This document shows positions 1-64,000 of a DNA stretch of 64,000 nucleotides, one piece after another. Both the position numbers and the translations under genes were made by a program. The stretch is from Candidatus Kapaibacterium thiocyanatum (GTDB lineage Bacteria > Bacteroidota > Ignavibacteria > Kapaibacteriales > Kapaibacteriaceae): NCBI GenBank assembly GCA_001899175.1, contig MKVH01000024.1, positions 496,001-560,000 on the forward strand, written 5' to 3'. Numbering within the stretch: the first letter of the stretch is position 1; every line of letters begins with the position of its first letter. Below the pieces are notes generated by a model. The model saw only the letters and a program-made list of their open reading frames with translations. It searched no databases and had not been told where the DNA came from.

Positions 1-1828
1 AGTCGTAGGCCAGCAGTGTGGTGTGGAAGAACGGCTGCAATGCGTATCGGGACGTAGTGCCTTCGGAAGCATGCGGAATGATGCCGACGGCGACGCACCT
101 GCCTCCCGTTCCGAAATCATCGGAGACGTATGCAGGTGAGTAGGCATACCAGACGGCGGCCGCGACAGCCGGCGGCAATGTGGTCAGACCGGTATTGTTC
201 GGTGACGTGTTCACCGGCGATGCTGTGTCCTTCCTGCCTCCGGAAAACAGATAGCCACGATTGGCGCCGACGAAGTAGGGCCAACCGAAGTTGGCCGCAT
301 GCGCTGTATGGTTGATCTCGTCATAGCCCATCGGACCGTGCTTCGGATCGTCCTTCGCCGCATCGGGGCCGACGTCGGCTACCCACAACGAGCCGTTCGT
401 CGGATCGAGGGTCATGCGGAACGGGTTGCGCAAGCCCATGGCGTAGATCTCGGGTCTGGTACCGGCCGTCCCGGGAGGGAAGAGATTACCTTCGGGAATC
501 TCGTATCCCGTATCGGTAGGGCGGATGCGAAGCACCTTGCCGCTCAGGGAGTTCGTATTCGCCGATGTGCGCTGGGCATCGTACTGTGCACGTCCTGCCG
601 CCGAGTCGACGGGCGCGAAGCCGCCGGAAGAGAAGGGAACGGTATTGTCGCCGAGTGAAATGAAGAGCGTACCGTCCGGGGCCATGGCCATATCACCACC
701 CGAATGACAGCAGACACCACCATCGAACGGTATCCGCAGGATGGTATCGGCGGACCTCAGCTTTCGGATTCCCGCATCGTACACCGATCGGATGATGGAA
801 TACTGTCCGACGACCGGATCGGCATGCAGGAGAAAGAGCGTTCCATTCGTGCGATAGTCGTGGCCGAGTACCATACCCAGGGCGCCATTCTCGCCTGCGA
901 TCGGGATTCCGGCATTCGCGACCGTCGTCATCGTACCGGTTCTGGAATCCATGTGGACGAGTTTGCCGTTGCGGTGCAGGATGAGGAATTCGGTGTCGGA
1001 CAGGGCCTCTATCTGCACGGGCTGATCGAGATTGTCGGCCAGTACGGTCTTGGCGTAGGTCGCATGTACCGTGGCCGTCGCATCCGAGCGATCGTTGCCA
1101 GCTGCCCATACGAGACCGTTGTAGACGTGTTCGACGAAGTCCGCTTCCCTGTAGCTCTCGGATGTATGTCCCATGGCCGTATACCATGAACGACCACCGT
1201 CCACATGATGACACCAGGAAAGGGGATGATCGTATCCCATCGACCCGCCTTGATACGATCTCTCGTTCAGTGAAGCCAGTACGTGAACCTGTCCGCGCGG
1301 ATTGGACCTGAAATTGTACCATTCGTCGTTGCGTTTCCAGCGTCGTGGCAGATGCGAGGTGCTGCTGTGGAGATTGTCCTCCACGAGGACTTCCGCCTGT
1401 TGTATCTCGGGATGATGGGAGAAGTAGGTGCCGACGAGTCGTCCGTACCATGGCCAGTCGTATTCGGTATCGCTCGCCGCATGGATGCCCAGATACCCGC
1501 CACCGTCGCGGATGTAGTTCTCGAAGGCATGCTGCTGGGCGGCGTCGAGGACGTTGCCCGTCGTGCTCAGGAATACGACGACGTCATATCGCGAGAGTGT
1601 ATCCGCCGCGAACATGCGGGCGTCTTCCGTGAACCGGACCGTGAACCCGCGTTCCGCTGCCAGACGATCGAACATGTCGATGCCGTCGGCGATGGAGGGA
1701 TGCCGGTAGCCCGTCGTTCTACTGAAGACGAGGATATGGAGATCGGTCTCGTGACCATAGGATGGGTAGGCCCACAGGACCGCCGACAACAGGGCCAATA
1801 CCCGGATGAGCGGGGAGGGAGTGCACAT
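1..1828 (-). CDS. ThuA domain fused to a glucose/sorbosone-dehydrogenase-type beta-propeller (partial, C-terminus off window)
   Basis: Reading from ATG at 1828 gives an open frame of about 609 codons that runs off the left edge. After a short hydrophobic N-terminus ending in SYGH, residues about 25-230 look like a ThuA (trehalose-utilisation, glutamine-amidotransferase-like) domain, with TTGYRHPSIADG and GGGYLGIHAASDTEYDWPWY. Residues about 250 onward look like a PQQ-dependent sugar dehydrogenase propeller, with GENGALGMVLGHDYRTNG, GGDMAMAPDGTLFISLGDN, GLRNPFRMTLDP and NFGWPYFVGAN. Such fusions are found in large exported proteins of Bacteroidota and Planctomycetes and are usually linked to carbohydrate breakdown in the periplasm or at the surface. 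The actual substrate cannot be told. No close operon partner is visible: upstream of the start lies a roughly 340-base gene-free stretch. Confidence 0.82.
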   Translation of the reverse strand, partial: MCTPSPLIRVLALLSAVLWAYPSYGHETDLHILVFSRTTGYRHPSIADGIDMFDRLAAERGFTVRFTEDARMFAADTLSRYDVVVFLSTTGNVLDAAQQHAFENYIRDGGGYLGIHAASDTEYDWPWYGRLVGTYFSHHPEIQQAEVLVEDNLHSSTSHLPRRWKRNDEWYNFRSNPRGQVHVLASLNERSYQGGSMGYDHPLSWCHHVDGGRSWYTAMGHTSESYREADFVEHVYNGLVWAAGNDRSDATATVHATYAKTVLADNLDQPVQIEALSDTEFLILHRNGKLVHMDSRTGTMTTVANAGIPIAGENGALGMVLGHDYRTNGTLFLLHADPVVGQYSIIRSVYDAGIRKLRSADTILRIPFDGGVCCHSGGDMAMAPDGTLFISLGDNTVPFSSGGFAPVDSAAGRAQYDAQRTSANTNSLSGKVLRIRPTDTGYEIPEGNLFPPGTAGTRPEIYAMGLRNPFRMTLDPTNGSLWVADVGPDAAKDDPKHGPMGYDEINHTAHAANFGWPYFVGANRGYLFSGGRKDTASPVNTSPNNTGLTTLPPAVAAAVWYAYSPAYVSDDFGTGGRCVAVGIIPHASEGTTSRYALQPFFHTTLLAYD

Positions 1829-2171
1829 GATGGAACGCGTCGTAATGGATAGCAGTTGTATCGATCGGAGTGTCGATGTGAAGGAATGTCTGACAGTCGT
1901 ATGTGTATCGTACCGGACGGCGGTCGAACGTGACATCGGTGCGGATCGGATGCACGCTCGTCATATCCTACGGGTGTCCGGCCGTACGACGGTCGTTCGT
2001 AGTCGTGGTCGTCACGCGGTCTATCGTGCCAACGGACCTGCTACGTCGGTATGTCTCTATGATGATCGGTGGATACGAGAGGAATCCACGGGTGCTCGTG
2101 CCGTTCGGTTGCCGTCATCCGGGATGACGTCGACGTCCGTTCCTCGTATCGATACCGAAGTATCCGAATCG
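1829..2171. other. gene-free intergenic stretch
   Basis: About 340 bases between the start of the ThuA fusion and the end of the first TetR gene. Open frames here have no recognisable protein features and overlap the neighbouring genes in other frames. I see no convincing promoter box, hairpin terminator or RNA gene. It must hold the promoter of the ThuA gene. Confidence 0.5.
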
Positions 2172-2750
2172 TCACAAGGTGTGGACGATGATGCCGTCGA
2201 GCAGAACGGAGCACATGACGCGTACGGTCGGGAGGGGGAGGTCGGAGACCTGGCGGGCATCGGGGTGAAGGAGGTCGTCGATGCCGAGCATGATGACGAC
2301 GACGGCGACGTCGAGGTTTACGGTCCTGCGTATGATGCCGCAGGCGATGCCTCTGTCGAGTATGGTCTTCAGTCGTTCCGTCAGGAACCTGCGCCGCTGC
2401 CGCTGGATCCGTGCGGTGAGAACGGGATCGGACTGTTCGAGATCGCGCATGATGAGGCGTGAATAGGTCCCGTTCATCCGCACGATCATCTGGATGAGGT
2501 CCATGAATTCCTGCCGGAAGGTCCGGGCGTCGAAGGAACACGCTCCGATGAACGTGGTGAGCGCTCGTCCGTTGCGCAGCAGGGACTGGACGATGATGTC
2601 CGATTTCTTCGGGAACAGTTCGTACAGCGTCTTCTTGGAGATACCTACCGCACGGGCGATCTCTTCGGTGGTGACGCGCTGGTATCCGAACTGGAAGAAC
2701 ATCCGTTCGGCCGTGTCGAGGCAGCGGGTGAAGACGGGGTCGATCGTCAT
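2172..2750 (-). CDS. TetR/AcrR family transcriptional regulator
   Basis: A 192-residue protein with an N-terminal TetR helix-turn-helix at residues about 27-47 ([20 protein letters not shown]), followed by an all-helical ligand-binding and dimerisation half with no recognisable ligand signature. The ATG at 2750 overlaps the stop of the upstream TetR gene by 4 nt, so the two are almost certainly co-transcribed and translationally coupled. The recognition helices of the two proteins share GISKKTLY, suggesting a recent duplication or similar DNA targets. The target genes are not evident; nothing nearby looks like the usual TetR-controlled efflux pump. Confidence 0.88.
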   Translation of the reverse strand: MTIDPVFTRCLDTAERMFFQFGYQRVTTEEIARAVGISKKTLYELFPKKSDIIVQSLLRNGRALTTFIGACSFDARTFRQEFMDLIQMIVRMNGTYSRLIMRDLEQSDPVLTARIQRQRRRFLTERLKTILDRGIACGIIRRTVNLDVAVVVIMLGIDDLLHPDARQVSDLPLPTVRVMCSVLLDGIIVHTL

Positions 2751-3400
2751 ACGGCGGCCTCCGATGCGACGTTCGTATGATCTGCGAGGCCGTGGATGAA
2801 GATGCCCATGAAGCCTCGATAGAGATCGACGGCCTGGAGGTTCGTATCGGAAAGGAGGGTGTGGTCCAGGCAGCGCGTCAGCATGGCCGTATAGATGGCG
2901 AGGAGCTGCTCGGCGGAAATATCCTTGCGGATGGCGTTGTCCTGGAGGCCTTCGAGGACGAGGGTCCTGAATCGCATCAGGCGTTCGGCATACCAGTGTC
3001 GAAGTTCGTCCCAGGCGACCGGAGCGCTACGCTGCAGGTCCTCGATATGGGTACTGGAATTGATGCGTGCGAACTGTCCGCTGACGAGCCCCTGGAGACG
3101 ATCGAGGCGTTCGACGAAGTTGCCGGACCGGTCATCGTAGATCGGATCGACGATCGATGCCGTGCGGGTCATGCTCATCCGGACGACTGCGAGGATGAGG
3201 TCCTCCTTCGTCTGGAAGAGGCGATAGAGCGTTTTCTTCGAGATGCCTGCCGTTTTCGCAATGGTATCGGCCGTCGTCGCGGTATAGCCCCGTTCGGCGA
3301 ACAGTCGCTCACCGATCTCCATGAGACGTGCGCGGAGCTGGATGTCCGCAGCCGTTCTAGGATCCATTTCCTGTGCCGGACCGTATTCGTCTTCCACCAT
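2747..3400 (-). CDS. TetR/AcrR family transcriptional regulator (upstream member of tandem pair)
   Basis: TetR-type HTH near the N-terminus ([20 protein letters not shown]), then a helical C-terminal domain. The frame is open up to 3475, but the extra 25 residues are basic and unlike the family. I chose the ATG at 3400; the ATG at 3367 (MDPRTAAD) is an equally good start. The gene faces lysS divergently, and the lysS promoter box lies about 90 bp upstream, so this regulator might influence that region as well as itself. The 4-nt overlap with the next TetR gene indicates one transcript. Confidence 0.85.
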
Positions 3401-3490
3401 GCGCAAACATACGCCCTTGCCGAAGGCCCGCGCAATGGCAAAAACCCGTATCCGAGCGATACCGGCCCCGGCCATCAGGCGCCCAACTCG

Positions 3491-3498
3491 TATCTTTG
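3491..3498 (+). promoter_or_regulatory. -7 promoter box of lysS (TATCTTTG)
   Basis: Exact match to the Bacteroidota primary-sigma -7 consensus TAnnTTTG, 36 nt before the chosen lysS ATG. No TTG-type -33 element at the expected spacing. Confidence 0.5.
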
Positions 3499-3534
3499 CG
3501 CTTTGTCCCGAACGACCGTTATCACGAGAAGGCC

Positions 3535-5040
3535 ATGGCTGTACAAGAACGCAACGAACAGGAATTGCGCCGTCTGGAAGAACTGCATCTTCTGCGCGAA
3601 CAAGGAGTGAATCCCTATCCGGTATCCTTCGCGAAAACGCACGATGCCGCCCGGATCCTGCAGGAGTTTTCCGATGACGATCCCACTCCGCTCGAACGCG
3701 TGGCGGTGGCCGGACGTATCATGACGATGCGACGGATGGGAAAAGCTTCGTTCTGCCATATCCAGGACCATAGCGGTCGTATCCAGGTCTATCTCAAGAA
3801 GGACGATCTGGGCGACGCCTACGACCGTCTGAAGCTGTTCGACATCGGCGACATCGTCGGTATCGAAGGCTTCGCCTTCCGTACCAGGATGGGTGAGATC
3901 AGCGTCCATGCCCGTTCGTTCGAACTCCTGACCAAGTCCGTCACGCCCATTCCCGTCGCCAAGGAAGAAGTGGACGAAGCGGGCAACGTGACACGATACG
4001 ATGCCTTCACGGACAAGGAGCACCGGTATCGTCGCCGCTATCTCGACCTCATCGTCAATCCGGAAATCAAGGATACGTTCCGCAAGCGTGCACGGATCAT
4101 CACGACGATGCGGCGCTACTTCGACGAGCGCGGCTGGCTGGAAGTGGAGACGCCGATCCTGCAGCCCCTCTATGGTGGCGCTACGGCACGTCCGTTCGTG
4201 ACGCATCATAACACGCTCGGCGTCGATCTCTATCTGCGTATCGCCGACGAGCTCTATCTCAAGCGTCTGATCGTCGGAGGCTTCGAAGGCGTCTACGAGA
4301 TATCGAAGAATTTCCGGAACGAGGGGATGGACAAGACCCACAATCCGGAATACACGGCCATGGAAATCTACGTGGCCTACAAGGACTACCAGTGGATGAT
4401 GGACATGACGGAAGACATGCTCCATACCATCGTCATGGACGTGAACGGTTCCGAGAACGTGACGTTCCAGGAGATGGACTTCTCCTTCGCGAAGCCCTTC
4501 CGCAGGGTCCGCATGTTCGATCTGTTCTCCGAGCATACCGGCATGGACCTGAAGGGCCGTTCGCGCGAAGAGTTGTTGGCTGCCGCCCGTTCGCTGGACG
4601 TCGACATCGATCCGAAGGCCAGCGCAATGAAGATCCTCGACGAGATATTCAGCGTGAAGGTACAGCCGCATCTTGTCCAGCCCACGTTCGTCACGGACTA
4701 TCCCGTCGAAATGTCTCCGCTCGCCAAGGCACATCCAACGGAGGCGGGGCTCGTAGAGCGATTCGAGCTCTTCATCAACGGTAACGAGCTGGCCAATGCC
4801 TTCTCCGAGCTGAACGACCCTGTCGACCAGCGTCAGCGTCTCGAAGATCAGGCGCGTATCCGTGCGGATGGCGACGACGAGGCCATGGTGGTGGACGAGG
4901 ACTTTCTCCATGCCATCGAAGTGGGCCTGCCGCCGACGGCCGGACTCGGCGTGGGCATCGACCGTCTCGTCATGCTGCTCACCAACAACGATTCCATTCG
5001 CGACGTCGTCTTCTTCCCCCAAATGAGGCCGGAGGCCTGA
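3535..5040 (+). CDS. lysS: lysine--tRNA ligase, class II
   Basis: Charges tRNA-Lys with lysine in the cytoplasm. The 501-residue product has the usual length and domain order. An N-terminal OB-fold anticodon-binding domain (about residues 60-150, with [19 protein letters not shown]) is followed by the class II catalytic core carrying motif 2 ([15 protein letters not shown]) and motif 3 ([12 protein letters not shown]). The frame is open further upstream to 3373, but the ATG at 3535 gives the conventional N-terminus, lies 36 nt after a TATCTTTG promoter box and has a GAGAAGG ribosome site. A membrane protease gene starts 4 nt after the stop, suggesting an operon. Confidence 0.97.
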
Positions 5041-5044
5041 CGGA

Positions 5045-6103
5045 ATGGGCTATACGCCGGTTTCGGGAGAGGCTCTGCCTCGCGTGGGTAAGCGTTCGCC
5101 GATGTGGCTGCACGCCCTGTTGTTCGTGCTGACGTTCGCGTCGACCATGCTGGCAGGTACGGCATGGATCGGGCAGAACTGGCTCGAGGTGACGAACATC
5201 ACGCACGGTCTTACCTATGCCGTGCTCCTCATGCTCTTCCTCAGCGCACACGAGTTCGGTCATTATATCGCCGCGCGTCGACACGGCGTGGATGTCTCCC
5301 TGCCGTACTTCATACCGATGCCGCTCCTCTGGTTGTTGCCGTTCGGTACGATGGGAGCCGTCATCCGTACACGGCAGGCCATTCCCTCGCGCACGGTGCT
5401 GTTCGACATCGGTGTGGCTGGCCCGCTGGCCGGTTTCGTCGTCTGCCTCGCCATCCTTGCCGTCGGTTTCGCCACGTTGCCGCCGATCGACTATCTGTAT
5501 CAGATCCATCCGGAATACCGTATGAACGGTATGCTGACGACGGGGATGTACTTCGGCGATACGATCGTCTTCAGCGCCATGCGCAGCGTCTTCGCACAGG
5601 GCGCTTCCTTCATTCCGCCGATGAACGAGATCTATCATTATCCGTTTCTCTGCGTAGGCTGGTTCGGACTGTTCGTGACGGCGCTCAACATGCTGCCGTT
5701 CGGTCAGCTCGACGGTGGTCATGTGCTCTATGCGCTGATCGGCGAGCGTCAGTTCCGCGTGGCACGCATCCTCTGGTGGTGTCTGTTCGTCGCGGGAATG
5801 CTTTCCCTGCTCGGCGTGGTGCAGGAGCTTTTGTCCGAGCCGTCACCCGAGGGCTTCGTGATCTGGCTGCAGCATTCGATCCTGCCCGCCCTCGACGCGA
5901 TGAAACGAACGATTCCATGGATGTTCACCCTCGGTGACGGATGGCTGATCTGGGCCATTCTCATCCGGTTCGTGATACGTATTCCGCATCCGCCCGTCGC
6001 GGATGACGTTCCGTTGAGCCCGACGAGGAAGATCGTCGGCTGGTTCGCCATCGCCGTCCTCATCGTGAGCTTCACTCCACGCATGATCTACTTCGTACAA
6101 TGA
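5045..6103 (+). CDS. site-2-protease-type membrane metalloprotease (peptidase M50)
   Basis: A 352-residue multi-spanning protein with the two hallmarks of intramembrane zinc proteases: HEFGH at residues 69-73 inside a membrane helix, and the third-ligand region LNMLPFGQLDGGH at about 215-227. About seven hydrophobic segments surround these. Family members cut membrane-anchored regulators or other proteins within the bilayer. There is no PDZ domain, so it is not a straightforward RseP; it is closer to the compact M50 proteins found in many phyla. It follows lysS by 4 nt and overlaps the next gene by 4 nt (ATGA). The substrate is unknown. Confidence 0.88.
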   Translation: MGYTPVSGEALPRVGKRSPMWLHALLFVLTFASTMLAGTAWIGQNWLEVTNITHGLTYAVLLMLFLSAHEFGHYIAARRHGVDVSLPYFIPMPLLWLLPFGTMGAVIRTRQAIPSRTVLFDIGVAGPLAGFVVCLAILAVGFATLPPIDYLYQIHPEYRMNGMLTTGMYFGDTIVFSAMRSVFAQGASFIPPMNEIYHYPFLCVGWFGLFVTALNMLPFGQLDGGHVLYALIGERQFRVARILWWCLFVAGMLSLLGVVQELLSEPSPEGFVIWLQHSILPALDAMKRTIPWMFTLGDGWLIWAILIRFVIRIPHPPVADDVPLSPTRKIVGWFAIAVLIVSFTPRMIYFVQ

Positions 6104-7800
6104 CGGCCCGGCATCATACCGTCGCTGCCGCGATCCTGGCCCTGACGGGATTGTTCCTGCTGCGTCTTGCAGGACAGGAGATCCAGCCCTGGGATGAGGG
6201 CCTGTACGCCGTCCGCGCGGAGAGCATCGTCCGTTACGATGCGTGGTGGGATCAGACGCCCCATGCTCTTGGCGGTCTGTATTCGTCCACACCGCCACCG
6301 ATGGTCCCGTGGGTCGGCGCCATGATGATTCGCGTGATGGGGCCGACGCCTCTTGCCGTGCGCCTGTTCTCCGCACTGTGTGCCGGGATGTCGCTGTGGC
6401 TCATCTTCCTCATCGCACGCAGGTTCATGAGCTTCGACCATGCCGTTCTCGCGATGTGCATGCTTGCGGGGACGTTGCCGTGGTTGCTGTACGGACGTCA
6501 GATGATGACGGAAGTACCGCTCATGACGTTCGTGCTGGCTGCATTCTGGGCAGCGCTCCGGATGCATGAACGCAAGGACCGTGGCGATGCATGGAAGGAT
6601 GGTGCGATCTTCGCCGCAGTGTTCGCCGCGGCGTTGTTGACGAAGATGGTCGTATCCCTGCTGCCGCTGCTGTTCCTCGTACCATACGTCGTCGATGTCA
6701 GGAAGGATGTGAAGGGGCTTGCGAAGGCGCTCTGGCCGGCAGTGGCGGGAATCCTTCTGGCCCTGCCGTGGTACCTCTCCATGGTCTCGCACTATGGCGA
6801 TCAGTTCTGGCTCGCACTCACGGTGCCGCATATGACGACGGCAGTGGAAGGGAACGGTCGTCAGCTCGGTGCTCTGTACTACGTCAATCAACTCCTCGTC
6901 GGACACGCCCTTTCCGTCGTGGCCTTCGTCTACGTCATGATGGCCGTCGTGTGGCGATCGATGCTGCCGGCGCGGACACAGCGGGGAGCGATCCTCGCCG
7001 TCGCATGGTTCGTGGCCGGTCTGCTGATCTTCAGTATCGCCGCGACGAAGAATCCGCACTATACCGTCATACTCGTTCCGGCCGTCGTCCTCGTGGCCGT
7101 GTACGGCCTGGAGCGCATGCTCACGGGATGCGTACGCCGTATGATCGTGGCAGTCTATGGTCTCGTGTCGGCCGTGACGTTATGGTCGCTGCTTTCCTTC
7201 GTGCGGATAGGGATGCGTACGATGTTCGTCGACATGCGCGTGATGCTCGTCGTGGTCTTCATGGCCGCGCTCGTCATTCTGCCGCTCGTCCTGCCGCGCC
7301 GTCTCGTGGATCGTCTTTCCGTCCAGGGATATCGCACTGTGATCTACGGAGCATGTGCCATCATGATCCTTCGCTGCGTGGCAGTCGTCATGCTCGGACG
7401 CCCCGATGACATCGAAGGAGGCAAGGCGGTGGCCGAAGCACTGAAGGAGCGCACGGCCCATACCTTCGTCTATCTCTATCACCGGCAGAATGCCGGCGAT
7501 GCCTTCAATCCGCAACTCGCCTGGTATACGAAGGGCTGGATGGCCGGATGGAACGAAGGATATACCTACACGCCCGTCGCACTGAATGCGCGTACGGCCG
7601 ACGAGTCCACGCTCATCGCCCTCATCGCTTCGGGCAAGCAGCTCGTCGTCTACTACCATCCGGGCATATCGAAGGAAGTGCAGGCCTCCGTCGCATCGAC
7701 GCTCGCCATCGGCTATGTGCCGCTGGAAATGCAGACGCCGCACTATACGGTCTTCCGCAGACTAGGTCTCGGTGAACGGCTAGCTCCCGGCAGCCGTTGA
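6100..7800 (+). CDS. GT39/ArnT-type integral membrane glycosyltransferase
   Basis: 566 residues with about 11-12 predicted membrane spans and the N-terminal periplasmic-loop signature of the PMT/ArnT superfamily, WDEGLYAVRAE at residues about 28-38. The acidic pair D-E is the presumed catalytic base and metal site. These enzymes transfer a sugar from a polyprenyl-phosphate carrier to lipid A, protein or another acceptor on the outer face of the inner membrane. The C-terminal 120 residues form a soluble domain, as in ArnT. It is translationally coupled to the M50 gene (4-nt overlap). Its end overlaps by 21 nt the end of the convergent ABC transporter gene. The sugar and acceptor cannot be inferred. 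Confidence 0.85.
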   Translation: MTARHHTVAAAILALTGLFLLRLAGQEIQPWDEGLYAVRAESIVRYDAWWDQTPHALGGLYSSTPPPMVPWVGAMMIRVMGPTPLAVRLFSALCAGMSLWLIFLIARRFMSFDHAVLAMCMLAGTLPWLLYGRQMMTEVPLMTFVLAAFWAALRMHERKDRGDAWKDGAIFAAVFAAALLTKMVVSLLPLLFLVPYVVDVRKDVKGLAKALWPAVAGILLALPWYLSMVSHYGDQFWLALTVPHMTTAVEGNGRQLGALYYVNQLLVGHALSVVAFVYVMMAVVWRSMLPARTQRGAILAVAWFVAGLLIFSIAATKNPHYTVILVPAVVLVAVYGLERMLTGCVRRMIVAVYGLVSAVTLWSLLSFVRIGMRTMFVDMRVMLVVVFMAALVILPLVLPRRLVDRLSVQGYRTVIYGACAIMILRCVAVVMLGRPDDIEGGKAVAEALKERTAHTFVYLYHRQNAGDAFNPQLAWYTKGWMAGWNEGYTYTPVALNARTADESTLIALIASGKQLVVYYHPGISKEVQASVASTLAIGYVPLEMQTPHYTVFRRLGLGERLAPGSR

Positions 7801-9678
7801 TTCCTTGAACTGGAGCGCATGCAGACGGGCATAGACGCCCTTGCGTTCCAGCAGCTCATCGTGTGATCCTTCCTCGACGATTCGGCCGTGGTCGAAGACG
7901 AGAATCCTGTCCGCATGAACGATCGTCGACAACCTGTGTGCGACGATGACGGCCGTCCTGTTCTTCAGCACACCGTTGATGGCATCCTGGACGATTCGCT
8001 CCGATTCCGTATCGAGTGCAGACGTGGCTTCGTCGAACAGGAGGACGTCGGGATCGCGATAGAGCGCCCGTGCGATGGCCACACGTTGACGCTGCCCTCC
8101 GGAGAGCTTCATGCCACGGTCGCCGATGTTCGTATCGTAGCCTTCCGGCAACGCTCTGATGAAGGTATCCGCGTGCGCGATGCCTGCAGCACGCTCCACG
8201 GACGCACGCTCGGCGTCAGGTTCTCCGAGGGAGATGTTGTTGGCGACGCTGTCGTTGAAGAGGATCGTCTCCTGCGAGACCGTTCCAAAGCGCCTCCTGT
8301 ACGAAGCCAGATCGAAGGCGCGCACGTTCGTTCCGTCGAAGTCGATGGATCCTCGCTGTGGATCGTAGAAGCGCATCAGGAGATCGAGCATCGTGGACTT
8401 CCCGCTTCCGCTCGCTCCAACCAGGGCGACGGTTTCCCCGCGCCGGATGGAGAACGATACGTCACGGAGCACGTCCGCGGTTCCGTAGGCGAAGGATACG
8501 TTCCTGATGTCGATGGTCCGTTCGAAGGGTAAGGCCTGTTCCGTGCCGGTGACGACGGACGGTTCCTCATCGAGTGTGTTCACGATGTTCGAGGCGGCTA
8601 CGATGCCGCGCTGCATGCCGGCGATCGTACTGATGGTGACAGAGATGGGCTGCATCAGTCCGAAGAGCAGGAAGAGGAACGTCATGAGATTCGGTGCCGT
8701 AAGCTCGCCCCCAGCGAGAGCCGCACCACCGGCGTAGAAGACGGCGACGAGAGCGAGGATGCCGAACGTATCGTTCACGGCCGGAACGAGAGAGAGGACA
8801 CGTGTGTTCTTCAGTGCCGAGCGCACGAAATGGGCCGTCTGCGTGACGAACTTCCGGATCATCAGCGGTTCGACCGTCAGCGCCTTGATGACGCGGATAC
8901 CGGTGACCGTTTCCTGAAGCGTGGCCGTGTAGTCCGCCTGGGCATTCTGCATGCGCGCACCGTACCTGCGCAGGAAGGTCGTCGACGTGCGGATGAGGAC
9001 GAGGCCCAGAAGGCTGATGACGAGAGCGATGGCCGTGAGCTTGGCGGAGATGATCAGCAGCAGTGTGACGTAGATGACGATGGTCGTGATCTCACGCCAC
9101 AGCGCCGTGATGGAGTTGATGGTGGCGTGGTTGAGGACTCCGACGTCGTTCGTCAGCAACGAGATGATCTCTCCCGTCTTCCTGCGCCCGTAGTATTCCA
9201 TGGACAGATCGGTCAACTTCATGAACAGGGCGTCGCGAATGGACTTCATGATGCCTTCCTCCAGACGTGTGGAGATGAGGTTGCTCATGTACTTCGTGAT
9301 GCTGCGGAACAGGAAGAGCAGGAAGATGGCGATGCTCAGATTGCGGATCGTCGTGAAGAAATCCGGAGAGATGAGCAGGCCGTAGATGAAGTTGTCGAAG
9401 GATGTCTTCAGCGTCGTTCCTACCTGCGTGACGTTCGGTGGCAGGGCCATCGCTCCCGACGCCGACTGTTGTCCGCTGAACAGCGTCCGGAACACGGGCT
9501 CGACGATGGCCAGCGTCAGCGCGTTGAACAGCGAGAAGAGCAGGTTGGCGACGAGGGAGAAGGCGAGGAGTCCACGGAACGGACGAACGAATCGCAGGAC
9601 GCGAGGAATGAGCTGGCGGGCGGTATAGTTATGTGTGCTTGACGTCACGGGATCGAATCTACGATGAATGAATGGCAC
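7780..9678 (-). CDS. MsbA-like ABC exporter (fused permease and ATPase)
   Basis: A 632-residue half-transporter. Residues about 25-345 form the six-helix ABC exporter membrane domain, and about 370-620 the ATPase. The ATPase has Walker A GASGSGKST (about 420), signature LSGGQRQRVAIARAL, Walker B VLLFDEATSALD and H-loop AHRLSTI. It would work as a homodimer. The MsbA/lipid-exporter-like layout suggests flipping of lipid A precursors or other lipids across the inner membrane, but drug or peptide export cannot be excluded. The gene lies 4 nt after the amidase gene in the corA-amidase-ABC series, so a shared transcript is likely. Confidence 0.93.
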   Translation of the reverse strand: MPFIHRRFDPVTSSTHNYTARQLIPRVLRFVRPFRGLLAFSLVANLLFSLFNALTLAIVEPVFRTLFSGQQSASGAMALPPNVTQVGTTLKTSFDNFIYGLLISPDFFTTIRNLSIAIFLLFLFRSITKYMSNLISTRLEEGIMKSIRDALFMKLTDLSMEYYGRRKTGEIISLLTNDVGVLNHATINSITALWREITTIVIYVTLLLIISAKLTAIALVISLLGLVLIRTSTTFLRRYGARMQNAQADYTATLQETVTGIRVIKALTVEPLMIRKFVTQTAHFVRSALKNTRVLSLVPAVNDTFGILALVAVFYAGGAALAGGELTAPNLMTFLFLLFGLMQPISVTISTIAGMQRGIVAASNIVNTLDEEPSVVTGTEQALPFERTIDIRNVSFAYGTADVLRDVSFSIRRGETVALVGASGSGKSTMLDLLMRFYDPQRGSIDFDGTNVRAFDLASYRRRFGTVSQETILFNDSVANNISLGEPDAERASVERAAGIAHADTFIRALPEGYDTNIGDRGMKLSGGQRQRVAIARALYRDPDVLLFDEATSALDTESERIVQDAINGVLKNRTAVIVAHRLSTIVHADRILVFDHGRIVEEGSHDELLERKGVYARLHALQFKESTAAGS

Positions 9679-9682
9679 CGGC

Positions 9683-10828
9683 CTACTTCAGCAGTTCCCG
9701 GTAGTTGCGGGCATAGGCCTTGATGGCTTCCAGCATGGAAGCGGCGACCTGCTCCTGGCCCTTTTCGCTCGTGATGTATGCTGCATCGCTCTTGTTGGAC
9801 AGGAAGGCCGTTTCGAAGAGAATGTTCGGCATCGACGCCCCGACGAGGACATAGAATCCGGCCTGGCTTACACCACGGTTCTGAAGCGGCGTACGACGTG
9901 ATACCTCGCGCTGGATTTTTGCAGCGAGCGTCTCGCTGAGCTGGACGAAGCTGCGCTGCGCCATCGTGGCCATGATCAACTGGTCGGCCGACATGCCCTT
10001 GTAGTGCTGCTGGGACCGCTCGAACTGGATGGATGCGTTCTCGCGTGCCGCGACGCGTGCGGCATCGGCATTGCGTCCAGGCCTCAGGATGTACGTTTCG
10101 CAGCCATGCGCCGGATGAGGCTTCGTAGGCATGCTGTTGCAGTGGATGCTGATGAACAGCTTGCCACCCGCTTCGTTGGCGATCTCCGTCCTGCGGAAGA
10201 GTTCGACGAACGTATCGTCGTCCCGCGTCATCACGATCCGCGTATCGGGCATCGCTTCGCGGATCAGCGTCCTGAGCTTCTTCGCGATGGCGAGGGTGAC
10301 GTTCTTCTCGAGAGCGCCGTTCGTGCCTTCTGCACCGCCGTCGACGCCGCCATGTCCTGCATCGAGCACGATGACGTCGAGCTCCCATTTCTTCCTGTTG
10401 CCCGATGGACGGTTCCGGTCGTCGCCGGGTGGCGATGCCTCCTTGATGAAGGAGAGAGCGACCGTCGACGGGCCTTCTCGTCGCCATGCGACGTCCTTGA
10501 TTCGCGCCGGTATCGTGATGCGATAGACGAGGATGTCGCGGATGATCTCGTGCCTGATGGCGAGGCCCGCCGCCGTGAGCGTGCTGTCGAGCGTCGCCGC
10601 GTGCGTCGCGTTGGGAATGCGGAGGACGACGCTGCGTCCCGTGCGTTCGGGCCGCTGATACTGCTCCAGGCGTGGGCTGCCGGTGATGCGCAGTACGATG
10701 GAGTCCGGCATCGCTTCGGCCCGTACCGACGTGATACGGCACGGATTGGCGGCCTGCTGCATGGGTATGGTGAATCCCGTGCAGGCGATCAGGGCGAGCG
10801 CGGTGACGATGCGGAAGACGTCAGTCAA
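9683..10828 (-). CDS. N-acetylmuramoyl-L-alanine amidase (Amidase_3, AmiC-like)
   Basis: Exported cell-wall hydrolase that cuts the amide bond between N-acetylmuramic acid and the stem peptide. The 381-residue protein has an N-terminal hydrophobic signal (TALALIACTGFTI), an AMIN-like beta-rich region (about 30-130), and a C-terminal Amidase_3 zinc domain. Its metal residues sit in VLDAGHGGVDGG (about 168), the glutamate in GALEKNVTLAIA and the histidine in FISIHCNS. The catalytic region is complete. The gene overlaps the end of corA by 8 nt and precedes the ABC exporter by 4 nt. Confidence 0.92.
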   Translation of the reverse strand: MTDVFRIVTALALIACTGFTIPMQQAANPCRITSVRAEAMPDSIVLRITGSPRLEQYQRPERTGRSVVLRIPNATHAATLDSTLTAAGLAIRHEIIRDILVYRITIPARIKDVAWRREGPSTVALSFIKEASPPGDDRNRPSGNRKKWELDVIVLDAGHGGVDGGAEGTNGALEKNVTLAIAKKLRTLIREAMPDTRIVMTRDDDTFVELFRRTEIANEAGGKLFISIHCNSMPTKPHPAHGCETYILRPGRNADAARVAARENASIQFERSQQHYKGMSADQLIMATMAQRSFVQLSETLAAKIQREVSRRTPLQNRGVSQAGFYVLVGASMPNILFETAFLSNKSDAAYITSEKGQEQVAASMLEAIKAYARNYRELLK

Positions 10829-11849
10829 GCCAGCCTCGCCGCTTGAAGTAGATGACCATCGAAACGCCGATGACGAGGATGATGGCCCAGATGAGGCTGT
10901 AGCCGTACTCCCAGTCGAGTTCAGGCATGAAGTGAAAGTTCATGCCGTAGATGCTGCATATGAAGGTCAGTGGCAGGAAGATCGTGCTGATGACCGTGAG
11001 TACCTTCATCACCTGGTTGAGTCGTGCGTTGCTGACGGAGAAGTAGGCTTCCATGACGGACGTCACGCCGTCGCGCGCAGCTTCGAGCTGATCTGCAACG
11101 CGGACGAGATGATCGTAAACATTTCTATAATAAACCGATTCATCGAGTGCCACGAGATCGAACTCTCCGCGTGCGAGTCTGTTCACGATCTCGCGCTGGT
11201 AGACGACGGTTCGTCGTGCCTCCTGCAGGCGTCGTTTCATGTTCAGGATGCGAGACAACGTCAGCGTCGTGGGCTGCCTGAACACGGTATGCTCGACTTC
11301 CTCGATACGGTCTTCGAACATGGTGACGAGCGGCAGATACTGATTGACGAGGTCGTCGAGCAGAAGATGGAGGAGGAAGTCCGGTCCGCGGCGCATCAGG
11401 CGATGGTTGATGCTGCACGATTCGCCCAGGGCCCTGATCGGCTGCAGGGACACGGCATGATGCGTGATCAGGACGTTCTCGCCGATGATGATGTTGACCT
11501 GCGCCGTCGACGCATAGCGGTAGGACGTGGGGTCGTCGTCATCCGTCTCCTCGTCATGGAGTTGCAGTGCGTGCATGATCACGTAGAGGTAGGAACCGAA
11601 GTCCTCGACCTTCGGATGGTGCAGGCGGTCGTCGTCCGACTTCCGGAATGCCCGGTGCATGTCGGCGAGGACGAGTTCATGGACCCGGAACCACGTCCTG
11701 AGTACTGTCGTTTCCTCTTCGCTGGTGGGAGTGTCCATGTCCACCCATACCATCGCTCCTTCGGGGAGCTGGCCGAGGTCGATCTCCGTGAGCCGTGCCA
11801 TGGGGACGATCTCGAAGACGTCTTGACGAAACAAACGAATGGTGATCAT
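10821..11849 (-). CDS. corA: CorA-family magnesium/divalent cation transporter
   Basis: 342 residues in the standard CorA layout: a long soluble funnel domain, then two C-terminal membrane helices. The selectivity motif GMN is at about residue 302, in YGMNFHFMPELDWEYGY, which ends the first helix and begins the periplasmic loop. The last residues KRRGWLD are a basic cytoplasmic tail typical of the family. It imports Mg2+ (also Co2+ or Ni2+) as a pentamer. It is transcribed divergently from the rRNA methyltransferase gene and heads the corA-amidase-ABC run. A -7 box for it lies at 11875-11882. Confidence 0.95.
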   Translation of the reverse strand: MITIRLFRQDVFEIVPMARLTEIDLGQLPEGAMVWVDMDTPTSEEETTVLRTWFRVHELVLADMHRAFRKSDDDRLHHPKVEDFGSYLYVIMHALQLHDEETDDDDPTSYRYASTAQVNIIIGENVLITHHAVSLQPIRALGESCSINHRLMRRGPDFLLHLLLDDLVNQYLPLVTMFEDRIEEVEHTVFRQPTTLTLSRILNMKRRLQEARRTVVYQREIVNRLARGEFDLVALDESVYYRNVYDHLVRVADQLEAARDGVTSVMEAYFSVSNARLNQVMKVLTVISTIFLPLTFICSIYGMNFHFMPELDWEYGYSLIWAIILVIGVSMVIYFKRRGWLD

Positions 11850-11861
11850 GTGCGCTCACGG

Positions 11862-11882
11862 TAACTTTGCAGCACAAATCTA
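11862..11882. promoter_or_regulatory. divergent -7 boxes for the rlmD-like gene (+) and corA (-)
   Basis: TAACTTTG at 11862-11869 on the plus strand and TAGATTTG (reverse complement of 11875-11882) on the minus strand both match TAnnTTTG exactly. They lie in the short divergent gap, about 25 nt from each start codon. The two boxes are only 5 nt apart, so the promoters overlap face to face and should interfere with each other. Confidence 0.55.
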
Positions 11883-11892
11883 CGGTAGAGGC

Positions 11893-13311
11893 ATGAGGAA
11901 AGAACGTCCGGTTACATATGTGGAAGTCGCCATCGATACGATCGGATTCGAAGGCATCGCCGTCGGCCGCGTCGACGGTGTGGTTCATTTCGTCGAAGGG
12001 GCGCTCCCCGGCGAGCGCGTGACGGCAAGGGTCAAGGGCAAGAAGAAGCGGTTCGTCGAGGCCGTCGCCACGGAGATACACGAGCCGTCCGCCTACCGGC
12101 TCGAGCCCCCGTGTCCGCATTTCGGTGCCTGCGGCGGATGCAAGTGGCAGCACTTCGACTATGGCGAGCAGTGTGTATGGAAGAGGCAGCACCTGATCGA
12201 CGCCTTCGAGCGTATCGGCCATGTCTCCGTGGGAGAGTACAGGCCTACCGTGGCCTGCCCCCAGCCGTATCACTATCGCAACAAGATGGAATTCTCCTTC
12301 GGGGCCTCGCGGTGGCTCACGAACGAGGAGATCGCCTCCGGTGAGATCTTCGAGACGTCGTTCGCACTGGGGCTACATGTGCCCGGACGCTTCGACAAGG
12401 TGCGGCACCTCGACGACTGCATGCTCCAGAGCGCACTGGCCAACCGTATCCTGAAGACCACGCACGAACTCGCCGAACGATATGGTATCAAGGCCCATCA
12501 TCAGCGATTCCACGATGGATTCGCACGTCATCTCGTCATCCGCACGAGCGTGGCCACCGGTGCCGTCATGGCAATTCTCGTCACGACCTCGCCATCCGAT
12601 GATGCCGAACGTGCCTTCATCGCATCCTGGCTCGATCAGCACGCAGGACTGCCCGCCGACTCCACGCTCGTCGCCGCCGTGAACGACACGCGTTCTCCTG
12701 TGGCCGTCGGTACCATCGTCGAACAGCGCGGTCCGGGCTACCTCGAAGAAGATTCTCACGGTATCCGCTATCGGATCTCGCCGTTCTCGTTCTTCCAGAC
12801 GAATACCGTCCAGCTCCCGAATCTCGTCACCCGGGCCATCGATGCCGCGGATATCGGCAGTGACGACGTGGTATGGGACCTCTACTGCGGAACAGGAACA
12901 CTGACGCTTCCCGCAGCACGCAGGGCGAAGCATGTCGTCGGTGCGGAACTCGTGGCATCGTCGATCGCCGATGCACGTGCCAATGCCGAACGCAACGGCA
13001 TTGCGAATGTCGAATTCCATACCGTGGACCTGCATTCGGCGGCGGCCACGACGCTGCTCGATTCGTTCCCGAAGCCCGACGTCCTGCTGGTCGATCCACC
13101 TCGTGCCGGAATGCATGCCATGCTCGTCGAACATATTCTCCGTATCGACGCACCGAAGGTCGTCTACGTCAGTTGCAATCCGGCGACGCAGGCACGCGAT
13201 TGCGCGCTGCTGGCAGAGAAATACGACGTGCGCTTCGTGACGCCGGTGGATATGTTCCCGCAGACCTTCCACGTGGAAGCCGTGGCTCTTCTCGAACGCA
13301 GAACGGAATGA
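11893..13311 (+). CDS. rlmD: 23S rRNA (uracil-5-)-methyltransferase, RlmD/RumA type
   Basis: 472 residues: an N-terminal TRAM domain (about 1-60), an iron-sulfur cluster region with CPHFGACGGC near residue 75 and a fourth cysteine in LDDCML, and a C-terminal SAM-dependent methyltransferase. The SAM loop is VWDLYCGTGTLTLP; the release/catalytic part is LVDPPRAGMH followed by the nucleophile cysteine in VYVSCNPATQARD. The frame is open from 11839, but the ATG at 11893 begins the conserved TRAM domain and sits 23 nt after the TAACTTTG box. Members methylate U1939 or U747 of 23S rRNA, and some act on tRNA U54. The exact target cannot be assigned from sequence alone. Confidence 0.92.
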   Translation: MRKERPVTYVEVAIDTIGFEGIAVGRVDGVVHFVEGALPGERVTARVKGKKKRFVEAVATEIHEPSAYRLEPPCPHFGACGGCKWQHFDYGEQCVWKRQHLIDAFERIGHVSVGEYRPTVACPQPYHYRNKMEFSFGASRWLTNEEIASGEIFETSFALGLHVPGRFDKVRHLDDCMLQSALANRILKTTHELAERYGIKAHHQRFHDGFARHLVIRTSVATGAVMAILVTTSPSDDAERAFIASWLDQHAGLPADSTLVAAVNDTRSPVAVGTIVEQRGPGYLEEDSHGIRYRISPFSFFQTNTVQLPNLVTRAIDAADIGSDDVVWDLYCGTGTLTLPAARRAKHVVGAELVASSIADARANAERNGIANVEFHTVDLHSAAATTLLDSFPKPDVLLVDPPRAGMHAMLVEHILRIDAPKVVYVSCNPATQARDCALLAEKYDVRFVTPVDMFPQTFHVEAVALLERRTE

Positions 13312-13315
13312 TCTC

Positions 13316-13349
13316 GCGTCACCGTCGGGTCATGGCCCGACGGTGACGC
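13316..13349. terminator. 14-bp hairpin between convergent genes
   Basis: GCGTCACCGTCGGG pairs with CCCGACGGTGACGC around a 6-nt loop. It sits between the end of the methyltransferase gene and the end of the subtilase gene, so it can serve both strands. There is no long T-run on either side. Confidence 0.6.
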
Positions 13350-13363
13350 CATGCGTTCGACGA

Positions 13364-16246
13364 TCAGCGTATCAACGAGTACGGTGATACCGTCGTACCG
13401 CGGAACGTGCGCATGCGGATGAAGTAGTTGCCGCTCGCACCGTCGGGAATCGTGATCGACTCGTTGTGTACGCCGGGCTGGACGCTCGGCTGGTCATAGA
13501 CCGTGCGTATCTCGCGACCCAATGCGTCCACGATGTCGATGGTGACGGGCGTTCTGCTCTGGAGTTCGAAGATGATCTCCGTCGTACCGGGCGACAGCGT
13601 GGGGCCGTTCTCGACATGGACGATCCTGTCCGCTCGTGGCGTACGCACGAACGTCGTGGCGTTGAGCCCCATGTTCACGGCACGATTACGTGCAGCCCTG
13701 ATCCCCTTGACCACGTCGTCATAGGTGCTTCCGGCGCCGATGACGAAGACGATCTGCTGCGTCTGGCCAGGTGAAAGGGCGAACGGCCCTGCACCGATCA
13801 TCATCGACACGTCGGTGACGAGTGAATTGGAACGACCTATGCCGCTCGTCATCATCAGCCACTTCTTCGCCCTGATGAAGTTGTCGTAGATGCCCGGGTT
13901 GAAGGTCGAATTGCCATCGTTGTCGATGGCGTAGAAGTTCACGGTATTGGGCGAGATCATGCTGACGCCGACGCTCGGCAGGTCGGGACGGTTCGCGTGC
14001 TGCACCAGACCGATGCCGTTGTCGAAGTCCCATGCGCATCCGTTCTCGAGCCCGGCCGTCCCGATATCCCAATCGAAGAAGAGCGACAGGTAGACGTCGG
14101 ACTGGACGGTATCGGTCCGGTTCGTGACGTCGTATACCGCCGTGATGACGTTGCGCATCGAGTCGGCAGGGGATTGATAGACATGCTGGCGTACGCTGAC
14201 GCCGGTGGCATAGTTGTCGTAACGGTCGTCATAGCCCGTTACGGCGCGGATGCCGTCTGGTACACTGTCGCGCATGATGGACACGACGCGCGTCGCATGG
14301 AAGGACGTGTCCTTGAACGACGTGGCGGCACCGCGTACGACGTTCGAGAGATTCGTCGGCGACGTTCCGACGAGCAGACCCGATTCGAAGAGGAGGCTGC
14401 GGTCGTCGATATACGACAGTCCTATTCCCTGTTCGTTGTTCGGGTAGTCGTTGTAGCCGATGTTCCCCATGCTGTTGACGGTCGTCTTGATGTCGTTCTC
14501 CGTCATGTTGCGATAGGACGGGTTCACGGTGGCCGTGACGAGTTCGCGCATCACGGTACGACCGTCGGCGTCGGTCAGGACGATGAGCAGGCGCAACGTG
14601 CCGTTCATCGGTGTATCGTCGGGCAGGGTCAGTCGTACCATGTCCGTCAACGTGCGCTCTTCTCCACGCTGCATAGCCCCTACCGAGATCGGGCCGCTCG
14701 TGATGAGCGGGGCGACGTCCGACGGAATGATGCGGGTGGTCAGCGTGGCGTTGGACAGGGGATCGAGGATGTTCTTGACCGTCAGGCGCAGGGTGATATC
14801 CTCACCGGGGGCGAAGACATCGTCCGGCGTCTCCTCGATGAAGGTTGTCGACGTCAACGATGCCCACCGGGCTGTGGACGACTGCAGGGCACGAGGGGCG
14901 TTCACGCGCCCGGTGCCGATACGTCCCACGCTGAACGGATTCTCCGCGTCGATGTCGTCCGTCGTCGCCTTGATCACGGCCAGGACTTCATCGGGTCTGA
15001 AGTTCGGACGCACCATGCGCAGCATGGCAGCCACGGCGGCAACCACGGGCGAGGCCATCGACGTTCCGTCGTATGCCTCGTAGCCCTGATTGAGGACGGT
15101 GGACAGGATTCCCTGGCCAGGTGCGCTGACGTCGACCGTTGCGTGGAAATTCGAGAAGAAGGCCCTGCGGTCGGCCGTATTCGTTGCGGCTACGGACAGG
15201 ACATTCGGATAGGCTGCAGGATAGTAGGCGAGGTCGTCGCCGTCGTTTCCGGCGGCTGCGACGATCAGCGCACCCAGGCCTGTTGCCGCATTGATGACGT
15301 CGATGTCGGCGAACGACTGTGCCGAGCTGCCGAAGGAACAGTTGATGACGGACGCCCCCATCGATGCGGCATAGAGGATTCCGTCACCCGTACGGCCCAC
15401 CGTCCTGCTGTTGACATCATCGCGGCCTACCTTCACGGCAAGAATCCTGACGTTGCGTGCGACACCTGCGACGCCGAGGTGATTGTCGACGATGGCGGCA
15501 CAGATGCCGCCGACGTGCGTTCCGTGGGGATTGCCGGGGAGCGGGGAGTTGTCGGGCGACTGTCCATCGGCACCGAGGAAGTCCCATCCCATCCAGTCGT
15601 CGACGAAGCCGTTGCGGTCGTCGTCGATGCCGTTCGAGCGTTTGTCGAAGCCATTGTTGTCGAGGCCCATCTCGCCGGTATTCTTCCATACGTTGGCGCC
15701 GAGGTCCTGATGCGTCGTGTCAACGCCTGTGTCCACGACGCCGATCACCGTGGAAACTCCTTCCGGGAGCATGTCCCATGCTTCGAAGGCGCCGATCTTG
15801 CCAAGATGGTATTGATCTACGGCAAGGGGGTCGTTGGGTGTTCCGTCGATACGGCGGACGGGAAGCGGTTCGGCGTAGTCGACATCGGGATGTGTGGCCA
15901 GCTTGCGCGCGAGTGTGAGGGGGGGCAGGAGCGCCGAATAATGCACGACGGCGATGCGGGCGACGGTATGACCGGGATTGCTGGTGACGATCGTCTGGGG
16001 ACGCTTGTCGAGCGCCCATTGATAGGCCTTCAGCGTAGCATCGGAGACGTAGCCTTCCGAGGAATGGTCGCCGATGATCGAGGTGAGGGACGTCAGCGGG
16101 CCTTTACGACCGGCCTCGATCCACGCCCTGGCCGTCGGGCTGTCCGCGCGCAATCGCAGGACGACGGTCTGCGGTTCGACGTCATGGGCGGCATATGCCG
16201 AAACGGTAGAGAACAACACGGCCAGAAGAAGGTGCCGGAGTGTCAT
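13364..16246 (-). CDS. exported subtilisin-like serine protease (S8) with C-terminal sorting domain
   Basis: A 960-residue secreted protease. It has a signal peptide (LLLAVLFSTVSAYAA), a propeptide-like region (about 25-130), and a complete S8 catalytic domain: Asp in GVVDTGVDTTHQD (about 170), His in NPHGTHVGGI (about 240), Ser in DGTSMASPVVAAVAAML (about 395). After about residue 460 come beta-rich modules. The last 75 residues resemble a type IX secretion (Por) sorting domain, with VTIDIVDALGREIRTV and a final strand ending SPYSLIR. In this family the CTD directs export through the outer membrane and surface attachment or release. The gene follows the FlgD-fold protein by 58 nt on the same strand. 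Confidence 0.92.
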   Translation of the reverse strand: MTLRHLLLAVLFSTVSAYAAHDVEPQTVVLRLRADSPTARAWIEAGRKGPLTSLTSIIGDHSSEGYVSDATLKAYQWALDKRPQTIVTSNPGHTVARIAVVHYSALLPPLTLARKLATHPDVDYAEPLPVRRIDGTPNDPLAVDQYHLGKIGAFEAWDMLPEGVSTVIGVVDTGVDTTHQDLGANVWKNTGEMGLDNNGFDKRSNGIDDDRNGFVDDWMGWDFLGADGQSPDNSPLPGNPHGTHVGGICAAIVDNHLGVAGVARNVRILAVKVGRDDVNSRTVGRTGDGILYAASMGASVINCSFGSSAQSFADIDVINAATGLGALIVAAAGNDGDDLAYYPAAYPNVLSVAATNTADRRAFFSNFHATVDVSAPGQGILSTVLNQGYEAYDGTSMASPVVAAVAAMLRMVRPNFRPDEVLAVIKATTDDIDAENPFSVGRIGTGRVNAPRALQSSTARWASLTSTTFIEETPDDVFAPGEDITLRLTVKNILDPLSNATLTTRIIPSDVAPLITSGPISVGAMQRGEERTLTDMVRLTLPDDTPMNGTLRLLIVLTDADGRTVMRELVTATVNPSYRNMTENDIKTTVNSMGNIGYNDYPNNEQGIGLSYIDDRSLLFESGLLVGTSPTNLSNVVRGAATSFKDTSFHATRVVSIMRDSVPDGIRAVTGYDDRYDNYATGVSVRQHVYQSPADSMRNVITAVYDVTNRTDTVQSDVYLSLFFDWDIGTAGLENGCAWDFDNGIGLVQHANRPDLPSVGVSMISPNTVNFYAIDNDGNSTFNPGIYDNFIRAKKWLMMTSGIGRSNSLVTDVSMMIGAGPFALSPGQTQQIVFVIGAGSTYDDVVKGIRAARNRAVNMGLNATTFVRTPRADRIVHVENGPTLSPGTTEIIFELQSRTPVTIDIVDALGREIRTVYDQPSVQPGVHNESITIPDGASGNYFIRMRTFRGTTVSPYSLIR

Positions 16247-16304
16247 GTGCTTCCTTCGATGATACGCCGGATACGAGTGCTCGACGATTCGAAAAGTTAC
16301 CGGC

Positions 16305-17099
16305 CTAGTTCTGCGGCGGCCATACGATGCGCTTCCTCGTCAGGCGTTCGTTGCCCAGGCGCACTTCCGCGATGTAGTCGCCGTTGCTCACGATCTTTCC
16401 CCGTTCGTCACGTCCGTTCCATACGATCTCGTACGTGCCCGGACCCTGGATGCCGCGAAAGACGGTGGCGATGATACGGGCCTGCGTCGAATACACGACG
16501 ATATGGACTTCGATGGTCTCGTCGACGAAGTAGCGGATGCGTGGCGAGATGTCCTCGCTGAGGCCGAAGAACCGGCCGATGTCGCTGAAGTTGATCATGG
16601 CGTTGCCGGTGCCCATCGGCCGCATCAGTACGCCGGGGACGTACATGGAATTGGCGACGTTGATCTGTTGCTGCACCACTTGCTGTCCGCTCGGAATGAA
16701 CATCGCCGTCGGAATGTCCATCGTGCGCATCGCCGCTTCCCATGGCGAAGGTTCGCGGTGGAAGGCGGTCGCCGTGCGGAGGATGGAGGACAGTGTTCTG
16801 GTAGCGATGGTGAATCGCAGGGACGAGCTGATGTTCGTCCGGAGCGCTTCGCGATATGCGGTGTCCTGTTCCGGCGTGAAGCGTATCGTCACTTCGCCCG
16901 GAACGTTGAGCCGGCCTTCCTGGTGTACCGTATCACCCGTGATGAATTCGGCCGGTGTGACCACTCGCGGCTGGAGCATGATGCTGCCGCCCTGTTGCTG
17001 CGACAGCACGGGCAGGAAGGACATGACGAGCACGACGAACGTGGTGGCGATCATCCTGCGGATGCGGAGGGAAGGGACGATGTGCTGCACGATCATCAT
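16305..17099 (-). CDS. exported protein with C-terminal FlgD-like Ig fold
   Basis: 264 residues with an N-terminal signal (ATTFVVLVMSFLPVLSQ). The true start may be the ATG at 17054, just before this signal. The middle of the protein is unrecognised. The last 70 residues look like an FlgD-type Ig domain, with GPGTYEIVWNGRDERGK followed by VSNGDYIAEVRLG, ending in RKRIVWPPQN. Such domains often end exported proteins in this group. It lies upstream of the subtilase gene on the same strand (58 nt apart) and may be expressed with it. No enzymatic residues are evident; a structural or cell-surface role is only a guess. Confidence 0.7.
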   Translation of the reverse strand: MMIVQHIVPSLRIRRMIATTFVVLVMSFLPVLSQQQGGSIMLQPRVVTPAEFITGDTVHQEGRLNVPGEVTIRFTPEQDTAYREALRTNISSSLRFTIATRTLSSILRTATAFHREPSPWEAAMRTMDIPTAMFIPSGQQVVQQQINVANSMYVPGVLMRPMGTGNAMINFSDIGRFFGLSEDISPRIRYFVDETIEVHIVVYSTQARIIATVFRGIQGPGTYEIVWNGRDERGKIVSNGDYIAEVRLGNERLTRKRIVWPPQN

Positions 17100-17115
17100 A
17101 ATGCCCTGAAAATAC

Positions 17116-17148
17116 GGAAGCCGTCGTGGATGTACCGCGACGGCTTCC
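17116..17148 (-). terminator. probable terminator of the S1 gene
   Basis: GGAAGCCGTCG pairs with CGACGGCTTCC (11 bp, 11-nt loop) in the gap just downstream of rpsA on the minus strand. It is followed on that strand by a short T-rich stretch (GTATTTTC). Confidence 0.6.
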
Positions 17149-17174
17149 TGAAATGTTCATTGTCCGGCAATGGA

Positions 17175-18629
17175 TCAGCCCTTGTACAGGTTGCTCTTTT
17201 CCGAATCGTTGAGGAGATCTCCGAGCGTCACGCCGGCACTGTCCGGTTGACGGGCCTGGCGGGGGAACGATCCGCCATCGCGTTCGCGGCGGTCTTCACG
17301 GCCCTCGTTCGACTGCTCGGCGCCCTTCATGGCGAGGATCAGCGACTGCGACGCGGGCACGACGTCCGCGACGATGACCGTGATCGTATCGCCGGGATTC
17401 AATTCGACCTTCTGTCCGCGGCCGATGCTCACGATCTTACTGCGGGGCATGAAGCCATCGAACGTTTCGGCGACGCGGACGACGGCGCCCTGCGTGGACG
17501 ACTGCTGGACGATGCCCTGCGTTTCCATACCGACCGGAAGGATCGAGAGCACGTTCTCCCACGGATTCGACTGCGTCTGCTTGTATCCCAGGCCGAGTTG
17601 CTGCTTGTCCTCGTTGGCCGACAGGATTTCGACGTCGATTTCCTGGCCGATGGCGATCACGTCCGACGGATGCTTCACACGCTGCGTCCACGACAGCTCG
17701 CTGATGCGGAGCAGGCCTTCGATGCGCGGTGCCACCTGGACGTAGGCGCCGAAGTCCGTGATACGGCGAACCGTACCCTTGACGCGCTTGCCGACGGGAT
17801 AGGCAGCGTTGACACCCTTCCACGGCGATTCTTCGTGTTCGCGGTGGCTCAGCGACAGCTTGCGCTTCTCGCTGTCCACTTCAGCGACGGTGACCTTGAG
17901 ACGGTCGCCCTTCTTGACCACGGTCGCCGGGTTGTCGATGCGGGAATTCGACAGGCGGGATACGTGGACGAGGCCTTCCACACCGCCGATGTTGACGAAG
18001 GCGCCGAACGTCGTGACCGACGTGACGGTACCGTCATAGACCGCACCGGCTGCGATGGTGCTCCAGAATTCGTCGAGCAGGATGTCGCGGCGTGTCACCA
18101 CGGCCGACTTGTATCCCGTATCGTCCGATTGCAGTTCATGGACCCTGACCTGTACCGTCTGGCCGATCGCCGTTCCCAGCTCCTCTTCGGGGACATTCTT
18201 GCGGATGCCGAAGTGCGATGCCGGCAGGAAGACGCGCATGCCGTTGTATTCGCCGCGCAGCCCACCCTTGACGCGCTCGATCAGCACGACGTCGAAGGTC
18301 GCATTCGTATCCTTCAGGTGCTGGAGCTGTTCGTAGGCTTCGTCGCGACGCTTGCGTTCTTCTTCCTTGCGCGCGCGCTCTTCGGCCTTCTTGCGCTGGT
18401 CTTCCGCCTGTTCCTCTTCCGTCATGGACGGTTCGGCGGCGGCAGGGGTGGGAGATCCGGGCGCTGCGTCGGCCGCAGGAGCGGCATCGGCGGCAGGTTC
18501 CGTTGTGGCTGCCGGGGCTTCGGCTACGGGAGCCGGTGTTGCCTCGGGGGCAGGGGCTGCCTCAGGGGCAGGCGTTGCTTCGGCGGATGCTTCCTCGATT
18601 GGCTCGGAAGCGTTGGTCAGGTCAGACAT
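17175..18629 (-). CDS. rpsA: 30S ribosomal protein S1, four-domain form with Ala/Pro-rich N-terminus
   Basis: 484 residues. Residues 1-68 are an Ala/Pro/Glu-rich low-complexity arm; 69-107 form a highly charged helix (EEEQAEDQRKKAEERARKEE). Four S1-type OB folds follow at about 110-179, 196-262, 279-350 and 368-436. The two central ones are canonical (VTSVTTFGAFVNIGGVEGLV; RRITDFGAYVQV), while the first and last are degenerate. A basic, disordered tail ends the protein. S1 binds mRNA and helps initiate translation; six domains are usual in Proteobacteria and Bacteroidota, so this is a reduced form with an unusual N-terminus. A less specific S1-domain RNA-binding protein is an alternative. Confidence 0.85.
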   Translation of the reverse strand: MSDLTNASEPIEEASAEATPAPEAAPAPEATPAPVAEAPAATTEPAADAAPAADAAPGSPTPAAAEPSMTEEEQAEDQRKKAEERARKEEERKRRDEAYEQLQHLKDTNATFDVVLIERVKGGLRGEYNGMRVFLPASHFGIRKNVPEEELGTAIGQTVQVRVHELQSDDTGYKSAVVTRRDILLDEFWSTIAAGAVYDGTVTSVTTFGAFVNIGGVEGLVHVSRLSNSRIDNPATVVKKGDRLKVTVAEVDSEKRKLSLSHREHEESPWKGVNAAYPVGKRVKGTVRRITDFGAYVQVAPRIEGLLRISELSWTQRVKHPSDVIAIGQEIDVEILSANEDKQQLGLGYKQTQSNPWENVLSILPVGMETQGIVQQSSTQGAVVRVAETFDGFMPRSKIVSIGRGQKVELNPGDTITVIVADVVPASQSLILAMKGAEQSNEGREDRRERDGGSFPRQARQPDSAGVTLGDLLNDSEKSNLYKG

Positions 18630-18766
18630 GCGACTAAACCACGAAATAAACGATTATGACAACTTCGGGCAGCGATGAGGTCACCCGATACCATTTAGAA
18701 GAGTTGCGAAGTTACGGTTTTTTGCTTACGAACGGCAGGGGATTGTTACATCACTATTCGGCAATA

Positions 18767-18798
18767 TTTGTTTTCCATAAGGTAGTGCCGTACCTTTG
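18767..18798 (+). promoter_or_regulatory. promoter of rpsF-rplI (TTTG-N20-TACCTTTG)
   Basis: TTTG at 18767-18770 and TACCTTTG at 18791-18798, separated by 20 nt, match both elements of the Bacteroidota sigma consensus TTTG-N19-21-TAnnTTTG. This is the best promoter in the window. Transcription would start near 18805, leaving a leader of about 75 nt. Confidence 0.75.
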
Positions 18799-18832
18799 TC
18801 GGCTCTTGCAGTGAATTCATTCCCCAATACCT

Positions 18833-18876
18833 GCCGTTGTATGGACAGCGACGGCTGCGAAAGCATCCATAGGAGG
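18833..18876 (+). promoter_or_regulatory. structured 5' leader of rpsF (hairpin plus possible pseudoknot over the ribosome site)
   Basis: GCCGTTGT (18833-18840) can pair with GCGACGGC (18848-18855), with two wobbles, around the loop ATGGACA. Loop bases ATGGA (18841-18845) are complementary to TCCAT (18866-18870), which directly abuts the AGGAGG Shine-Dalgarno sequence (18871-18876). This resembles the known S6:S18 autoregulatory leader in position and general plan (hairpin, CCG, pseudoknot next to the SD). Identity with that family is inference. Confidence 0.5.
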
Positions 18877-18881
18877 TCCTC

Positions 18882-19292
18882 ATGAGTGTACGTCGCCTGT
18901 ACGAAACGACCTACATTGTCAATGCGGCGCTCGAAGACGCCGACACCGAAGCGATCGTCAAGCGTGTATCCGACTACATCGTCGACCACGGCGGACAGAT
19001 CGTCGAAGTCAACAAGTGGGGTCGTCGTCGCCTCGCCTATCCGATCAAGAAGAAGTACAACGGCTATTACGTGTACTGCTGCTTCGAATCGCCGTCGAAC
19101 ACCATTCCGCTGCTTGAGCGTTTCTTCGTTCTCGAAGACAACGTCCTGCGTCACCTGACGATGCAACTGGATCCGAAGCTCCGCGAATTCCGCAAGGTTC
19201 GCGCCGAAGCACAGGCTCTCCGTGCAGCCGCGATGGCCGAAGCGAACAAGTCAACTGGCGCACCGACGAAGTCGGAAGCTCCGGTTTCCTGA
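18882..19292 (+). CDS. rpsF: 30S ribosomal protein S6
   Basis: 136 residues, with the S6 fold visible from RLYETTYIVNAAL at the start to the KWGRRRLAYPIKKKYNGYY signature in the middle. The C-terminal tail beyond about residue 100 is Ala/Lys-rich and variable. S6 binds 16S rRNA in the platform together with S18. The start is fixed by a perfect AGGAGG 5 nt upstream. The next gene is rplI; the usual rpsR and ssb neighbours are missing from this operon. Confidence 0.97.
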   Translation: MSVRRLYETTYIVNAALEDADTEAIVKRVSDYIVDHGGQIVEVNKWGRRRLAYPIKKKYNGYYVYCCFESPSNTIPLLERFFVLEDNVLRHLTMQLDPKLREFRKVRAEAQALRAAAMAEANKSTGAPTKSEAPVS

Positions 19293-19330
19293 TCAACCTT
19301 ATTTCCGGACGTTGTTGAAGAGAGAAAACC

Positions 19331-19777
19331 ATGAACGTAATCCTTCGTCAGAACGTGGAAAACCTCGGTGAGATCGGCGAAATCGTGGCCGTGAAGCCTG
19401 GGTATGCACGCAACTACCTGATTCCGAACAACATGGCATACATGGCCACGGCCGGTGCCATCCGTTCGCTCGCAACCGAAAAGAAGCAGTATGAAGTGAA
19501 GATGGCCAAGGCCAAGCAACAGGCCGAAGTCGTCGCCGCTCAACTCGCGGAACTGCAGATCACGATTCCGATGCAGGTCGGTGAAGAAGGCCGTCTGTTC
19601 GGTTCGGTCACGGGTCAGATGATCGCCGCCGAACTCGAACTCCGCGGCTTCCACATCGATCGCCGCACGATCATCATCGAAGAGCCGATCAAGACGCTTG
19701 GTATCTTCGACGTGAAGGCCAAGCTTCATCCCGAGATCACCGCTACCCTCAAGGTGTGGGTGATCGGCCAGGAATAA
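19331..19777 (+). CDS. rplI: 50S ribosomal protein L9
   Basis: 148 residues, the standard L9 length. The N-terminal domain has MNVILRQNVENLGEIGEIV and VKPGYARNYLIPNNMA, followed by a charged connecting helix (about 50-75) and the C-terminal rRNA-binding domain (LFGSVTGQMIAAEL). It sits 38 nt after rpsF with a GAAGAGAG-type ribosome site and ends just before a clear terminator, so rpsF-rplI forms a two-gene operon. Confidence 0.97.
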   Translation: MNVILRQNVENLGEIGEIVAVKPGYARNYLIPNNMAYMATAGAIRSLATEKKQYEVKMAKAKQQAEVVAAQLAELQITIPMQVGEEGRLFGSVTGQMIAAELELRGFHIDRRTIIIEEPIKTLGIFDVKAKLHPEITATLKVWVIGQE

Positions 19778-19809
19778 GCCGCAAGGTCTTCGTCGCACTG
19801 GAACTTCGG

Positions 19810-19846
19810 GGCCTCGTGGTATGTAACCACGGGGCCTTTTACATTT
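19810..19846 (+). terminator. rho-independent terminator of rpsF-rplI
   Basis: GGCCTCGTGGT pairs with ACCACGGGGCC (11 bp, one wobble) around ATGTA, followed by TTTTACATTT. Confidence 0.8.
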
Positions 19847-19857
19847 GGAGGACTATC

Positions 19858-20727
19858 ATGCGTGTCGTTATCGCAGGAGGGTCGGGCTTCATCGGCACGG
19901 CTCTCACCGAAGCCCTGAATGGTGAAGGACACGACGTCGTCGTGATATCCCGCAAACGCCGCCACGTCGAAGGCGCTGCGAGTGCCGGATGGGATGACGA
20001 TCTCGTAGCGTTGTTCGATGGTGCCGGAGCCGTCGTGAATCTCGCCGGTGCGAACGTCGGAGCCCATCGCTGGACGTCGTCCTACCGCAAGGAGATACTG
20101 GACAGCCGCGTGAGCAGTACGCGCGCCATCGTCGATGCGATTCTGCACTGTGTGCGCCCGCCAGCCCTCGTCAACGCGTCGGCCGTCGGCTTCTACGGCG
20201 ATACGAGCATTCCCGGAGACGAATCGCAGCCCGCGGGTGCCACGTTCCTCGCCGACATATGCAGACTGTGGGAGGCCGAGGCTGAACGCGCCGGCACGGT
20301 CACACGTGTGGCCGTTCTGCGGCTGGGCCTCGTACTCGATCGGAACGAAGGAGCACTGCCCCGTATGGCCGGCCCCATGAAGTTCTTCATCGGCGGACCG
20401 TTGGGTCCAGGGGATCAATGGATGCCGTGGGTCCATCGCGACGACGTCATCGGGGCATTCCGGTGGGCCATCGCTTCGCCGCAGGTTCACGGGCCGTACA
20501 ACATCACCGCACCGGGCATCGTGAGAATGAAGGAGTTCTCGAAGGCACTCGGAACAGCATTGCACCGACCGTCGTGGCTGCCCGTTCCTTCCATCGTCCT
20601 GCGCATCGTGCTGGGTCTCCAGGCCGACCTCGTGATTCACGGACAGTACGCTCATCCGATGCGGACGGAAATGGATGGCTTCCGTTTCCGCCATCCACAC
20701 CTCGCGGAAGCTCTGGCATCGCTCTGA
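19858..20727 (+). CDS. TIGR01777-type NAD(P)-binding epimerase-like protein (YfcH family)
   Basis: 289 residues: an extended SDR with an N-terminal Rossmann motif (VVIAGGSGFIGTALTEAL) and the family pattern VNLAGANVGAHRWTSSYRKE. A C-terminal DUF1731-like segment includes HRPSWLPVPSIVLRIVLG. The ATG at 19858 was chosen over an upstream in-frame start because it follows GGAGG at good spacing and begins the Rossmann fold. The biochemical role of the family is not established; in cyanobacteria and plants homologues affect cell division or chloroplast development. It stands alone between two terminator-bounded units. Confidence 0.88.
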   Translation: MRVVIAGGSGFIGTALTEALNGEGHDVVVISRKRRHVEGAASAGWDDDLVALFDGAGAVVNLAGANVGAHRWTSSYRKEILDSRVSSTRAIVDAILHCVRPPALVNASAVGFYGDTSIPGDESQPAGATFLADICRLWEAEAERAGTVTRVAVLRLGLVLDRNEGALPRMAGPMKFFIGGPLGPGDQWMPWVHRDDVIGAFRWAIASPQVHGPYNITAPGIVRMKEFSKALGTALHRPSWLPVPSIVLRIVLGLQADLVIHGQYAHPMRTEMDGFRFRHPHLAEALASL

Positions 20728-20822
20728 TGCCCGTCGTTACGTTGCCCAATCCCTCAACTTTCGGTATGTTGCGGCTCTTTTTTCGTATCCGAACCGACAC
20801 ATTTACCGCGGAGACGCGCGAC

Positions 20823-22565
20823 ATGAACGTAGAAGTCGTGATGCCCAAGATGGGCGAGTCAATTCAAGAAGGCAAGATCCTTCGTTGGGTCAAGAAGGTT
20901 GGCGACAAGGTCGAGCGTGACGAGGTGATTCTCGAAATCTCCACGGACAAGGTGGATACCGAGGTACCGTCGCCGTCCGCCGGCGTGATCGTACAGCTTC
21001 TCGCTAACGAGAACGATACGGTCGAGGTCGGCAAGGTCATCGCGATCCTGAGCACGGATGCCAATGCGTCCGTTCCTGCCGCAGCCCCTGCACCCGCACC
21101 TGCTGCAACTCCTGCGCCCGCTCCGGCCCCTGCCCCCGTGGCCGCAGCCCCTGCACCCGCACCTGCTGCGACTCCTGCGCCCGCTCCGGCCCCCGCTGCC
21201 GGTGGTGCCGAAGTCGACGTCGTGATGCCCAAGATGGGCGAATCGATCCAGGAGGGCAAGGTCCTGCGCTGGGTGAAGAAGGTCGGCGACAAGATCGAGC
21301 GCGATGAAGTGCTCCTCGAAATCTCCACGGACAAGGTCGACACCGAAGTACCGTCGCCGACGGCCGGTGTGCTGTCCGCCATTCTCGCGAACGAAAACGA
21401 CGTCGTCGAAGTCGGCAAGGTCATCGCCCGCATCGCAACCGGTGCCGGCGCATCGGTACCTGCCGCAGCCCCTGCACCCGCAGTGGCCGTTCCTGTTCCT
21501 GCGGCAGCACCCGCACCCGCTGCTCCTGCCACGAACGGTGCCGCCAAGTCGGTCGCAGCCCCTGCCGTCGCGTCGGCTGCCACCTCCAGTGTTCCCCGTA
21601 CGTCGGGTGGACGTTTCTACTCGCCGCTCGTGCGCAGCATGGCCGCAGTGGAAGGCGTGAGCGTCGAGGAGCTCGACCGCATCCAGGGAACGGGTCTCGA
21701 AGGCCGCGTCACGAAGACCGATTTCCAGAACTATCTCCGCACACGTACGGGTGCTCCGGCTCCCGTTGCAGCTCCTGCTCCGGCTGCCGCCCCGGCACCT
21801 GCGCAAGCTGCGGCTCCTGCAGCGGTTTCCACGCCGTCGCTGCCGATCGGCGCCGATGACGAAGTGATTCCCATGGACCGCATGCGTCAGTTGATCGCAG
21901 AGCACATGGTGCGCTCGAAGCAGACGTCGCCGCACGTCACGAGCGTGGCCGAAGCCGACGTCACGGGCATCGTCAAGCTCCGCGAGAAGATGAAGGGTGC
22001 CTTCGAGAAGCGCGAAGGATTCAAGCTCACGTATACGCCGTTCTTCGGTATGGCCTGCGTGGAAGGCGTGAAGCAATGGCCGATGGTCAACGTCAGCGTC
22101 GATGGCAAGAACATCATCCTGCACAAGCGCGTCAACCTCGGCATGGCCACGGCGCTGGACGATGGCAACCTCATCGTTCCGGTGATCAAGAATGCTGACA
22201 CGCTCAACGTGACCGGCATGGGCCGCGCGATGAACGATCTGGCGCAACGTGCCCGCACGAAGAAGCTCGTCCCCGACGATATCTCCGGTGGCACCATCAC
22301 GATCACCAACGTCGGTTCCTTCGGTTCGCTCTTCGGAACGCCGGTCATCAACCAGCCGCAGACGGCCATCATGGGTATCGGTGCCATCCAGAAGCGTCCG
22401 GTCGTACGCACGGTCAACGGTGAAGACCTCATCGTCGTCCGTCACATGGTCTACCTCTCGCTGACGTACGATCACCGCGTCATCGACGGTGCTCTGGCCA
22501 CGCAATGCCTGGCCGCCATCTGCCGTTCGCTCGAGAACATGAACGAGCAGACCGTCGTGGTCTGA
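20823..22565 (+). CDS. 2-oxoacid dehydrogenase E2 (dihydrolipoamide acyltransferase) with two lipoyl domains
   Basis: 580 residues. Two nearly identical lipoyl domains (about 1-78 and 130-207) carry lipoylation lysines at K43 and K171 in EISTDKVDTEVPS. They are joined by Ala/Pro linkers. A peripheral-subunit-binding domain lies at about 264-305 (YSPLVRSMAAVEGVSVEEL), and the catalytic acyltransferase core runs from about 345 to the end with the active-site HRVID (about 550). It transfers acyl groups to CoA in a pyruvate, 2-oxoglutarate or branched-chain complex; the tandem near-identical lipoyl domains do not settle which. No E1 or E3 gene is nearby, so the complex must be assembled from distant genes. 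Confidence 0.92.
   Translation: MNVEVVMPKMGESIQEGKILRWVKKVGDKVERDEVILEISTDKVDTEVPSPSAGVIVQLLANENDTVEVGKVIAILSTDANASVPAAAPAPAPAATPAPAPAPAPVAAAPAPAPAATPAPAPAPAAGGAEVDVVMPKMGESIQEGKVLRWVKKVGDKIERDEVLLEISTDKVDTEVPSPTAGVLSAILANENDVVEVGKVIARIATGAGASVPAAAPAPAVAVPVPAAAPAPAAPATNGAAKSVAAPAVASAATSSVPRTSGGRFYSPLVRSMAAVEGVSVEELDRIQGTGLEGRVTKTDFQNYLRTRTGAPAPVAAPAPAAAPAPAQAAAPAAVSTPSLPIGADDEVIPMDRMRQLIAEHMVRSKQTSPHVTSVAEADVTGIVKLREKMKGAFEKREGFKLTYTPFFGMACVEGVKQWPMVNVSVDGKNIILHKRVNLGMATALDDGNLIVPVIKNADTLNVTGMGRAMNDLAQRARTKKLVPDDISGGTITITNVGSFGSLFGTPVINQPQTAIMGIGAIQKRPVVRTVNGEDLIVVRHMVYLSLTYDHRVIDGALATQCLAAICRSLENMNEQTVVV
21072..21191 (+). repeat. duplicated Ala/Pro linker repeat inside the E2 gene
   Basis: Two near-identical stretches of about 50-60 bases (roughly 21072-21131 and 21137-21191) encode alternating Ala-Pro with PAPAATPAPA. 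They form the flexible linker between the two lipoyl domains and probably arose by slippage or by duplication together with the lipoyl domain. Confidence 0.75.
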
Positions 22566-22590
22566 TAGACGATACATCGAACATCATACG

Positions 22591-22624
22591 GCGGCGGCGT
22601 GGACCATTCCATGCCGCCGTCGTC
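22591..22624 (+). terminator. probable terminator after the E2 gene
   Basis: GCGGCGGCGTGG (22591-22602) pairs with CCATGCCGCCGT (22609-22620) with two wobbles, 26 nt after the stop codon. A short T-containing tail (CGTCGTTT) follows. Confidence 0.55.
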
Positions 22625-22779
22625 GTTTGATGGACATGGTCTTTCCGATTCGTCACCAGCACACGGGGTGAAAATCCCGATCAGGGGGGATGTGCCATGG
22701 TGAGTGATGCCATTATGTTGCGACCGGAAGATCGCCGAATGGGCATATATGATCGATCGAAACGGAAAGGAGATGATGC

Positions 22780-23010
22780 ATGAAGAAGGTGTTGATCCTG
22801 TTCGCTGCAGGTCTGTTCTGTACGTCGTTCGTGCCGCAGGACGATCCGCTGGCGGCGTGTTCGGGCAGCGTGCCGTGCAGTGCGTGCAGGAACTGTACGC
22901 GCTGTGCTCATTGCGCGAAGCGGGGAGGAACCTGCGGTACCTGCCGCAGGAACGGATTGCACGAGCCGGTACCGGAAGAACGTTCCTGTATGGGGCCGCA
23001 TAGTATGTGA
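22780..23010 (+). CDS. small exported Cys-rich protein, unknown function
   Basis: 76 residues with a signal peptide (KKVLILFAAGLFCTSFV) followed by a mature part of about 55 residues containing ten cysteines, arranged as closely spaced pairs (CSACRNCTRCAHC, then GGTCGTC). An AAAGGAGA ribosome site precedes the ATG. The CxxC spacing suggests metal binding or several disulfide bonds in the periplasm or at the surface. I do not recognise a named family. It stands alone between the E2 terminator and dtd. Confidence 0.72.
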   Translation: MKKVLILFAAGLFCTSFVPQDDPLAACSGSVPCSACRNCTRCAHCAKRGGTCGTCRRNGLHEPVPEERSCMGPHSM

Positions 23011-23018
23011 TGCGATGA

Positions 23019-23480
23019 CTATCTCCCGGCCTCACGCTCGAGGATGATCGTCACAGGACCGTCGTTCACCAGCGCGACGTCCATCATCGCGCCGAAGATT
23101 CCCGTGCCGATGTTCAGCCCATGCTCCTTGCCGCGCTCGCGAACACGTGCCACGAGCATGTCGTAGAGCGGTTCGGCGTGTTCCGGGCGTGCAGCGTCGA
23201 TGAAGGATGGACGCGTTCCTTTCTTCAGATCGCCGTAGAGCGTGAACTGTGAAACGACGAGGATTCCGCCGCCGATGTCCGATACGGAACGGTTCATCTT
23301 CCCTTCATCGTCGGAGAAGATGCGGAGCGATAGCAGCTTGTCGGCCATCCATTCCATTTCGGCGGGGGAGTCGCCATGGGTGATGCCGACGAGGGCGAGC
23401 AGACCCCGGTCGATACAACCCGTCACCTGACCATTCACGGTGACGGAGGCGGACGATACACGCTGGACGACGATACGCAT
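23019..23480 (-). CDS. dtd: D-aminoacyl-tRNA deacylase
   Basis: 153 residues, the normal length. It hydrolyses D-amino acids mis-attached to tRNA. The N-terminus [17 protein letters not shown] and the two active-site motifs [17 protein letters not shown] and NDGPVTIIL (Gly-cisPro region) are all intact. The frame is open upstream, but the ATG at 23480 gives the universal family start. The gene is divergent from the deaminase gene, with a 54-nt gap. Confidence 0.96.
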
Positions 23481-23534
23481 GGCCGCGAATATGTACATTC
23501 GCGGGAAATGTCCGACCAAACGAAGAGGTCCATC

Positions 23535-24080
23535 ATGAACGTAGAACTGCCGTCCTGGATAGCGGAATGGAAGGCGCCCGAGCCACATGCCGGGCATGAA
23601 GAACGCATGAAGGCAGTCATCGATCTCGTTCGCCTGAACATCAGACATCGTACGGGTGGCCCCTTCGCTTCCATCATCGTGAACGACGACACGGGTGCCG
23701 TGGCCGGCGTCGGCCTCAACCTCGTCACGTCGCTCAACCTCAGCATCCTGCATGCGGAGATGGTCGCCATCATGATGGCGGAAGAAGCGGCGGGAACGTG
23801 GGACCTGGGAGCGACGGGACGGTATACGATCTATGCATCGGCTGAACCATGCGCCATGTGCATGGGGGCCATTCCGTGGTCGGGCCTGCGTACGCTCGTC
23901 ATCGGTGCGCGCGACGAGGATATCCGGGCCATCGGCTTCGACGAAGGCGTCAAGGCCGACAACTGGATCGACGGCTATGCCCAGCGCAACATCCACGTGA
24001 TCCGCGACGTATGTCGCACCGAATCCGCCGCCGCACTGAAGGAATATGCAGCGTCGGGCGGTCATATCTACAACGGTTGA
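23535..24080 (+). CDS. nucleoside/guanine deaminase-like zinc protein (CDA fold)
   Basis: 181 residues of the cytidine-deaminase fold. Zinc ligands are H73 in ILHAEM and the cysteines in [12 protein letters not shown] (C106, C109); E75 is the proton shuttle. The longer N-terminus and the C-terminal extension ([14 protein letters not shown]) resemble guanine deaminases of the GuaD/bacillus type more than tRNA-specific TadA. A start at 23508 (MSDQTKRS) is possible; I prefer 23535, which has GAGGT in front of it. The AIM24 gene follows 18 nt after its stop. Confidence 0.85.
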
Positions 24081-24098
24081 TCCAACCAAGGAGATGTC

Positions 24099-24776
24099 AT
24101 GAAGTTCTCGATCGAATACAGCCCGGTGTATTCCATGCTACGCGTCGACATGCAGCAGGGTGAGCAGTTCCGGGGCGAATCCGGCGCCATGGTGTCGATG
24201 AGCCCGACCATCGAACTCGAAGCCACGTCGAGCGGCAAAGGTATTCTCGGCACGTTGAAGGCGGCCGTCGGTGGCGAATCGCTGTTCGCATCGTTGTTTT
24301 CGGCCGTACACGGCAATGGCGAGCTGATCCTCGCACCGTCCGCCCCCGGTGACATCGTCCAGCTCGATCTCCGCAACGAGACGTGGTTCGCGCAAAGCGG
24401 AGCCTATCTCGCCGGTGATCCTTCGCTCACGCTCGATACACAGGGATCGATCAAGGCCCTGATCTCGGGGGAAGGACTGTTCCTTTCCAAGATCTCGGGT
24501 ACGGGCACGCTCTTCCTGAACTCCTTCGGTGCCATCTATACCAAGGACCTTCAGCCAGGTGAACGGTACATCGTGGATACGGGCCATATCGTGGCCTTCC
24601 CGTCGACCGTCACCTATACCATTCGCAAAGCAGCGCGCGGCCTCTTCTCCACGATCGCATCCGGCGAAGGCCTCGTCTGCGAATTCATGGGCCCCGGCCG
24701 GCTGTACATGCAGACGAGGAACGTCAGTGCCTTCGCCCGCATGTTGCAGCCCTTCGTCGCCAACAGCGGAAGCTAG
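24099..24776 (+). CDS. AIM24 / TIGR00266 family protein
   Basis: 225 residues forming the beta-prism AIM24 fold, with the usual pattern [20 protein letters not shown] near the start and repeated strand motifs such as [18 protein letters not shown]. The N-terminus lacks a signal peptide. The family is widespread; the yeast member is a mitochondrial inner-membrane organiser, but the bacterial role is not established. An AAGGAG site lies 8 nt before the ATG, and the gene follows the deaminase closely. Its end overlaps by 4 nt the end of the convergent peptidase gene. Confidence 0.88.
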
Positions 24777-27076
24777 AATTTCTCGGTCCTGACGGTGCAG
24801 AGCACCGACGTCAGATCGTTGAAGACGATGTCGTCCGGTTCGCCGGCGATGGCAGGGAGGTCGATCACGGCCTCCTTGCCCGTCATATGGAGACGCATGC
24901 GGTAGACCTTCTTGTCTTCCGTCACGATCTTGATCGGTATGTACATGCGGAAGGTTTCGGGGACGTCGTCCTGGCGGACGCGGCACGTGATCTTGTACGT
25001 TCCGTCGGCCTGCTTCTCATGCTTCCAGGCGAAGGTATAGGTGGGGATGTCGTTGCCGTGTACCCATTGATCGAAGAACCACGACATGTCCTGTCCGGCG
25101 TGCTTCTCGACGGTACTGCGGAACGTCTCCGTCGTGGCGGACTTCAGCTTGTGCGTGGCGTAGAAGTCCTTGAACATGGTCATGAAGGCATCTTCCTTCA
25201 TCGTCGTCAGATCGAGCATCATGTTCCGCAGCATGTGCACGACCCACGCACCCTTGTAGTAGATGAACGTGTTGTATTCTCCGCCGCTTCCGCCGGAGGA
25301 GACGCGGCCGCCGAGCGAGATGGACGGCGGCTTGCGGAACGTGCCGAACATATTCTTGCCGTTGTTCCGGATGCTCTTCGAGTACTCTTCCAGCAGACGG
25401 AAGAACTTGTCGCCCTCGCTTGCCGCGAGCTGCGAATAGAGCAGGCACGAATACATGGCGAAGCCCTCGCTCAGCCATTGATCGCGATAGGAAAGGAAGT
25501 CGACGGCGATACCCCACCACTGGTGGGCCACTTCATGTGACGTGAACTGTTCGCCGAAGAAGTCGTCGGTCCTGGCATCCTCGACCTTGTAGAAGGCGAG
25601 CGTCGAGAGATGGAGCATGCCCGGAAACGCTTCTCCGTGGAAGGCCGGCAACTCCGTCGCATAGAGACGATTGATGGGCAGGGGACCGAACAGCTTCGTG
25701 AAGAAGTTCAGCGCCTGTTTCACATCCGTTTCCACGACGTCGACCTGGTCCTTCGTGTAGTAGTTGAGCTGGACATCGGGATAGCCGTTGCCTTCGATCG
25801 TCTTCTCGCGAAAGAGACCGATGTTGAACGAGGCATTCCTCATCTTGCGTCCGAGCAGCCAGCGGCTGCGTACGATATCGCCTTGCTTCTCTTCCGATGC
25901 CTTGTCGCCGATCGATACGAGGATATAGCGGCGGTCGTGTTCGAAGACGAGATCGAAGAAGGAGAGCTGCTTGTATCCATGATAGGGATACCAGTCGATC
26001 GACGTCTTGAGGAACGTGATGTCGCCCTGACGTTCGATGACTTCACCGTGATACGTTATCACGAAGGCCGTACGTTCACCGCGGCGCATCATCCGCGGCA
26101 GTTTGATCCAGAGAAGGCCGCTTTTGTCCGGACGATGCGTCGTCAGCATCGCTCCGCCGTGTTCGCGGACGGAGTCCACCGTCAGGCGATAGTTCAGCGA
26201 CAACGAGATCCACTCCGCCGAGTCCGTCGTTATCGTGACGTCCATGCGGTCGGTCGTCTTCATGGCCAGGGATCTGTCGATGCTGCAGACGATCGTATGC
26301 TGGCCGACGTAGATCATGTCTCCCGCCGATACGCTGTTGCTGTCGACGGCTGCGACACCTTCGGGTGGAGGACATTGGTTGACGGACGTCCAGTTCCATC
26401 CCAGCGTACCACGCTCGCCGATGGTGAGCGTATACGGTTCCGTATCGTAGGGATCGGCGCCGATGATGGCCTGGTATTGTCCTTCCTTGCTGTAGGTCTG
26501 GCAGATGAAACCCCGATCGCCTCGCCGGTTGTTAAGGATGGCGCGCGCGAGGGTGGGTTCCACCTGCTTGCCGTCGGTGGAGACATAGGCTTCCACACCT
26601 GCGGCCATGATGCCGCGCACATCGCTTCCGGGCCGTTCCGTGGGCTTGTGGGTGCCTGACTTGAACTGGGCTGTCATGTCATCGTCGACGAACAGGAAGA
26701 AGGCCGAGGTGAATTCCTCGTTGTAGACGTCGTTCGGATAGAAGCGCTGGAGATTGATTTTTTCCACAGGCAGGGTAGGCGTGAAGATCGCCGACCCCTT
26801 GCCGATGAAGACGGCCGATACCGGACGCCCGCCGACCGGACTGCCCAGATGGACGGTACCGCTCACCAGCATGATGGTGACGGGACCATGTTCGATCATC
26901 AGGCCATCTACCTCATAAGTTCCATTGGAATCTGGTACTTGGTTCCTGAATGCCGTCAGCATTTCGTCGTACGATCCGAAGGACTGCGCCCAGGAAACCG
27001 GGCCGCCGCAGACGGGGAGGAAGATCAGGATGAAAGATCCGGAAAACGACGAGAGAAAGGAAACGATAGTACCCAT
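24773..27076 (-). CDS. exported M1-family metallopeptidase, substrate-motif variant
   Basis: 767 residues with an N-terminal signal sequence. The zinc site HEVAHQWWG (about 514) and the third ligand glutamate 18 residues on (WLSEGFAMYS) match M1 gluzincins. The GAMEN exopeptidase motif that normally precedes the zinc site is not present; in its place stands FHGEAFPGMLHLS. It may therefore not be a true aminopeptidase. The N-terminal 300 residues are beta-rich and divergent, and the C-terminus has a short beta domain. It probably acts in the periplasm or at the surface. It is convergent with the AIM24 gene and faces thyX upstream, with a TATCTTCG box (reverse complement of 27108-27115) as candidate promoter. 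Confidence 0.85.
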   Translation of the reverse strand: MGTIVSFLSSFSGSFILIFLPVCGGPVSWAQSFGSYDEMLTAFRNQVPDSNGTYEVDGLMIEHGPVTIMLVSGTVHLGSPVGGRPVSAVFIGKGSAIFTPTLPVEKINLQRFYPNDVYNEEFTSAFFLFVDDDMTAQFKSGTHKPTERPGSDVRGIMAAGVEAYVSTDGKQVEPTLARAILNNRRGDRGFICQTYSKEGQYQAIIGADPYDTEPYTLTIGERGTLGWNWTSVNQCPPPEGVAAVDSNSVSAGDMIYVGQHTIVCSIDRSLAMKTTDRMDVTITTDSAEWISLSLNYRLTVDSVREHGGAMLTTHRPDKSGLLWIKLPRMMRRGERTAFVITYHGEVIERQGDITFLKTSIDWYPYHGYKQLSFFDLVFEHDRRYILVSIGDKASEEKQGDIVRSRWLLGRKMRNASFNIGLFREKTIEGNGYPDVQLNYYTKDQVDVVETDVKQALNFFTKLFGPLPINRLYATELPAFHGEAFPGMLHLSTLAFYKVEDARTDDFFGEQFTSHEVAHQWWGIAVDFLSYRDQWLSEGFAMYSCLLYSQLAASEGDKFFRLLEEYSKSIRNNGKNMFGTFRKPPSISLGGRVSSGGSGGEYNTFIYYKGAWVVHMLRNMMLDLTTMKEDAFMTMFKDFYATHKLKSATTETFRSTVEKHAGQDMSWFFDQWVHGNDIPTYTFAWKHEKQADGTYKITCRVRQDDVPETFRMYIPIKIVTEDKKVYRMRLHMTGKEAVIDLPAIAGEPDDIVFNDLTSVLCTVRTEKF

Positions 27077-27124
27077 GCTATGAATATCGATAGGTGAATA
27101 GAGGGCGCGAAGATACCCAACATG

Positions 27125-27132
27125 TATTTTTG
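27125..27132 (+). promoter_or_regulatory. -7 promoter box of thyX (TATTTTTG)
   Basis: Exact TAnnTTTG match 41 nt before the thyX ATG; no clear -33 element. Confidence 0.5.
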
Positions 27133-27173
27133 TTCAATGGGCCGGAAGCCCATATTCATCAAACGAGGAGCAT

Positions 27174-28019
27174 ATGAACGACGTAGTCGGTGAATTGATT
27201 GGCAAGGAATTCAAGTGTCTTGACAAAGGCTTCATTCGTCTCATCGACGTGATGGGCGACGACTCCTCCATCGTGCAGGCTGCCCGCGTTTCGTACGGCA
27301 CCGGCACGAAGAAGGTACACGAGGATCGAGGCCTCATCCGCTATCTGCTGCGCCATCTTCACACGACGCCCTTCGAGATGGTGGAATTCAAGTTCCACGT
27401 CAAGCTCCCCATCTTCGTGGCCCGGCAATGGATCCGTCATCGTACGGCGAACGTCAACGAATACAGCGGACGCTATTCGGAGATGAAGGACGAGTTCTAC
27501 GTGCCGTCGCTGGACCAGATCCGTCCGCAGAGCATCGTCAACAAGCAGGGGCGTGGCGAAGAAGCCTTCCCGCAGGAACAGGCCGAAGCCATCGCCGAGC
27601 GTATGCGTACGACGCAGGATGGTCTCTACGACGAGTATCAGGACCTGCTCGGCGAGAACCTGGCGCGCGAGATCGCGCGCATCAATCTTCCCGTCTCGAA
27701 CTACACGGAGTGGTACTGGAAGGTCGACCTGCACAATCTCTTCCACTTCCTGAAGCTTCGCATCGATCCGCATGCCCAGTACGAGATCCGCGTCTATGGC
27801 GAAGCCATGGCCGAGATCGTGCGCCAGATCGTTCCCGTGGCCTATGAAGCCTTCGAGGACTATATCCTGCACTCGCGGCGGTTCTCGCGTAACGAATTGC
27901 GCGCGCTGAGGTCATACCTTACGACGCTGCCCGATACCGTGGAAGCACTGGAGCCCTTCGGGCTGAAGGGCCGGGAGGCGCGGGAATTCCTCGACAAATT
28001 GCGGGACACCTTCGCATGA
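27174..28019 (+). CDS. thyX: flavin-dependent thymidylate synthase
   Basis: 281 residues. It makes dTMP from dUMP using methylene-tetrahydrofolate, FAD and NADPH. The ThyX signature RHRTANVNEYSGR (RHRxxxxNExSxR) lies at about residues 88-100, and TTPFEMVEFKFHVK and the C-terminal ALRSYLTTLP region fit the family. The length is at the upper end of normal. A GAGGAG site precedes the start. The end overlaps the next gene by 4 nt (ATGA), linking it to the dihaem protein in one transcript. No thyA is seen here. Confidence 0.97.
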   Translation: MNDVVGELIGKEFKCLDKGFIRLIDVMGDDSSIVQAARVSYGTGTKKVHEDRGLIRYLLRHLHTTPFEMVEFKFHVKLPIFVARQWIRHRTANVNEYSGRYSEMKDEFYVPSLDQIRPQSIVNKQGRGEEAFPQEQAEAIAERMRTTQDGLYDEYQDLLGENLAREIARINLPVSNYTEWYWKVDLHNLFHFLKLRIDPHAQYEIRVYGEAMAEIVRQIVPVAYEAFEDYILHSRRFSRNELRALRSYLTTLPDTVEALEPFGLKGREAREFLDKLRDTFA

Positions 28020-29053
28020 GCACTCGTCGACATTGCTGGATACTGGCGGTGATCGCCGTGGCACTGGCCGGATGTACGGATACGCTCCGTCCTCCGGCCG
28101 AAGAGCCGTTCCCTGCAGTGCCTGCCCACATGCCTGCCGTGCCGTTTCCTGCGGACAATCCCATCACACGGTCGAAGGCCGAGCTCGGACGTCATCTGTT
28201 CTACGAGATGCGCCTGTCGTCGGACAACACGGTGGCCTGCGGTACCTGTCACCGTCAGGAAAATGCCTTCACGGATTCGCCCAATCAGGTCAGCGTCGGC
28301 GTGGACGGTGCACGCGGCCAGCGCAACGCACCTCCGTTGCTCAACGTCGCCTATCAGAACGTGTTCTTCTGGGACGGCCGTGCCGGTACGCTCGAGGAGC
28401 AGGCCATGGCTGCCTTCATGAATCCTGCGGAGATGAATGCCGATACCGTCAAGGCCGCAGAGCTGATGCGTTCCGGCGACTACCGCCGGATGTGGAAGGA
28501 TGCCTGGGGCGATACCGTGATCACGATGCGTCGCCTGATCCAGGCCATCACCACCTTCGAACGCACGATCGTCGGTGCCGACAGTCCATACGACCGCTAC
28601 ATCCGTGGCGACAGGAACGCGCTCAATGCCCAGGAGCAGGAGGGGATGCGCCTCTTCTTCAGCGAGCGCACGCAGTGCGGGGCCTGCCATGGCGGAGTGA
28701 ACTTCACGGACAACCAGTATCATAACGTCGGTCTCTTCCATCACTATTTCGATGTCGGCCGGTACAACGTCACGCGCAAGCCAGCGGACGAAGGACGGTT
28801 CAAGACGCCGACGCTGCGCAACATCGAGCTTACCCCGCCCTACATGGCGACGGGGGACAGCGAACAGGGAGACCTCCGCACGCTCGAGCAGGTGATGGAT
28901 CACTACGATCGTGGGGGGACGAACTTCGTCAACAAGGACAAGCGCGTTCGCAAGCTCAGCCTCACCGATGCCGAGAAAGCGGCGATGGTAGCCTTCATGA
29001 AGGCGTTGACGGATCGGTCATTGCTGACCGACCCACGCTTTGCGAAGCCGTAA
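28016..29053 (+). CDS. dihaem cytochrome c peroxidase / MauG-type lipoprotein
   Basis: 345 residues with a lipoprotein signal (lipobox LAGC, Cys20), so it is probably anchored in the periplasm. It has two haem c-binding motifs, CGTCH at about 74 and CGACH at about 220, the diagnostic arrangement of bacterial cytochrome c peroxidases and MauG enzymes. Typical segments such as NAPPLLNVAYQNVFFWDGRA and FKTPTLRNIELTPPYMATGD are present. It would reduce hydrogen peroxide or oxidise a protein or small partner. Coupling to thyX by a 4-nt overlap has no obvious metabolic meaning. Confidence 0.93.
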   Translation: MSTRRHCWILAVIAVALAGCTDTLRPPAEEPFPAVPAHMPAVPFPADNPITRSKAELGRHLFYEMRLSSDNTVACGTCHRQENAFTDSPNQVSVGVDGARGQRNAPPLLNVAYQNVFFWDGRAGTLEEQAMAAFMNPAEMNADTVKAAELMRSGDYRRMWKDAWGDTVITMRRLIQAITTFERTIVGADSPYDRYIRGDRNALNAQEQEGMRLFFSERTQCGACHGGVNFTDNQYHNVGLFHHYFDVGRYNVTRKPADEGRFKTPTLRNIELTPPYMATGDSEQGDLRTLEQVMDHYDRGGTNFVNKDKRVRKLSLTDAEKAAMVAFMKALTDRSLLTDPRFAKP

Positions 29054-29113
29054 CATGGAGCGGCGATCGCGTCATCACACCTTCACGATGACGTAATCCT
29101 CGCATAATGCCCC

Positions 29114-30106
29114 GTGGCGAGTTTTGCCACCGTGAAACGAATACTGTTCATTTGCGGCTCGATGAACCAGACGACGATGATGCACGCCATCGCGAAGCAT
29201 CTCTCGGACGCCGATTGCTGGTTCACTCCTTTCTATACCGATGGGCTCCTCGCCGTCCTCGAACGGAAGCAGTTCCTCGAATTCACCATCGCCGGCCGTA
29301 CCTTCAAGGATCGTGTGTTCTCGTATTGCGAGCGGCACGATCTGCGGGTCGACTATCGCGGACAACGCCAGCCCTACGACCTCGTGGTCACCTGTAGCGA
29401 CCTCGTCGTGCCGAAGAACATCCGGCACCGCCGGATCGTGCTGGTCCAGGAAGGGATGACCGACCCGGAGAATCTGGCCTATTACCTCGTCAAGTGGCTC
29501 GGCCTTCCTCGTTACCTGGCCTCGACGTCCACGACGGGCCTGAGCGATGCCTACCTCAAGTTCTGCGTGGCCTCGGAAGGGTATCGCGATCACTTCATCC
29601 GCAAGGGCGTGCGACCCGACAAGATCGAAGTCACGGGTATTCCGAACTTCGACCACTGTGCTGCCTATCACGACATTCCGTTCCCGCACAAGGACTATGT
29701 CCTCGTGGCTACGTCCGATTCCCGCGAGACCTTCAAGTACGAGAACCGTCGTCGATTCATCGAACGTGCCGTACGGATCGCCGATGGACGCGAGCTCATC
29801 TTCAAGCTGCATCCGAACGAACGTGTGGACCGTGCGACGAAGGAAATAGAGCAGTGGGCACCCGGCGCCATCGTCTACGACAGAGGCGACGTCCATCCGA
29901 TGATCGCACACTGCGATACGCTCGTGACACGCTTCTCGTCATGCGTCTACGTCGGCATCGCCCTGGGCAAGACGGTGTTCAGCGACTTTCCGCTGGAACA
30001 GCTCCACCGCATGACGCCGATCCAGAACGGCGGTACGTCGGGTGCCGTCATCGCCGATGTATGCCGGCGCGTGATGGACCGCTCCTACGGCAGGAGGGCG
30101 GCATGA
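29114..30106 (+). CDS. GT-B-fold glycosyltransferase-like protein of a surface-sugar operon
   Basis: 330 residues from a GTG start at 29114; the GTG at 29132 (VKRILFICGSMNQ) is an alternative. The N-terminal Rossmann-like start, the IFKLHPNERVDRA segment near residue 235 and TLVTRFSSCVYVGIALGK near 275 resemble the C-terminal half of GT-B transferases such as CDP-glycerol transferases or UDP-GlcNAc 2-epimerase relatives. There is no signal peptide and there are no membrane spans. It is the first gene of a run of nine closely spaced genes and overlaps the cytidylyltransferase by 4 nt. The donor sugar is unknown. It is not a clear NeuC-type epimerase. Confidence 0.65.
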   Translation: MASFATVKRILFICGSMNQTTMMHAIAKHLSDADCWFTPFYTDGLLAVLERKQFLEFTIAGRTFKDRVFSYCERHDLRVDYRGQRQPYDLVVTCSDLVVPKNIRHRRIVLVQEGMTDPENLAYYLVKWLGLPRYLASTSTTGLSDAYLKFCVASEGYRDHFIRKGVRPDKIEVTGIPNFDHCAAYHDIPFPHKDYVLVATSDSRETFKYENRRRFIERAVRIADGRELIFKLHPNERVDRATKEIEQWAPGAIVYDRGDVHPMIAHCDTLVTRFSSCVYVGIALGKTVFSDFPLEQLHRMTPIQNGGTSGAVIADVCRRVMDRSYGRRAA

Positions 30107-30927
30107 CGCAGCGTATCATCGTCGTCTGCCAGGCCCGCACGGGTTCCACCCGCCTGCCGCGCAAGGTCATGCTTCCGCTCGAAGGCAAGCCGCTCGTCAT
30201 CCGGTTCATGGAGCGCGTGATGCGCTCGAAGCTCGCCACGCAGTGCGTAGTGGCGGCGACGACGGATCCGGCCGACGACCTGCTCGTGGCCACCTGCCTC
30301 GAACACGGTATTCCCGTATTCCAGGGTCATCCCACGGATCTTCTCGATCGACATTACAGAGCAGGCATCGCCTATTCCGCCGACGTCGTGGTGAAGGTTC
30401 CGAGCGACTGCCCCCTCATCGATCCGGTCGTCGTTGATCGTATCATCGGCAACTATCTCGCAAGCCCTGCCGATGTGGACTACGTCGGCAATCTCCATCC
30501 CGCGACGTATCCCGATGGGAACGACGTGGAACTCATGACCATGTCCGTACTCGAGCGTGCGTGGCACGGCGCGCACCGCGCGCACGAGCGCGAGCATACG
30601 ACGCCGTGGATGTGGGACGGCAATCCGGACGTCAGGGTGAGGAACGTCGCATGGGAGCGGGGGCTGGATTACAGCATGTCGCATCGCTGGACGATCGACT
30701 ATCCCGAAGACTACATGCTGGTGAAGGCGGTCTATCACGAGCTCTTCCCGACGAATCCGCAGTTCGGTATCGACGACGTCCTGGACCTGCTCGAGCGCCG
30801 TCCGGAAATCCTCGCACTGAACGCCCACCTCGCAGGCGTCAACTGGTACCGTGAGCATCTCGACGTCCTGCGGACCATCTCGCAGGAACACACTCGTCCC
30901 GCACCAATACAGCGTTCCCACATATGA
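30103..30927 (+). CDS. SpsF-like cytidylyltransferase (CMP-sugar activation)
   Basis: 274 residues. The N-terminal nucleotide-binding motif VVCQARTGSTRLPRKVMLPL is that of the cytidylyltransferase family 3 (SpsF, KdsB- and NeuA-related). KVPSDCPLIDPVVVD carries the metal/nucleotide aspartate. The start is set by the ATGA overlap with the preceding gene. Members activate keto-sugar acids or related sugars as CMP or other nucleotide derivatives. With a NeuB-like synthase in the same operon, it is the probable activating enzyme for the acid sugar made here (inference). Confidence 0.85.
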   Translation: MTQRIIVVCQARTGSTRLPRKVMLPLEGKPLVIRFMERVMRSKLATQCVVAATTDPADDLLVATCLEHGIPVFQGHPTDLLDRHYRAGIAYSADVVVKVPSDCPLIDPVVVDRIIGNYLASPADVDYVGNLHPATYPDGNDVELMTMSVLERAWHGAHRAHEREHTTPWMWDGNPDVRVRNVAWERGLDYSMSHRWTIDYPEDYMLVKAVYHELFPTNPQFGIDDVLDLLERRPEILALNAHLAGVNWYREHLDVLRTISQEHTRPAPIQRSHI

Positions 30928-31787
30928 CGACTACGATCATCGACAAGGCGGCATTGCAGCAGCGTGCGTTGCGCGTACGGGAACACATCCTCAGGATGTC
31001 CACGGATGGAGGATGCTTCACGGGTGCCTCGCTCTCCTGTGCCGATCTCCTCGTCTACCTCTACGGTCACTTCCTGAACGTGAGCCCCGATACGGTCCAT
31101 GCACCGCACAGGGACTACCTGCTGCTGTCGAAGGGCCATGACGTACCTGCGCTCTACGGTACGTTCGCCGAACTCGGCTTCATGGATCCGCAGCGGTTGA
31201 ACAACCATCTGTCCGTGAACGACAGCATCTACTGGCACCCCAACCGTGCCGTCGACGGTGTGGAATTCCATTCGGGATCGCTCGGCCATCTGCTGTCGGT
31301 AGGCATCGGTCTCGCCCTCGACATCAGGATGCGTGGCGATGCGAACAGGGTCGTCGTCATCCTTGGCGACGGCGAACTCAACGAAGGCAGCGTATGGGAA
31401 GCCTGTCTCACCGCCCAGGCCCTCGCACTGGAGAACCTCATCGTCGTCGTGGACCGCAATCATTTCCAGGCCAACATCCGCACGGAAGAACTGATACCGC
31501 TCGAACCCATCACGGACAAGTTCGAGGCGTTCGGATGGAATTCCCTGAGCGTCGATGGCCATGACTTCGATGCACTGCACGCGGTCTTCGAGGGATGGGC
31601 TCCGCAGCATGGCCGCCCCACGGCCATCATCGCCTCGACGCAACGCGGCCACGGCGTTCCGAGTATCGCCGAACGTGCCGATCGCTGGTTCTGCAACTTC
31701 ACGACCGAAGAGGTCGACGCGCTACTACAGGAGCTACACGGATCAGAACGCACTACCCTTACTTCCGAAACACTTCACGTCCGCTGA
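30924..31787 (+). CDS. transketolase, N-terminal (ThDP-binding) subunit
   Basis: 287 residues matching the N-terminal half of transketolase. The diphosphate/Mg motif GDGELNEGSVWEACLTAQAL is followed by the IVVVDRNHFQAN segment; LLLSKGHDVPALYGTFAELG is the substrate-channel part. It pairs with the next gene, which encodes the C-terminal half; split transketolases of this kind are often found in sugar-biosynthesis clusters rather than in central metabolism. Overlaps both neighbours (4 nt upstream, 1 nt downstream), suggesting balanced synthesis of the two subunits. Confidence 0.93.
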   Translation: MTTTIIDKAALQQRALRVREHILRMSTDGGCFTGASLSCADLLVYLYGHFLNVSPDTVHAPHRDYLLLSKGHDVPALYGTFAELGFMDPQRLNNHLSVNDSIYWHPNRAVDGVEFHSGSLGHLLSVGIGLALDIRMRGDANRVVVILGDGELNEGSVWEACLTAQALALENLIVVVDRNHFQANIRTEELIPLEPITDKFEAFGWNSLSVDGHDFDALHAVFEGWAPQHGRPTAIIASTQRGHGVPSIAERADRWFCNFTTEEVDALLQELHGSERTTLTSETLHVR

Positions 31788-32743
31788 TGTATTCAACGTA
31801 CGAACAGACCCTCTACGATCTCGCACGCCAGGACGAGCGGGTGATCGTCATGACGGCGGAGAACCGTGCCGCCATACGGAACCTTCCGGATCTCCTCGGT
31901 GACAGGTTCATCGACGTCGGCATCGCCGAACAGACGATGATCGGCGCCGCTGCCGGGCTGGCGTTGCGTGGCCGTATCGTCGTGACGCATGCCCTTGCGA
32001 CGTTCCTCACGATGCGTGCCTTCGAATTCATCCGTACGGACGTCGGTATCGCGAACCTGCCGGTCATCATGGTCGGTGGCGTTCCCGGGTTCCTGTCCGA
32101 CGGCAACGGCCCGACGCATCAGGCCATCGAAGACATCGCCCTCATGCGCGGCATCCCGAACGTCGGCGTCTTCTGTCCGTCCGACGCCGAAGACCTCGTC
32201 ATCGGCCTGCCCCACATCGTCAGGAGCGGGCGCCCTTTCTACATCCGCTATACCAACGGTCCGGCTCCCGTGGAGCATCGTACCCCGTTCGCACTCGGCA
32301 GTGCGGAAATCGTCAGCGGCCCGGCCGTAGGCCCTCGCGACGTCACGATCCTCACCTACGGCTTCCTGCTGCGCCAGGCGATGGAGGCGGCCCATCTGCT
32401 GTCGACCGATGGCCTGACGGTCCAGGTCGTGAACATGCGGACGCTCAAGCCCATCGATACGGCGTTGCTGCTCGACGCGGCGAAGGAGAGCACACTGGTC
32501 GTGACGGTGGAGGATCACTTCCGTACGGGCGGCCTGCATACGATCCTCGCGGAGACGCTTCTCGCACATCAACGCATGTGCAAGGTGCAGAGCATCGCAC
32601 TCGACGAACGCTGGTTCCGCCCCGGGCGTCTCACGGAAGTGCTCCATCACGAAGGCTTCACCGGCGAGCGGATCGCACACCGTATCCGCACGGCCCTCAC
32701 CACCACCATCGAGGTACACAATGTCGATCGCAACGGCCTCTGA
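31787..32743 (+). CDS. transketolase, C-terminal subunit
   Basis: 318 residues comprising the pyrimidine-binding and C-terminal domains. VGIAEQTMIGAAAGLALRG contains the glutamate that activates ThDP, and LTYGFLLRQAMEAAHLL starts the last domain. The ATG overlaps the stop of the N-terminal subunit (TGATG). Together the pair would transfer a two-carbon unit between sugars. The gene end overlaps the aminotransferase start by 23 nt. Confidence 0.93.
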   Translation: MYSTYEQTLYDLARQDERVIVMTAENRAAIRNLPDLLGDRFIDVGIAEQTMIGAAAGLALRGRIVVTHALATFLTMRAFEFIRTDVGIANLPVIMVGGVPGFLSDGNGPTHQAIEDIALMRGIPNVGVFCPSDAEDLVIGLPHIVRSGRPFYIRYTNGPAPVEHRTPFALGSAEIVSGPAVGPRDVTILTYGFLLRQAMEAAHLLSTDGLTVQVVNMRTLKPIDTALLLDAAKESTLVVTVEDHFRTGGLHTILAETLLAHQRMCKVQSIALDERWFRPGRLTEVLHHEGFTGERIAHRIRTALTTTIEVHNVDRNGL

Positions 32744-34067
32744 TCCACGGGATCCGGACATCACCGCCTCCAACGACCTGCGACGCCGTGCTACGGGCCT
32801 GATTCCCGCGCTCACGCAGACGCTGGCGAAGGGACCGGGACAGTACGTGGGCGGCATCGCTCCCGTCTATGCCGTGCGCGGTCATCATGGTCACGTATGG
32901 GATGCCGACGGCAATGAATACATCGACATGACGATGGCCGTAGGCCCGCTTTCGCTGGGCTATACCTTCGACGTCGTCGACGAAGCGGTACGCAGGCAAC
33001 TGGCCGACGGTATGACGTTCTCGCTCATGCATCCGCTGGAAGTGGAAGTGGCCGAACTCGTACGCGACGTCGTTCCGAACGTCGAATGCGTTCGTTACAG
33101 CAAGACGGGCTGCGACGTCACGACGGCCGCCGTGCGCCTGGCACGTGCCTTCACCGGACGCAATACCATCCTCTGCTGCGGCTATCATGGCTGGCATGAC
33201 TGGTACATCGGCGTGACGGACCGCGCAGCGGGAATCCCGGAAGCGGTGCGCGATCTGACCTATACGTTCAACTACAACGACGTGACGAGCGTACTCGACG
33301 CCATCGACGACGATACGGCCGCCATCATCCTCGAGCCCGCCGTCTTCACGGTACCCGTGGACAACTTCCTGTCCGTTCTTCGCGAGATCTGCGATGCACG
33401 TGGTATCCTTCTGATCTTTGATGAAATGTGGACGGGCTTCCGCATCGCTCTCGGCGGAGCACAGGAATACTTCGGTGCCCGTGCCGATCTCGTCTGCTTC
33501 TCCAAGGCCGTCGCCAACGGCATGCCCTTGTCCATCCTCGCAGGTCGTGCCGATGTGATGTCGCTGCTCGAACGCGACGTCTTCTTCTTCACGACGTTCG
33601 GAGGAGAGGCCCTGTCGCTGGCGGCGGCGAAGGCCACCATCGAATTCATGCGCGATCACGACGTAACCACGGCCATCGCGGCGAAGGGAACGCGTCTGCG
33701 CGATGGATACAATGCCATCGCGGCGGCACACGGCATGGACTTCACCAGGGCGTCGGGTCTTCCATGTCGTTCCATCGTCACCTTCGATGCGTCTGCAGGC
33801 GATCCGCTGCTGATGAAGTCCCTGATGCAGCAGGAGATGATCCGCCGTGGCGTGTTGTGGGGCGGCTTCCATACGGTATGCTACGCACATACCGATGAAG
33901 ACATCGAACACGTTCTGGATGCCTACGATGCCGTGCTCCCCATGCTGCGCGATGCGGTCGTCAACGGCACGGTCGACGAACTGCTGCGTGGCGAGCCCGT
34001 CCAGGCCGTCTTCCGCAAGACGAGCAACTTCAACATGAAACCCAGGCGCGTCGCGGAGTCCGTATGA
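32721..34067 (+). CDS. class III (glutamate-1-semialdehyde-type) PLP aminotransferase
   Basis: 448 residues. The GSA-aminotransferase-like core includes VWDADGNEYIDMTMAVGPLS, RYSKTGCDVTTAAVRLARAF, the phosphate-binding FDEMWTGFRIALGG, and the PLP lysine in LVCFSKAVANGMPLS. It is unlikely to be HemL, because it lies deep in a sugar operon, overlapping a transketolase (23 nt) and an SDR (4 nt). A role as sugar aminotransferase adding an amino group to a keto- or aldehyde sugar is inferred. Confidence 0.88.
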   Translation: MSIATASDPRDPDITASNDLRRRATGLIPALTQTLAKGPGQYVGGIAPVYAVRGHHGHVWDADGNEYIDMTMAVGPLSLGYTFDVVDEAVRRQLADGMTFSLMHPLEVEVAELVRDVVPNVECVRYSKTGCDVTTAAVRLARAFTGRNTILCCGYHGWHDWYIGVTDRAAGIPEAVRDLTYTFNYNDVTSVLDAIDDDTAAIILEPAVFTVPVDNFLSVLREICDARGILLIFDEMWTGFRIALGGAQEYFGARADLVCFSKAVANGMPLSILAGRADVMSLLERDVFFFTTFGGEALSLAAAKATIEFMRDHDVTTAIAAKGTRLRDGYNAIAAAHGMDFTRASGLPCRSIVTFDASAGDPLLMKSLMQQEMIRRGVLWGGFHTVCYAHTDEDIEHVLDAYDAVLPMLRDAVVNGTVDELLRGEPVQAVFRKTSNFNMKPRRVAESV

Positions 34068-34879
34068 ACGACGTCCTCTCGTCCTTCCATCTCGACGGTC
34101 GTGTGGCCATCGTCACCGGTGCAGCCGGCCTCATCGGTCGTGAGCACTGCCGTGCACTCGCGGCAGCAGGTGCCGTCGTCATCGCCGCAGACGTCGATCA
34201 GCACGCCGCCATCGATGCCGCCGCCGAGATCGGCGAACCGCATCGCGGCGTAATGCTCGACGTGACCAATCCCGGGTCGCTCGTGGCACTGCGCGACATG
34301 CTGCTTGCGGACTACGGACGCATCGACGTGCTCGTGAACAATGCGGCCATCAACGATATGGTCGAGCATCCTGTGCTGGCCGCGGAGCTATCGTCCTTCG
34401 AACGGTATCCGCTCGCCTTGTGGAAGCGCGTCTTCGACGTCAACGTCACGGGTGTCTTCCTCTGCTGCCAGGTCTTCGGTGCCGTCATGGCCGGACGCGG
34501 AGCGGGCAGCATCATCAACATCGGTTCCACCTACGGTAGTGTAGCGCCCGATCAGTCCATCTACAGGACGCCCGACGGCAAGCAGCCCTTCTTCAAATCG
34601 GCCGCCTATCCCGCCAGCAAGGGTGCGGTGGGGATGCTGACGCGATTCCTCGCATCGTACTGGGGACATGCGGGCGTGCGGGTCAATACGCTCTCGCCCG
34701 GGGGCGTCGAGAACGGTCAGCAACAGTATTTCATCGACAACTACAGCAAGCGCACACCCATCGGCCGCATGGCCGGTCGCTCGGACTATCGGGGTGCCCT
34801 GGTCTTCCTCGCGAGCGATGCATCCTCCTACATGACCGGACACGATCTGGTCGTGGACGGAGGCTGGACGATCTGGTAA
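34064..34879 (+). CDS. short-chain dehydrogenase/reductase
   Basis: 271 residues of the classical SDR fold. The cofactor motif is TGAAGLIGREHC (about 20), the NNAAIN motif lies near 90, and the active-site Tyr and Lys are in AAYPASKGAVGMLTRFLASY (Y about 180, K four residues later). The aspartate after the second strand (AADVDQ) suggests a preference for NAD. The insert YGSVAPDQSIYRTPDGKQPF before the Tyr is longer than in small SDRs. It probably oxidises or reduces a sugar intermediate of this operon. Confidence 0.9.
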   Translation: MNDVLSSFHLDGRVAIVTGAAGLIGREHCRALAAAGAVVIAADVDQHAAIDAAAEIGEPHRGVMLDVTNPGSLVALRDMLLADYGRIDVLVNNAAINDMVEHPVLAAELSSFERYPLALWKRVFDVNVTGVFLCCQVFGAVMAGRGAGSIINIGSTYGSVAPDQSIYRTPDGKQPFFKSAAYPASKGAVGMLTRFLASYWGHAGVRVNTLSPGGVENGQQQYFIDNYSKRTPIGRMAGRSDYRGALVFLASDASSYMTGHDLVVDGGWTIW

Positions 34880-34902
34880 TTCATTCCATCCCATCAGTAG
34901 AG

Positions 34903-35817
34903 ATGAGGCCCATCATGTCGCAACGTTCAATCATGCTCGGCGACCGTCGCGTAGGCGACGACGCACCGGTCTACGTCATTGCCGAAATCGGCATCAACCA
35001 CAACGGCTCGGTCGAAACCGCGAAGAAGATGATCGACGGTGCCGTTGCCGCCGGGGCCGACTGCGTCAAGTTCCAGAAGCGTACTCCCGAGATCTGCGTT
35101 CCGCGCGATCAGTGGCTGATCGAACGCGATACGCCCTGGGGACGCATGACCTATATCGACTACCGTTACAAGGTCGAATTCAATGCCGAAGACTACGCCG
35201 AGATCCAGCGCTATTGCCGCGCCAATGGTATCGACTGGACAGTGTCGTGCTGGGACGAGGAAGCCGTCCAGTTCATGGAACGCTACTTCGACGTACCCTT
35301 CTACAAGGCCGCCTCGGCTTCGCTCACGGATATCTCCCTGTTGCACGCCATGCAGGCCACCGGACGTCCGTTGATGATCTCTACGGGTATGTCCACGATG
35401 GAGGAGATCGAAGAAGCCATCTCCGTGCTCGATCCTCGCCAGCTTCTCGTGGCTCATGCGACGTCGTCCTATCCAGCACCCGTCGCCGAGCTCAACCTCA
35501 GGATGATCACCACGTTGCGTGCGCGGTTCCCGGAGATCGTGATCGGATATTCCGGACACGAGACGGGCCTCGCCACGACGTGGGCGGCCGTCGCTCTCGG
35601 TGCCGGCTTCGTCGAACGCCACATCACACTCGATCGCGCCATGTGGGGTACGGACCAGGCCGCCTCCGTCGAACTCGGTGGACTCGAACGTCTTGTAGAG
35701 AACATCCGCGACATCGAAGTGGCTCTCGGTGACGGCATCAAGCGCGTCTACGACAGCGAGATCGGTCCGCGTGCCAAGCTGCGCCGCGTTCCTTCACGCG
35801 AGACAGTGACGGTCTGA
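34903..35817 (+). CDS. NeuB-family keto-sugar-acid synthase lacking the SAF domain
   Basis: 304 residues (or 300 from the ATG at 34915). The NeuB TIM barrel is clear: VIAEIGINHNGSVETAKKMI, GADCVKFQKRTPEICVP, MISTGMSTMEEIEEAI and GYSGHETGLATTWAAVALGA. NeuB enzymes condense phosphoenolpyruvate with an amino sugar to make sialic-type nine-carbon acids. The usual C-terminal SAF (antifreeze-like) domain of about 60 residues is missing, and the canonical GPDH near the active site reads GTDQ (AMWGTDQAASVE). The substrate may therefore differ from ManNAc. No separate SAF protein lies next to it; a sterol-desaturase-like gene follows with 1-nt overlap. Confidence 0.88.
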   Translation: MRPIMSQRSIMLGDRRVGDDAPVYVIAEIGINHNGSVETAKKMIDGAVAAGADCVKFQKRTPEICVPRDQWLIERDTPWGRMTYIDYRYKVEFNAEDYAEIQRYCRANGIDWTVSCWDEEAVQFMERYFDVPFYKAASASLTDISLLHAMQATGRPLMISTGMSTMEEIEEAISVLDPRQLLVAHATSSYPAPVAELNLRMITTLRARFPEIVIGYSGHETGLATTWAAVALGAGFVERHITLDRAMWGTDQAASVELGGLERLVENIRDIEVALGDGIKRVYDSEIGPRAKLRRVPSRETVTV

Positions 35818-36608
35818 TGAGCAATCTCGAAGTCGTCACGATGGGGATTACGATAGGGGCCGCGCTGCTGTTCATCGCACTGGAGCGTATGGCCCCCTAT
35901 TCGAAGGGGCAGAGACTCTTCCGTGAAGGATTCTGGAACGACTTCTTCTGGTACACGATCGTCCAGAGCTACGTTCTCGGCCTGATCATCTTCAACGTAC
36001 TCCACTACGTGGACACCGGAACCGGAATACATCGATGGACGCTCGTACGCGATCTGCCGCTCGTCGTGCAGGTCGTGATCTTCCTCGTCGTGCACGACCT
36101 CTACATCTACTGGTTCCATCGCCTCCAGCATCGCAGCGCAACGCTCTGGCGGCTGCACGAGGCCCATCACTCGACACACGATGTGGACTGGTTGAGCGGA
36201 TCGCGTTCGCACTCGCTCGAAATCATGATCAACCAGACCATCGAGTTCGCGCCGATCGTCCTGCTGGCCTCGCCCGAGGTCGCCGTCATCAAGGGATGTA
36301 TCGATGCCGTCTGGGGAATGTATATTCACAGCAACATCGACGTGCGAACGGGCTGGTTGCAATACGTGATCAACGGTCCGGAAATGCATCGCTGGCATCA
36401 TGCGGTGGACGACGAGGCGCACAACAGGAATTTCTCGACAAAGCTGGCGATATGGGACTGGATGTTCGGTACCGCCTACCTCCCGAAGGGTGCCAAGCCA
36501 TCCGGATACGGTCTCGGCGCACCCTTCCCGAAGAACTATTTCGTACAGCATGCCTATGCCTTCAGACCCCTCGACGACGATGCCGTCGACGATCGTTCCG
36601 GATCATGA
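35817..36608 (+). CDS. sterol desaturase / fatty-acid hydroxylase superfamily membrane protein
   Basis: 263 residues with about four membrane helices and the eight-histidine di-iron signature of the superfamily: HDLYIYWFHRLQH (about 98), HEAHHS (about 119) and HRWHH near 190. Members use O2 to hydroxylate or desaturate lipids or carotenoids. Here the gene is embedded in a surface-sugar operon, so an acyl chain of a glycolipid or lipid A may be the target (inference). The start is fixed by the TGATG overlap with the NeuB-like gene. Confidence 0.9.
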   Translation: MSNLEVVTMGITIGAALLFIALERMAPYSKGQRLFREGFWNDFFWYTIVQSYVLGLIIFNVLHYVDTGTGIHRWTLVRDLPLVVQVVIFLVVHDLYIYWFHRLQHRSATLWRLHEAHHSTHDVDWLSGSRSHSLEIMINQTIEFAPIVLLASPEVAVIKGCIDAVWGMYIHSNIDVRTGWLQYVINGPEMHRWHHAVDDEAHNRNFSTKLAIWDWMFGTAYLPKGAKPSGYGLGAPFPKNYFVQHAYAFRPLDDDAVDDRSGS

Positions 36609-37296
36609 CACCGAGGTCGATACGATCATCGTGTCGGACATTCATCTCGGGTCGGATGTAAGCCGGTCGAGCAGGCTGCTCGAACTGCTCCGGTCCTGCA
36701 CATATCACAGGCTGATCCTCAACGGCGATGTCTTCGACGATCTGAACTTCAACAGGTTGTCGAAGGACGACTGGAAGTTCCTTTCCTACATCCGCAGGAT
36801 GTCGAACCCACGCAGGGGAGTGGACGTCGTCTGGGTCGTGGGCAATCACGATGGTGGCGTGGCGGAAATCCTGAGCCATCTGCTCGGCGTACCCGTCCAC
36901 GAAGAATATCTGTGGGAATCGCACGGGCGTCGCCATCTCGCCATCCACGGACATCAGTTCGACAAGTGGATCAACGATCACGTCATCGTGACGGCCGTCG
37001 CGTCGTGGCTCTATCTGCTGTTGCAGAAGATGGACCCCGAACACCGCATGAGCCGATGGGTGAAACGTACCAGCAAGAAGTGGCTTCGCCTGAGCGACAA
37101 GGTAGGGCACGATGCCGCAGTCTATGGCAGGAAGCAGCATGAAGCGGACGTGGTCTTCTGCGGCCATACGCATCATGCGACGGAGACGAGCGTCGATGGC
37201 GTGCGATACTTCAATTCCGGGTGCTGGACGGACAAGCCTTCACAGTACGTCACGATCGACCTGCAAGGGGAGATACGCATACAGGAATGCCTCTAG
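36580..37296 (+). CDS. LpxH-like metallophosphoesterase
   Basis: 238 residues with all calcineurin-like phosphoesterase motifs: SDIHLGS, GDVFDD, VVGNHDGG, IHGHQFD and CGHTHHATE. The spacing and the hydrophobic segment TAVASWLYLLLQKM resemble UDP-2,3-diacylglucosamine diphosphatases (LpxH/YbbF), which work on lipid A precursors, though other pyrophosphate substrates are possible. I chose the ATG at 36580, overlapping the previous gene by 29 nt; 36550 and 36556 are alternatives. It is the last gene of the surface-sugar operon. Confidence 0.8.
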   Translation: MPSTIVPDHDTEVDTIIVSDIHLGSDVSRSSRLLELLRSCTYHRLILNGDVFDDLNFNRLSKDDWKFLSYIRRMSNPRRGVDVVWVVGNHDGGVAEILSHLLGVPVHEEYLWESHGRRHLAIHGHQFDKWINDHVIVTAVASWLYLLLQKMDPEHRMSRWVKRTSKKWLRLSDKVGHDAAVYGRKQHEADVVFCGHTHHATETSVDGVRYFNSGCWTDKPSQYVTIDLQGEIRIQECL

Positions 37297-37298
37297 CA

Positions 37299-37320
37299 CG
37301 ATCGTCATCGTGTACGATCG
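37299..37320. terminator. weak hairpin between convergent genes
   Basis: CGATCGT pairs with ACGATCG (7 bp, 8-nt loop) right after the phosphoesterase stop. No T-run follows. Confidence 0.35.
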
Positions 37321-37350
37321 AGGGGAGCGATGACGGACGCTACGACGGAC

Positions 37351-37746
37351 TCAGCGTCGTCGCGACATGCACTGTACTGCCTTCCGCAGCTTCTCGTCGG
37401 TATGGTACAAGGCGAGGAGCATCGTCAGGATGTCGTCGATCTTCTTTACGGGAATATCCTCGTCCGGATCGAGGAGCAGGATCTTCACGCGAGCACGCCC
37501 TTCGCTGACGAGATCGGGATGGTCGATCTTGCTGCCTTCCATGAAGCCGATGTAGGGCATCCCGAGCTTCTTGTGTATCCAGAAATAGCAGAAGATCTTG
37601 CCCTTGTAGCAGAAGAAGGGCATCTGATACTTCATGGTCTGGGTGATGTTCGGATCCTTGTCGAGGATGAGCTTCCTGAGAAAGAGGAACAAACCCTGCA
37701 GGGGTTCTTCGTAGCGAGCGAAGTAGTTGTTGGATTCAGCGACCAT
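37351..37746 (-). CDS. DUF1801 / YdhG-like small protein
   Basis: 131 residues with the DUF1801 pattern: an N-terminal helix pair, then ITQTMKYQMPFFCYKGKIFC and HKKLGMPYIGFMEG. The family is small and cytosolic, with no agreed function (iron-chaperone frataxin-like fold for YdhG in Bacillus). It lies 15 nt downstream of the GyrI-like gene and is probably transcribed with it. Confidence 0.75.
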   Translation of the reverse strand: MVAESNNYFARYEEPLQGLFLFLRKLILDKDPNITQTMKYQMPFFCYKGKIFCYFWIHKKLGMPYIGFMEGSKIDHPDLVSEGRARVKILLLDPDEDIPVKKIDDILTMLLALYHTDEKLRKAVQCMSRRR

Positions 37747-37761
37747 GGTATCGGTGGGTTG

Positions 37762-38226
37762 TTATGCGACGGCGATGAAGATATCGACTTCGGCATTCTT
37801 CATGTCCGTGGCTTTCGGACCGTACACTTCGAAATCGGTCGTGAACGTGCGGTCGATGCCGGCATTCCAGATACGTAACCATTCGTGGTAGACGATGCCT
37901 TCCGTGAGATCGCCCTTCGCAATGAACGGAGTATAGGTTCCGCCACCCAGGACCTTGCCCGTGAGACCTGCGGGAAGATCGTCGAGGCTGGCCACCTTGC
38001 AGCCCAGAAGCGTCGTATATGGCCGGGTGTGATCCTTCTCGTAATCCGTGTAGATACAGTAGACCGTGTCGTCGACGCGGCCCGGAATGCGTACGATGAC
38101 GTTCTCCGACATGAACCGCGCCCACAACGCGGGAATGTCCGTCATGGCCTGGCCGTTCTCGTTGGTCGTCCGTACGGCGATGCCGGCGACGGCGAATGGT
38201 TCGATGGTGATGGTCGTCATCGTCAT
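37762..38226 (-). CDS. GyrI-like / AraC-effector-binding domain protein
   Basis: 154 residues. The beta-alpha fold of the SOUL/GyrI-like effector-binding domain is suggested by FAVAGIAVRTTNENGQAMTD near the start, and later by GGTYTPFIAKGD and a C-terminal strand EVDIFIAVA. It lacks a DNA-binding domain, like the stand-alone GyrI-like proteins that bind small amphipathic molecules or gyrase. It precedes the DUF1801 gene by 15 nt. Confidence 0.78.
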   Translation of the reverse strand: MTMTTITIEPFAVAGIAVRTTNENGQAMTDIPALWARFMSENVIVRIPGRVDDTVYCIYTDYEKDHTRPYTTLLGCKVASLDDLPAGLTGKVLGGGTYTPFIAKGDLTEGIVYHEWLRIWNAGIDRTFTTDFEVYGPKATDMKNAEVDIFIAVA

Positions 38227-38254
38227 GGCTCCGGATTGTGTCTCCCGAAACTAC

Positions 38255-38292
38255 GAGGCCGCTCCTGACAACGGTATGTCAGGAGCGGCCTC
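38255..38292. terminator. 16-bp perfect hairpin downstream of the efflux operon
   Basis: GAGGCCGCTCCTGACA pairs exactly with TGTCAGGAGCGGCCTC around ACGGTA. It lies just downstream of the RND gene end on the minus strand and upstream of the GyrI-like gene. The T-run on the minus side is short, but the stem is very strong. Confidence 0.75.
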
Positions 38293-38324
38293 TCCGTATA
38301 CGATCTCGGAGTGGATCGCCGCCG

Positions 38325-41300
38325 CTATCCCGTATACTTTCTGTGGCGGTGATACGCCGCATAGAACAGTTGCGGGAAGATCACCAGCGAGAGGATGGCT
38401 GCCGTGACGAAGCCGCTGACGACGACGATGGCCAGGGGACGCTGGGCGTCCGAACCGATACCCGTCGACAATGCGGCCGGCAACAGGCCCAGGATGCCCA
38501 TGAGTGCCGTCATGATGATGGGACGTATGCGGCTTTCCACGCCTGCGCGGATGGCGTCCTTCAGCGACAGCTTGTCGACCGTACGCCGTCGGTGGAATTC
38601 GTTGACCAGCAGCACGCCGTTCAGGATGCATATGCCCGACAGGGCGATGAAGCCGATGCCCGCCGAGATGCTGAAGTTGGTACCCGAGAGAAGCAGACCC
38701 CAGATGCCGCCGATCAATGCGAACGGTACGTTCAGGATGATGAGGACGGCGTCGCGGACGTTCCCCGTGGTGGCCAGGAGGATCAGGAAGATGAGGATGA
38801 GGCTGATGGGAACCGCGACGGCCAGTGTGGACTCCGCGCGCTGCTGGTTCTCGAAGTCGCCCGTCCACGTCAGCGTCACTCCCGCAGGCAGCTTCACGGC
38901 TTTGCCGATCTGCTGCTGCGCGTCGGCGATGGTGCTGCCCATGTCGCGGTCGCGGATGGAGAACTTCACGGCGATGAATCGTGCGGCGCCCTCGCGGAAG
39001 AGGAGCAACGGGCCGGTGACGGACTTGATGGTGGCGATTTCCTTCAGCGGAACGGTCGTGCCGTGGAGCGTGGGTACGCGCAGATCGGCGATCTCCGTTT
39101 CGTTGCTGCGATATTCCTGCAGGTAGCGCACACGGATACCGTACTTGCGCTCGCCATCGTAGAACTGCGATGCGGCTTTCCCGCCGATGGCCATGGCGAT
39201 GACGCTGTTCGCGTCGGCCGACGTCACGCCGTAGGTGGCCATGCGCTGCTTGTCGAGCTCGATGCGGAGTTCGGGTTGACCGAGGTTGCGGATGATGCCG
39301 AGGTCGGCGATGCCGGGTACCTTGTGAAGGATCGACTCCACATGCTCGGCCTGTTTCTCGATGACGTGCAGGTCCTGGCCGAAGATCTTGACGGCGATCG
39401 ATCCCTTCACACCCGACACGGCTTCCTCGACGTTGTCCATGATCGGCTGCGAGAAGTTGAAGTTGATGCCCGGATAGATGGCGAGGCGACGTTGCATTTC
39501 GGACACCAGGTCGTCGCGTGTGATATGCCGCTTCCACTGTGCCTGCGGCACGAGGTCGACATGGAATTCCACGTTGTAGAATCCCGTTGGATCCGTTCCG
39601 TCGTTCGGGCGTCCCGTCTGCGACAGCACACCGCGCACTTCGGGGAAGTTGCGGATGATGTCACGCATGCCTGCCGACAGACGCACGGCTTCCTCGAGCG
39701 AGATGCTGAGGGGAAGATTGGCCCGTACGTACATGGCTCCTTCGTTGAGGTGCGGCAGGAATTCCGTACCCAGCAGGCCGAAGGACATGATACCGGCTGC
39801 CACGACACCGGCCGTGGCCGTGATGGAGACCTTCCTGTTACGTGCCGCGAGATCGTAGAGGCCGATGATACGTTTGCGGATGAAGTCGACGATGACGTTG
39901 TGGCGCTCCCGCACGTTCTTCCGCATGAGGATACTCACCAGTACCGGTACGAGCGTGAGCGTGAGCAGCAACGCTCCAAGCAGGGCGAACGTCAACGTAT
40001 AGGCCAGCGGCGTGAAGAGCTTCCCTTCGACCTTCTGGAAGGCGAAGAGCGGAATGAGACACGTGACGATGATGATCTTGGCGAAGAAGACGGACTTGCC
40101 CATCTCCGTGCCCACGCGCTTGATGATGCCGAGCTTCGACATCTTGTTGAACCGGTCCATGCCCATCTTGTGGGATAGATGGTCCAATGCCACGAATATC
40201 CCCTCCACCATCACCACGGCCCCGTCGATGATGATGCCGAAGTCGATGGCGCCGATCGACAGCAGATTCGCGGGCATGCCCTTGATCTTGAGGCAGACGA
40301 AGGCGAAGAGCAATGACAGGGGAATGATGATGGCCACGATGAACGTGGCGCGCAGGTCGGCCATGAAGAGCAGCACGATGACCGTGACGAGGATGATGCC
40401 TTCCACGATGTTGTGCGATACCGTGCCGATGCAGTAGTCGATGAGGTTCTGTCTGTTGTAGAAGGGCACGATCTCCACATCGTTCGGCAGCGCCGTCGCG
40501 CGTATCTCGTCGAGCTTCTCCTGGAGGGCCTTGATGACGAGGCCTGGATCCTTGCCCTTGCGCATGACGACGATACCCTGGACGACGTCGGGCTCCGCGT
40601 TGCGTCCGACCTGGCCGAGTCTCGGCAGGGTGGATTCGTAGACGTCTGCGACGTTCTTGACGAGGATCGGCATGCCGTCGATGTAATCGACGATGATGTT
40701 GTTGATGTCGTCGATCGACTGCAGCAGGCCGATACCGCGGACGACGTAGGCCTGATCGTTCTTCTCGATGACGTCGCCACCGACGTTGACGTTGCTCTTG
40801 GTGACGGCGTCGTAGACGGCGAGCGGCGTGAGGTCGTACTTCTTGAGCAGGTTCGGATTGACGCCGATCTCGAAGGTCTTGACCACGCCGCCGAAGCTCA
40901 CGACGTCCGCCACGCCGCTCACGGACCTGATGCGGCGTTCGATCACCCAGTCCTGCAGCGACTTCAGATCGCTGACCGAGTGCGTCTTGCTGCGCAGCGT
41001 ATAGCGGAAGATCTCGCCCGTGGGGCCATACGGTGGTTGTATCTCGGGATTGACGCCTTCGGGCATGTCGGCATTGGCGAGCAGGCTGGCGACGTTCTGC
41101 CGTGCTTCCAGGTCCGAGACGTCGTCGTCGAAGATGATCCTGATCACGGACAGACCGAAGAGCGTCGTACTGCGCAGCGAACTCTTCCTCGCGACGCCGT
41201 TCACGGACGCTTCGATGGGGATGGTGACGAACTTCTCGACTTCTTCCGCACCTCTTCCCGGCCATTGCGTGATGATCGTCACCTGCGTATTGGTGACATC

Positions 41301-41429
41301 GGGGAAGGCATCGATGATCGTCGTCGAGAACGATACCAGGCCAGCCACGATGAGACCTGCCGTCGCGAAGAGGATCAGGAAGCGATTCCGCAGCGAGAAG
41401 GCGATGATGAATCTGATGAGTGCGGTCAT
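38325..41429 (-). CDS. czcA: CzcA-type heavy-metal efflux RND transporter
   Basis: 1034 residues, inner-membrane proton-driven pump of the HME-RND family, with two sets of six membrane helices and large periplasmic loops (starts with RFIIAFSLRNRFLILFATAG). The helix-4 motif DFGIIIDGAVVMVE carries the Asp-Asp-Glu proton relay typical of CzcA/NccA-type (Zn, Co, Cd, Ni) pumps rather than CusA-type copper/silver pumps. It overlaps the adaptor gene by 4 nt and is followed by a strong hairpin, ending the czcCBA operon. The precise metal cannot be told. Confidence 0.94.
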   Translation of the reverse strand: MTALIRFIIAFSLRNRFLILFATAGLIVAGLVSFSTTIIDAFPDVTNTQVTIITQWPGRGAEEVEKFVTIPIEASVNGVARKSSLRSTTLFGLSVIRIIFDDDVSDLEARQNVASLLANADMPEGVNPEIQPPYGPTGEIFRYTLRSKTHSVSDLKSLQDWVIERRIRSVSGVADVVSFGGVVKTFEIGVNPNLLKKYDLTPLAVYDAVTKSNVNVGGDVIEKNDQAYVVRGIGLLQSIDDINNIIVDYIDGMPILVKNVADVYESTLPRLGQVGRNAEPDVVQGIVVMRKGKDPGLVIKALQEKLDEIRATALPNDVEIVPFYNRQNLIDYCIGTVSHNIVEGIILVTVIVLLFMADLRATFIVAIIIPLSLLFAFVCLKIKGMPANLLSIGAIDFGIIIDGAVVMVEGIFVALDHLSHKMGMDRFNKMSKLGIIKRVGTEMGKSVFFAKIIIVTCLIPLFAFQKVEGKLFTPLAYTLTFALLGALLLTLTLVPVLVSILMRKNVRERHNVIVDFIRKRIIGLYDLAARNRKVSITATAGVVAAGIMSFGLLGTEFLPHLNEGAMYVRANLPLSISLEEAVRLSAGMRDIIRNFPEVRGVLSQTGRPNDGTDPTGFYNVEFHVDLVPQAQWKRHITRDDLVSEMQRRLAIYPGINFNFSQPIMDNVEEAVSGVKGSIAVKIFGQDLHVIEKQAEHVESILHKVPGIADLGIIRNLGQPELRIELDKQRMATYGVTSADANSVIAMAIGGKAASQFYDGERKYGIRVRYLQEYRSNETEIADLRVPTLHGTTVPLKEIATIKSVTGPLLLFREGAARFIAVKFSIRDRDMGSTIADAQQQIGKAVKLPAGVTLTWTGDFENQQRAESTLAVAVPISLILIFLILLATTGNVRDAVLIILNVPFALIGGIWGLLLSGTNFSISAGIGFIALSGICILNGVLLVNEFHRRRTVDKLSLKDAIRAGVESRIRPIIMTALMGILGLLPAALSTGIGSDAQRPLAIVVVSGFVTAAILSLVIFPQLFYAAYHRHRKYTG

Positions 41430-42520
41430 TGTACGATTGCGTTGAATAGCAGAAGTTGATTGCTGGCCACCACATGCTCTCCTTCGGCCAGGCCATCCAT
41501 GATGTACGTACGGTCTCCCACCTCACGGTAGGGATGGACCTTCCGCGGCGAGATCTTGTCGTTGGCTCCTACGACAAGTACCCAATGACTGTTGTTGTGG
41601 AAGATGAGCGACGTCGTCTTGACGGACGGCAGGTAGCGATGCTCCTTCCTGCGGATGACGACGTTGGCGAACATCTCCGGCTTCAGCAGGAGTCGGGGAT
41701 TCGATACCTGGATCTTGATCTTCATCGTACGGTTACCGGGATCGAGAACGCTGTAGATGCGATTGATGATGCCGTGGAAGGTCGTGTCCGGATAGGCGAT
41801 GACCTGGATGGCGACCGAGTCCCCTTCACGTACTGCATTGATGTCCGATTCGTAGACGTTGGCCAGTACCCATACGCGCGACAGATCGGCGACCGTGAAC
41901 AGGGGGCTGTCGTCGTCGGCACGGAAGTGGGACCCCTGTGTGATGGCACGCTGAACGATGGTGCCGGTGCGCGGGGATTTCACGGTGTAGTTCGACGACG
42001 ACGACGAGCCGAGCAGCCCGCTGACGTCCTGCGTGCGCTGAAGCTCCGATCGTGTGCGTTCCACCTCACGTACGGCCGCTTCGTAATCGCGATCCGTCAT
42101 CAGGCCGGACTTGTGGAGTATCTCCGCTGCATGCAGGCTCTTCTCTGCCACGGCGACGTTGCTTCGGGCCGCTGCGGCCTGCGACGATACGTCCATGACT
42201 TCGGCGGACTGGACGACGGCGAGAGACTGCCCCTTGCGAACCTGGTCGCCGATGTCCGCACGGACGTCGACGGCGATGCCGCCGGCGAAGGGCACGACGC
42301 GGGAGATGAGATCCTCGTCGTACGTCACGCGGCCCGTCAGCGATATGTACTGCTCGGCAGCGGTGGCGTGGACCGTATCGACACTGATGGGAATGTTCTT
42401 CGACACCGAGTCGAGAGATAGTGCCTGGGCACGGGGCGCGTCGTCGTCGCTGTCGGCATGATTGCATGCAGTCAGGGATGCGATGGCGATCGTGGACAGG
42501 AGGACATGATGGAGTCGCAT
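41426..42520 (-). CDS. czcB: RND efflux periplasmic adaptor lipoprotein (CzcB-like)
   Basis: 364 residues with a lipoprotein signal (lipobox LTAC, Cys19) and the membrane-fusion-protein layout. A lipoyl/barrel-sandwich half (VVPFAGGIAVDVRADIGDQV) is followed by a helical hairpin (about 120-160), the second half of the lipoyl domain (YTVKSPRTGTIVQRAITQG) and beta-barrel domains. It links the RND pump to the outer-membrane channel. The gene lies between czcC and czcA on the same strand. Confidence 0.92.
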   Translation of the reverse strand: MRLHHVLLSTIAIASLTACNHADSDDDAPRAQALSLDSVSKNIPISVDTVHATAAEQYISLTGRVTYDEDLISRVVPFAGGIAVDVRADIGDQVRKGQSLAVVQSAEVMDVSSQAAAARSNVAVAEKSLHAAEILHKSGLMTDRDYEAAVREVERTRSELQRTQDVSGLLGSSSSSNYTVKSPRTGTIVQRAITQGSHFRADDDSPLFTVADLSRVWVLANVYESDINAVREGDSVAIQVIAYPDTTFHGIINRIYSVLDPGNRTMKIKIQVSNPRLLLKPEMFANVVIRRKEHRYLPSVKTTSLIFHNNSHWVLVVGANDKISPRKVHPYREVGDRTYIMDGLAEGEHVVASNQLLLFNAIVQ

Positions 42521-42543
42521 GAGGCTACTCGGAGTCAGGTGGA

Positions 42544-43827
42544 TCAGTTGATGGGAAGTACCGTCGTTCCGGCCGCGACGTTGAGATCGATGACGGAGTT
42601 GTACCAGTGGCGCTCCGCTTCGATGGACATGATGGAGGCATCGACGATGGCTTGATAGAGATCGACGAATTCGATGAAGCCCAGGGCGCGTGCCCTGTAG
42701 GCGTTCAGGAGGGTGGTCGCGCGTTCGCCACCGGTGGCGTTATCCAGTGTGCGTGCCCGTTGAAGCAGGTTGGTCGACTCGCGAAGCGAGGCCAGGGCCG
42801 AGCGTATGTCCTGTGTGGCCGATTCCATGCCGGCACGATACGAGGCATCGCTGCGTTCGATGTTGGCCTGACTGATCTCGATGCCACCCTGGTTGCGGTC
42901 GAAGAACGGCAGCTCGAGAGACATGGTGAGGCCCATGTAGTCGGGCCAGGAGCTTCCCTGCTTGTCGTAGGTGAGGCCCATGCGGAGGTCGGGCCAGGCG
43001 AGGCGTTTCTGATAGCTGAGATTGGCGAGCTCGCGCTCGCGCTGGATGCGGTTGATCGCGAGGTCGGGCCGCTCGCGCATGGCCAGGGAGAGAAGAGACG
43101 GTTCGGTGAGCGTGTCGGACAACGACGTCGTGGGACGGGTGGCGAAGGGCGTGACGTCGTAGACGACGTCGGTGCTGTCGCCCAGGAGAACCCGGAGGGC
43201 GCCCATCGCATTGCGTTCGTTCATGCGGATCTCGCTGGCAGCCCGCTCGAGCTGGTAGCCCAGGACGCCGATGCGCAGCAGTTCCTGTTCGGCATAGACG
43301 CCTCGTCCTCTCATCGACTCCATGGCCGTGATCATCGCACGGAGCGAGTCGATGGCTCCATCCGTGATCCGTCGTTGGCGCGCATAGGCCTGGATGTCGA
43401 CGAGCGCACGCTGCACCTGGGCGGTGAGGAGTCGTTGTGTTGCCGTCAGGACCGTCTCGTTGACCTCGACGTCCTTCTCGGCAACGGACGTACGGCCGCC
43501 GACGGTTCCCGAGTAGTCGATCTTCGTATCGATCGATGCGGTCTGCTGGCTCGGATTGGCGCCGTTGTTGAAGTCCAGCCACTTGCCGTTCGTACGGTTG
43601 AACAGATTGTATTCGATGGCGAGAGAGGGATTGTATCCCGTCGATGCCTGCAGCAGGCTGCCCCTGGCCGATCGTACGTCCGCACGGACGACGGCGATGC
43701 CGGCGTTCCGCGCGAGGGCGGTCTGCACGGCCGATTCCACGGACAGTTCCCGTCGTACCGGTTGCGCACCGAGGGATACGTACGACGAGAGCACTACGAC
43801 GATCGAAATGAATCGGTACCTGGACAT
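42544..43827 (-). CDS. czcC: TolC/CzcC-family outer-membrane efflux protein
   Basis: 427 residues with a signal peptide (SIVVVLSSYVSLGAQP) and the duplicated TolC architecture of long helices; GYNPSLAIEYNLFN and KRLAWPDLRMGLTYDKQG are strand segments of the beta-barrel. It forms the outer-membrane exit channel for the CzcBA pump. First gene of the efflux operon, 100 nt downstream of the sensor kinase gene; this gap holds the tandem repeat at 43892-43912. Confidence 0.92.
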   Translation of the reverse strand: MSRYRFISIVVVLSSYVSLGAQPVRRELSVESAVQTALARNAGIAVVRADVRSARGSLLQASTGYNPSLAIEYNLFNRTNGKWLDFNNGANPSQQTASIDTKIDYSGTVGGRTSVAEKDVEVNETVLTATQRLLTAQVQRALVDIQAYARQRRITDGAIDSLRAMITAMESMRGRGVYAEQELLRIGVLGYQLERAASEIRMNERNAMGALRVLLGDSTDVVYDVTPFATRPTTSLSDTLTEPSLLSLAMRERPDLAINRIQRERELANLSYQKRLAWPDLRMGLTYDKQGSSWPDYMGLTMSLELPFFDRNQGGIEISQANIERSDASYRAGMESATQDIRSALASLRESTNLLQRARTLDNATGGERATTLLNAYRARALGFIEFVDLYQAIVDASIMSIEAERHWYNSVIDLNVAAGTTVLPIN

Positions 43828-43891
43828 GAGGCTATTCGTGTTGTGTCAACCGACCGTATGACGGCATTGCACCGCGATGCGTTTGCCGTTT

Positions 43892-43912
43892 TCATGAGAA
43901 TATCATGAGAAT
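43892..43912 (-). promoter_or_regulatory. tandem 10-bp direct repeat, probable response-regulator binding site
   Basis: TCATGAGAAT occurs twice with an 11-bp period (43892-43901 and 43903-43912), about 65-85 bp upstream of the czcC start. Two same-direction half-sites one helical turn apart are the usual target of OmpR/PhoB-type regulators, and one is encoded just upstream in this locus. Confidence 0.6.
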
Positions 43913-43927
43913 GGGATTAGGATGTCA

Positions 43928-45304
43928 TTAACGCTTCGTCGAGGCTGGAAGCCGGATGATGACCGTCGTGCCTTCTGCCGGACCGCTGCTGATATCGATC
44001 GTTCCGGCGAGGTGATGGAGAATGGATTCCGTGACTGCGAGACCGATGCCATGCCCCTCGGCATGGAGTCGCGCGTCGTCGGTTCTGAAGAATGGATCCG
44101 CCACGTGACCGGCGGCTGTATCGTCGAAACCGATGCCATCGTCCTCTATCGTGATGGTGATGGTCGTTCCGTCGGATTCAAGATAAATATCTACCGGCTT
44201 ATCTTCACTGTACTTAAGGGCGTTGTCGATGATGTTCGTAAGAACGACGGCCACCAGTACTTCATGGCCGTCGATGGTGAGATGCGATTCCTCTTCGGGC
44301 ATCGTCTCGGTGTGAAGGCGGATACGGCCCGTGTCGTACTGCCTGCCGAGCAGGTCGATGGCATCGAGGAGGCATTCGTCCACACGGACGGGATGCGTGC
44401 CTTCGAGCGAGCGGCTGCCATCCGACCGTGCAAGGAGCAGAAGACCGTTCACGATGGCATTGAGATGCTCCGTTCCGGAAGCGATGGACAGTAACGTCGT
44501 CCTGTATTCATCGGCCGTACGCGGACGGGCCAGGACTACCTGTATCTCCCCGATGATGGAAGTGAGCGGCGTGCGGAGTTCGTGGGATGCGTTGGCGACG
44601 AACAGGCGCTGCCGTTCGAAGGATGTCTGCAGACGTTCGAGCATTTCGTTGAACGTCGAAGCCAGTTGTGCGATCTCGTCGCGGCCGTCGCCGACGTCGA
44701 TACGATGATCGAGGTTGGTGGACGAGATGCTGTGAACGTCGGTGACGATCTTCGAGAACGGACGCAGGATCCTGCGAGAGAAGATGAAGCCGCCCATCGT
44801 CATGAGCACGATACCCACGCAGAGTCCCGCCGTCATCATGAACCGCAGATCGGCGAGCTTCCCGTTGCCTACCGCGTCGACGGCCGAGACCAGGATGACG
44901 AAGTCTCCCTGGTTGTCGTGGTAGTAGAGGCCTGCCGTGCAGACGGAGTCGCGGCATTCGCGGACGAGATTCTCGCGGCGCGTTTGTGCCACGAGATGAT
45001 GGGGGATCGGTGTATCCGCCTTGGCTTCCACGAACTGCGGCTGGTTCTGCCGGTCGATGATGAGGATACGTTCGTAGGGTAACGTGACGAGGAACCGGCG
45101 ATTCGATTCGAGCAGACGGTGGCGCGTCAGTTCATCCTGTTCGAGGAAGACCGTCGCCGCGATGACGGCGCGCTCCCGGAGACGCTCGAAGAAGTCGTCC
45201 TTCGCATTCCGGGCGGTCAGCACGTAGATGAAACCCAGCACTCCGCCCAGAACGAGACCCGTGATGGACGTGAAGAGGATGGTGAGCCGGGTGCCGATCT
45301 TCAT
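43928..45304 (-). CDS. sensor histidine kinase of the metal-efflux two-component system
   Basis: 458 residues. Two membrane spans (LFTSITGLVLGGVLGFIYVL at 10-30 and one near 155-175) enclose a periplasmic sensor region of about 125 residues. HAMP (about 180-232), HisKA with the phospho-accepting His in VANASHELRTPL (about 240), and the HATPase domain (NIIDNALKYSE, DDGIGFDD, GHGIGLAVTESIL) follow. The layout is that of CusS/CzcS-type kinases. The ATG overlaps the regulator stop by 4 nt. It lies upstream of czcCBA, indicating metal sensing (inference). Confidence 0.92.
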   Translation of the reverse strand: MKIGTRLTILFTSITGLVLGGVLGFIYVLTARNAKDDFFERLRERAVIAATVFLEQDELTRHRLLESNRRFLVTLPYERILIIDRQNQPQFVEAKADTPIPHHLVAQTRRENLVRECRDSVCTAGLYYHDNQGDFVILVSAVDAVGNGKLADLRFMMTAGLCVGIVLMTMGGFIFSRRILRPFSKIVTDVHSISSTNLDHRIDVGDGRDEIAQLASTFNEMLERLQTSFERQRLFVANASHELRTPLTSIIGEIQVVLARPRTADEYRTTLLSIASGTEHLNAIVNGLLLLARSDGSRSLEGTHPVRVDECLLDAIDLLGRQYDTGRIRLHTETMPEEESHLTIDGHEVLVAVVLTNIIDNALKYSEDKPVDIYLESDGTTITITIEDDGIGFDDTAAGHVADPFFRTDDARLHAEGHGIGLAVTESILHHLAGTIDISSGPAEGTTVIIRLPASTKR

Positions 45305-45975
45305 GGCACGTCGTCGCGGATGATGTATCCGGTGCCGTGGACCGTATGGATCAGCTTCCGTTCGTACGGTCTGTCGATCTTGTTGCGGAGATACTTGATG
45401 TAGACGTCGATGATGTTCGTGCCGGTGTCGTGCGAGATACCCCAGACACGCTGTGCCAGTTCGGCGCGGGTGAACGTCTTGCCCGGTTGTCTGATGAGTT
45501 CGAGGAGCAGGGCGTATTCACGCGGCGTGAGTGCGATTTCCGTACCGGCGCGGGAGACGAGGCGGCGTTCCGCATCGAGGACGAGGTCACCGACACGAAA
45601 AAGCTCGGGTTCGGACCTGCCATGACGGCGTGTCAGAACACGAGCTCTCGCGACCAGTTCTTCGAACTGGAATGGTTTCACTACGTAGTCGTCGGCACCG
45701 AGTTCGAGACCCTTGACCTTGTCCTCGGTCGTTCCCAGTGCCGTCAGCATCAGGATCGGAGTCGTACGGACGGAACGGATGGCCTTGCATACGTCCAGTC
45801 CGTGCACGAGCGGCAGAAGGAGGTCGAGGACGATGACGTCATACGTTCCGGCGAGCGCACTCGCGATACCCGACTTGCCGTCGTTCGCCAGATCCACGGA
45901 CCAGCCGAGTTCCGCGAAGCCCTTCCGCAGGAAGGCGGCTACCTTGGGTTCGTCCTCGATGATGAGTACACGCAT
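45301..45975 (-). CDS. OmpR/PhoB-family response regulator
   Basis: 224 residues. The receiver domain has acidic pocket EDE (7-9), phosphorylated Asp51 in VIVLDLLLPLVHG, and K in the KPFQFEEL region. The winged-helix DNA-binding domain at the C-terminus includes LTPREYALLLELIRQPGKTF and DVYIKYLRNKID. Co-transcribed with the kinase gene (4-nt overlap). It is expected to bind the direct repeat in front of czcC. The gene starts 6 nt downstream of the secA stop on the same strand. Confidence 0.94.
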   Translation of the reverse strand: MRVLIIEDEPKVAAFLRKGFAELGWSVDLANDGKSGIASALAGTYDVIVLDLLLPLVHGLDVCKAIRSVRTTPILMLTALGTTEDKVKGLELGADDYVVKPFQFEELVARARVLTRRHGRSEPELFRVGDLVLDAERRLVSRAGTEIALTPREYALLLELIRQPGKTFTRAELAQRVWGISHDTGTNIIDVYIKYLRNKIDRPYERKLIHTVHGTGYIIRDDVP

Positions 45976-45981
45976 GGCCTC

Positions 45982-48900
45982 TTATGACGTGCGGACACAG
46001 TGCTTGCTTCCGTCGGCGCCGCAGCAGTTCTTGAATTTCCTCTCCGGATGGTGCGGACACGGTTCGTTGCGACCGATGGCGGGGCCTTCGTTGCGGACCG
46101 TGGTGACGTTCTGTTGCGCGGGCACGCGTTCCGTCTCTTCGGCTCCACCGAACGACGACGACGCCGTAGGATGGGAGAACGTCAGAGGACGTGAAGCCGT
46201 GACGGACCGTGCTGCAGGAGGCTGCGGTGCCGGGCGTTGCGCGGGGGCGGGACGTTGCTCCTGTTGCTGCTCGACCGGTTCCTGTGCGCGCTGCTGTTGC
46301 TGGGCGACGGCAGGGAAGTAGCGGAAGGCGAAGTGGACGGAGTCCTTGTTGATGTCCTTCACGAGATCGATGAAGATCTTGTACGCTTCCTGCTTGTATT
46401 CGAGCAGCGGATCCTTCTGTCCGTAGGCGCGGAGGTAGATACCTTCCTTGAGATCGTCCATGCCGCGGAGGTGTTCGCGCCAGCGATCGTCGATCGTCTG
46501 CAGCGTGGCCACGCGTTCCAGTGCGCCCATGAATTCGTTGCCGAGCATCGTTTCCTTGCGGTCGTAGAAGTCGGTGGCCGCATCGACGACACGCTGGACG
46601 ACGTCTTCCTTCTTCAGCGACGAGAAGTCCTGTTCCGTGATGTCGGGTTCGCAGAGCAACGTCGTACGCACGGCATTCTTGAAGCCGTCCGTATCGTTCT
46701 CGCCGTGGAACTGGTCGTACCAGTCCTCCGACATCTCGTTGATGTATTCGAAGAAGTCACCGCGCATGCGCTCGCCCATGAGGGCGTGGCGGCGGCGGTC
46801 GTAAATCACTTCGCGTTGCTGGTTCATGACGTTGTCGTATTCGAGCAGGCGCTTCCGGACGCCGAAGTTGTTGCCTTCGACGCGCTTCTGGGCGTTGCCT
46901 ACGGACTTCGTCACGAGGGGGCTCTGGATGGGCTCACCTTCGGGTACCTTCAGACGCTGCATCACCGCGGCGATACGCTCGCCACCGAAGAGGCGCATGA
47001 GGTCATCCTCGAGCGAGATGAAGAACTGCGACGATCCCGGGTCACCCTGACGGCCTGCGCGGCCGCGCAACTGGCGGTCGATCCGTCGTGCTTCGTGGCG
47101 CTCGGTACCGATGATGGCGAGGCCGCCGTTGGCCTTCACGTCGGCATCCAGCTTGATGTCGGTACCGCGGCCGGCCATGTTCGTGGCGATGGTCACGGCC
47201 GCCTTGCGTCCGGCGCCCGATACGATCTCGGCCTCGCGCTGGTGCTGTTTGGCGTTGAGGACGTTGTGCGGTACGTTGGCGCGCTTGAGCATCTTGCTCA
47301 GTACTTCCGATACTTCGACGCTGGTCGTGCCCACGAGGACGGCGCGGCCGTCCTTGATGTATTGCTGGACGGCTTCGACGACGGCGTTGTACTTCTCGCG
47401 CTTGGTACGGTAGATCAGGTCGTCGAGGTCCTTCCGTGCGATTCCGCGGTTGGTGGGAATGACGACGACGTCGAGCTTGTAGATCTCGAAGAATTCTCCC
47501 GCTTCCGTTTCGGCGGTACCGGTCATGCCGGCCAGCTTGTGGTACAGGCGGAAGTAGTTCTGCAGCGTGACCGTGGCGAACGTCTGCGTATCCTGTTCGA
47601 CCATCACGCCTTCCTTGGCTTCGATGGCCTGGTGCAGTCCGTCCGAGTAACGGCGCCCTTCGAGGATACGGCCCGTGAACTCGTCCACGATCTTGATCTT
47701 GCCTTCCTGAACGACGTATTCGTCGTCTCTCACGTAGAGCGAGTAGGCGCGCAGTAACTGGTTGATGACGTGGATGCGGTCCGACCGTTCGGCGAACACG
47801 CGCATGAGTGCGTCCTTCTTCTCCTGCTTGTCCTGTCCCGTGATCGTCTCGTCGCCTTCGAGGGCGCTCATCTCCGACGCGATGTCGGGGATCACGAACA
47901 TCTCGGGATCTTCCTGGGCGGAACAGAGGAGTTCGCGGCCCTTGTCGGAGATGTCGATCTGGTGATTCTTCTCGTCGACGGTGAAGAACAGCTCGTCGTC
48001 GATGACGTGCATGCGCTGTCCTTGCTCCTTCAGGTAGTCGAGCTCCGTTTCCTTGAGGAGCTTCATGTTGTCCGGATCCTGCAGCAGCTTGGCCAGGCGG
48101 TTGTGCTTGGGCATACCGCGGTGCGCACTGAGGATGCATACGCCGGCCTTGGCGCGGTCTTCCTTCGTACCCGATGCCGACAGTTTCTCGGCGTCGGCGA
48201 CGAGGGTGTTGATGAGGCGGCTCTGGACTTCGACCAGGCGGCGTACGCGGGGATTCATTTCCACGAAGGCCTGATCGGAGCTGGCGGTCGTTACCGGACC
48301 GGAGATGATGAGCGGAGTACGGGCTTCGTCGATGAGGACGGAGTCGACTTCGTCGACGATGGCGAACCAGTGCCCACGCTGCCCCATGTCGACGGCGTCG
48401 TTCACCATGTTGTCGCGCAGATAGTCGAAGCCGAATTCGTTGTTCGTACCGTAGGTGATGTCGGCCTGGTATTCGGCCTTCCGTTGCTGGGGAGGCATGT
48501 TGGACTGGATGCAGCCGGTCGAGATGCCGAGCATGTCGAAGATGGGCTGCATCCACTCGCGGTCGCGTCGGGCCAGGTAGTCGTTGACGGTCACGAGGTG
48601 CACGCCGCGTCCTGCGAGCGCATTGAGATAGAGCGGCAGGGTGGCGACGAGCGTCTTGCCTTCACCCGTGGCCATTTCCGAGATCTTGCCCTGGTGCAGG
48701 ACGATACCGCCGATGAGCTGGACATCGTAGGGGACCATGTCCCAGCGGAGCTGCTGGCCGACGACGTCGTACTCGAGTCCGACCAGGCGCTTGCATGCCT
48801 GCTTCACCAGTGCGAAGGCTTCGGGCAGGATGCCGTCCAGCGTTTCCTGTACGGTCTTGAATTTCTCGCGTTCGATCTCGCCGATGCGGGCATAGGCGTT

Positions 48901-49149
48901 GGAGCGCTCGATGTGCGTCATGCTGCCATCGTTGCGGAGCTGCTCACGGATAGCCTCTTCCTCTTCGACGAGACTTTGGATGGAGGCGGCGATCTGCTGT
49001 CGGAACTCGTCGGTCTTCGCGCGCAGATCGTCGTCGCTCAGCGTATGGTAGGTCTCGTAGATCTCGTTGATCTCATCGACGATCGGCAACAAGGCCTTGA
49101 CGTCCTTGTCGTGTTTTGTGCCGAAGATCTTCTTGAGCAGGCTGATCAT
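45982..49149 (-). CDS. secA: preprotein translocase ATPase SecA
   Basis: 1055 residues, longer than the roughly 900 of E. coli and typical of the Bacteroidota side. It drives proteins through SecYEG. Walker A is in MATGEGKTLVATLP, the DEAD-like motif in VDEVDSVLIDEARTP, and the helicase end in TNMAGRGTDIKLD. The extreme C-terminus has a proline/glutamine-rich linker and a SEC-C zinc motif CPHHPERKFKNCC, in which the second cysteine of the usual CxCx8CC is a histidine. Divergent from the small gene at 49287; its promoter lies in the gap. Confidence 0.97.
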   Translation of the reverse strand: MISLLKKIFGTKHDKDVKALLPIVDEINEIYETYHTLSDDDLRAKTDEFRQQIAASIQSLVEEEEAIREQLRNDGSMTHIERSNAYARIGEIEREKFKTVQETLDGILPEAFALVKQACKRLVGLEYDVVGQQLRWDMVPYDVQLIGGIVLHQGKISEMATGEGKTLVATLPLYLNALAGRGVHLVTVNDYLARRDREWMQPIFDMLGISTGCIQSNMPPQQRKAEYQADITYGTNNEFGFDYLRDNMVNDAVDMGQRGHWFAIVDEVDSVLIDEARTPLIISGPVTTASSDQAFVEMNPRVRRLVEVQSRLINTLVADAEKLSASGTKEDRAKAGVCILSAHRGMPKHNRLAKLLQDPDNMKLLKETELDYLKEQGQRMHVIDDELFFTVDEKNHQIDISDKGRELLCSAQEDPEMFVIPDIASEMSALEGDETITGQDKQEKKDALMRVFAERSDRIHVINQLLRAYSLYVRDDEYVVQEGKIKIVDEFTGRILEGRRYSDGLHQAIEAKEGVMVEQDTQTFATVTLQNYFRLYHKLAGMTGTAETEAGEFFEIYKLDVVVIPTNRGIARKDLDDLIYRTKREKYNAVVEAVQQYIKDGRAVLVGTTSVEVSEVLSKMLKRANVPHNVLNAKQHQREAEIVSGAGRKAAVTIATNMAGRGTDIKLDADVKANGGLAIIGTERHEARRIDRQLRGRAGRQGDPGSSQFFISLEDDLMRLFGGERIAAVMQRLKVPEGEPIQSPLVTKSVGNAQKRVEGNNFGVRKRLLEYDNVMNQQREVIYDRRRHALMGERMRGDFFEYINEMSEDWYDQFHGENDTDGFKNAVRTTLLCEPDITEQDFSSLKKEDVVQRVVDAATDFYDRKETMLGNEFMGALERVATLQTIDDRWREHLRGMDDLKEGIYLRAYGQKDPLLEYKQEAYKIFIDLVKDINKDSVHFAFRYFPAVAQQQQRAQEPVEQQQEQRPAPAQRPAPQPPAARSVTASRPLTFSHPTASSSFGGAEETERVPAQQNVTTVRNEGPAIGRNEPCPHHPERKFKNCCGADGSKHCVRTS

Positions 49150-49244
49150 GGAAATTCGCAGTTGATGACAAAACGCCGATGACGTTTACCCGATAGACGG
49201 ATTTTAGCCCGCACGGGCCGTACGCCAGGTCCGGCACAAGCCGC

Positions 49245-49274
49245 CAAAATTATTTAATTTGAAGCTCTTACCAA
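49245..49274 (-). promoter_or_regulatory. secA promoter (TTG-N19-TAATTTTG, minus strand)
   Basis: Reverse complement of 49245-49252 is TAATTTTG, and of 49272-49274 TTG, 19 nt upstream. Both elements and their spacing fit the Bacteroidota sigma consensus. The box is about 95 nt before the secA ATG. Confidence 0.6.
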
Positions 49275-49286
49275 CACCTCATCCGT

Positions 49287-49544
49287 ATGGCCGCCGAACA
49301 TAGCGATCTTCTCGTCTATTCTCCCGAACATCTGCTCGCCCAGGCCGCTACGGCGGAAGAACGTCTGGGATACAGGATGGTGCGGTTCTACGTGGACGCA
49401 CAGGGACGTCTGGCCAAGGAACCGACGGACGACGTGGCTACGTTCTACCTTTCCCCGTCGGGCGGTACACTGCGCGACGAAGAGCTGAACATCGTCGTCT
49501 ACAGCGCCAAGTTCGATCTCTACAAGGGATTCGGCCGTACCTGA
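49287..49544 (+). CDS. small conserved-looking protein, unknown
   Basis: 85 residues, no signal or membrane segment. Features: an N-terminal helix (SPEHLLAQAATAEERLG), then strands RMVRFYVDAQGRL and EELNIVVYSAKFDLYKGF. I do not recognise the family. It lies 6 nt upstream of the cysteine desulfurase gene and is almost certainly in the same operon, so it may have a role in sulfur or Fe-S handling; it contains no cysteine, so it is not a sulfur carrier itself. Confidence 0.6.
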   Translation: MAAEHSDLLVYSPEHLLAQAATAEERLGYRMVRFYVDAQGRLAKEPTDDVATFYLSPSGGTLRDEELNIVVYSAKFDLYKGFGRT

Positions 49545-49550
49545 CCTGCC

Positions 49551-50681
49551 ATGATCTATCTCGACAATAGTGCTACGACGCGTATGGACGAGGACGTTCT
49601 CGACGCCATGTTGCCGTGGATGCGCGATTCCTACGGTAATGCTTCGTCGATCCACTCGCTGGGCCGTGCAGCCCGTGTGGCCGTGGAGAACGCCCGTACG
49701 GAAATCGCTTTGCTGATGAACGCCCATCCGGCCGAACTGATCTTCACGAGCGGTGGCACGGAGGCGGACAATACCGTACTCAAGAGCATGTATGCCGAAT
49801 CGGCCCTGGTGCGCCGGATCGTCGTTAGCGCCACGGAACATCATGCCGTCCTGCATCCCGCCGAAGAGATGGCCGCACATGGAACCGACGTCGACGTCAT
49901 CGGTGTCGATGCCGACGGCCGTGTCCGTCCGGACGAGGTCGCACGTTACGATCAGGCCTCGTGCCTGGTCAGCATCATGCACGCCAACAACGAAACGGGT
50001 GTGATCCAGCCCATCGCCGCCCTGCGTGAACGCATACCGTCTGCCTACATCCATACCGATGCCGTACAGTCGTTCGGGAAGATCCCCGTCGACGTGAAGG
50101 CACTTGGCGTGGATTTCGCGACGGTTTCGGCGCACAAGATCCACGGCCCGAAGGGGATCGGCGCTCTCTTCATCCGCAAGGGAATCGATTTCAAGTCCCA
50201 TCAGCAGGGTGGGGCGCAGGAACGCAACCGCCGTGCCGGTACGGAGGCGGTAGCCCTGATCGTCGGCTTCCAGGCCGCTGCCAGAAAGGCCCATGCCAGG
50301 ATGGACGCGCACGCGGCCCACATGACGTCGTGTACAACCCTCCTGCGCGATCTTCTCGTCCGGACCATTCCGGAGATCCGGTTCAACACTCCCGCGAACG
50401 GCGTTCTGCCTCACATCCTCAACGTATCCTTCCTGGACGCGGACCGACTCGACGGCGAGGCCATCCTGCAGGCCATGGATATCGCCGGTGTGGCCGTTTC
50501 CAACGGTTCCGCCTGCGTATCCGGCAGCCAGCAGCCCAGTCACGTCCTCAGCGCGATGGGACTGTCCGCGGCCGAAGCCCGAGCGGCGATACGCTTCAGC
50601 GTCTCGAAGGACACGACGCACGACGAAATTCGGTCCTCCGTTGCAATACTGGCCGAGATCGTTCGTAATATGCGTGTGTGA
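49551..50681 (+). CDS. cysteine desulfurase (NifS/IscS family)
   Basis: 376 residues. It takes sulfur from cysteine for Fe-S clusters, tRNA thiolation or cofactors. N-terminal MIYLDNSATTRMDEDVLDAM, PLP lysine in VSAHKIHGPKGIGALF (about 196), and the active-site cysteine in SNGSACVSGSQQPSH (about 325) mark a class I-type desulfurase. No iscU or sufU neighbour is present. The preceding 85-residue gene (6 nt away) is the only operon partner. Confidence 0.94.
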   Translation: MIYLDNSATTRMDEDVLDAMLPWMRDSYGNASSIHSLGRAARVAVENARTEIALLMNAHPAELIFTSGGTEADNTVLKSMYAESALVRRIVVSATEHHAVLHPAEEMAAHGTDVDVIGVDADGRVRPDEVARYDQASCLVSIMHANNETGVIQPIAALRERIPSAYIHTDAVQSFGKIPVDVKALGVDFATVSAHKIHGPKGIGALFIRKGIDFKSHQQGGAQERNRRAGTEAVALIVGFQAAARKAHARMDAHAAHMTSCTTLLRDLLVRTIPEIRFNTPANGVLPHILNVSFLDADRLDGEAILQAMDIAGVAVSNGSACVSGSQQPSHVLSAMGLSAAEARAAIRFSVSKDTTHDEIRSSVAILAEIVRNMRV

Positions 50682-50717
50682 ACACATAATTCATCATTGT
50701 AACAGTGAGGATTGGAC

Positions 50718-51371
50718 ATGAAGGCAATGAAGGTGCTGGCACTCGGAGTGCTGACCGTCGTATCGCTCAACGGCGCCATCGCGGGAACGGGTTTCTCCGG
50801 AGCTATGGGCGGAACGAAGAAGTATTCCCTGAACAACAGCGTCGGCCAGAACCAGATCCTCTTCCAGAGCGACGCTCCGATGGAGAAGATCAACGGCACG
50901 GCGGATAACGTGACGGGCAGCTTCCAGTTCGATCCCGCCAATCTCGAAGCGACGAAGGGGCGTATCGAGGTAGGCGTGAAGTCGATGACGACGGCCATCG
51001 CCAAGCGCGACGATCACATGTACAGCGACGTATGGCTGGATGCGGGCAAGTATCCGACCATCACCTTCGATATCGAATCGCTGAAGGACATCAAGGTGGA
51101 GACCAAGGATGGCCGCAATGTCGCTACCGCCACGGCTGTCGGCAAGTTCACCTGCCACGGCGTCACGAAGCCTCTGACGACGACGGTCAACCTGACCTAT
51201 CTCCCCGAATCCGATGCCACGAAGAAGCGCGCCACCGGCAACTTCGTGATGGTCAAGACGACCTTCTCCGTGTCCCTCAAGGACCATAATATCACGGGCA
51301 AGGCCGGTGTCGTAGGCAAGAGTGTCGGCGAAACGATCAGTATCGAAGCCAACATCTTCGCCAACTCCTGA
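50718..51371 (+). CDS. YceI-family lipid-binding periplasmic protein
   Basis: 217 residues with a signal peptide (LALGVLTVVSLNGAIA) and the YceI lipocalin-like barrel; key stretches are GSFQFDPANLEATKGRIEVG, RDDHMYSDVWLDAGKYPTIT and GKFTCHGVTKPLTTTV. Family members bind polyisoprenoids in the periplasm and may take part in isoprenoid-quinone metabolism or acid stress. The ATG at 50718 is preferred over an upstream TTG because of the signal peptide and the AGTGAGG site. It ends just before a strong terminator. Confidence 0.93.
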   Translation: MKAMKVLALGVLTVVSLNGAIAGTGFSGAMGGTKKYSLNNSVGQNQILFQSDAPMEKINGTADNVTGSFQFDPANLEATKGRIEVGVKSMTTAIAKRDDHMYSDVWLDAGKYPTITFDIESLKDIKVETKDGRNVATATAVGKFTCHGVTKPLTTTVNLTYLPESDATKKRATGNFVMVKTTFSVSLKDHNITGKAGVVGKSVGETISIEANIFANS

Positions 51372-51392
51372 TCCAGGGAACAAGATGAACGT

Positions 51393-51424
51393 AAGGCCGG
51401 TCGCTAGACCGGCCTTTTTTTTTT
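51393..51424 (+). terminator. rho-independent terminator after the YceI gene
   Basis: AAGGCCGGTC pairs with GACCGGCCTT around GCTA and is followed by ten T residues in total. It is the clearest terminator in the window. Confidence 0.92.
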
Positions 51425-51459
51425 GCCCAATGGTGTCGTATCATTTGTTGTGGGGTTGA

Positions 51460-51475
51460 GGTAACATTCGTTACC
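51460..51475. promoter_or_regulatory. inverted repeat upstream of the Ig-domain gene
   Basis: GGTAAC-ATTC-GTTACC, a perfect 6-bp inverted repeat, 42 nt before the start of the exported Ig-domain protein gene. It may be an operator or a small RNA hairpin. Confidence 0.35.
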
Positions 51476-51517
51476 ATCCATCGATCGCTGCAACATCTAC
51501 TATCCGGAGGCATGTGC

Positions 51518-53992
51518 ATGACTCTTGCAATACGTTCATTTTCCACCGCGCATCGGCTGCCAGTCCTGCTGGCCATGGCAGCCCTTCTGATGATGACCGG
51601 CACCGCGGTGCAGGCGCATCAGGACGGGATGAGCCTGCTGTCGGCGACCGGCTGTGCCGGCTGTCACGGCGGGCAGAGCAACAACACGACCGTCCTTCTC
51701 GAAGGAGCGCGAACGGTCCGGGCCGGACAGCCCTCGAACTACACGCTGACCGTCGCCCATCCTCAGCATGACTACGCAGGCATGAACCTGTCGTTCAAGG
51801 ACCAGGCCGGTGGTAATTCGGGACTTCTCACGCCCGGTCCGGGGTCGAAACCCCTCAATGGCGAGCTGACGCATGTCGAACCCCGCCAGATGGCGAACCA
51901 TGTCGCCGGTTTCGTCTTCACGTGGACGGCACCTGCCCAGCACGGTATCGTCAATTTCAACGCGGCAGGGAATGCCGTGAATCACGATGGGCAGGCGTCC
52001 GACATCGATGACTGGAATCTCTCCGGTGCCATCCAGATCACGGTCACCGGTGCCACCATCACGGCACCCGCTGCGGGCGCGTCGTTCTGTGCCGGTTCCC
52101 CGGTGACGATCACCTGGACGCAGACCGGACATACGATGTTCAGGATCGAAGCGTCGAACAACGACTTCGCCAACGTCATCGGCGTCAATACCAACATCGC
52201 CGCCACGGCGGGAACGTATACATGGACGATTCCGAACGGAACCGCATCGGGAACGACCTACCGTATACGTCTGGTCGACGATGCTACCGGCGCCGAAATA
52301 ACCCGGAGTCAGAATTTCACGATCAGTGGTCTGCCGAACATCCTGACGCAACCGGAGAACGTCATGGCCTGCGAAGGCCGCAGTTTCTCGGTCTCGGTTA
52401 CGGCACAGGGTGCCGGACTCATATACCGGTGGCGCCAGAACGGTGTCGACGTTCCCGGGGGAACGACGGCTACGCTCACGCTCGCATCGGCGCGTGCCGA
52501 GCATGCCGGTACCTATGACTGCGTCATCACCGGCTGTGGTACCGTGACGTCGAATACGGCGACGGTGACGTTAACGACGAGGCCGACGATCACGACCCAA
52601 CCCGTCGGACGGAGCATCTGCGAAGGAGACAGCGCCGTCTTCACCGTCGAAGCCCAAGGTGACGGGCTGCAGTATCAATGGCTCAAGAACGGTGAATTCA
52701 TCAACGGCGCCACGACCAAGCGACTGGTCATACGCGGTGCCAGTCTGCTGGACCAGGCGGACTATACGTGCCAGATCAGCGGCACATGTCAGCCCGAGGC
52801 CGTGACGTCCGTCGCCAAACTCATCATCATGTCCCCGCCGAAGGTGACGTCGGTGTCGCCCGATCAATCCCTGAAGGCCGGAGATTCCCTGCTTCTTACG
52901 GTCGCCGTCACCGGTGACAGCCTGCGCTATCAGTGGGCGAAGAACGGCACTCCCGTGAACGGTGCGACGAGCGACCGTTTCCGTCTGGCTACGGTGGCTC
53001 GCGCCGATTCCGGCCTGTACACCTGCACGATCACGAACAAGTGCGGCACGGTCATGACGCGCCAGGTCAAGGTCAGCGTCAGCGCCGGCACCGGCCCGGG
53101 CGTTCTCGCCGTATCGACGAATACGATCGACCTCGGCACGATTGCCCTGTGCGGTAGCGTGGACACCGTCCTTGCAGGGTTGCTCAGGAATAACGGCGGT
53201 TCGTCTCTCATCGTGACGGGTTACACCGTCGAGCCCCAGGGCGCCTTTACCGCGGGTGGTGCCTCATTGCCGCTGACGATCGCACCGAGCGGTACGCAGG
53301 ATGTCAATCTGAGGTTCGTGCCGGAAGAGACCGGTACCGCACAAGCCACGATCACGGTCCATTCCAACGGAGGTACGGCCACGATCACGGTCACCGCGAC
53401 GGTCGTTCCGGCCATCACCTTCGCGAGCGATACGCTGGCCTTCGTGGCGGGCAAGGACGAACAGGCACAGAAGTGCAATACGATCGGCGCTCTCGACTGC
53501 GATTCCGCCGTCATCAGTGCCATTACGATCTCCGGCGCCGATGCGGGCACGTATCGCATCGTATCGCCCGCGCAGCTTCCCATGACCATCCGCAGGGGAG
53601 AGACGCTCGACGTATGCGTCTCGGCCATTGGCGGTGAAGGCGGCATGGCTCGCGTGCTTCTGGAATCGACCGGTGGATCGGACGAGTTCTTCGTCCACCG
53701 TACGGTGTCCAGTTCCGTTGCCGAAGCCGATGCCGCATCCTCGACCCTCGTCGTGCCGAATCCGGTCACGGACGAATGCCGGATCATGCTGCCGCTCGAT
53801 GCACCGTACGGCATACGGATCGTGACTCCTGCCGGAGTGATCGTACGTACGTTGCGTGGTGACGCCGGTACGTCGCCCGTCCGCTGGGACGGCCGCGATG
53901 GCTACGGCATGCCGGTCGCCATCGGTACCTACGTGATCGGTATCGAGCAGGGTGGCCGCTGGTTCACGCAGCTCGTGACCGTGACGCGATAG
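51518..53992 (+). CDS. large exported protein with CxxCH motif, Ig-like domains and sorting domain
   Basis: 824 residues. The signal peptide (LLAMAALLMMTGTAVQAHQD) is followed by a CAGCHGG motif at about 46 and a Reeler-like/choice-of-anchor-V domain (about 60-180), a combination seen in exported Bacteroidota proteins. Then come Ig-like modules of about 80-90 residues with paired cysteines (VMACEGRSFSVSVTAQGAG, ICEGDSAVFTVEAQGDGLQY), a non-cysteine beta domain, and a C-terminal FlgD-like/type IX sorting domain (SPVRWDGRDGYGMPVAIGTY). It is probably surface-exposed; binding or adhesion is a guess. Start at 51518 (GGAGG 7 nt upstream) rather than 51512. Confidence 0.82.
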   Translation: MTLAIRSFSTAHRLPVLLAMAALLMMTGTAVQAHQDGMSLLSATGCAGCHGGQSNNTTVLLEGARTVRAGQPSNYTLTVAHPQHDYAGMNLSFKDQAGGNSGLLTPGPGSKPLNGELTHVEPRQMANHVAGFVFTWTAPAQHGIVNFNAAGNAVNHDGQASDIDDWNLSGAIQITVTGATITAPAAGASFCAGSPVTITWTQTGHTMFRIEASNNDFANVIGVNTNIAATAGTYTWTIPNGTASGTTYRIRLVDDATGAEITRSQNFTISGLPNILTQPENVMACEGRSFSVSVTAQGAGLIYRWRQNGVDVPGGTTATLTLASARAEHAGTYDCVITGCGTVTSNTATVTLTTRPTITTQPVGRSICEGDSAVFTVEAQGDGLQYQWLKNGEFINGATTKRLVIRGASLLDQADYTCQISGTCQPEAVTSVAKLIIMSPPKVTSVSPDQSLKAGDSLLLTVAVTGDSLRYQWAKNGTPVNGATSDRFRLATVARADSGLYTCTITNKCGTVMTRQVKVSVSAGTGPGVLAVSTNTIDLGTIALCGSVDTVLAGLLRNNGGSSLIVTGYTVEPQGAFTAGGASLPLTIAPSGTQDVNLRFVPEETGTAQATITVHSNGGTATITVTATVVPAITFASDTLAFVAGKDEQAQKCNTIGALDCDSAVISAITISGADAGTYRIVSPAQLPMTIRRGETLDVCVSAIGGEGGMARVLLESTGGSDEFFVHRTVSSSVAEADAASSTLVVPNPVTDECRIMLPLDAPYGIRIVTPAGVIVRTLRGDAGTSPVRWDGRDGYGMPVAIGTYVIGIEQGGRWFTQLVTVTR

Positions 53993-54017
53993 GCGAAGCG
54001 GAAAGAGTCGATCATGA

Positions 54018-54055
54018 AAAAAGGCGTGTCGTTCTTCGGAACGACACGCCTTTTT
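54018..54055. terminator. bidirectional terminator between Ig-domain and glutamate dehydrogenase genes
   Basis: AAAAAGGCGTGTCGTT pairs perfectly (16 bp) with AACGACACGCCTTTTT around a CTTCGG loop. Each strand ends in a T-run, so it serves both convergent genes. Confidence 0.9.
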
Positions 54056-54099
54056 CGTATTCGGAGATGAGACCGCAGTAGATCAGCCGCGGGGCTCGA

Positions 54100-55575
54100 T
54101 CAGGGGAAGATGCCGAGTTGTGCGTACGCGGTCGCGATCTTGTCGATCGAATTGACGAAGGCCGCAGTACGCATGTCCTTGATCTTGGGCTGACCGAAGT
54201 AGATGTCCATGATGTTATGATAGCTGGAGATCATCGTGTCTTCCAGACCGGAGTTCACGATATCCTCTTCATCCGCACCGCGGGCCACCATGCGCTTTTC
54301 CGTCTGCGACAGGCTCTTGCCCGTCAGACGTTCGATCGTATCGACGAGGCGCGTGTTGGAACCTTCCTCGAAGCGCTTGTCCATACGGCCGAAGCGTACG
54401 TGGGAGATGTTCTTCAGCCATTCGAAGTAGGATACCACGACGCCGCCTGCGTTCACGAACATGTCGGGCATCACGAGGATTCCCTTCTTGAGCAGGATTT
54501 CTTCGGCGACGGACGTTACCGGGCCGTTGGCGCCTTCGGCGATGATCTTGGCCTTGATCTTCGGTGCGTTTTCCTTGTAGATCTGCGATTCGAGAGCGGC
54601 AGGGACGAGGATGTCGCATTCATGTTCGAGGACGCTGTTGCCGTCCTTGATGGTCTTGCCGCCGGCGAAGCCGGTGATCGTTCCCGTGGACTGGCGGTGC
54701 TTGTTGAGGGCTTCGACGTCGATACCCTTCGGGTTGACGACGGCGCCGTCCCATTCGATGATACCGATGATCGTGGCTCCACCTTCCTGGAGGAACTTGG
54801 CGGCGTGGTAGCCCACGTTACCGAAGCCCTGGATGATGATGCGCTTGCCGTCGAGGCCCGTTTCGAGCTTGAGCTTCTTCATCAGACGTGCGTCGCCGAC
54901 GGCTTCGCGAACGGCATAGAAGAGGCCACGGCCCGTAGCCGCCGTACGGCCGCGTACGCCGCCTTGACCGACGGGCTTGCCCGTCACGCAGGCGAGAGCG
55001 TTGATCTCGTCCTTGGCGAAGGCCTGGTAGGTATCGGCGATCCATGCCATTTCACGTGGGCCGGTGCCGTAGTCGGGAGCGGGTACGTCCACCGACGGCC
55101 CGATAAAATTCTTGTGGATCAGCTCCACCGTATAGCGGCGGGTGATGCGTTCCAGTTCTTCCGCAGAGTAGTTCTTCGGATTGATGCGAATACCGCCCTT
55201 GCCACCACCGAAGGGTACGTCCACGACCGCGCACTTGTAGGTCATGAGCGCAGCGAGTGCCTGTACTTCGTCCTGATCGACGGTTTCGGCGTAGCGGATA
55301 CCGCCCTTGCAGGGAAGCTTGTGGTGCGAGTGCTCGGCACGCCATGCCTGGACGACCTGGATTTCACCCTTGATGCGAACCGGGAACTGCATGTAGTACA
55401 CCGAGTTGCAAACCTTGATCTGATCGAGCAGACCCTTGGGGTGGTTCGTTGCTGTTGCTGCCTTGTCGAAGTACTCGTTCACCGACTGCAGAAACGGTTG
55501 CGATCCGTGTGGGACCGCTGTAGCGGCTTGACTGCCGCGCTTGGCAGACTTCGCAGATGCCATAGAATGGATCAC
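54100..55575 (-). CDS. gdhA: glutamate dehydrogenase (Glu/Leu/Phe/Val family)
   Basis: 491 residues, somewhat long because of an N-terminal extension; the start could also be the ATG at 55563. It interconverts glutamate and 2-oxoglutarate plus ammonia using NAD(P)H. Catalytic and substrate residues are in [27 protein letters not shown] (active lysine) and [16 protein letters not shown]; the Rossmann motif is [15 protein letters not shown]. The gene follows HPPD by 54 nt on the same strand, so it may recycle the glutamate formed by the upstream aminotransferase. Confidence 0.94.
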
Positions 55576-55629
55576 GTAGAAGTGTGGAACAGAGAGTATG
55601 TCGGTCGTGTGCTTGGGAGGGGGATCTTC

Positions 55630-56760
55630 TTACAGGTTGCCGCGGCGAGCCTGTTCGCGTTCGATGGCCTCAAACAACGCCTTGAAGTTCCCCTTGCCGA
55701 AGGAACGAGCACCCTTGCGTTGGATGATCTCGAAGAAGAGGGTAGGCCTGTCTTCGAGGGGCTTGGTGAAGATCTGGAGCAGGTAGCCTTCATCGTCGCG
55801 GTCGACGAGAATGCCGAGCTTGCGGAGAGGTTCGAGGTCTTCGTCGATCTTGCCGATACGCTCCAGCAGATCGGCGTAGTAGGTGTCCGGAACGGTCAGG
55901 AACTGCACGCCGCGGCGCTGGAGTTCGCTCACCGTGCTGATGATGTCGTTCGTGGCGATGGCGATGTGCTGAACACCGGGGCCATGATAGAATTCGAGGT
56001 ATTCGTCGATCTGCGACTTCTTGCGTCCAGCGGCCGGTTCGTTGATGGGGAACTTGACGTAGCCCGATCCGTTGGAGACGACCTTCGACATGAGTGCCGA
56101 ATACTCCGTGGAGATGTCCGTGTCGTCGAACGTCAGCAGAAGCTTGAAGCCCATGACGTCTTCGTAGAACTTCACCCATTCGTCCATGCGGCCGAGTTCG
56201 ACGTTGCCCACGCAGTGATCCACGTGGAGCAGCCCTACGGGCGTCGTGATGTAGTTGTCCGTCATCGGCTCGTAGCCGGGCATGAAGGGACCGGAGTAGT
56301 TGCGGCGCTCGACGAACGTATGGATCGTATCGCCGTACGTGTGGATGGAAGCCGTCTTGACTTCGCCGAAGGAGTCGGTCAGCGTGCGGGGTTCGCCTGC
56401 ATTCTTCGCACCGCGCGACGTGGTTTCCTTCCACGACTTCTCCGCATCATCGACCCACAGGGCCATGACCTTCACACCGTCACCATGCTTCGCGATATGG
56501 GCGTTGATGTCGGAATCCGGGTGCATGGGCGTGGTGAGTACGAAACGGATCTTGCCCTGCTGCAGCACGTAGGACGCACGGTCGCGGACACCCGTTTCGG
56601 GGCCTGCATAGGCCACGAGCTGGAAGCCGAAGGCCGTACGGTAGAAGAAGGCCGCCTGCTTGGCGTTGCCGACGTAGAATTCGATGTAGTCCGTGCCGTT
56701 GATGGGCAGGAAGTCCTCGGTTGTCGACGGCGCGGGAGCCGTCATCGTGTCCGTACTCAT
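55630..56760 (-). CDS. hppD: 4-hydroxyphenylpyruvate dioxygenase
   Basis: 376 residues. It turns 4-hydroxyphenylpyruvate into homogentisate with O2 and Fe(II), the second step of tyrosine breakdown. The two-fold vicinal-oxygen-chelate layout is clear. The iron ligands are His in LHVDHCVGNV, His in GVQHIAIATNDI, and Glu in LFFEIIQRKG near the end. The ATG at 56760 gives the family N-terminus; the frame is open further upstream but without family features. It begins 20 nt after the aminotransferase stop. No homogentisate dioxygenase is in the window. Confidence 0.95.
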   Translation of the reverse strand: MSTDTMTAPAPSTTEDFLPINGTDYIEFYVGNAKQAAFFYRTAFGFQLVAYAGPETGVRDRASYVLQQGKIRFVLTTPMHPDSDINAHIAKHGDGVKVMALWVDDAEKSWKETTSRGAKNAGEPRTLTDSFGEVKTASIHTYGDTIHTFVERRNYSGPFMPGYEPMTDNYITTPVGLLHVDHCVGNVELGRMDEWVKFYEDVMGFKLLLTFDDTDISTEYSALMSKVVSNGSGYVKFPINEPAAGRKKSQIDEYLEFYHGPGVQHIAIATNDIISTVSELQRRGVQFLTVPDTYYADLLERIGKIDEDLEPLRKLGILVDRDDEGYLLQIFTKPLEDRPTLFFEIIQRKGARSFGKGNFKALFEAIEREQARRGNL

Positions 56761-56780
56761 GTCGTGTATTCCATCGATGT

Positions 56781-57890
56781 TCAGATTGTAACAAAAGCGC
56801 CGGCGAGTTCGCGCAGCACGGCTGCGAGCCGCCGATTCTGATCGTTCGTGCCCGTACTGATGCGTACGCAGTGCGGCAGACCGAAGCCTGCGAGCGGACG
56901 CGAAATGAAGCCACGTTCCAGCAACGTACGATGAAATGTCGTTGCATGGTCCGGCGAACCGCAATCCACCATCACGAAATTCGCGATGGAGTTCGAGGTC
57001 CGGTAGCCGTTCGTGCGAAGTGTCTCGTGCAGGAGGGCCAGGCCTTCCGCGTTGAGTTCCACGGTCTTCCGCACGAAGTCCTTGTCGTCGAGTGCTGCAA
57101 CGGCTGCGGCGCAGGCGGGGCCGTTCGGATCGAACGGCAGCTTCGTACGCAACAGCCACTGGATGACGTCGGGATGACCCACGGCATATCCCACGCGCAG
57201 GGCCGCGAGACCGTAGGCCTTGGAGAACGTTCTCAGCACGATCACATTGTCACGTCCCATCGTCGACGCATCGGGATAGGTGTCCGGTGCGAGATGCGAT
57301 GCATACTCGCAGTAGGCTTCGTCGAGGATGACGAGCCTGTCATTCGGTACCTGGTCGAGGAACCACGTCAGCTCGTCCCTGGTGATGTGCGTTCCGGTGG
57401 GATTGTTCGGATTCGGGATGTAGATGACCTTGGTCTGCGGCATGATGGCCGCGGCAAGGGCATGGACGTCGAACCGGTAGTCGTCGGTGAGCGGAACGAA
57501 CTGCGGTTCCGTACCGGTCGACCGTACGGCGATGCCGAAACTGACGAAGCCTCCGCGGCACGACAGCGCCGTTTCTCCGGGAAGGAGGAACGTATGCATG
57601 ATCTGATGGATGATCGGATCGCTGCCGTTGTTGACGCTGATGTGGGCAGGCGTCACGCCGTGGACGTCCGCCAGACGCGCCCGCAGCCGTTGTCCGCCGT
57701 CGGGGTAGATGCTCGCGGACGCGAGAGCCTGCTGCGCGGCGGCGATGGCGAGGGGCGAAGAACCGGAAGGATTCTCGTTCGAGGCGAGTTTTTCGACGTT
57801 GGACAGGCCGTATTGCCGACGGATCTCTTCGGGTGAGGCACCAGGAGTGTAGACGGCAAGATGATGAAGATGAGAGGGTGTCGATATCAT
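56781..57890 (-). CDS. HisC-like class I/II aminotransferase, probably aromatic
   Basis: 369 residues of the histidinol-phosphate/aromatic aminotransferase group. NENPSGSSPLAI, PNPNNPTGTHITRDEL, LDEAYCEYA and the PLP lysine region RTFSKAYGLAALRVGYAVG are all intact. The placement directly before HPPD (20 nt) favours transamination of tyrosine or phenylalanine to 4-hydroxyphenylpyruvate, rather than histidine synthesis (inference). The ATG at 57890 lies just 7 nt after a TAGTTTTG box, so the transcript may start at or very near the start codon. Confidence 0.88.
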   Translation of the reverse strand: MISTPSHLHHLAVYTPGASPEEIRRQYGLSNVEKLASNENPSGSSPLAIAAAQQALASASIYPDGGQRLRARLADVHGVTPAHISVNNGSDPIIHQIMHTFLLPGETALSCRGGFVSFGIAVRSTGTEPQFVPLTDDYRFDVHALAAAIMPQTKVIYIPNPNNPTGTHITRDELTWFLDQVPNDRLVILDEAYCEYASHLAPDTYPDASTMGRDNVIVLRTFSKAYGLAALRVGYAVGHPDVIQWLLRTKLPFDPNGPACAAAVAALDDKDFVRKTVELNAEGLALLHETLRTNGYRTSNSIANFVMVDCGSPDHATTFHRTLLERGFISRPLAGFGLPHCVRISTGTNDQNRRLAAVLRELAGAFVTI

Positions 57891-57896
57891 GATCTG

Positions 57897-57904
57897 CAAA
57901 ACTA
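57897..57904 (-). promoter_or_regulatory. -7 promoter box of the aminotransferase-HPPD-gdhA run (TAGTTTTG)
   Basis: Reverse complement of 57897-57904 matches TAnnTTTG exactly and ends 6 nt before the ATG. This predicts a leaderless or nearly leaderless mRNA. No -33 element is evident. Confidence 0.45.
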
Positions 57905-57934
57905 CGAATGAGCGGGTGAAAGCCACGACCTGTC

Positions 57935-57942
57935 TATCTTCG
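57935..57942 (+). promoter_or_regulatory. possible -7 box of the asparaginase operon (TATCTTCG)
   Basis: One mismatch from TAnnTTTG, 34 nt before the asparaginase ATG. The same variant occurs upstream of the M1 peptidase gene. Confidence 0.35.
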
Positions 57943-57975
57943 CGCTTCGTTCCACCGATCGTTGACCACGTCACC

Positions 57976-58986
57976 ATGTCCCGTCGACCGCGAGTCGTCA
58001 TCATTTTTACCGGCGGTACCATCGCCTCCAAACTCGACAAGGAGTGGGGTGGAGTGGTTCCGAGTATGTCGGGTGGCGAGATCCTCGCCCAGATTCCCGG
58101 CATCCACGATGTCGCCGACATCCTCATCCACGAATACGGAACCTTGCCCGGACCCCACATCACCCCGGCCCGTATGCTCGAAATCTCACGCATCGTCCAG
58201 GGGTACGCCGACGATACGTCCATCGACGGTATCGTGATCACACACGGAACCGATACGCTGGAGGAAACGGCATACTTCCTCGACTGTACCGTCGATACGG
58301 CGAAACCCGTCATCGTCATCGGTGCCATGCGCAATTCCAGCGAGCCCGATTGGGACGGACCACGCAACGTGCGCGATGCCGTGACGGTCGCGGCGAATCC
58401 CGGTGTGTCGGGACTCGGTGTGATGGTCTGTCTCGGCGGTATGCTCACCGCCGCATCCGAGGCATCGAAGACGGATACGGAGGATCTCAACACGTTCACC
58501 AGCTTCGACTTCGGTCCACTCGGACGAGTGACGAACGGCCATCTGCTGATCCATCGCCGCCCCCTCCACCGCGAAGTCTTCAGGGTGGGGGAGCTGCCGT
58601 CGTCCGTACCGCTGCTCAAGTCCTATGCGGGTATGGACGGCATGCTGGTACGGGCCTGCAGGGAGCAGGGCGCTCAGGGACTGGTCGTGGAAGCCTTCGG
58701 TGTGGGGAACGTGACCCCGCCCGTCTACTACGAACTGTCTGAAGCCGTGGCCGCAGGCCTGCCCGTCGTTCTGGTCTCGCGTTGCCCGGTAGGACGGATC
58801 GAACATACCTATGCCTACGAAGGGGCCGGCCGTCATCTGCATGAAGCGGGTGTGATCTTCGCGGATTACCTGAACGGCCAGAAGGCCCGTATCAAGCTGA
58901 TGTGCGCTCTCGGCGCAGGGGTGACCGTGGACGGTATCCGCGTGGCCTTTGAATGGGCCGATGCGGCGGAGGACATCACGACATGA
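57976..58986 (+). CDS. type I/II L-asparaginase
   Basis: 336 residues. It hydrolyses asparagine to aspartate and ammonia. The first catalytic threonine is in VVIIFTGGTIAS, the second in VITHGTDTLEET, and the lysine/serine region in LLKSYAGMDGM. No signal peptide, so cytoplasmic. The frame is open upstream, but 57976 (MSRRPRVVI) begins the conserved fold. The stop overlaps the alanine racemase start by 4 nt. Divergent from the aminotransferase gene. Confidence 0.94.
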   Translation: MSRRPRVVIIFTGGTIASKLDKEWGGVVPSMSGGEILAQIPGIHDVADILIHEYGTLPGPHITPARMLEISRIVQGYADDTSIDGIVITHGTDTLEETAYFLDCTVDTAKPVIVIGAMRNSSEPDWDGPRNVRDAVTVAANPGVSGLGVMVCLGGMLTAASEASKTDTEDLNTFTSFDFGPLGRVTNGHLLIHRRPLHREVFRVGELPSSVPLLKSYAGMDGMLVRACREQGAQGLVVEAFGVGNVTPPVYYELSEAVAAGLPVVLVSRCPVGRIEHTYAYEGAGRHLHEAGVIFADYLNGQKARIKLMCALGAGVTVDGIRVAFEWADAAEDITT

Positions 58987-60095
58987 GATGTACGGTTGCG
59001 CGCATCGATCTCGGTGCGCTCCGATGGAATCTGTCCCAACTGCGTCACCGCGCCGAAGGACGGAAGATCATGGCCATGGTGAAGGCCAATGCCTATGGCC
59101 ATGGCATGATCGAGGTGAGTCGCACGCTGCAGGAAAGCGGCGTGGACATGCTCGGTGTGGCCTTCGCAGACGAAGGCGTGACGCTCCGCGAACAGGGAAT
59201 CGTGGTGCCGATCATGGTCCTGACGCCGACGATGGCCGATGAGGCCCGGATCGTCGTCGATAATGCGCTGACCACGGTGGCCTGCGACTTCGATCAGGTG
59301 GCTGCCCTCGGAACGCTGGCGGCGGAGGGCGGAACGAAGGCCATCGTCCATGTCTATGTCGACACGGGCATGCACCGCGACGGTGTGCAGCCTCACGAGG
59401 CAGTGGACTTCGTCCACGCGCTGGATCGTCTGCCCGGCATCGACGTACAGGGTATCTGCACCCACTTCGCGACGTCCGACGAAGCGCACAGCGGCTTCCT
59501 CCTGGAGCAGCTGGAATCTTTCCGGACCGTCGTGGCGACGCTGTCGTCCGCAGGTCGTACCTTTGTCCATGTCCACGCTGCGAACACCGGCGCCATCTGG
59601 CAGGCCGAACAGGCACTGTGTACGATGGTCCGCCCCGGACTTTCCCTCTATGGTTATGCCCCTCCCTTCGACGACGCGATGACGATGCGCCCCGTCCTGT
59701 CACTGGAGACGAAGGTGCTCTCCGTACGGAGGATCAGGGCGGGGGAAACGGTGAGTTACGGCAGACGGTATACCGCGCCGGCGGACCGTACCATCGCGAC
59801 GATCCCCGTGGGATACGGCGACGGCTATCCGCGCAAGCTTACGGGAAAGGCCACCTGCCTGATCAATGGCCGATCCTATCCCGTCGTCGGTACCATCTGC
59901 ATGGACGAGTGCATGGTCGATGTCGGCGACGATCCGGTAGCCATCGGTGACGACGTCGTGCTTATCGGGCGTCAGGCCGATGTCGACGGACGGATCGCGT
60001 CGATCGACGCCACCGACGTCGCAGCATGGGCCGAAACAATTCCCTACGAGATCACAACAGCCATCACGGCCCGCGTGCCGCGCAAGTATGTATAG
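58983..60095 (+). CDS. alr: alanine racemase
   Basis: 370 residues. It makes D-alanine for peptidoglycan. PLP lysine in IMAMVKANAYGHG (about 36), the barrel residues VHVYVDTGMHRDG, and the C-terminal catalytic tyrosine region RAGETVSYGRRYTAPADRTI with IPVGYGDGYPRKL are all intact. It is coupled to asparaginase (4-nt overlap) and overlaps scpA by 8 nt. Expression with scpAB would tie cell-wall synthesis to chromosome segregation, though this may only reflect compact packing. Confidence 0.96.
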   Translation: MRCTVARIDLGALRWNLSQLRHRAEGRKIMAMVKANAYGHGMIEVSRTLQESGVDMLGVAFADEGVTLREQGIVVPIMVLTPTMADEARIVVDNALTTVACDFDQVAALGTLAAEGGTKAIVHVYVDTGMHRDGVQPHEAVDFVHALDRLPGIDVQGICTHFATSDEAHSGFLLEQLESFRTVVATLSSAGRTFVHVHAANTGAIWQAEQALCTMVRPGLSLYGYAPPFDDAMTMRPVLSLETKVLSVRRIRAGETVSYGRRYTAPADRTIATIPVGYGDGYPRKLTGKATCLINGRSYPVVGTICMDECMVDVGDDPVAIGDDVVLIGRQADVDGRIASIDATDVAAWAETIPYEITTAITARVPRKYV

Positions 60096-60852
60096 TGTCC
60101 GCCTCGACAATTTCGAAGGTCCTCTCGACCTGCTGCTGTTCTTCATCAAGCGGGACGAGCTGGATATCTACGATATTCCCGTCGCCTCCATCACGCACGA
60201 ATTCCTCGACTATGTGCGGCTGATGGAACTGCTCGATCTGGAACTTGCGGGCGAGTTCGTCGTCATGGCCTCGACGCTCGTCCAGATCAAGGCACAAATG
60301 CTGCTGCCGCGCGAGCCTACGGGAATTCCCGAGGTCGACAAGGGCATCGAGGACGACCCCCGTGCGGAACTCGTACGGGCGCTGCTGGAATACAAGCGGT
60401 ACAAGGAAGCCTCGGAGACCCTCGCCACGCAGGCCGACGAACAGCGCTACGTGATGTACCGTCAACTGTTCGAAGGTGAGGAAATCCACGCGGCATCCGA
60501 CGGCGCCTACAGGAATGCGACGCTCTTCGACCTGCTCAAGGCGTTGAAGAAGGCCATCGACAGGGCTCCGGATCTTCCCGACCCGCACGTGGTGACGCGC
60601 TTCCCGTTCACGGTGGAAGAAAAGGCCGAGGAAATCGTCCATATCCTGCGTTCACGGCCCAGCGTGCGTTTCTTCGAGCTGATCGGCAGCCTTTCGAAGA
60701 TGCACATCGTGGTGACCTTCCTGGCCCTGCTCGAGCTCGCCAAGAACTCGCACATCCGTGTGCAGCAGGACCAGGCGTTCGACGATATCATGGTCGTCGC
60801 GCGCGATGAGAATGAACAACAAGAAATGACGGAAGAGCAAGAGAATGTCTGA
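60088..60852 (+). CDS. scpA: segregation and condensation protein A
   Basis: 254 residues. ScpA is the kleisin that bridges SMC heads during chromosome condensation. MYSVRLDNFEGPLDLLLFFI at the N-terminus and VASITHEFLDYVRLMELLDL are family hallmarks; a winged-helix C-terminal domain includes HIVVTFLALLELAKNSHIRV. The start at 60088 lies inside the end of alr (8-nt overlap), and the end overlaps scpB by 8 nt. Confidence 0.95.
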   Translation: MYSVRLDNFEGPLDLLLFFIKRDELDIYDIPVASITHEFLDYVRLMELLDLELAGEFVVMASTLVQIKAQMLLPREPTGIPEVDKGIEDDPRAELVRALLEYKRYKEASETLATQADEQRYVMYRQLFEGEEIHAASDGAYRNATLFDLLKALKKAIDRAPDLPDPHVVTRFPFTVEEKAEEIVHILRSRPSVRFFELIGSLSKMHIVVTFLALLELAKNSHIRVQQDQAFDDIMVVARDENEQQEMTEEQENV

Positions 60853-61948
60853 TATCAACGAAGAACTTCACGAGAGCGGTGAGGCCGGTTTTCCGGAAGA
60901 GCCGACGATGGATCCGGCCGTCGAGGACGATGAAGCCACCGGTGCGGAGCGTCTGAACGTTCCGTACTTCTTCACGCTCGGCAGGTTCGACCAGTTGCGC
61001 GCACTGGAATCGCTGATCTTCGCGAGCGATGATCCGCTGTCCGCCCGCGCCATGCATCGCATCCTTGTTCTCGAGGATCCTTCCCAGACGGTTCCCGGAC
61101 AGCAGTCGCTGCCGCTCGACGGCGACAAGCCGCAGGAGCCGCCGAAACCGCCATTCCAGGTGCCCGTCCATTACTTCGACGACCTGGTGGACGAGATCAA
61201 CGACGACCTCGAGAAGACGGACAGACCCTTCCGTATCGTCAAGATCGCAGGCGGCTATCAGTTCGCCACGACACCCCAGCACGGTCAGCTCGTCCAGCGT
61301 CTGCTCAAGGCCAAGAACCGCAAGCGGCTCACCCAGGCCGCCCTGGAAACCCTGGCCATCGTGGCCTACCGTCAGCCCATCACCAAGGCCGAAGTCGATG
61401 CCATTCGCGGCGTCAATTCGGGCGAGGTAGTGAACTCGCTTACCGAAAAACAGCTCGTGGCCATGGTCGGCCGCGCCGAAACGCCGGGCAAACCGCTACT
61501 CTACGGCACCACGGATGACTTCCTGCGCGTCTTCGGGCTGAACAGCCTTTCCGATCTGCCCAAGCTCCGCGAGATCGACGATCTGCTCAAGACGACGACG
61601 ACGATGATCGATATGGATGATACCATCCAGGTCACGACCGATCACCGTACACTTCGCCGTCAGATCAGCCTTCTGCTCGACGGAGATACGGCCGAGGCCG
61701 CTGCCGATACGGATGCCAATTCCGGTGCCTACTGGCACAGTCCGGATGAGCACGGTTCCTCCGAGGAAGAAGGAGGGGGCGTCGACCCCGGATCGTCCCC
61801 GGATACCGAGGGCGAAGGTTCTGGCGAGGCCGCCGTCGATTCCGGTGATACGGAAGCGGGGGGCGACGCGGATAGTCCCGATGGTGTTGTTGGAGAAGGC
61901 CCCTCTACCGAGGAGATGTCGCCGTCCGACGACGAAGAGCCTTCCTGA
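60845..61948 (+). CDS. scpB: segregation and condensation protein B with long acidic tail
   Basis: 367 residues, nearly double the usual length of about 200. The two winged-helix domains of ScpB lie at about 45-270, with LTQAALETLAIVAYRQPITK and LYGTTDDFLRVFGLNSLSDL. The extra length is a 45-residue acidic head and a roughly 85-residue acidic, Gly/Ser-rich tail (GSSEEEGGGVDPGSS and further), probably disordered. With ScpA it regulates the SMC complex. Last gene of the asparaginase-alr-scpA-scpB run. Confidence 0.93.
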   Translation: MSDINEELHESGEAGFPEEPTMDPAVEDDEATGAERLNVPYFFTLGRFDQLRALESLIFASDDPLSARAMHRILVLEDPSQTVPGQQSLPLDGDKPQEPPKPPFQVPVHYFDDLVDEINDDLEKTDRPFRIVKIAGGYQFATTPQHGQLVQRLLKAKNRKRLTQAALETLAIVAYRQPITKAEVDAIRGVNSGEVVNSLTEKQLVAMVGRAETPGKPLLYGTTDDFLRVFGLNSLSDLPKLREIDDLLKTTTTMIDMDDTIQVTTDHRTLRRQISLLLDGDTAEAAADTDANSGAYWHSPDEHGSSEEEGGGVDPGSSPDTEGEGSGEAAVDSGDTEAGGDADSPDGVVGEGPSTEEMSPSDDEEPS

Positions 61949-62275
61949 ACGACCGCGCCCGGCGGACGTGAACGTTTCGTCAAGCTATCGACACTTGTAC
62001 GTGATTCGTGCAGGCTGCTCCTCGTGGTGCGGCTTGTATGCTCTTTGCCGTATCGATACGGAACGTCGCATTCGAATGATGGAAACCGAAAAAACTACAA
62101 TAGTTTATTCGTTGACCCGTTCGTATGTTTGTTAGTTCGGTTTCGATGGCGTTACCCGTCTTTCTCGAGTCATGCACACCCCTCAACCCTCCTCCCGGAG
62201 TGGCGTCAGAGAGACAAGAACAAACAGTCAAGTACGTATGTGCCGTCGGACCTTGTCCGACGAGAAACCCTCGAC
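61949..62275 (+). other. long AT-richer intergenic region with palindromes
   Basis: No convincing protein gene. It holds a perfect 14-bp palindrome CCGTATCGATACGG (62048-62061), an inverted repeat AAACTA-CAA-TAGTTT (62092-62106), a -7 box TATGTTTG (62124-62131) and a candidate small RNA (see next entry), ending in the terminator at 62276. Confidence 0.6.
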
Positions 62276-62305
62276 AAAGCCCCGCGTTCAGCGGGGCTTT
62301 TTGTT
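62138..62305 (+). ncRNA. candidate small RNA with CCUCCUCCC anti-Shine-Dalgarno motif
   Basis: A -7 box TATGTTTG at 62124-62131 predicts a start near 62138, and a strong rho-independent terminator ends at about 62305, giving an RNA of about 165 nt. Inside lie a C-rich CCTCCTCCC (62188-62196), complementary to AGGAGG-type ribosome sites, a short hairpin CTCC-TCCC-GGAG around it, and an 8-bp stem CGTCGGAC-CTT-GTCCGACG (62244-62262). TTTCTCG (62161-62166 region) can also pair with CGAGAAA (62261-62267). Such C-rich loops occur in known trans-acting sRNAs of other phyla (RsaE, cuckoo RNAs). Function here is inferred. Confidence 0.4.
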
Positions 62306-62307
62306 TT
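62276..62307 (+). terminator. rho-independent terminator
   Basis: AAAGCCCCGC pairs with GCGGGGCTTT around GTTCA and is followed by TTGTTTT. It is best placed for plus-strand transcripts (candidate sRNA or scpB read-through), but can also stop the convergent DoxX gene. Confidence 0.85.
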
Positions 62308-62315
62308 CGACCGGA

Positions 62316-62771
62316 TCATGCCTGTATCGCTCGACGATCGAGCGATACCGATCCGGAGCCACCGACGATGATGGCCAATGACATCGACAGGACGAGGAGG
62401 TGGTATTCGTAGCCCTCGGTTCCAGCGGGCATCGCTCCGTTCCAGTTCATGAAGAAGCCGTTCGCGGTGTGCATCGAGGCCGCCACGACGAAGTTGATGA
62501 AGATCAGCATGGCCGCGGGACGGCTCCACAAGCCGAGAATGAGCGCGACCGGAGCCGCCAGCTCGGCGACGAAGACCATGAAGGCCAGTGGACCGGGAAT
62601 GCCCAGCGTCTGCGTGAAATACTGCATCGTACCGGAAAAGCCGAATCCTCCGAACATGCCGAATGCTTTCTGCAGGCCGTGGGGCAGGACGACGAATGCG
62701 AGCACGATTCGGATGATCGCGAGCGGGAGAGAGGAGGAGGTCGCCATGATGCGGCGGGTGAGCGGTCCCAT
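62316..62771 (-). CDS. DoxX-family membrane protein
   Basis: 151 residues with four membrane helices and the DoxX signature VVLPHGLQKAFGMFGG near the N-terminus. The start may also be the ATG at 62747 (MATSSSLPL). DoxX-like proteins are found in quinone-linked and oxidative- or thiol-stress systems; the precise function is not known. It is transcribed in the same direction as, and downstream of, the MarR regulator, with its own operator-like site. Confidence 0.88.
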   Translation of the reverse strand: MGPLTRRIMATSSSLPLAIIRIVLAFVVLPHGLQKAFGMFGGFGFSGTMQYFTQTLGIPGPLAFMVFVAELAAPVALILGLWSRPAAMLIFINFVVAASMHTANGFFMNWNGAMPAGTEGYEYHLLVLSMSLAIIVGGSGSVSLDRRAIQA

Positions 62772-62797
62772 CGTAGTTCCTGTGAGAAAAGTGACTG

Positions 62798-62818
62798 GTT
62801 GATAATTGATTGATCAAC
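62798..62818. promoter_or_regulatory. possible MarR operator upstream of the DoxX gene
   Basis: TTGATTGATCAA at 62806-62817 has the form TTGA-N4-TCAA, the same as the site in front of marR. A wider inverted repeat GTTGAT-N9-ATCAAC spans 62798-62818. It lies about 30-45 nt before the DoxX start. Confidence 0.5.
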
Positions 62819-62828
62819 TATCTGTGTT

Positions 62829-63323
62829 TTAAAAAAACCTTTCTCGCACGTCGGCGAGAATGGTGAGCAGTGATTTCAGGTCCGTCATGTCCATGGATTC
62901 GAGTGTCGTGTGATCGATCTTGTCCATCGCCGCATCCGACGAGAGGAGCAATTCTCGACCGGCTTCCGTGAGGCTGCACAGGACGACGCGTCTGTCGGTG
63001 GACATGCGCTCACGCTGGATGAGTTTCTTGGCTTCGAGCCGATCGAGGAGGCGCGTCATGCCCGGTGCATGTTCGATCAGCCTGTTGGCGATCTCCATCG
63101 TCTGCAGCGGCTCGCCGGCGCCTCTCAGGATCCGCAGCACATTGTACTGCTGGAAGGTGAGTCCGTACGGCTCGAGATCCCGTTCTGCCCGCGTCCTGAT
63201 CACGTCGGCCGTCTTCAGCAGGGAAACGAGCGTCTCCTGGCCGATCGACGAGAATGGTCTCGTCTGCCCGATGCTCTCGAGTAGTGATGGTTGTTGTTTC
63301 TTCACGACACGAACATACGACAA
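62829..63323 (-). CDS. MarR-family transcriptional regulator
   Basis: 164 residues. The winged helix-turn-helix runs from LTFQQYNVLRILRGAGEPLQ through TMEIANRLIEHAPGMTRLLD to the wing with the DRR signature (ERMSTDRRVVLCSLTEAG). No reactive N-terminal cysteine as in OhrR is visible. It probably represses itself and the DoxX gene, since both have a TTGA-N4-TCAA site upstream. The ligand is unknown. Confidence 0.92.
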   Translation of the reverse strand: MSYVRVVKKQQPSLLESIGQTRPFSSIGQETLVSLLKTADVIRTRAERDLEPYGLTFQQYNVLRILRGAGEPLQTMEIANRLIEHAPGMTRLLDRLEAKKLIQRERMSTDRRVVLCSLTEAGRELLLSSDAAMDKIDHTTLESMDMTDLKSLLTILADVRERFF

Positions 63324-63328
63324 TTTAT

Positions 63329-63340
63329 TTGACTAGTCAA
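63329..63340. promoter_or_regulatory. palindromic MarR operator upstream of marR
   Basis: TTGACTAGTCAA, a perfect 12-bp palindrome, 6 nt upstream of the marR ATG. It shares the TTGA-N4-TCAA form with the DoxX upstream site. Confidence 0.55.
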
Positions 63341-63418
63341 GTATCTACTTTCGAGCAAGGTACAGCTGCAGGAAAAGGGAAGTGATTCGAGGTCCAGGTT
63401 CATTGGCCCCCGGGCATG

Positions 63419-64000
63419 TCAGGGGATCGTTACTTCGAGGCCGTCGTAGGCCAGCCGGACGTTCGCCGGCAGTCGGGTTTCGCAGTCCGCATGCTTGATC
63501 TGATGCGAGATATGCGTGAGGTAGGTCTGCCCGGGCTGGAGCTCGTCGATGACGGCCAGGGCCTGCGATACCGTGAAGTGCGTCGGATGAGGTTCGTAAC
63601 GGAGACCGTCGAGGATGAGGGTGGACAGGCCCGTGAGCATGTCCATCGAGTCTCGGGAGATACTGTTGGTATCGGTACAGTAGGCGAGCGATCCGATGCG
63701 ATAGCCGTTCACGCGCATGGAGCCGTGCTTCATGGGAACGGGCTGGAGTGTGATGTCGCCGATGGTGAACGGGTCCGTATCGATGATATGGGTATCGACG
63801 GACGGGACAGCGGCACCACTCGGGGCGATCAGACCGAAGGCATAGGGGAACGTGTCGTGCAGGACATCGACGGTTTCCCGCATCGCATGGATGCGTATCG
63901 GACGGTTGTACCTGAAGTTGTACGGCCTGATGTCGTCGAACCCGCCGATATGGTCGAAGTGGTGATGCGTGAACACGATGCCGTCGATATCCATGATATC
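63419..64000 (-). CDS. MBL-fold metallo-hydrolase (partial, N-terminus off window)
   Basis: The frame enters from the right edge and is open for about 193 codons to the stop at 63419; an internal ATG at 63994 is probably not the true start. The zinc motif THHHFDHIGGFDDI fits metallo-beta-lactamase-fold enzymes of the PhnP type (phosphodiesterase/RNase Z branch), supported by PVPMKHGSMRVNGYRIG, AYCTDTNSIS and the C-terminal YLTHISHQIKHAD. PhnP-like members hydrolyse cyclic phosphates, but the substrate here cannot be fixed. Confidence 0.88.
   Translation of the reverse strand, partial: DIMDIDGIVFTHHHFDHIGGFDDIRPYNFRYNRPIRIHAMRETVDVLHDTFPYAFGLIAPSGAAVPSVDTHIIDTDPFTIGDITLQPVPMKHGSMRVNGYRIGSLAYCTDTNSISRDSMDMLTGLSTLILDGLRYEPHPTHFTVSQALAVIDELQPGQTYLTHISHQIKHADCETRLPANVRLAYDGLEVTIP

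Follow-up and report, generated by a model that had tools for sequence, protein, structure and literature searches.

CMP-Kdn, the product of the closest described pathway, is made in Bacteroides thetaiotaomicron (synthase BT1714) and Prymnesium parvum by condensation of phosphoenolpyruvate (PEP) with mannose 6-phosphate and activation with CMP; a Kdn-9-phosphate phosphatase step is described for B. thetaiotaomicron, and the sections that set out this route of synthase, phosphatase and CMP-Kdn synthetase do not mention transketolase (TK), class III aminotransferase or short-chain dehydrogenase/reductase (SDR) steps (PMC6200933). The legionaminic acid (sps) pathway of Bacillus subtilis resembles the locus reported here in SpsF, the NeuB-family protein SpsE and SpsB, which has a TagB domain and DEG/HP motifs, but it follows a UDP-GlcNAc route via SpsM, SpsC, SpsD and SpsG, and its main text mentions no transketolase (PMC7439481). 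In the LysW-type chemistry of azinomycin biosynthesis, the split TK AziC5/C6 adds two carbons to a semialdehyde and an aminotransferase acts next (PMC9570651), although on an amino acid derivative, unlike what is proposed below. One nonulosonic acid aminated at C8 is the 5,7,8-triamino pentadeoxy sugar of the Flexibacter maritimus O-antigen (PMC3210612). A targeted literature search found no paper that links transketolases to nonulosonic acids or to NeuB together with SpsF.

Analysis of a 64,000-nucleotide stretch of a Candidatus Kapaibacterium thiocyanatum contig (MKVH01000024.1; the window) revealed a cassette of nine plus-strand genes at 29114-37296 that is a real, unusual variant of the nonulosonic acid pathways (Table 1). 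Re-inspection of the open reading frames (ORFs) confirmed every gene, with starts checked, and bore out the mostly overlapping layout (1-29 nt) given by the first-pass annotation: overlaps are 4 nt for GT-B/SpsF, SpsF/TKn and AT3/SDR, 1 nt for TKn/TKc (ATG at 31787) and NeuB/hydroxylase, 23 nt for TKc/AT3 and 29 nt for hydroxylase/phosphatase, with a 23-nt gap instead between SDR and NeuB. A scan of 28900-37700 found no promoter-like or plus-strand terminator-like sites, and the lack of any such internal site fits a single transcript without proving it. Eight proteins score above their Pfam cut-offs, the GT-B protein being the exception. As had been claimed, none of the nine has a NeuC- or NeuA-type match above cut-off, although the GT-B protein does share the NeuC-type epimerase fold; the phosphatase, called LpxH-like before, holds as a metallophosphatase at family level but not as LpxH specifically. 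SpsF as the cytidylyltransferase and a different operon phosphatase set the cassette apart from the CMP-Kdn pathway of B. thetaiotaomicron, of which BT1713 and BT1715 are presumably further members.

Table 1. Genes of the cassette, with window positions and the evidence for each assignment.
Feature	Position	Strand	Evidence
GT-B-fold protein	29114..30106	+	AF2 model, fold search, motif alignment
SpsF-type cytidylyltransferase (CTP_transf_3)	30103..30927	+	PF02348, 78.5 bits
Transketolase N-terminal half (TKn)	30924..31787	+	Pfam Transketolase_N; His28 and His263 positions are Phe
Transketolase C-terminal half (TKc), ATG start	31787..32743	+	Transket_pyr and Transketolase_C; His461 position Val, Asp469 position Asn
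Class III (GSA-type) aminotransferase (AT3)	32721..34067	+	Pfam Aminotran_3
Short-chain dehydrogenase/reductase (SDR)	34064..34879	+	adh_short_C2, PF13561, 156.6 bits
SAF-less NeuB-family PEP-dependent synthase	34903..35817	+	PF03102 (NeuB), alignments, tree
PF04116 membrane hydroxylase/desaturase (FA_hydroxylase)	35817..36608	+	Pfam; co-occurrence
Calcineurin-like metallophosphatase (Metallophos), ATG at 36580	36580..37296	+	Pfam

Many genomes share the same gene content in the same order, which indicates that the set is more than a chance assembly. The cassette NeuB is present in 23 of 60 relatives, and the TK, AT3 and the PF04116 hydroxylase are each encoded by 22 of these 23 genomes versus none of the 37 others. 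In a phylum sample of 198 genomes, picked by TK alone, the TK marker occurs in 31 (about one in six); all 20 carriers whose sequences were examined encode NeuB, within 15 kb of TK in 15 and farther off in 5 (those 69-73% identical). The same 15 kb around TK contains TKc in 20/20 of these loci, AT3 in 19/20 and SpsF in 17/20, and one relative (G042) retains NeuB, TK and AT3 on three separate contigs. The earlier claim that a TK and an aminotransferase belong with NeuB is thus upheld, and a search for the gene set and order shows that they recur across several phyla, with cassettes outside Bacteroidota in Myxococcota, Chloroflexota and on one Methylomagnum plasmid. The cassette is probably one copy of a widespread pathway that moves horizontally. 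This wide distribution, the phosphatase step and the altered TK active site are points that go beyond the first-pass annotation.

The NeuB domain spans the full length of its model (PF03102 positions 1-241 of 241, 249.8 bits), and the reported lack of a SAF domain was confirmed by a Pfam scan, in which the cassette NeuB gave no PF08666 match whereas two SAF-type NeuBs of relatives did. It falls below the NCBIfam cut-offs for NnaB and PseI. PDB 6ncs (290-residue chain), a NeuB-family protein of similarly short length that we take to be from Leptospira, gives only 115.6 bits against it. The replacement of GPDH by GTDQ is real but is typical of the clade rather than peculiar to this protein: the motif WG[TS]DQ appears as GTDQ or GSDQ in 42/43 cassette NeuBs and 30/30 actinobacterial relatives, with GSDH in one cassette sequence. 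Streptomyces NeuBs were sister to the cassette NeuBs in a quick tree (SH-aLRT 92), a placement left open by a more careful tree, and 21 of them lie directly after a NeuA-HAD fusion (one fusion domain-scanned). This context suggests Kdn synthase activity for the Streptomyces NeuB; Kdn is present in Streptomyces walls (PMC11481543). Kinship to NeuBs that stand beside NeuA-HAD, together with a KdsC-like gene in most cassettes, points to a core that is probably Kdn-9-phosphate-type synthesis, CMP activation and transfer, and the cassette NeuB is, on context and phylogeny, a probable Kdn-9-phosphate-type synthase. A candidate GT52 polysialyltransferase after the Streptomyces NeuB was dismissed, as Pfam was silent on the scanned ORF, which was probably fused artificially in ORF calling.

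The KdsC-like HAD gene adjoins NeuB in most cassettes (the one examined has its best PDB match in 3e81/3e8m), but the operon in the window has none. Of 40 loci that contain SDR and NeuB and extend at least 2.6 kb beyond NeuB, 29 carry the KdsC-like gene, 6 a metallophosphatase instead, 5 neither and none both (Fisher p 0.0001, kinship ignored). The metallophosphatase may be standing in for the KdsC-like enzyme that other cassettes carry. It is not a strict replacement, since in two genomes (G029 and G037) NeuB has a KdsC-like neighbour and a distant homologue of the metallophosphatase is encoded as well, and G055, which has no NeuB, also has such a homologue. The KdsC-like sequences carry Glu56 in 39/39 and Lys67 in 38/39, a set that includes six loci showing no AT3 (L046, L053, L069, L073, L074 and L077). 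This pair was rejected as a mark of Kdn-9-phosphate phosphatases, because a HAD protein encoded away from the cassette in this genome has it too and because KdsC-like HADs occur in 52/60 relatives with or without NeuB.

The first-pass annotation had allowed that the TK halves might be the only ones in the genome and serve central metabolism. A second, canonical split TK pair with the consensus residues kept is encoded elsewhere (G000:C21), which rules out a housekeeping role for the cassette TK. Alignment to 6yak/6yaj and the housekeeping TK (L. salivarius numbering) places Phe at His28 in 21/21 cassette TKs, Phe or Tyr at His263 in 21/21, and, in 23/23, Val or Phe at His461, which we take to be the phosphate-side position, and Asn at Asp469. 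The ThDP-binding GDG motif, the catalytic Glu and the pyrimidine-side His are kept (GDGELNEG...DRN, IAEQ, THQ). The cassette TK thus departs from the canonical set His28, His263, His461 and Asp469, which are substrate-binding residues of transketolase (PMC4601599). Loss of these residues with retention of the ThDP motifs and catalytic Glu suggests that the enzyme probably carries out two-carbon transfer with a carbonyl substrate that bears no phosphate. In E. coli TK, D469T raises activity on propionaldehyde five-fold, and S385Y/D469T/R520Q takes benzaldehyde derivatives (PMC6310800); if the proposal is true, the cassette holds a natural TK altered at the very position, Asp469, that engineers change for non-polar aldehydes. 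On a Streptomyces plasmid with azinomycin-like genes, the TK keeps the first histidine and the neighbouring aminotransferase is DegT-type.

AT3 scores below the equivalog cut-offs for HemL (TIGR00713, 230 bits against 527; NF004856, 378 against 486) and also matches the aminopentol aminotransferase 6hbs. Two other nonulosonic-type clusters in relatives contain a class III aminotransferase and SpsF alongside a SAF-type NeuB, which ties AT3 to sugars; the probable role of TK, AT3 and SDR is to modify the sugar or its partner and to introduce an amine. The best NCBIfam match of the hydroxylase is OlsE, at 117.5 bits against a cut-off of 475. The AF2 model of the GT-B protein (pLDDT 92.9) is nearest, among the matches listed, to NeuC/UDP-GlcNAc 2-epimerases (Z about 17) and then TagF/TarL (Z 14-15), with no sialyltransferase among the 50 listed (Foldseek, VIA); the Pfam family Epimerase_2 is sub-threshold (22.5 bits versus 30.6). 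Q112-E113-G114 and H233-P234 are invariant in 32 GT-B sequences, so that of the sialyltransferase-like pattern (D/E)(D/E)G plus HP the protein has HP and QEG, whose first place is not D/E. HP-type motifs are also found in NeuC-type epimerases. The protein probably transfers the acid sugar from its CMP form, although it could be an epimerase, and SpsF is the probable CMP-activating enzyme.

A modified nonulosonic (sialic-acid-like) pathway is proposed, with a Kdn-type core and tailoring by TK, AT3 and SDR. As a whole, we give this explanation roughly an even chance; it builds on gene content, conservation, co-occurrence and active-site changes, from which we infer every chemical step. The SAF-less NeuB would join PEP to a hexose 6-phosphate (mannose 6-phosphate being the likeliest), giving a Kdn-9-phosphate-type acid. 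The phosphate would be removed by the KdsC-like enzyme in most relatives and here by the operon metallophosphatase or an unlinked HAD enzyme, SpsF would form the CMP sugar, and the GT-B protein would transfer it, probably onto a membrane-bound acceptor also acted on by the PF04116 hydroxylase. TK would shift a two-carbon unit, and AT3 would then turn the resulting carbonyl into an amine. In one possible route, SDR oxidizes C8 of the acid to give a -CHOH-CO-CH2OH end, which transketolases recognize; TK would exchange or remove C8-C9, and amination by AT3 would yield an 8-amino nonulosonic or 7-amino heptulosonic acid. The fullest version is speculative, and we hold it as doubtful: undescribed, widespread acid sugars in which a TK re-specialized in nature edits the Kdn-type chain after synthesis and transamination gives such an acid, displayed on a membrane lipid that is itself hydroxylated, much as ganglioside head groups are in animals. 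If the proposal is true, a common surface or lipid sugar is made via two-carbon chemistry by concrete, testable enzymes, with Methylomagnum ishizawai RS11D-Pr as a named carrier of the cassette on a plasmid (pRS11DPr1).

The earlier view of a pathway distinct from the ordinary sialic and legionaminic acid routes is supported. A reading as a plain Kdn or sialic acid operon, in which the metabolic genes are incidental, has in its favour that NeuB, SpsF and phosphatase are all common families, but is contradicted by the co-occurrence, the order kept across phyla and the second canonical TK, and is highly improbable. The first-pass annotation had instead placed TK and AT3 before NeuB, building an amino-aldose that NeuB condenses with PEP, much as a split TK, Rif15, reportedly acts before aminoDAHP synthase. 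The shared operon and strict co-occurrence favour this order; yet in 30 related actinobacterial loci (about 65% NeuB identity) the surroundings of NeuB contain no match above 80 bits to any other window protein, so that the NeuB substrate is probably a common one, and the TK has lost phosphate-side His461 even though the presence of a KdsC-like partner implies that what NeuB makes carries a phosphate. We consider it quite unlikely. Whereas the first-pass annotation suggested an acid built with a two-carbon transfer, the clade of the NeuB and the KdsC-like enzyme of most relatives point to an ordinary Kdn-type condensation of PEP with a hexose phosphate, TK, AT3 and SDR having some non-phosphorylated compound as their substrate.

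In a rival scheme, TK and AT3 would leave the sugar acid untouched and make a 2-amino-1,3-diol (serinol- or sphingoid-like) on an aldehyde such as a lipid, with ordinary Kdn as the head group of the resulting aminolipid. Lipid-type neighbours, including the hydroxylase, do recur: OlsF-like acyltransferases in 6 loci (two domain-scanned), LplT, GNAT and LPLAT on the Methylomagnum plasmid and, in 2 genomes, LPG_synthase_TM proteins encoded ahead of the GT-B gene. Three TK pocket positions have turned hydrophobic, AT3 has its 6hbs match, and TK followed by transamination has been proposed as a biocatalytic route to aminodiols (PMC6310800). Against this stand the two other clusters that pair class III aminotransferases and SpsF with a SAF-type NeuB, and the ornithine-lipid-type N-acyltransferase PF13444, which was not found in this genome and is unlinked to the cassette (8/23 NeuB relatives versus 7/37 others). 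An ornithine-lipid-type head group was rejected on the latter grounds and the lipid idea kept only as a rival, one that we rate as unlikely though somewhat ahead of a pre-NeuB role. The attachment to a hydroxylated lipid suggested earlier is plausible from the hydroxylase distribution, but weakened by the missing PF13444.

Counting against the proposed pathway, the TK pair is absent from 13 Ignavibacteria cassettes. Replacement of the pair by an unlinked, fused TK was considered but not adopted; such a TK is present in 9/13 of these genomes versus 0/13 comparison genomes (kinship ignored). Of the remaining four, G062 has only a 38% fragment where a contig ends, while none of the fused kind is present in G061, G064 or G070. 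Where covered, the fused TKs keep the first His (8/8), lack Asp469 (8/8) and contain GHDVP (9/9), a motif also found in 20/21 cassette TKn.

Domain-profile matches agree with the families that the first-pass annotation gave to the nine genes of the operon, in which neighbours overlap or almost touch: a GT-B protein, SpsF, two transketolase halves (TKn and TKc), a class III aminotransferase (AT3), an SDR, NeuB, a PF04116 hydroxylase and a metallophosphatase. The window (G000:C24:496001-560000) is part of a 3.27-Mb genome, where NeuB gives the only PF03102 match. As had been claimed, NeuB is SAF-less, since the SAF domain is absent in a Pfam search. GTDQ, flagged as an oddity, is indeed present but is the norm of the clade: either GTDQ or GSDQ occurs in all 30 actinobacterial relatives and in 42 of the 43 NeuBs from cassettes.

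Coordinates of the features discussed
Feature	Position	Strand	Remarks
Nine-gene cassette	window 29114-37296	plus	
Upstream neighbours of the cassette	window 27174-29053		ThyX-like and cytochrome-c-peroxidase-like, identified by eye; homologues upstream in loci L035, L037 and L038
Apparent RND efflux set	window 38325-43827	minus	AcrB-like, periplasmic adaptor and outer-membrane factor, from ORF translations alone
Housekeeping split transketolase (L001)	G000:C21:57521-58327		two adjacent ORFs; canonical active-site motifs
Fused transketolase-like proteins (L151-L159)			461-696 aa, with two of them truncated where a contig stops; Ignavibacteria genomes with transketolase-less cassettes

A NeuB search of genome contigs returned 562 loci, the best 80 of which were compared with the nine window proteins. 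The cassette is conserved: among these 80, the order GT-B, SpsF, TKn, TKc, AT3, SDR, (KdsC-like), NeuB, hydroxylase recurs, in copies that are whole or truncated by contig ends, with individual genes absent from some loci. Record titles place it in Ignavibacteria, Kapaibacterium, Myxococcales, Polyangia, Anaerolineae, Ardenticatenia and Saprospiraceae; in the methanotroph Methylomagnum ishizawai it is carried on a plasmid, with the HAD gene after NeuB. Phyla are mixed inside the cassette NeuB clade, which suggests horizontal transfer. Literature searches that combined transketolase either with NeuB and SpsF or with nonulosonic acids, a cytidylyltransferase and an aminotransferase turned up no paper in the collection searched. 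We regard the cassette as a variant within nonulosonic acid biosynthesis.

The cassette genes probably function together. Among 60 relatives, the window's own genome counted in, 23 have a cassette NeuB (at least 67% identity; next matches below 40%, apart from one 48% fragment). TKn (at least 54%), AT3 (at least 55%) and the hydroxylase (at least 57%) were each found in 22 of these 23 genomes versus 0 of the 37 others. The sole NeuB-bearing genome lacking transketolase and AT3 (G007) is 86% complete and has NeuB at a contig end, and G042 retains NeuB, transketolase and AT3 on three separate contigs. A phylum sample was picked by transketolase, so as not to select on NeuB, and contained it in 31 of 198 genomes and 23 of 103 genera. 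Twenty of its transketolase loci carried TKc (20), AT3 (19), GT-B (17), SpsF (17), SDR (15), NeuB (15), KdsC-like (14) and hydroxylase (13). Where the stretch lacked NeuB (five loci), the genome has it at another place (69-73% identity), about 11 kb away on the same contig in G169, about 18 kb away in G215, and far from the transketolase locus or on a different contig in G162, G204 and G092. G211 also has NeuB outside the stretch, and all six such genomes checked were positive.

Comparison with the split transketolase 6yak/6yaj and with the likewise split housekeeping enzyme of the window's genome revealed an altered active site. In TKn, the GHxG histidine is Phe and the EWHG histidine Phe or Tyr (21/21 aligned sequences each); in TKc, Val or Phe stands in for the HAG histidine, and Asn for the aspartate preceding G[PA]THQ (23/23 each). 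We take these positions, by alignment, as equivalents of His28, His263, His461 and Asp469, which are listed as substrate-binding in an account of L. salivarius transketolase (PMC4601599). The enzyme retains its catalytic Glu, the THQ His and the motifs that bind ThDP. For E. coli transketolase, D469T is reported to raise activity on propionaldehyde and S385Y/D469T/R520Q to allow acceptance of benzaldehyde derivatives (PMC6310800). Azinomycin biosynthesis is described as employing a split transketolase, then an aminotransferase (PMC9570651). Thirteen Ignavibacteria cassettes lack the transketolase pair; an unlinked fused transketolase is present in 9 of these 13 genomes versus 0 of 13 transketolase-bearing ones and looks like a replacement, although the counts are unadjusted for kinship. 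The fused proteins share the GHDVP motif with the cassette enzyme, and the Asp469-equivalent aspartate is absent in all eight that cover it. On a plasmid of Streptomyces sp. CL7 (L131), a split transketolase has a DegT aminotransferase, LysW and ArgB/ArgC-annotated genes as neighbours, an arrangement resembling an amino-group-carrier pathway.

In most cassettes a KdsC-like HAD protein is encoded, as a rule after SDR and before NeuB, and the one protein compared has its best PDB match in 3e81/3e8m, which we take to be the Kdn-9-P phosphatase of B. thetaiotaomicron. Of the 30 actinobacterial loci among the best 80 of 562 (29 Streptomyces, 1 Desertihabitans), none encodes a window protein above 80 bits besides NeuB, and 21 have a NeuA-HAD fusion immediately before NeuB (one Pfam-scanned). 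In a quick tree with six of the 30 actinobacterial rows, these NeuBs adjoin those of the cassette (SH-aLRT 95 where the two meet; 99 and 92 on the actinobacterial and cassette sides, respectively); a careful tree left this fork open. Because of the KdsC-like gene, the Streptomyces fusion beside a related NeuB, the reported presence of Kdn in Streptomyces walls (PMC11481543) and a described Man-6-P route (PMC6200933), Kdn-9-P-type synthesis would, on balance and by analogy, be the best reading for the acid. Caution against over-reading Kdn comes from the Glu/Lys pair of the Kdn-9-P phosphatase, also found in an unlinked HAD protein of the window's genome, and from KdsC-like HADs in 52 of 60 relatives. 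The KdsC-like gene was lost from the cassette in the window's lineage. Forty loci having SDR, NeuB and sufficient flank contained KdsC-like only (29), metallophosphatase only (6), neither (5) or both (0); within these loci the two never occur together, and therefore the metallophosphatase may take over the phosphatase step in this lineage, although G029, G037 and G055 are evidence against a strict swap.

SpsF is the sole cytidylyltransferase in the cassette, and B. subtilis SpsF is described as needed for legionaminic acid transfer onto the spore surface (PMC7439481). The predicted fold of the GT-B protein resembles NeuC-type epimerases, TagF and TarL, and its QEG and HP motifs are invariant; the motifs are compatible with, but not proof of, a CMP-sugar transferase, which it probably is. 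The hydroxylase, together with acyltransferase and LPG_synthase_TM neighbours in some genomes, suggests a membrane-bound acceptor. Action of AT3 on the sugar is favoured because SpsF adjoins a class III aminotransferase in two relatives (L144, L146), next to an aldo/keto reductase and a NeuB of SAF type, and because L120, a contig filed as viral, combines NeuB, SpsF, class III aminotransferase, SDR and TKn. In a speculative and rather unlikely tailoring scheme, oxidation at C8 would provide the transketolase substrate and AT3 would aminate a carbonyl; an 8-amino nonulosonic acid is reported from Flexibacter maritimus (PMC3210612). The L144 and L146 clusters represent a second nonulosonic variant. 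On L120 and L122, both filed as viral, NeuB (47% identity) is accompanied by TKn, an SDR and a class III aminotransferase; in the L120 stretch, Pfam additionally identified SpsF together with one MptE-like and one radical SAM protein.
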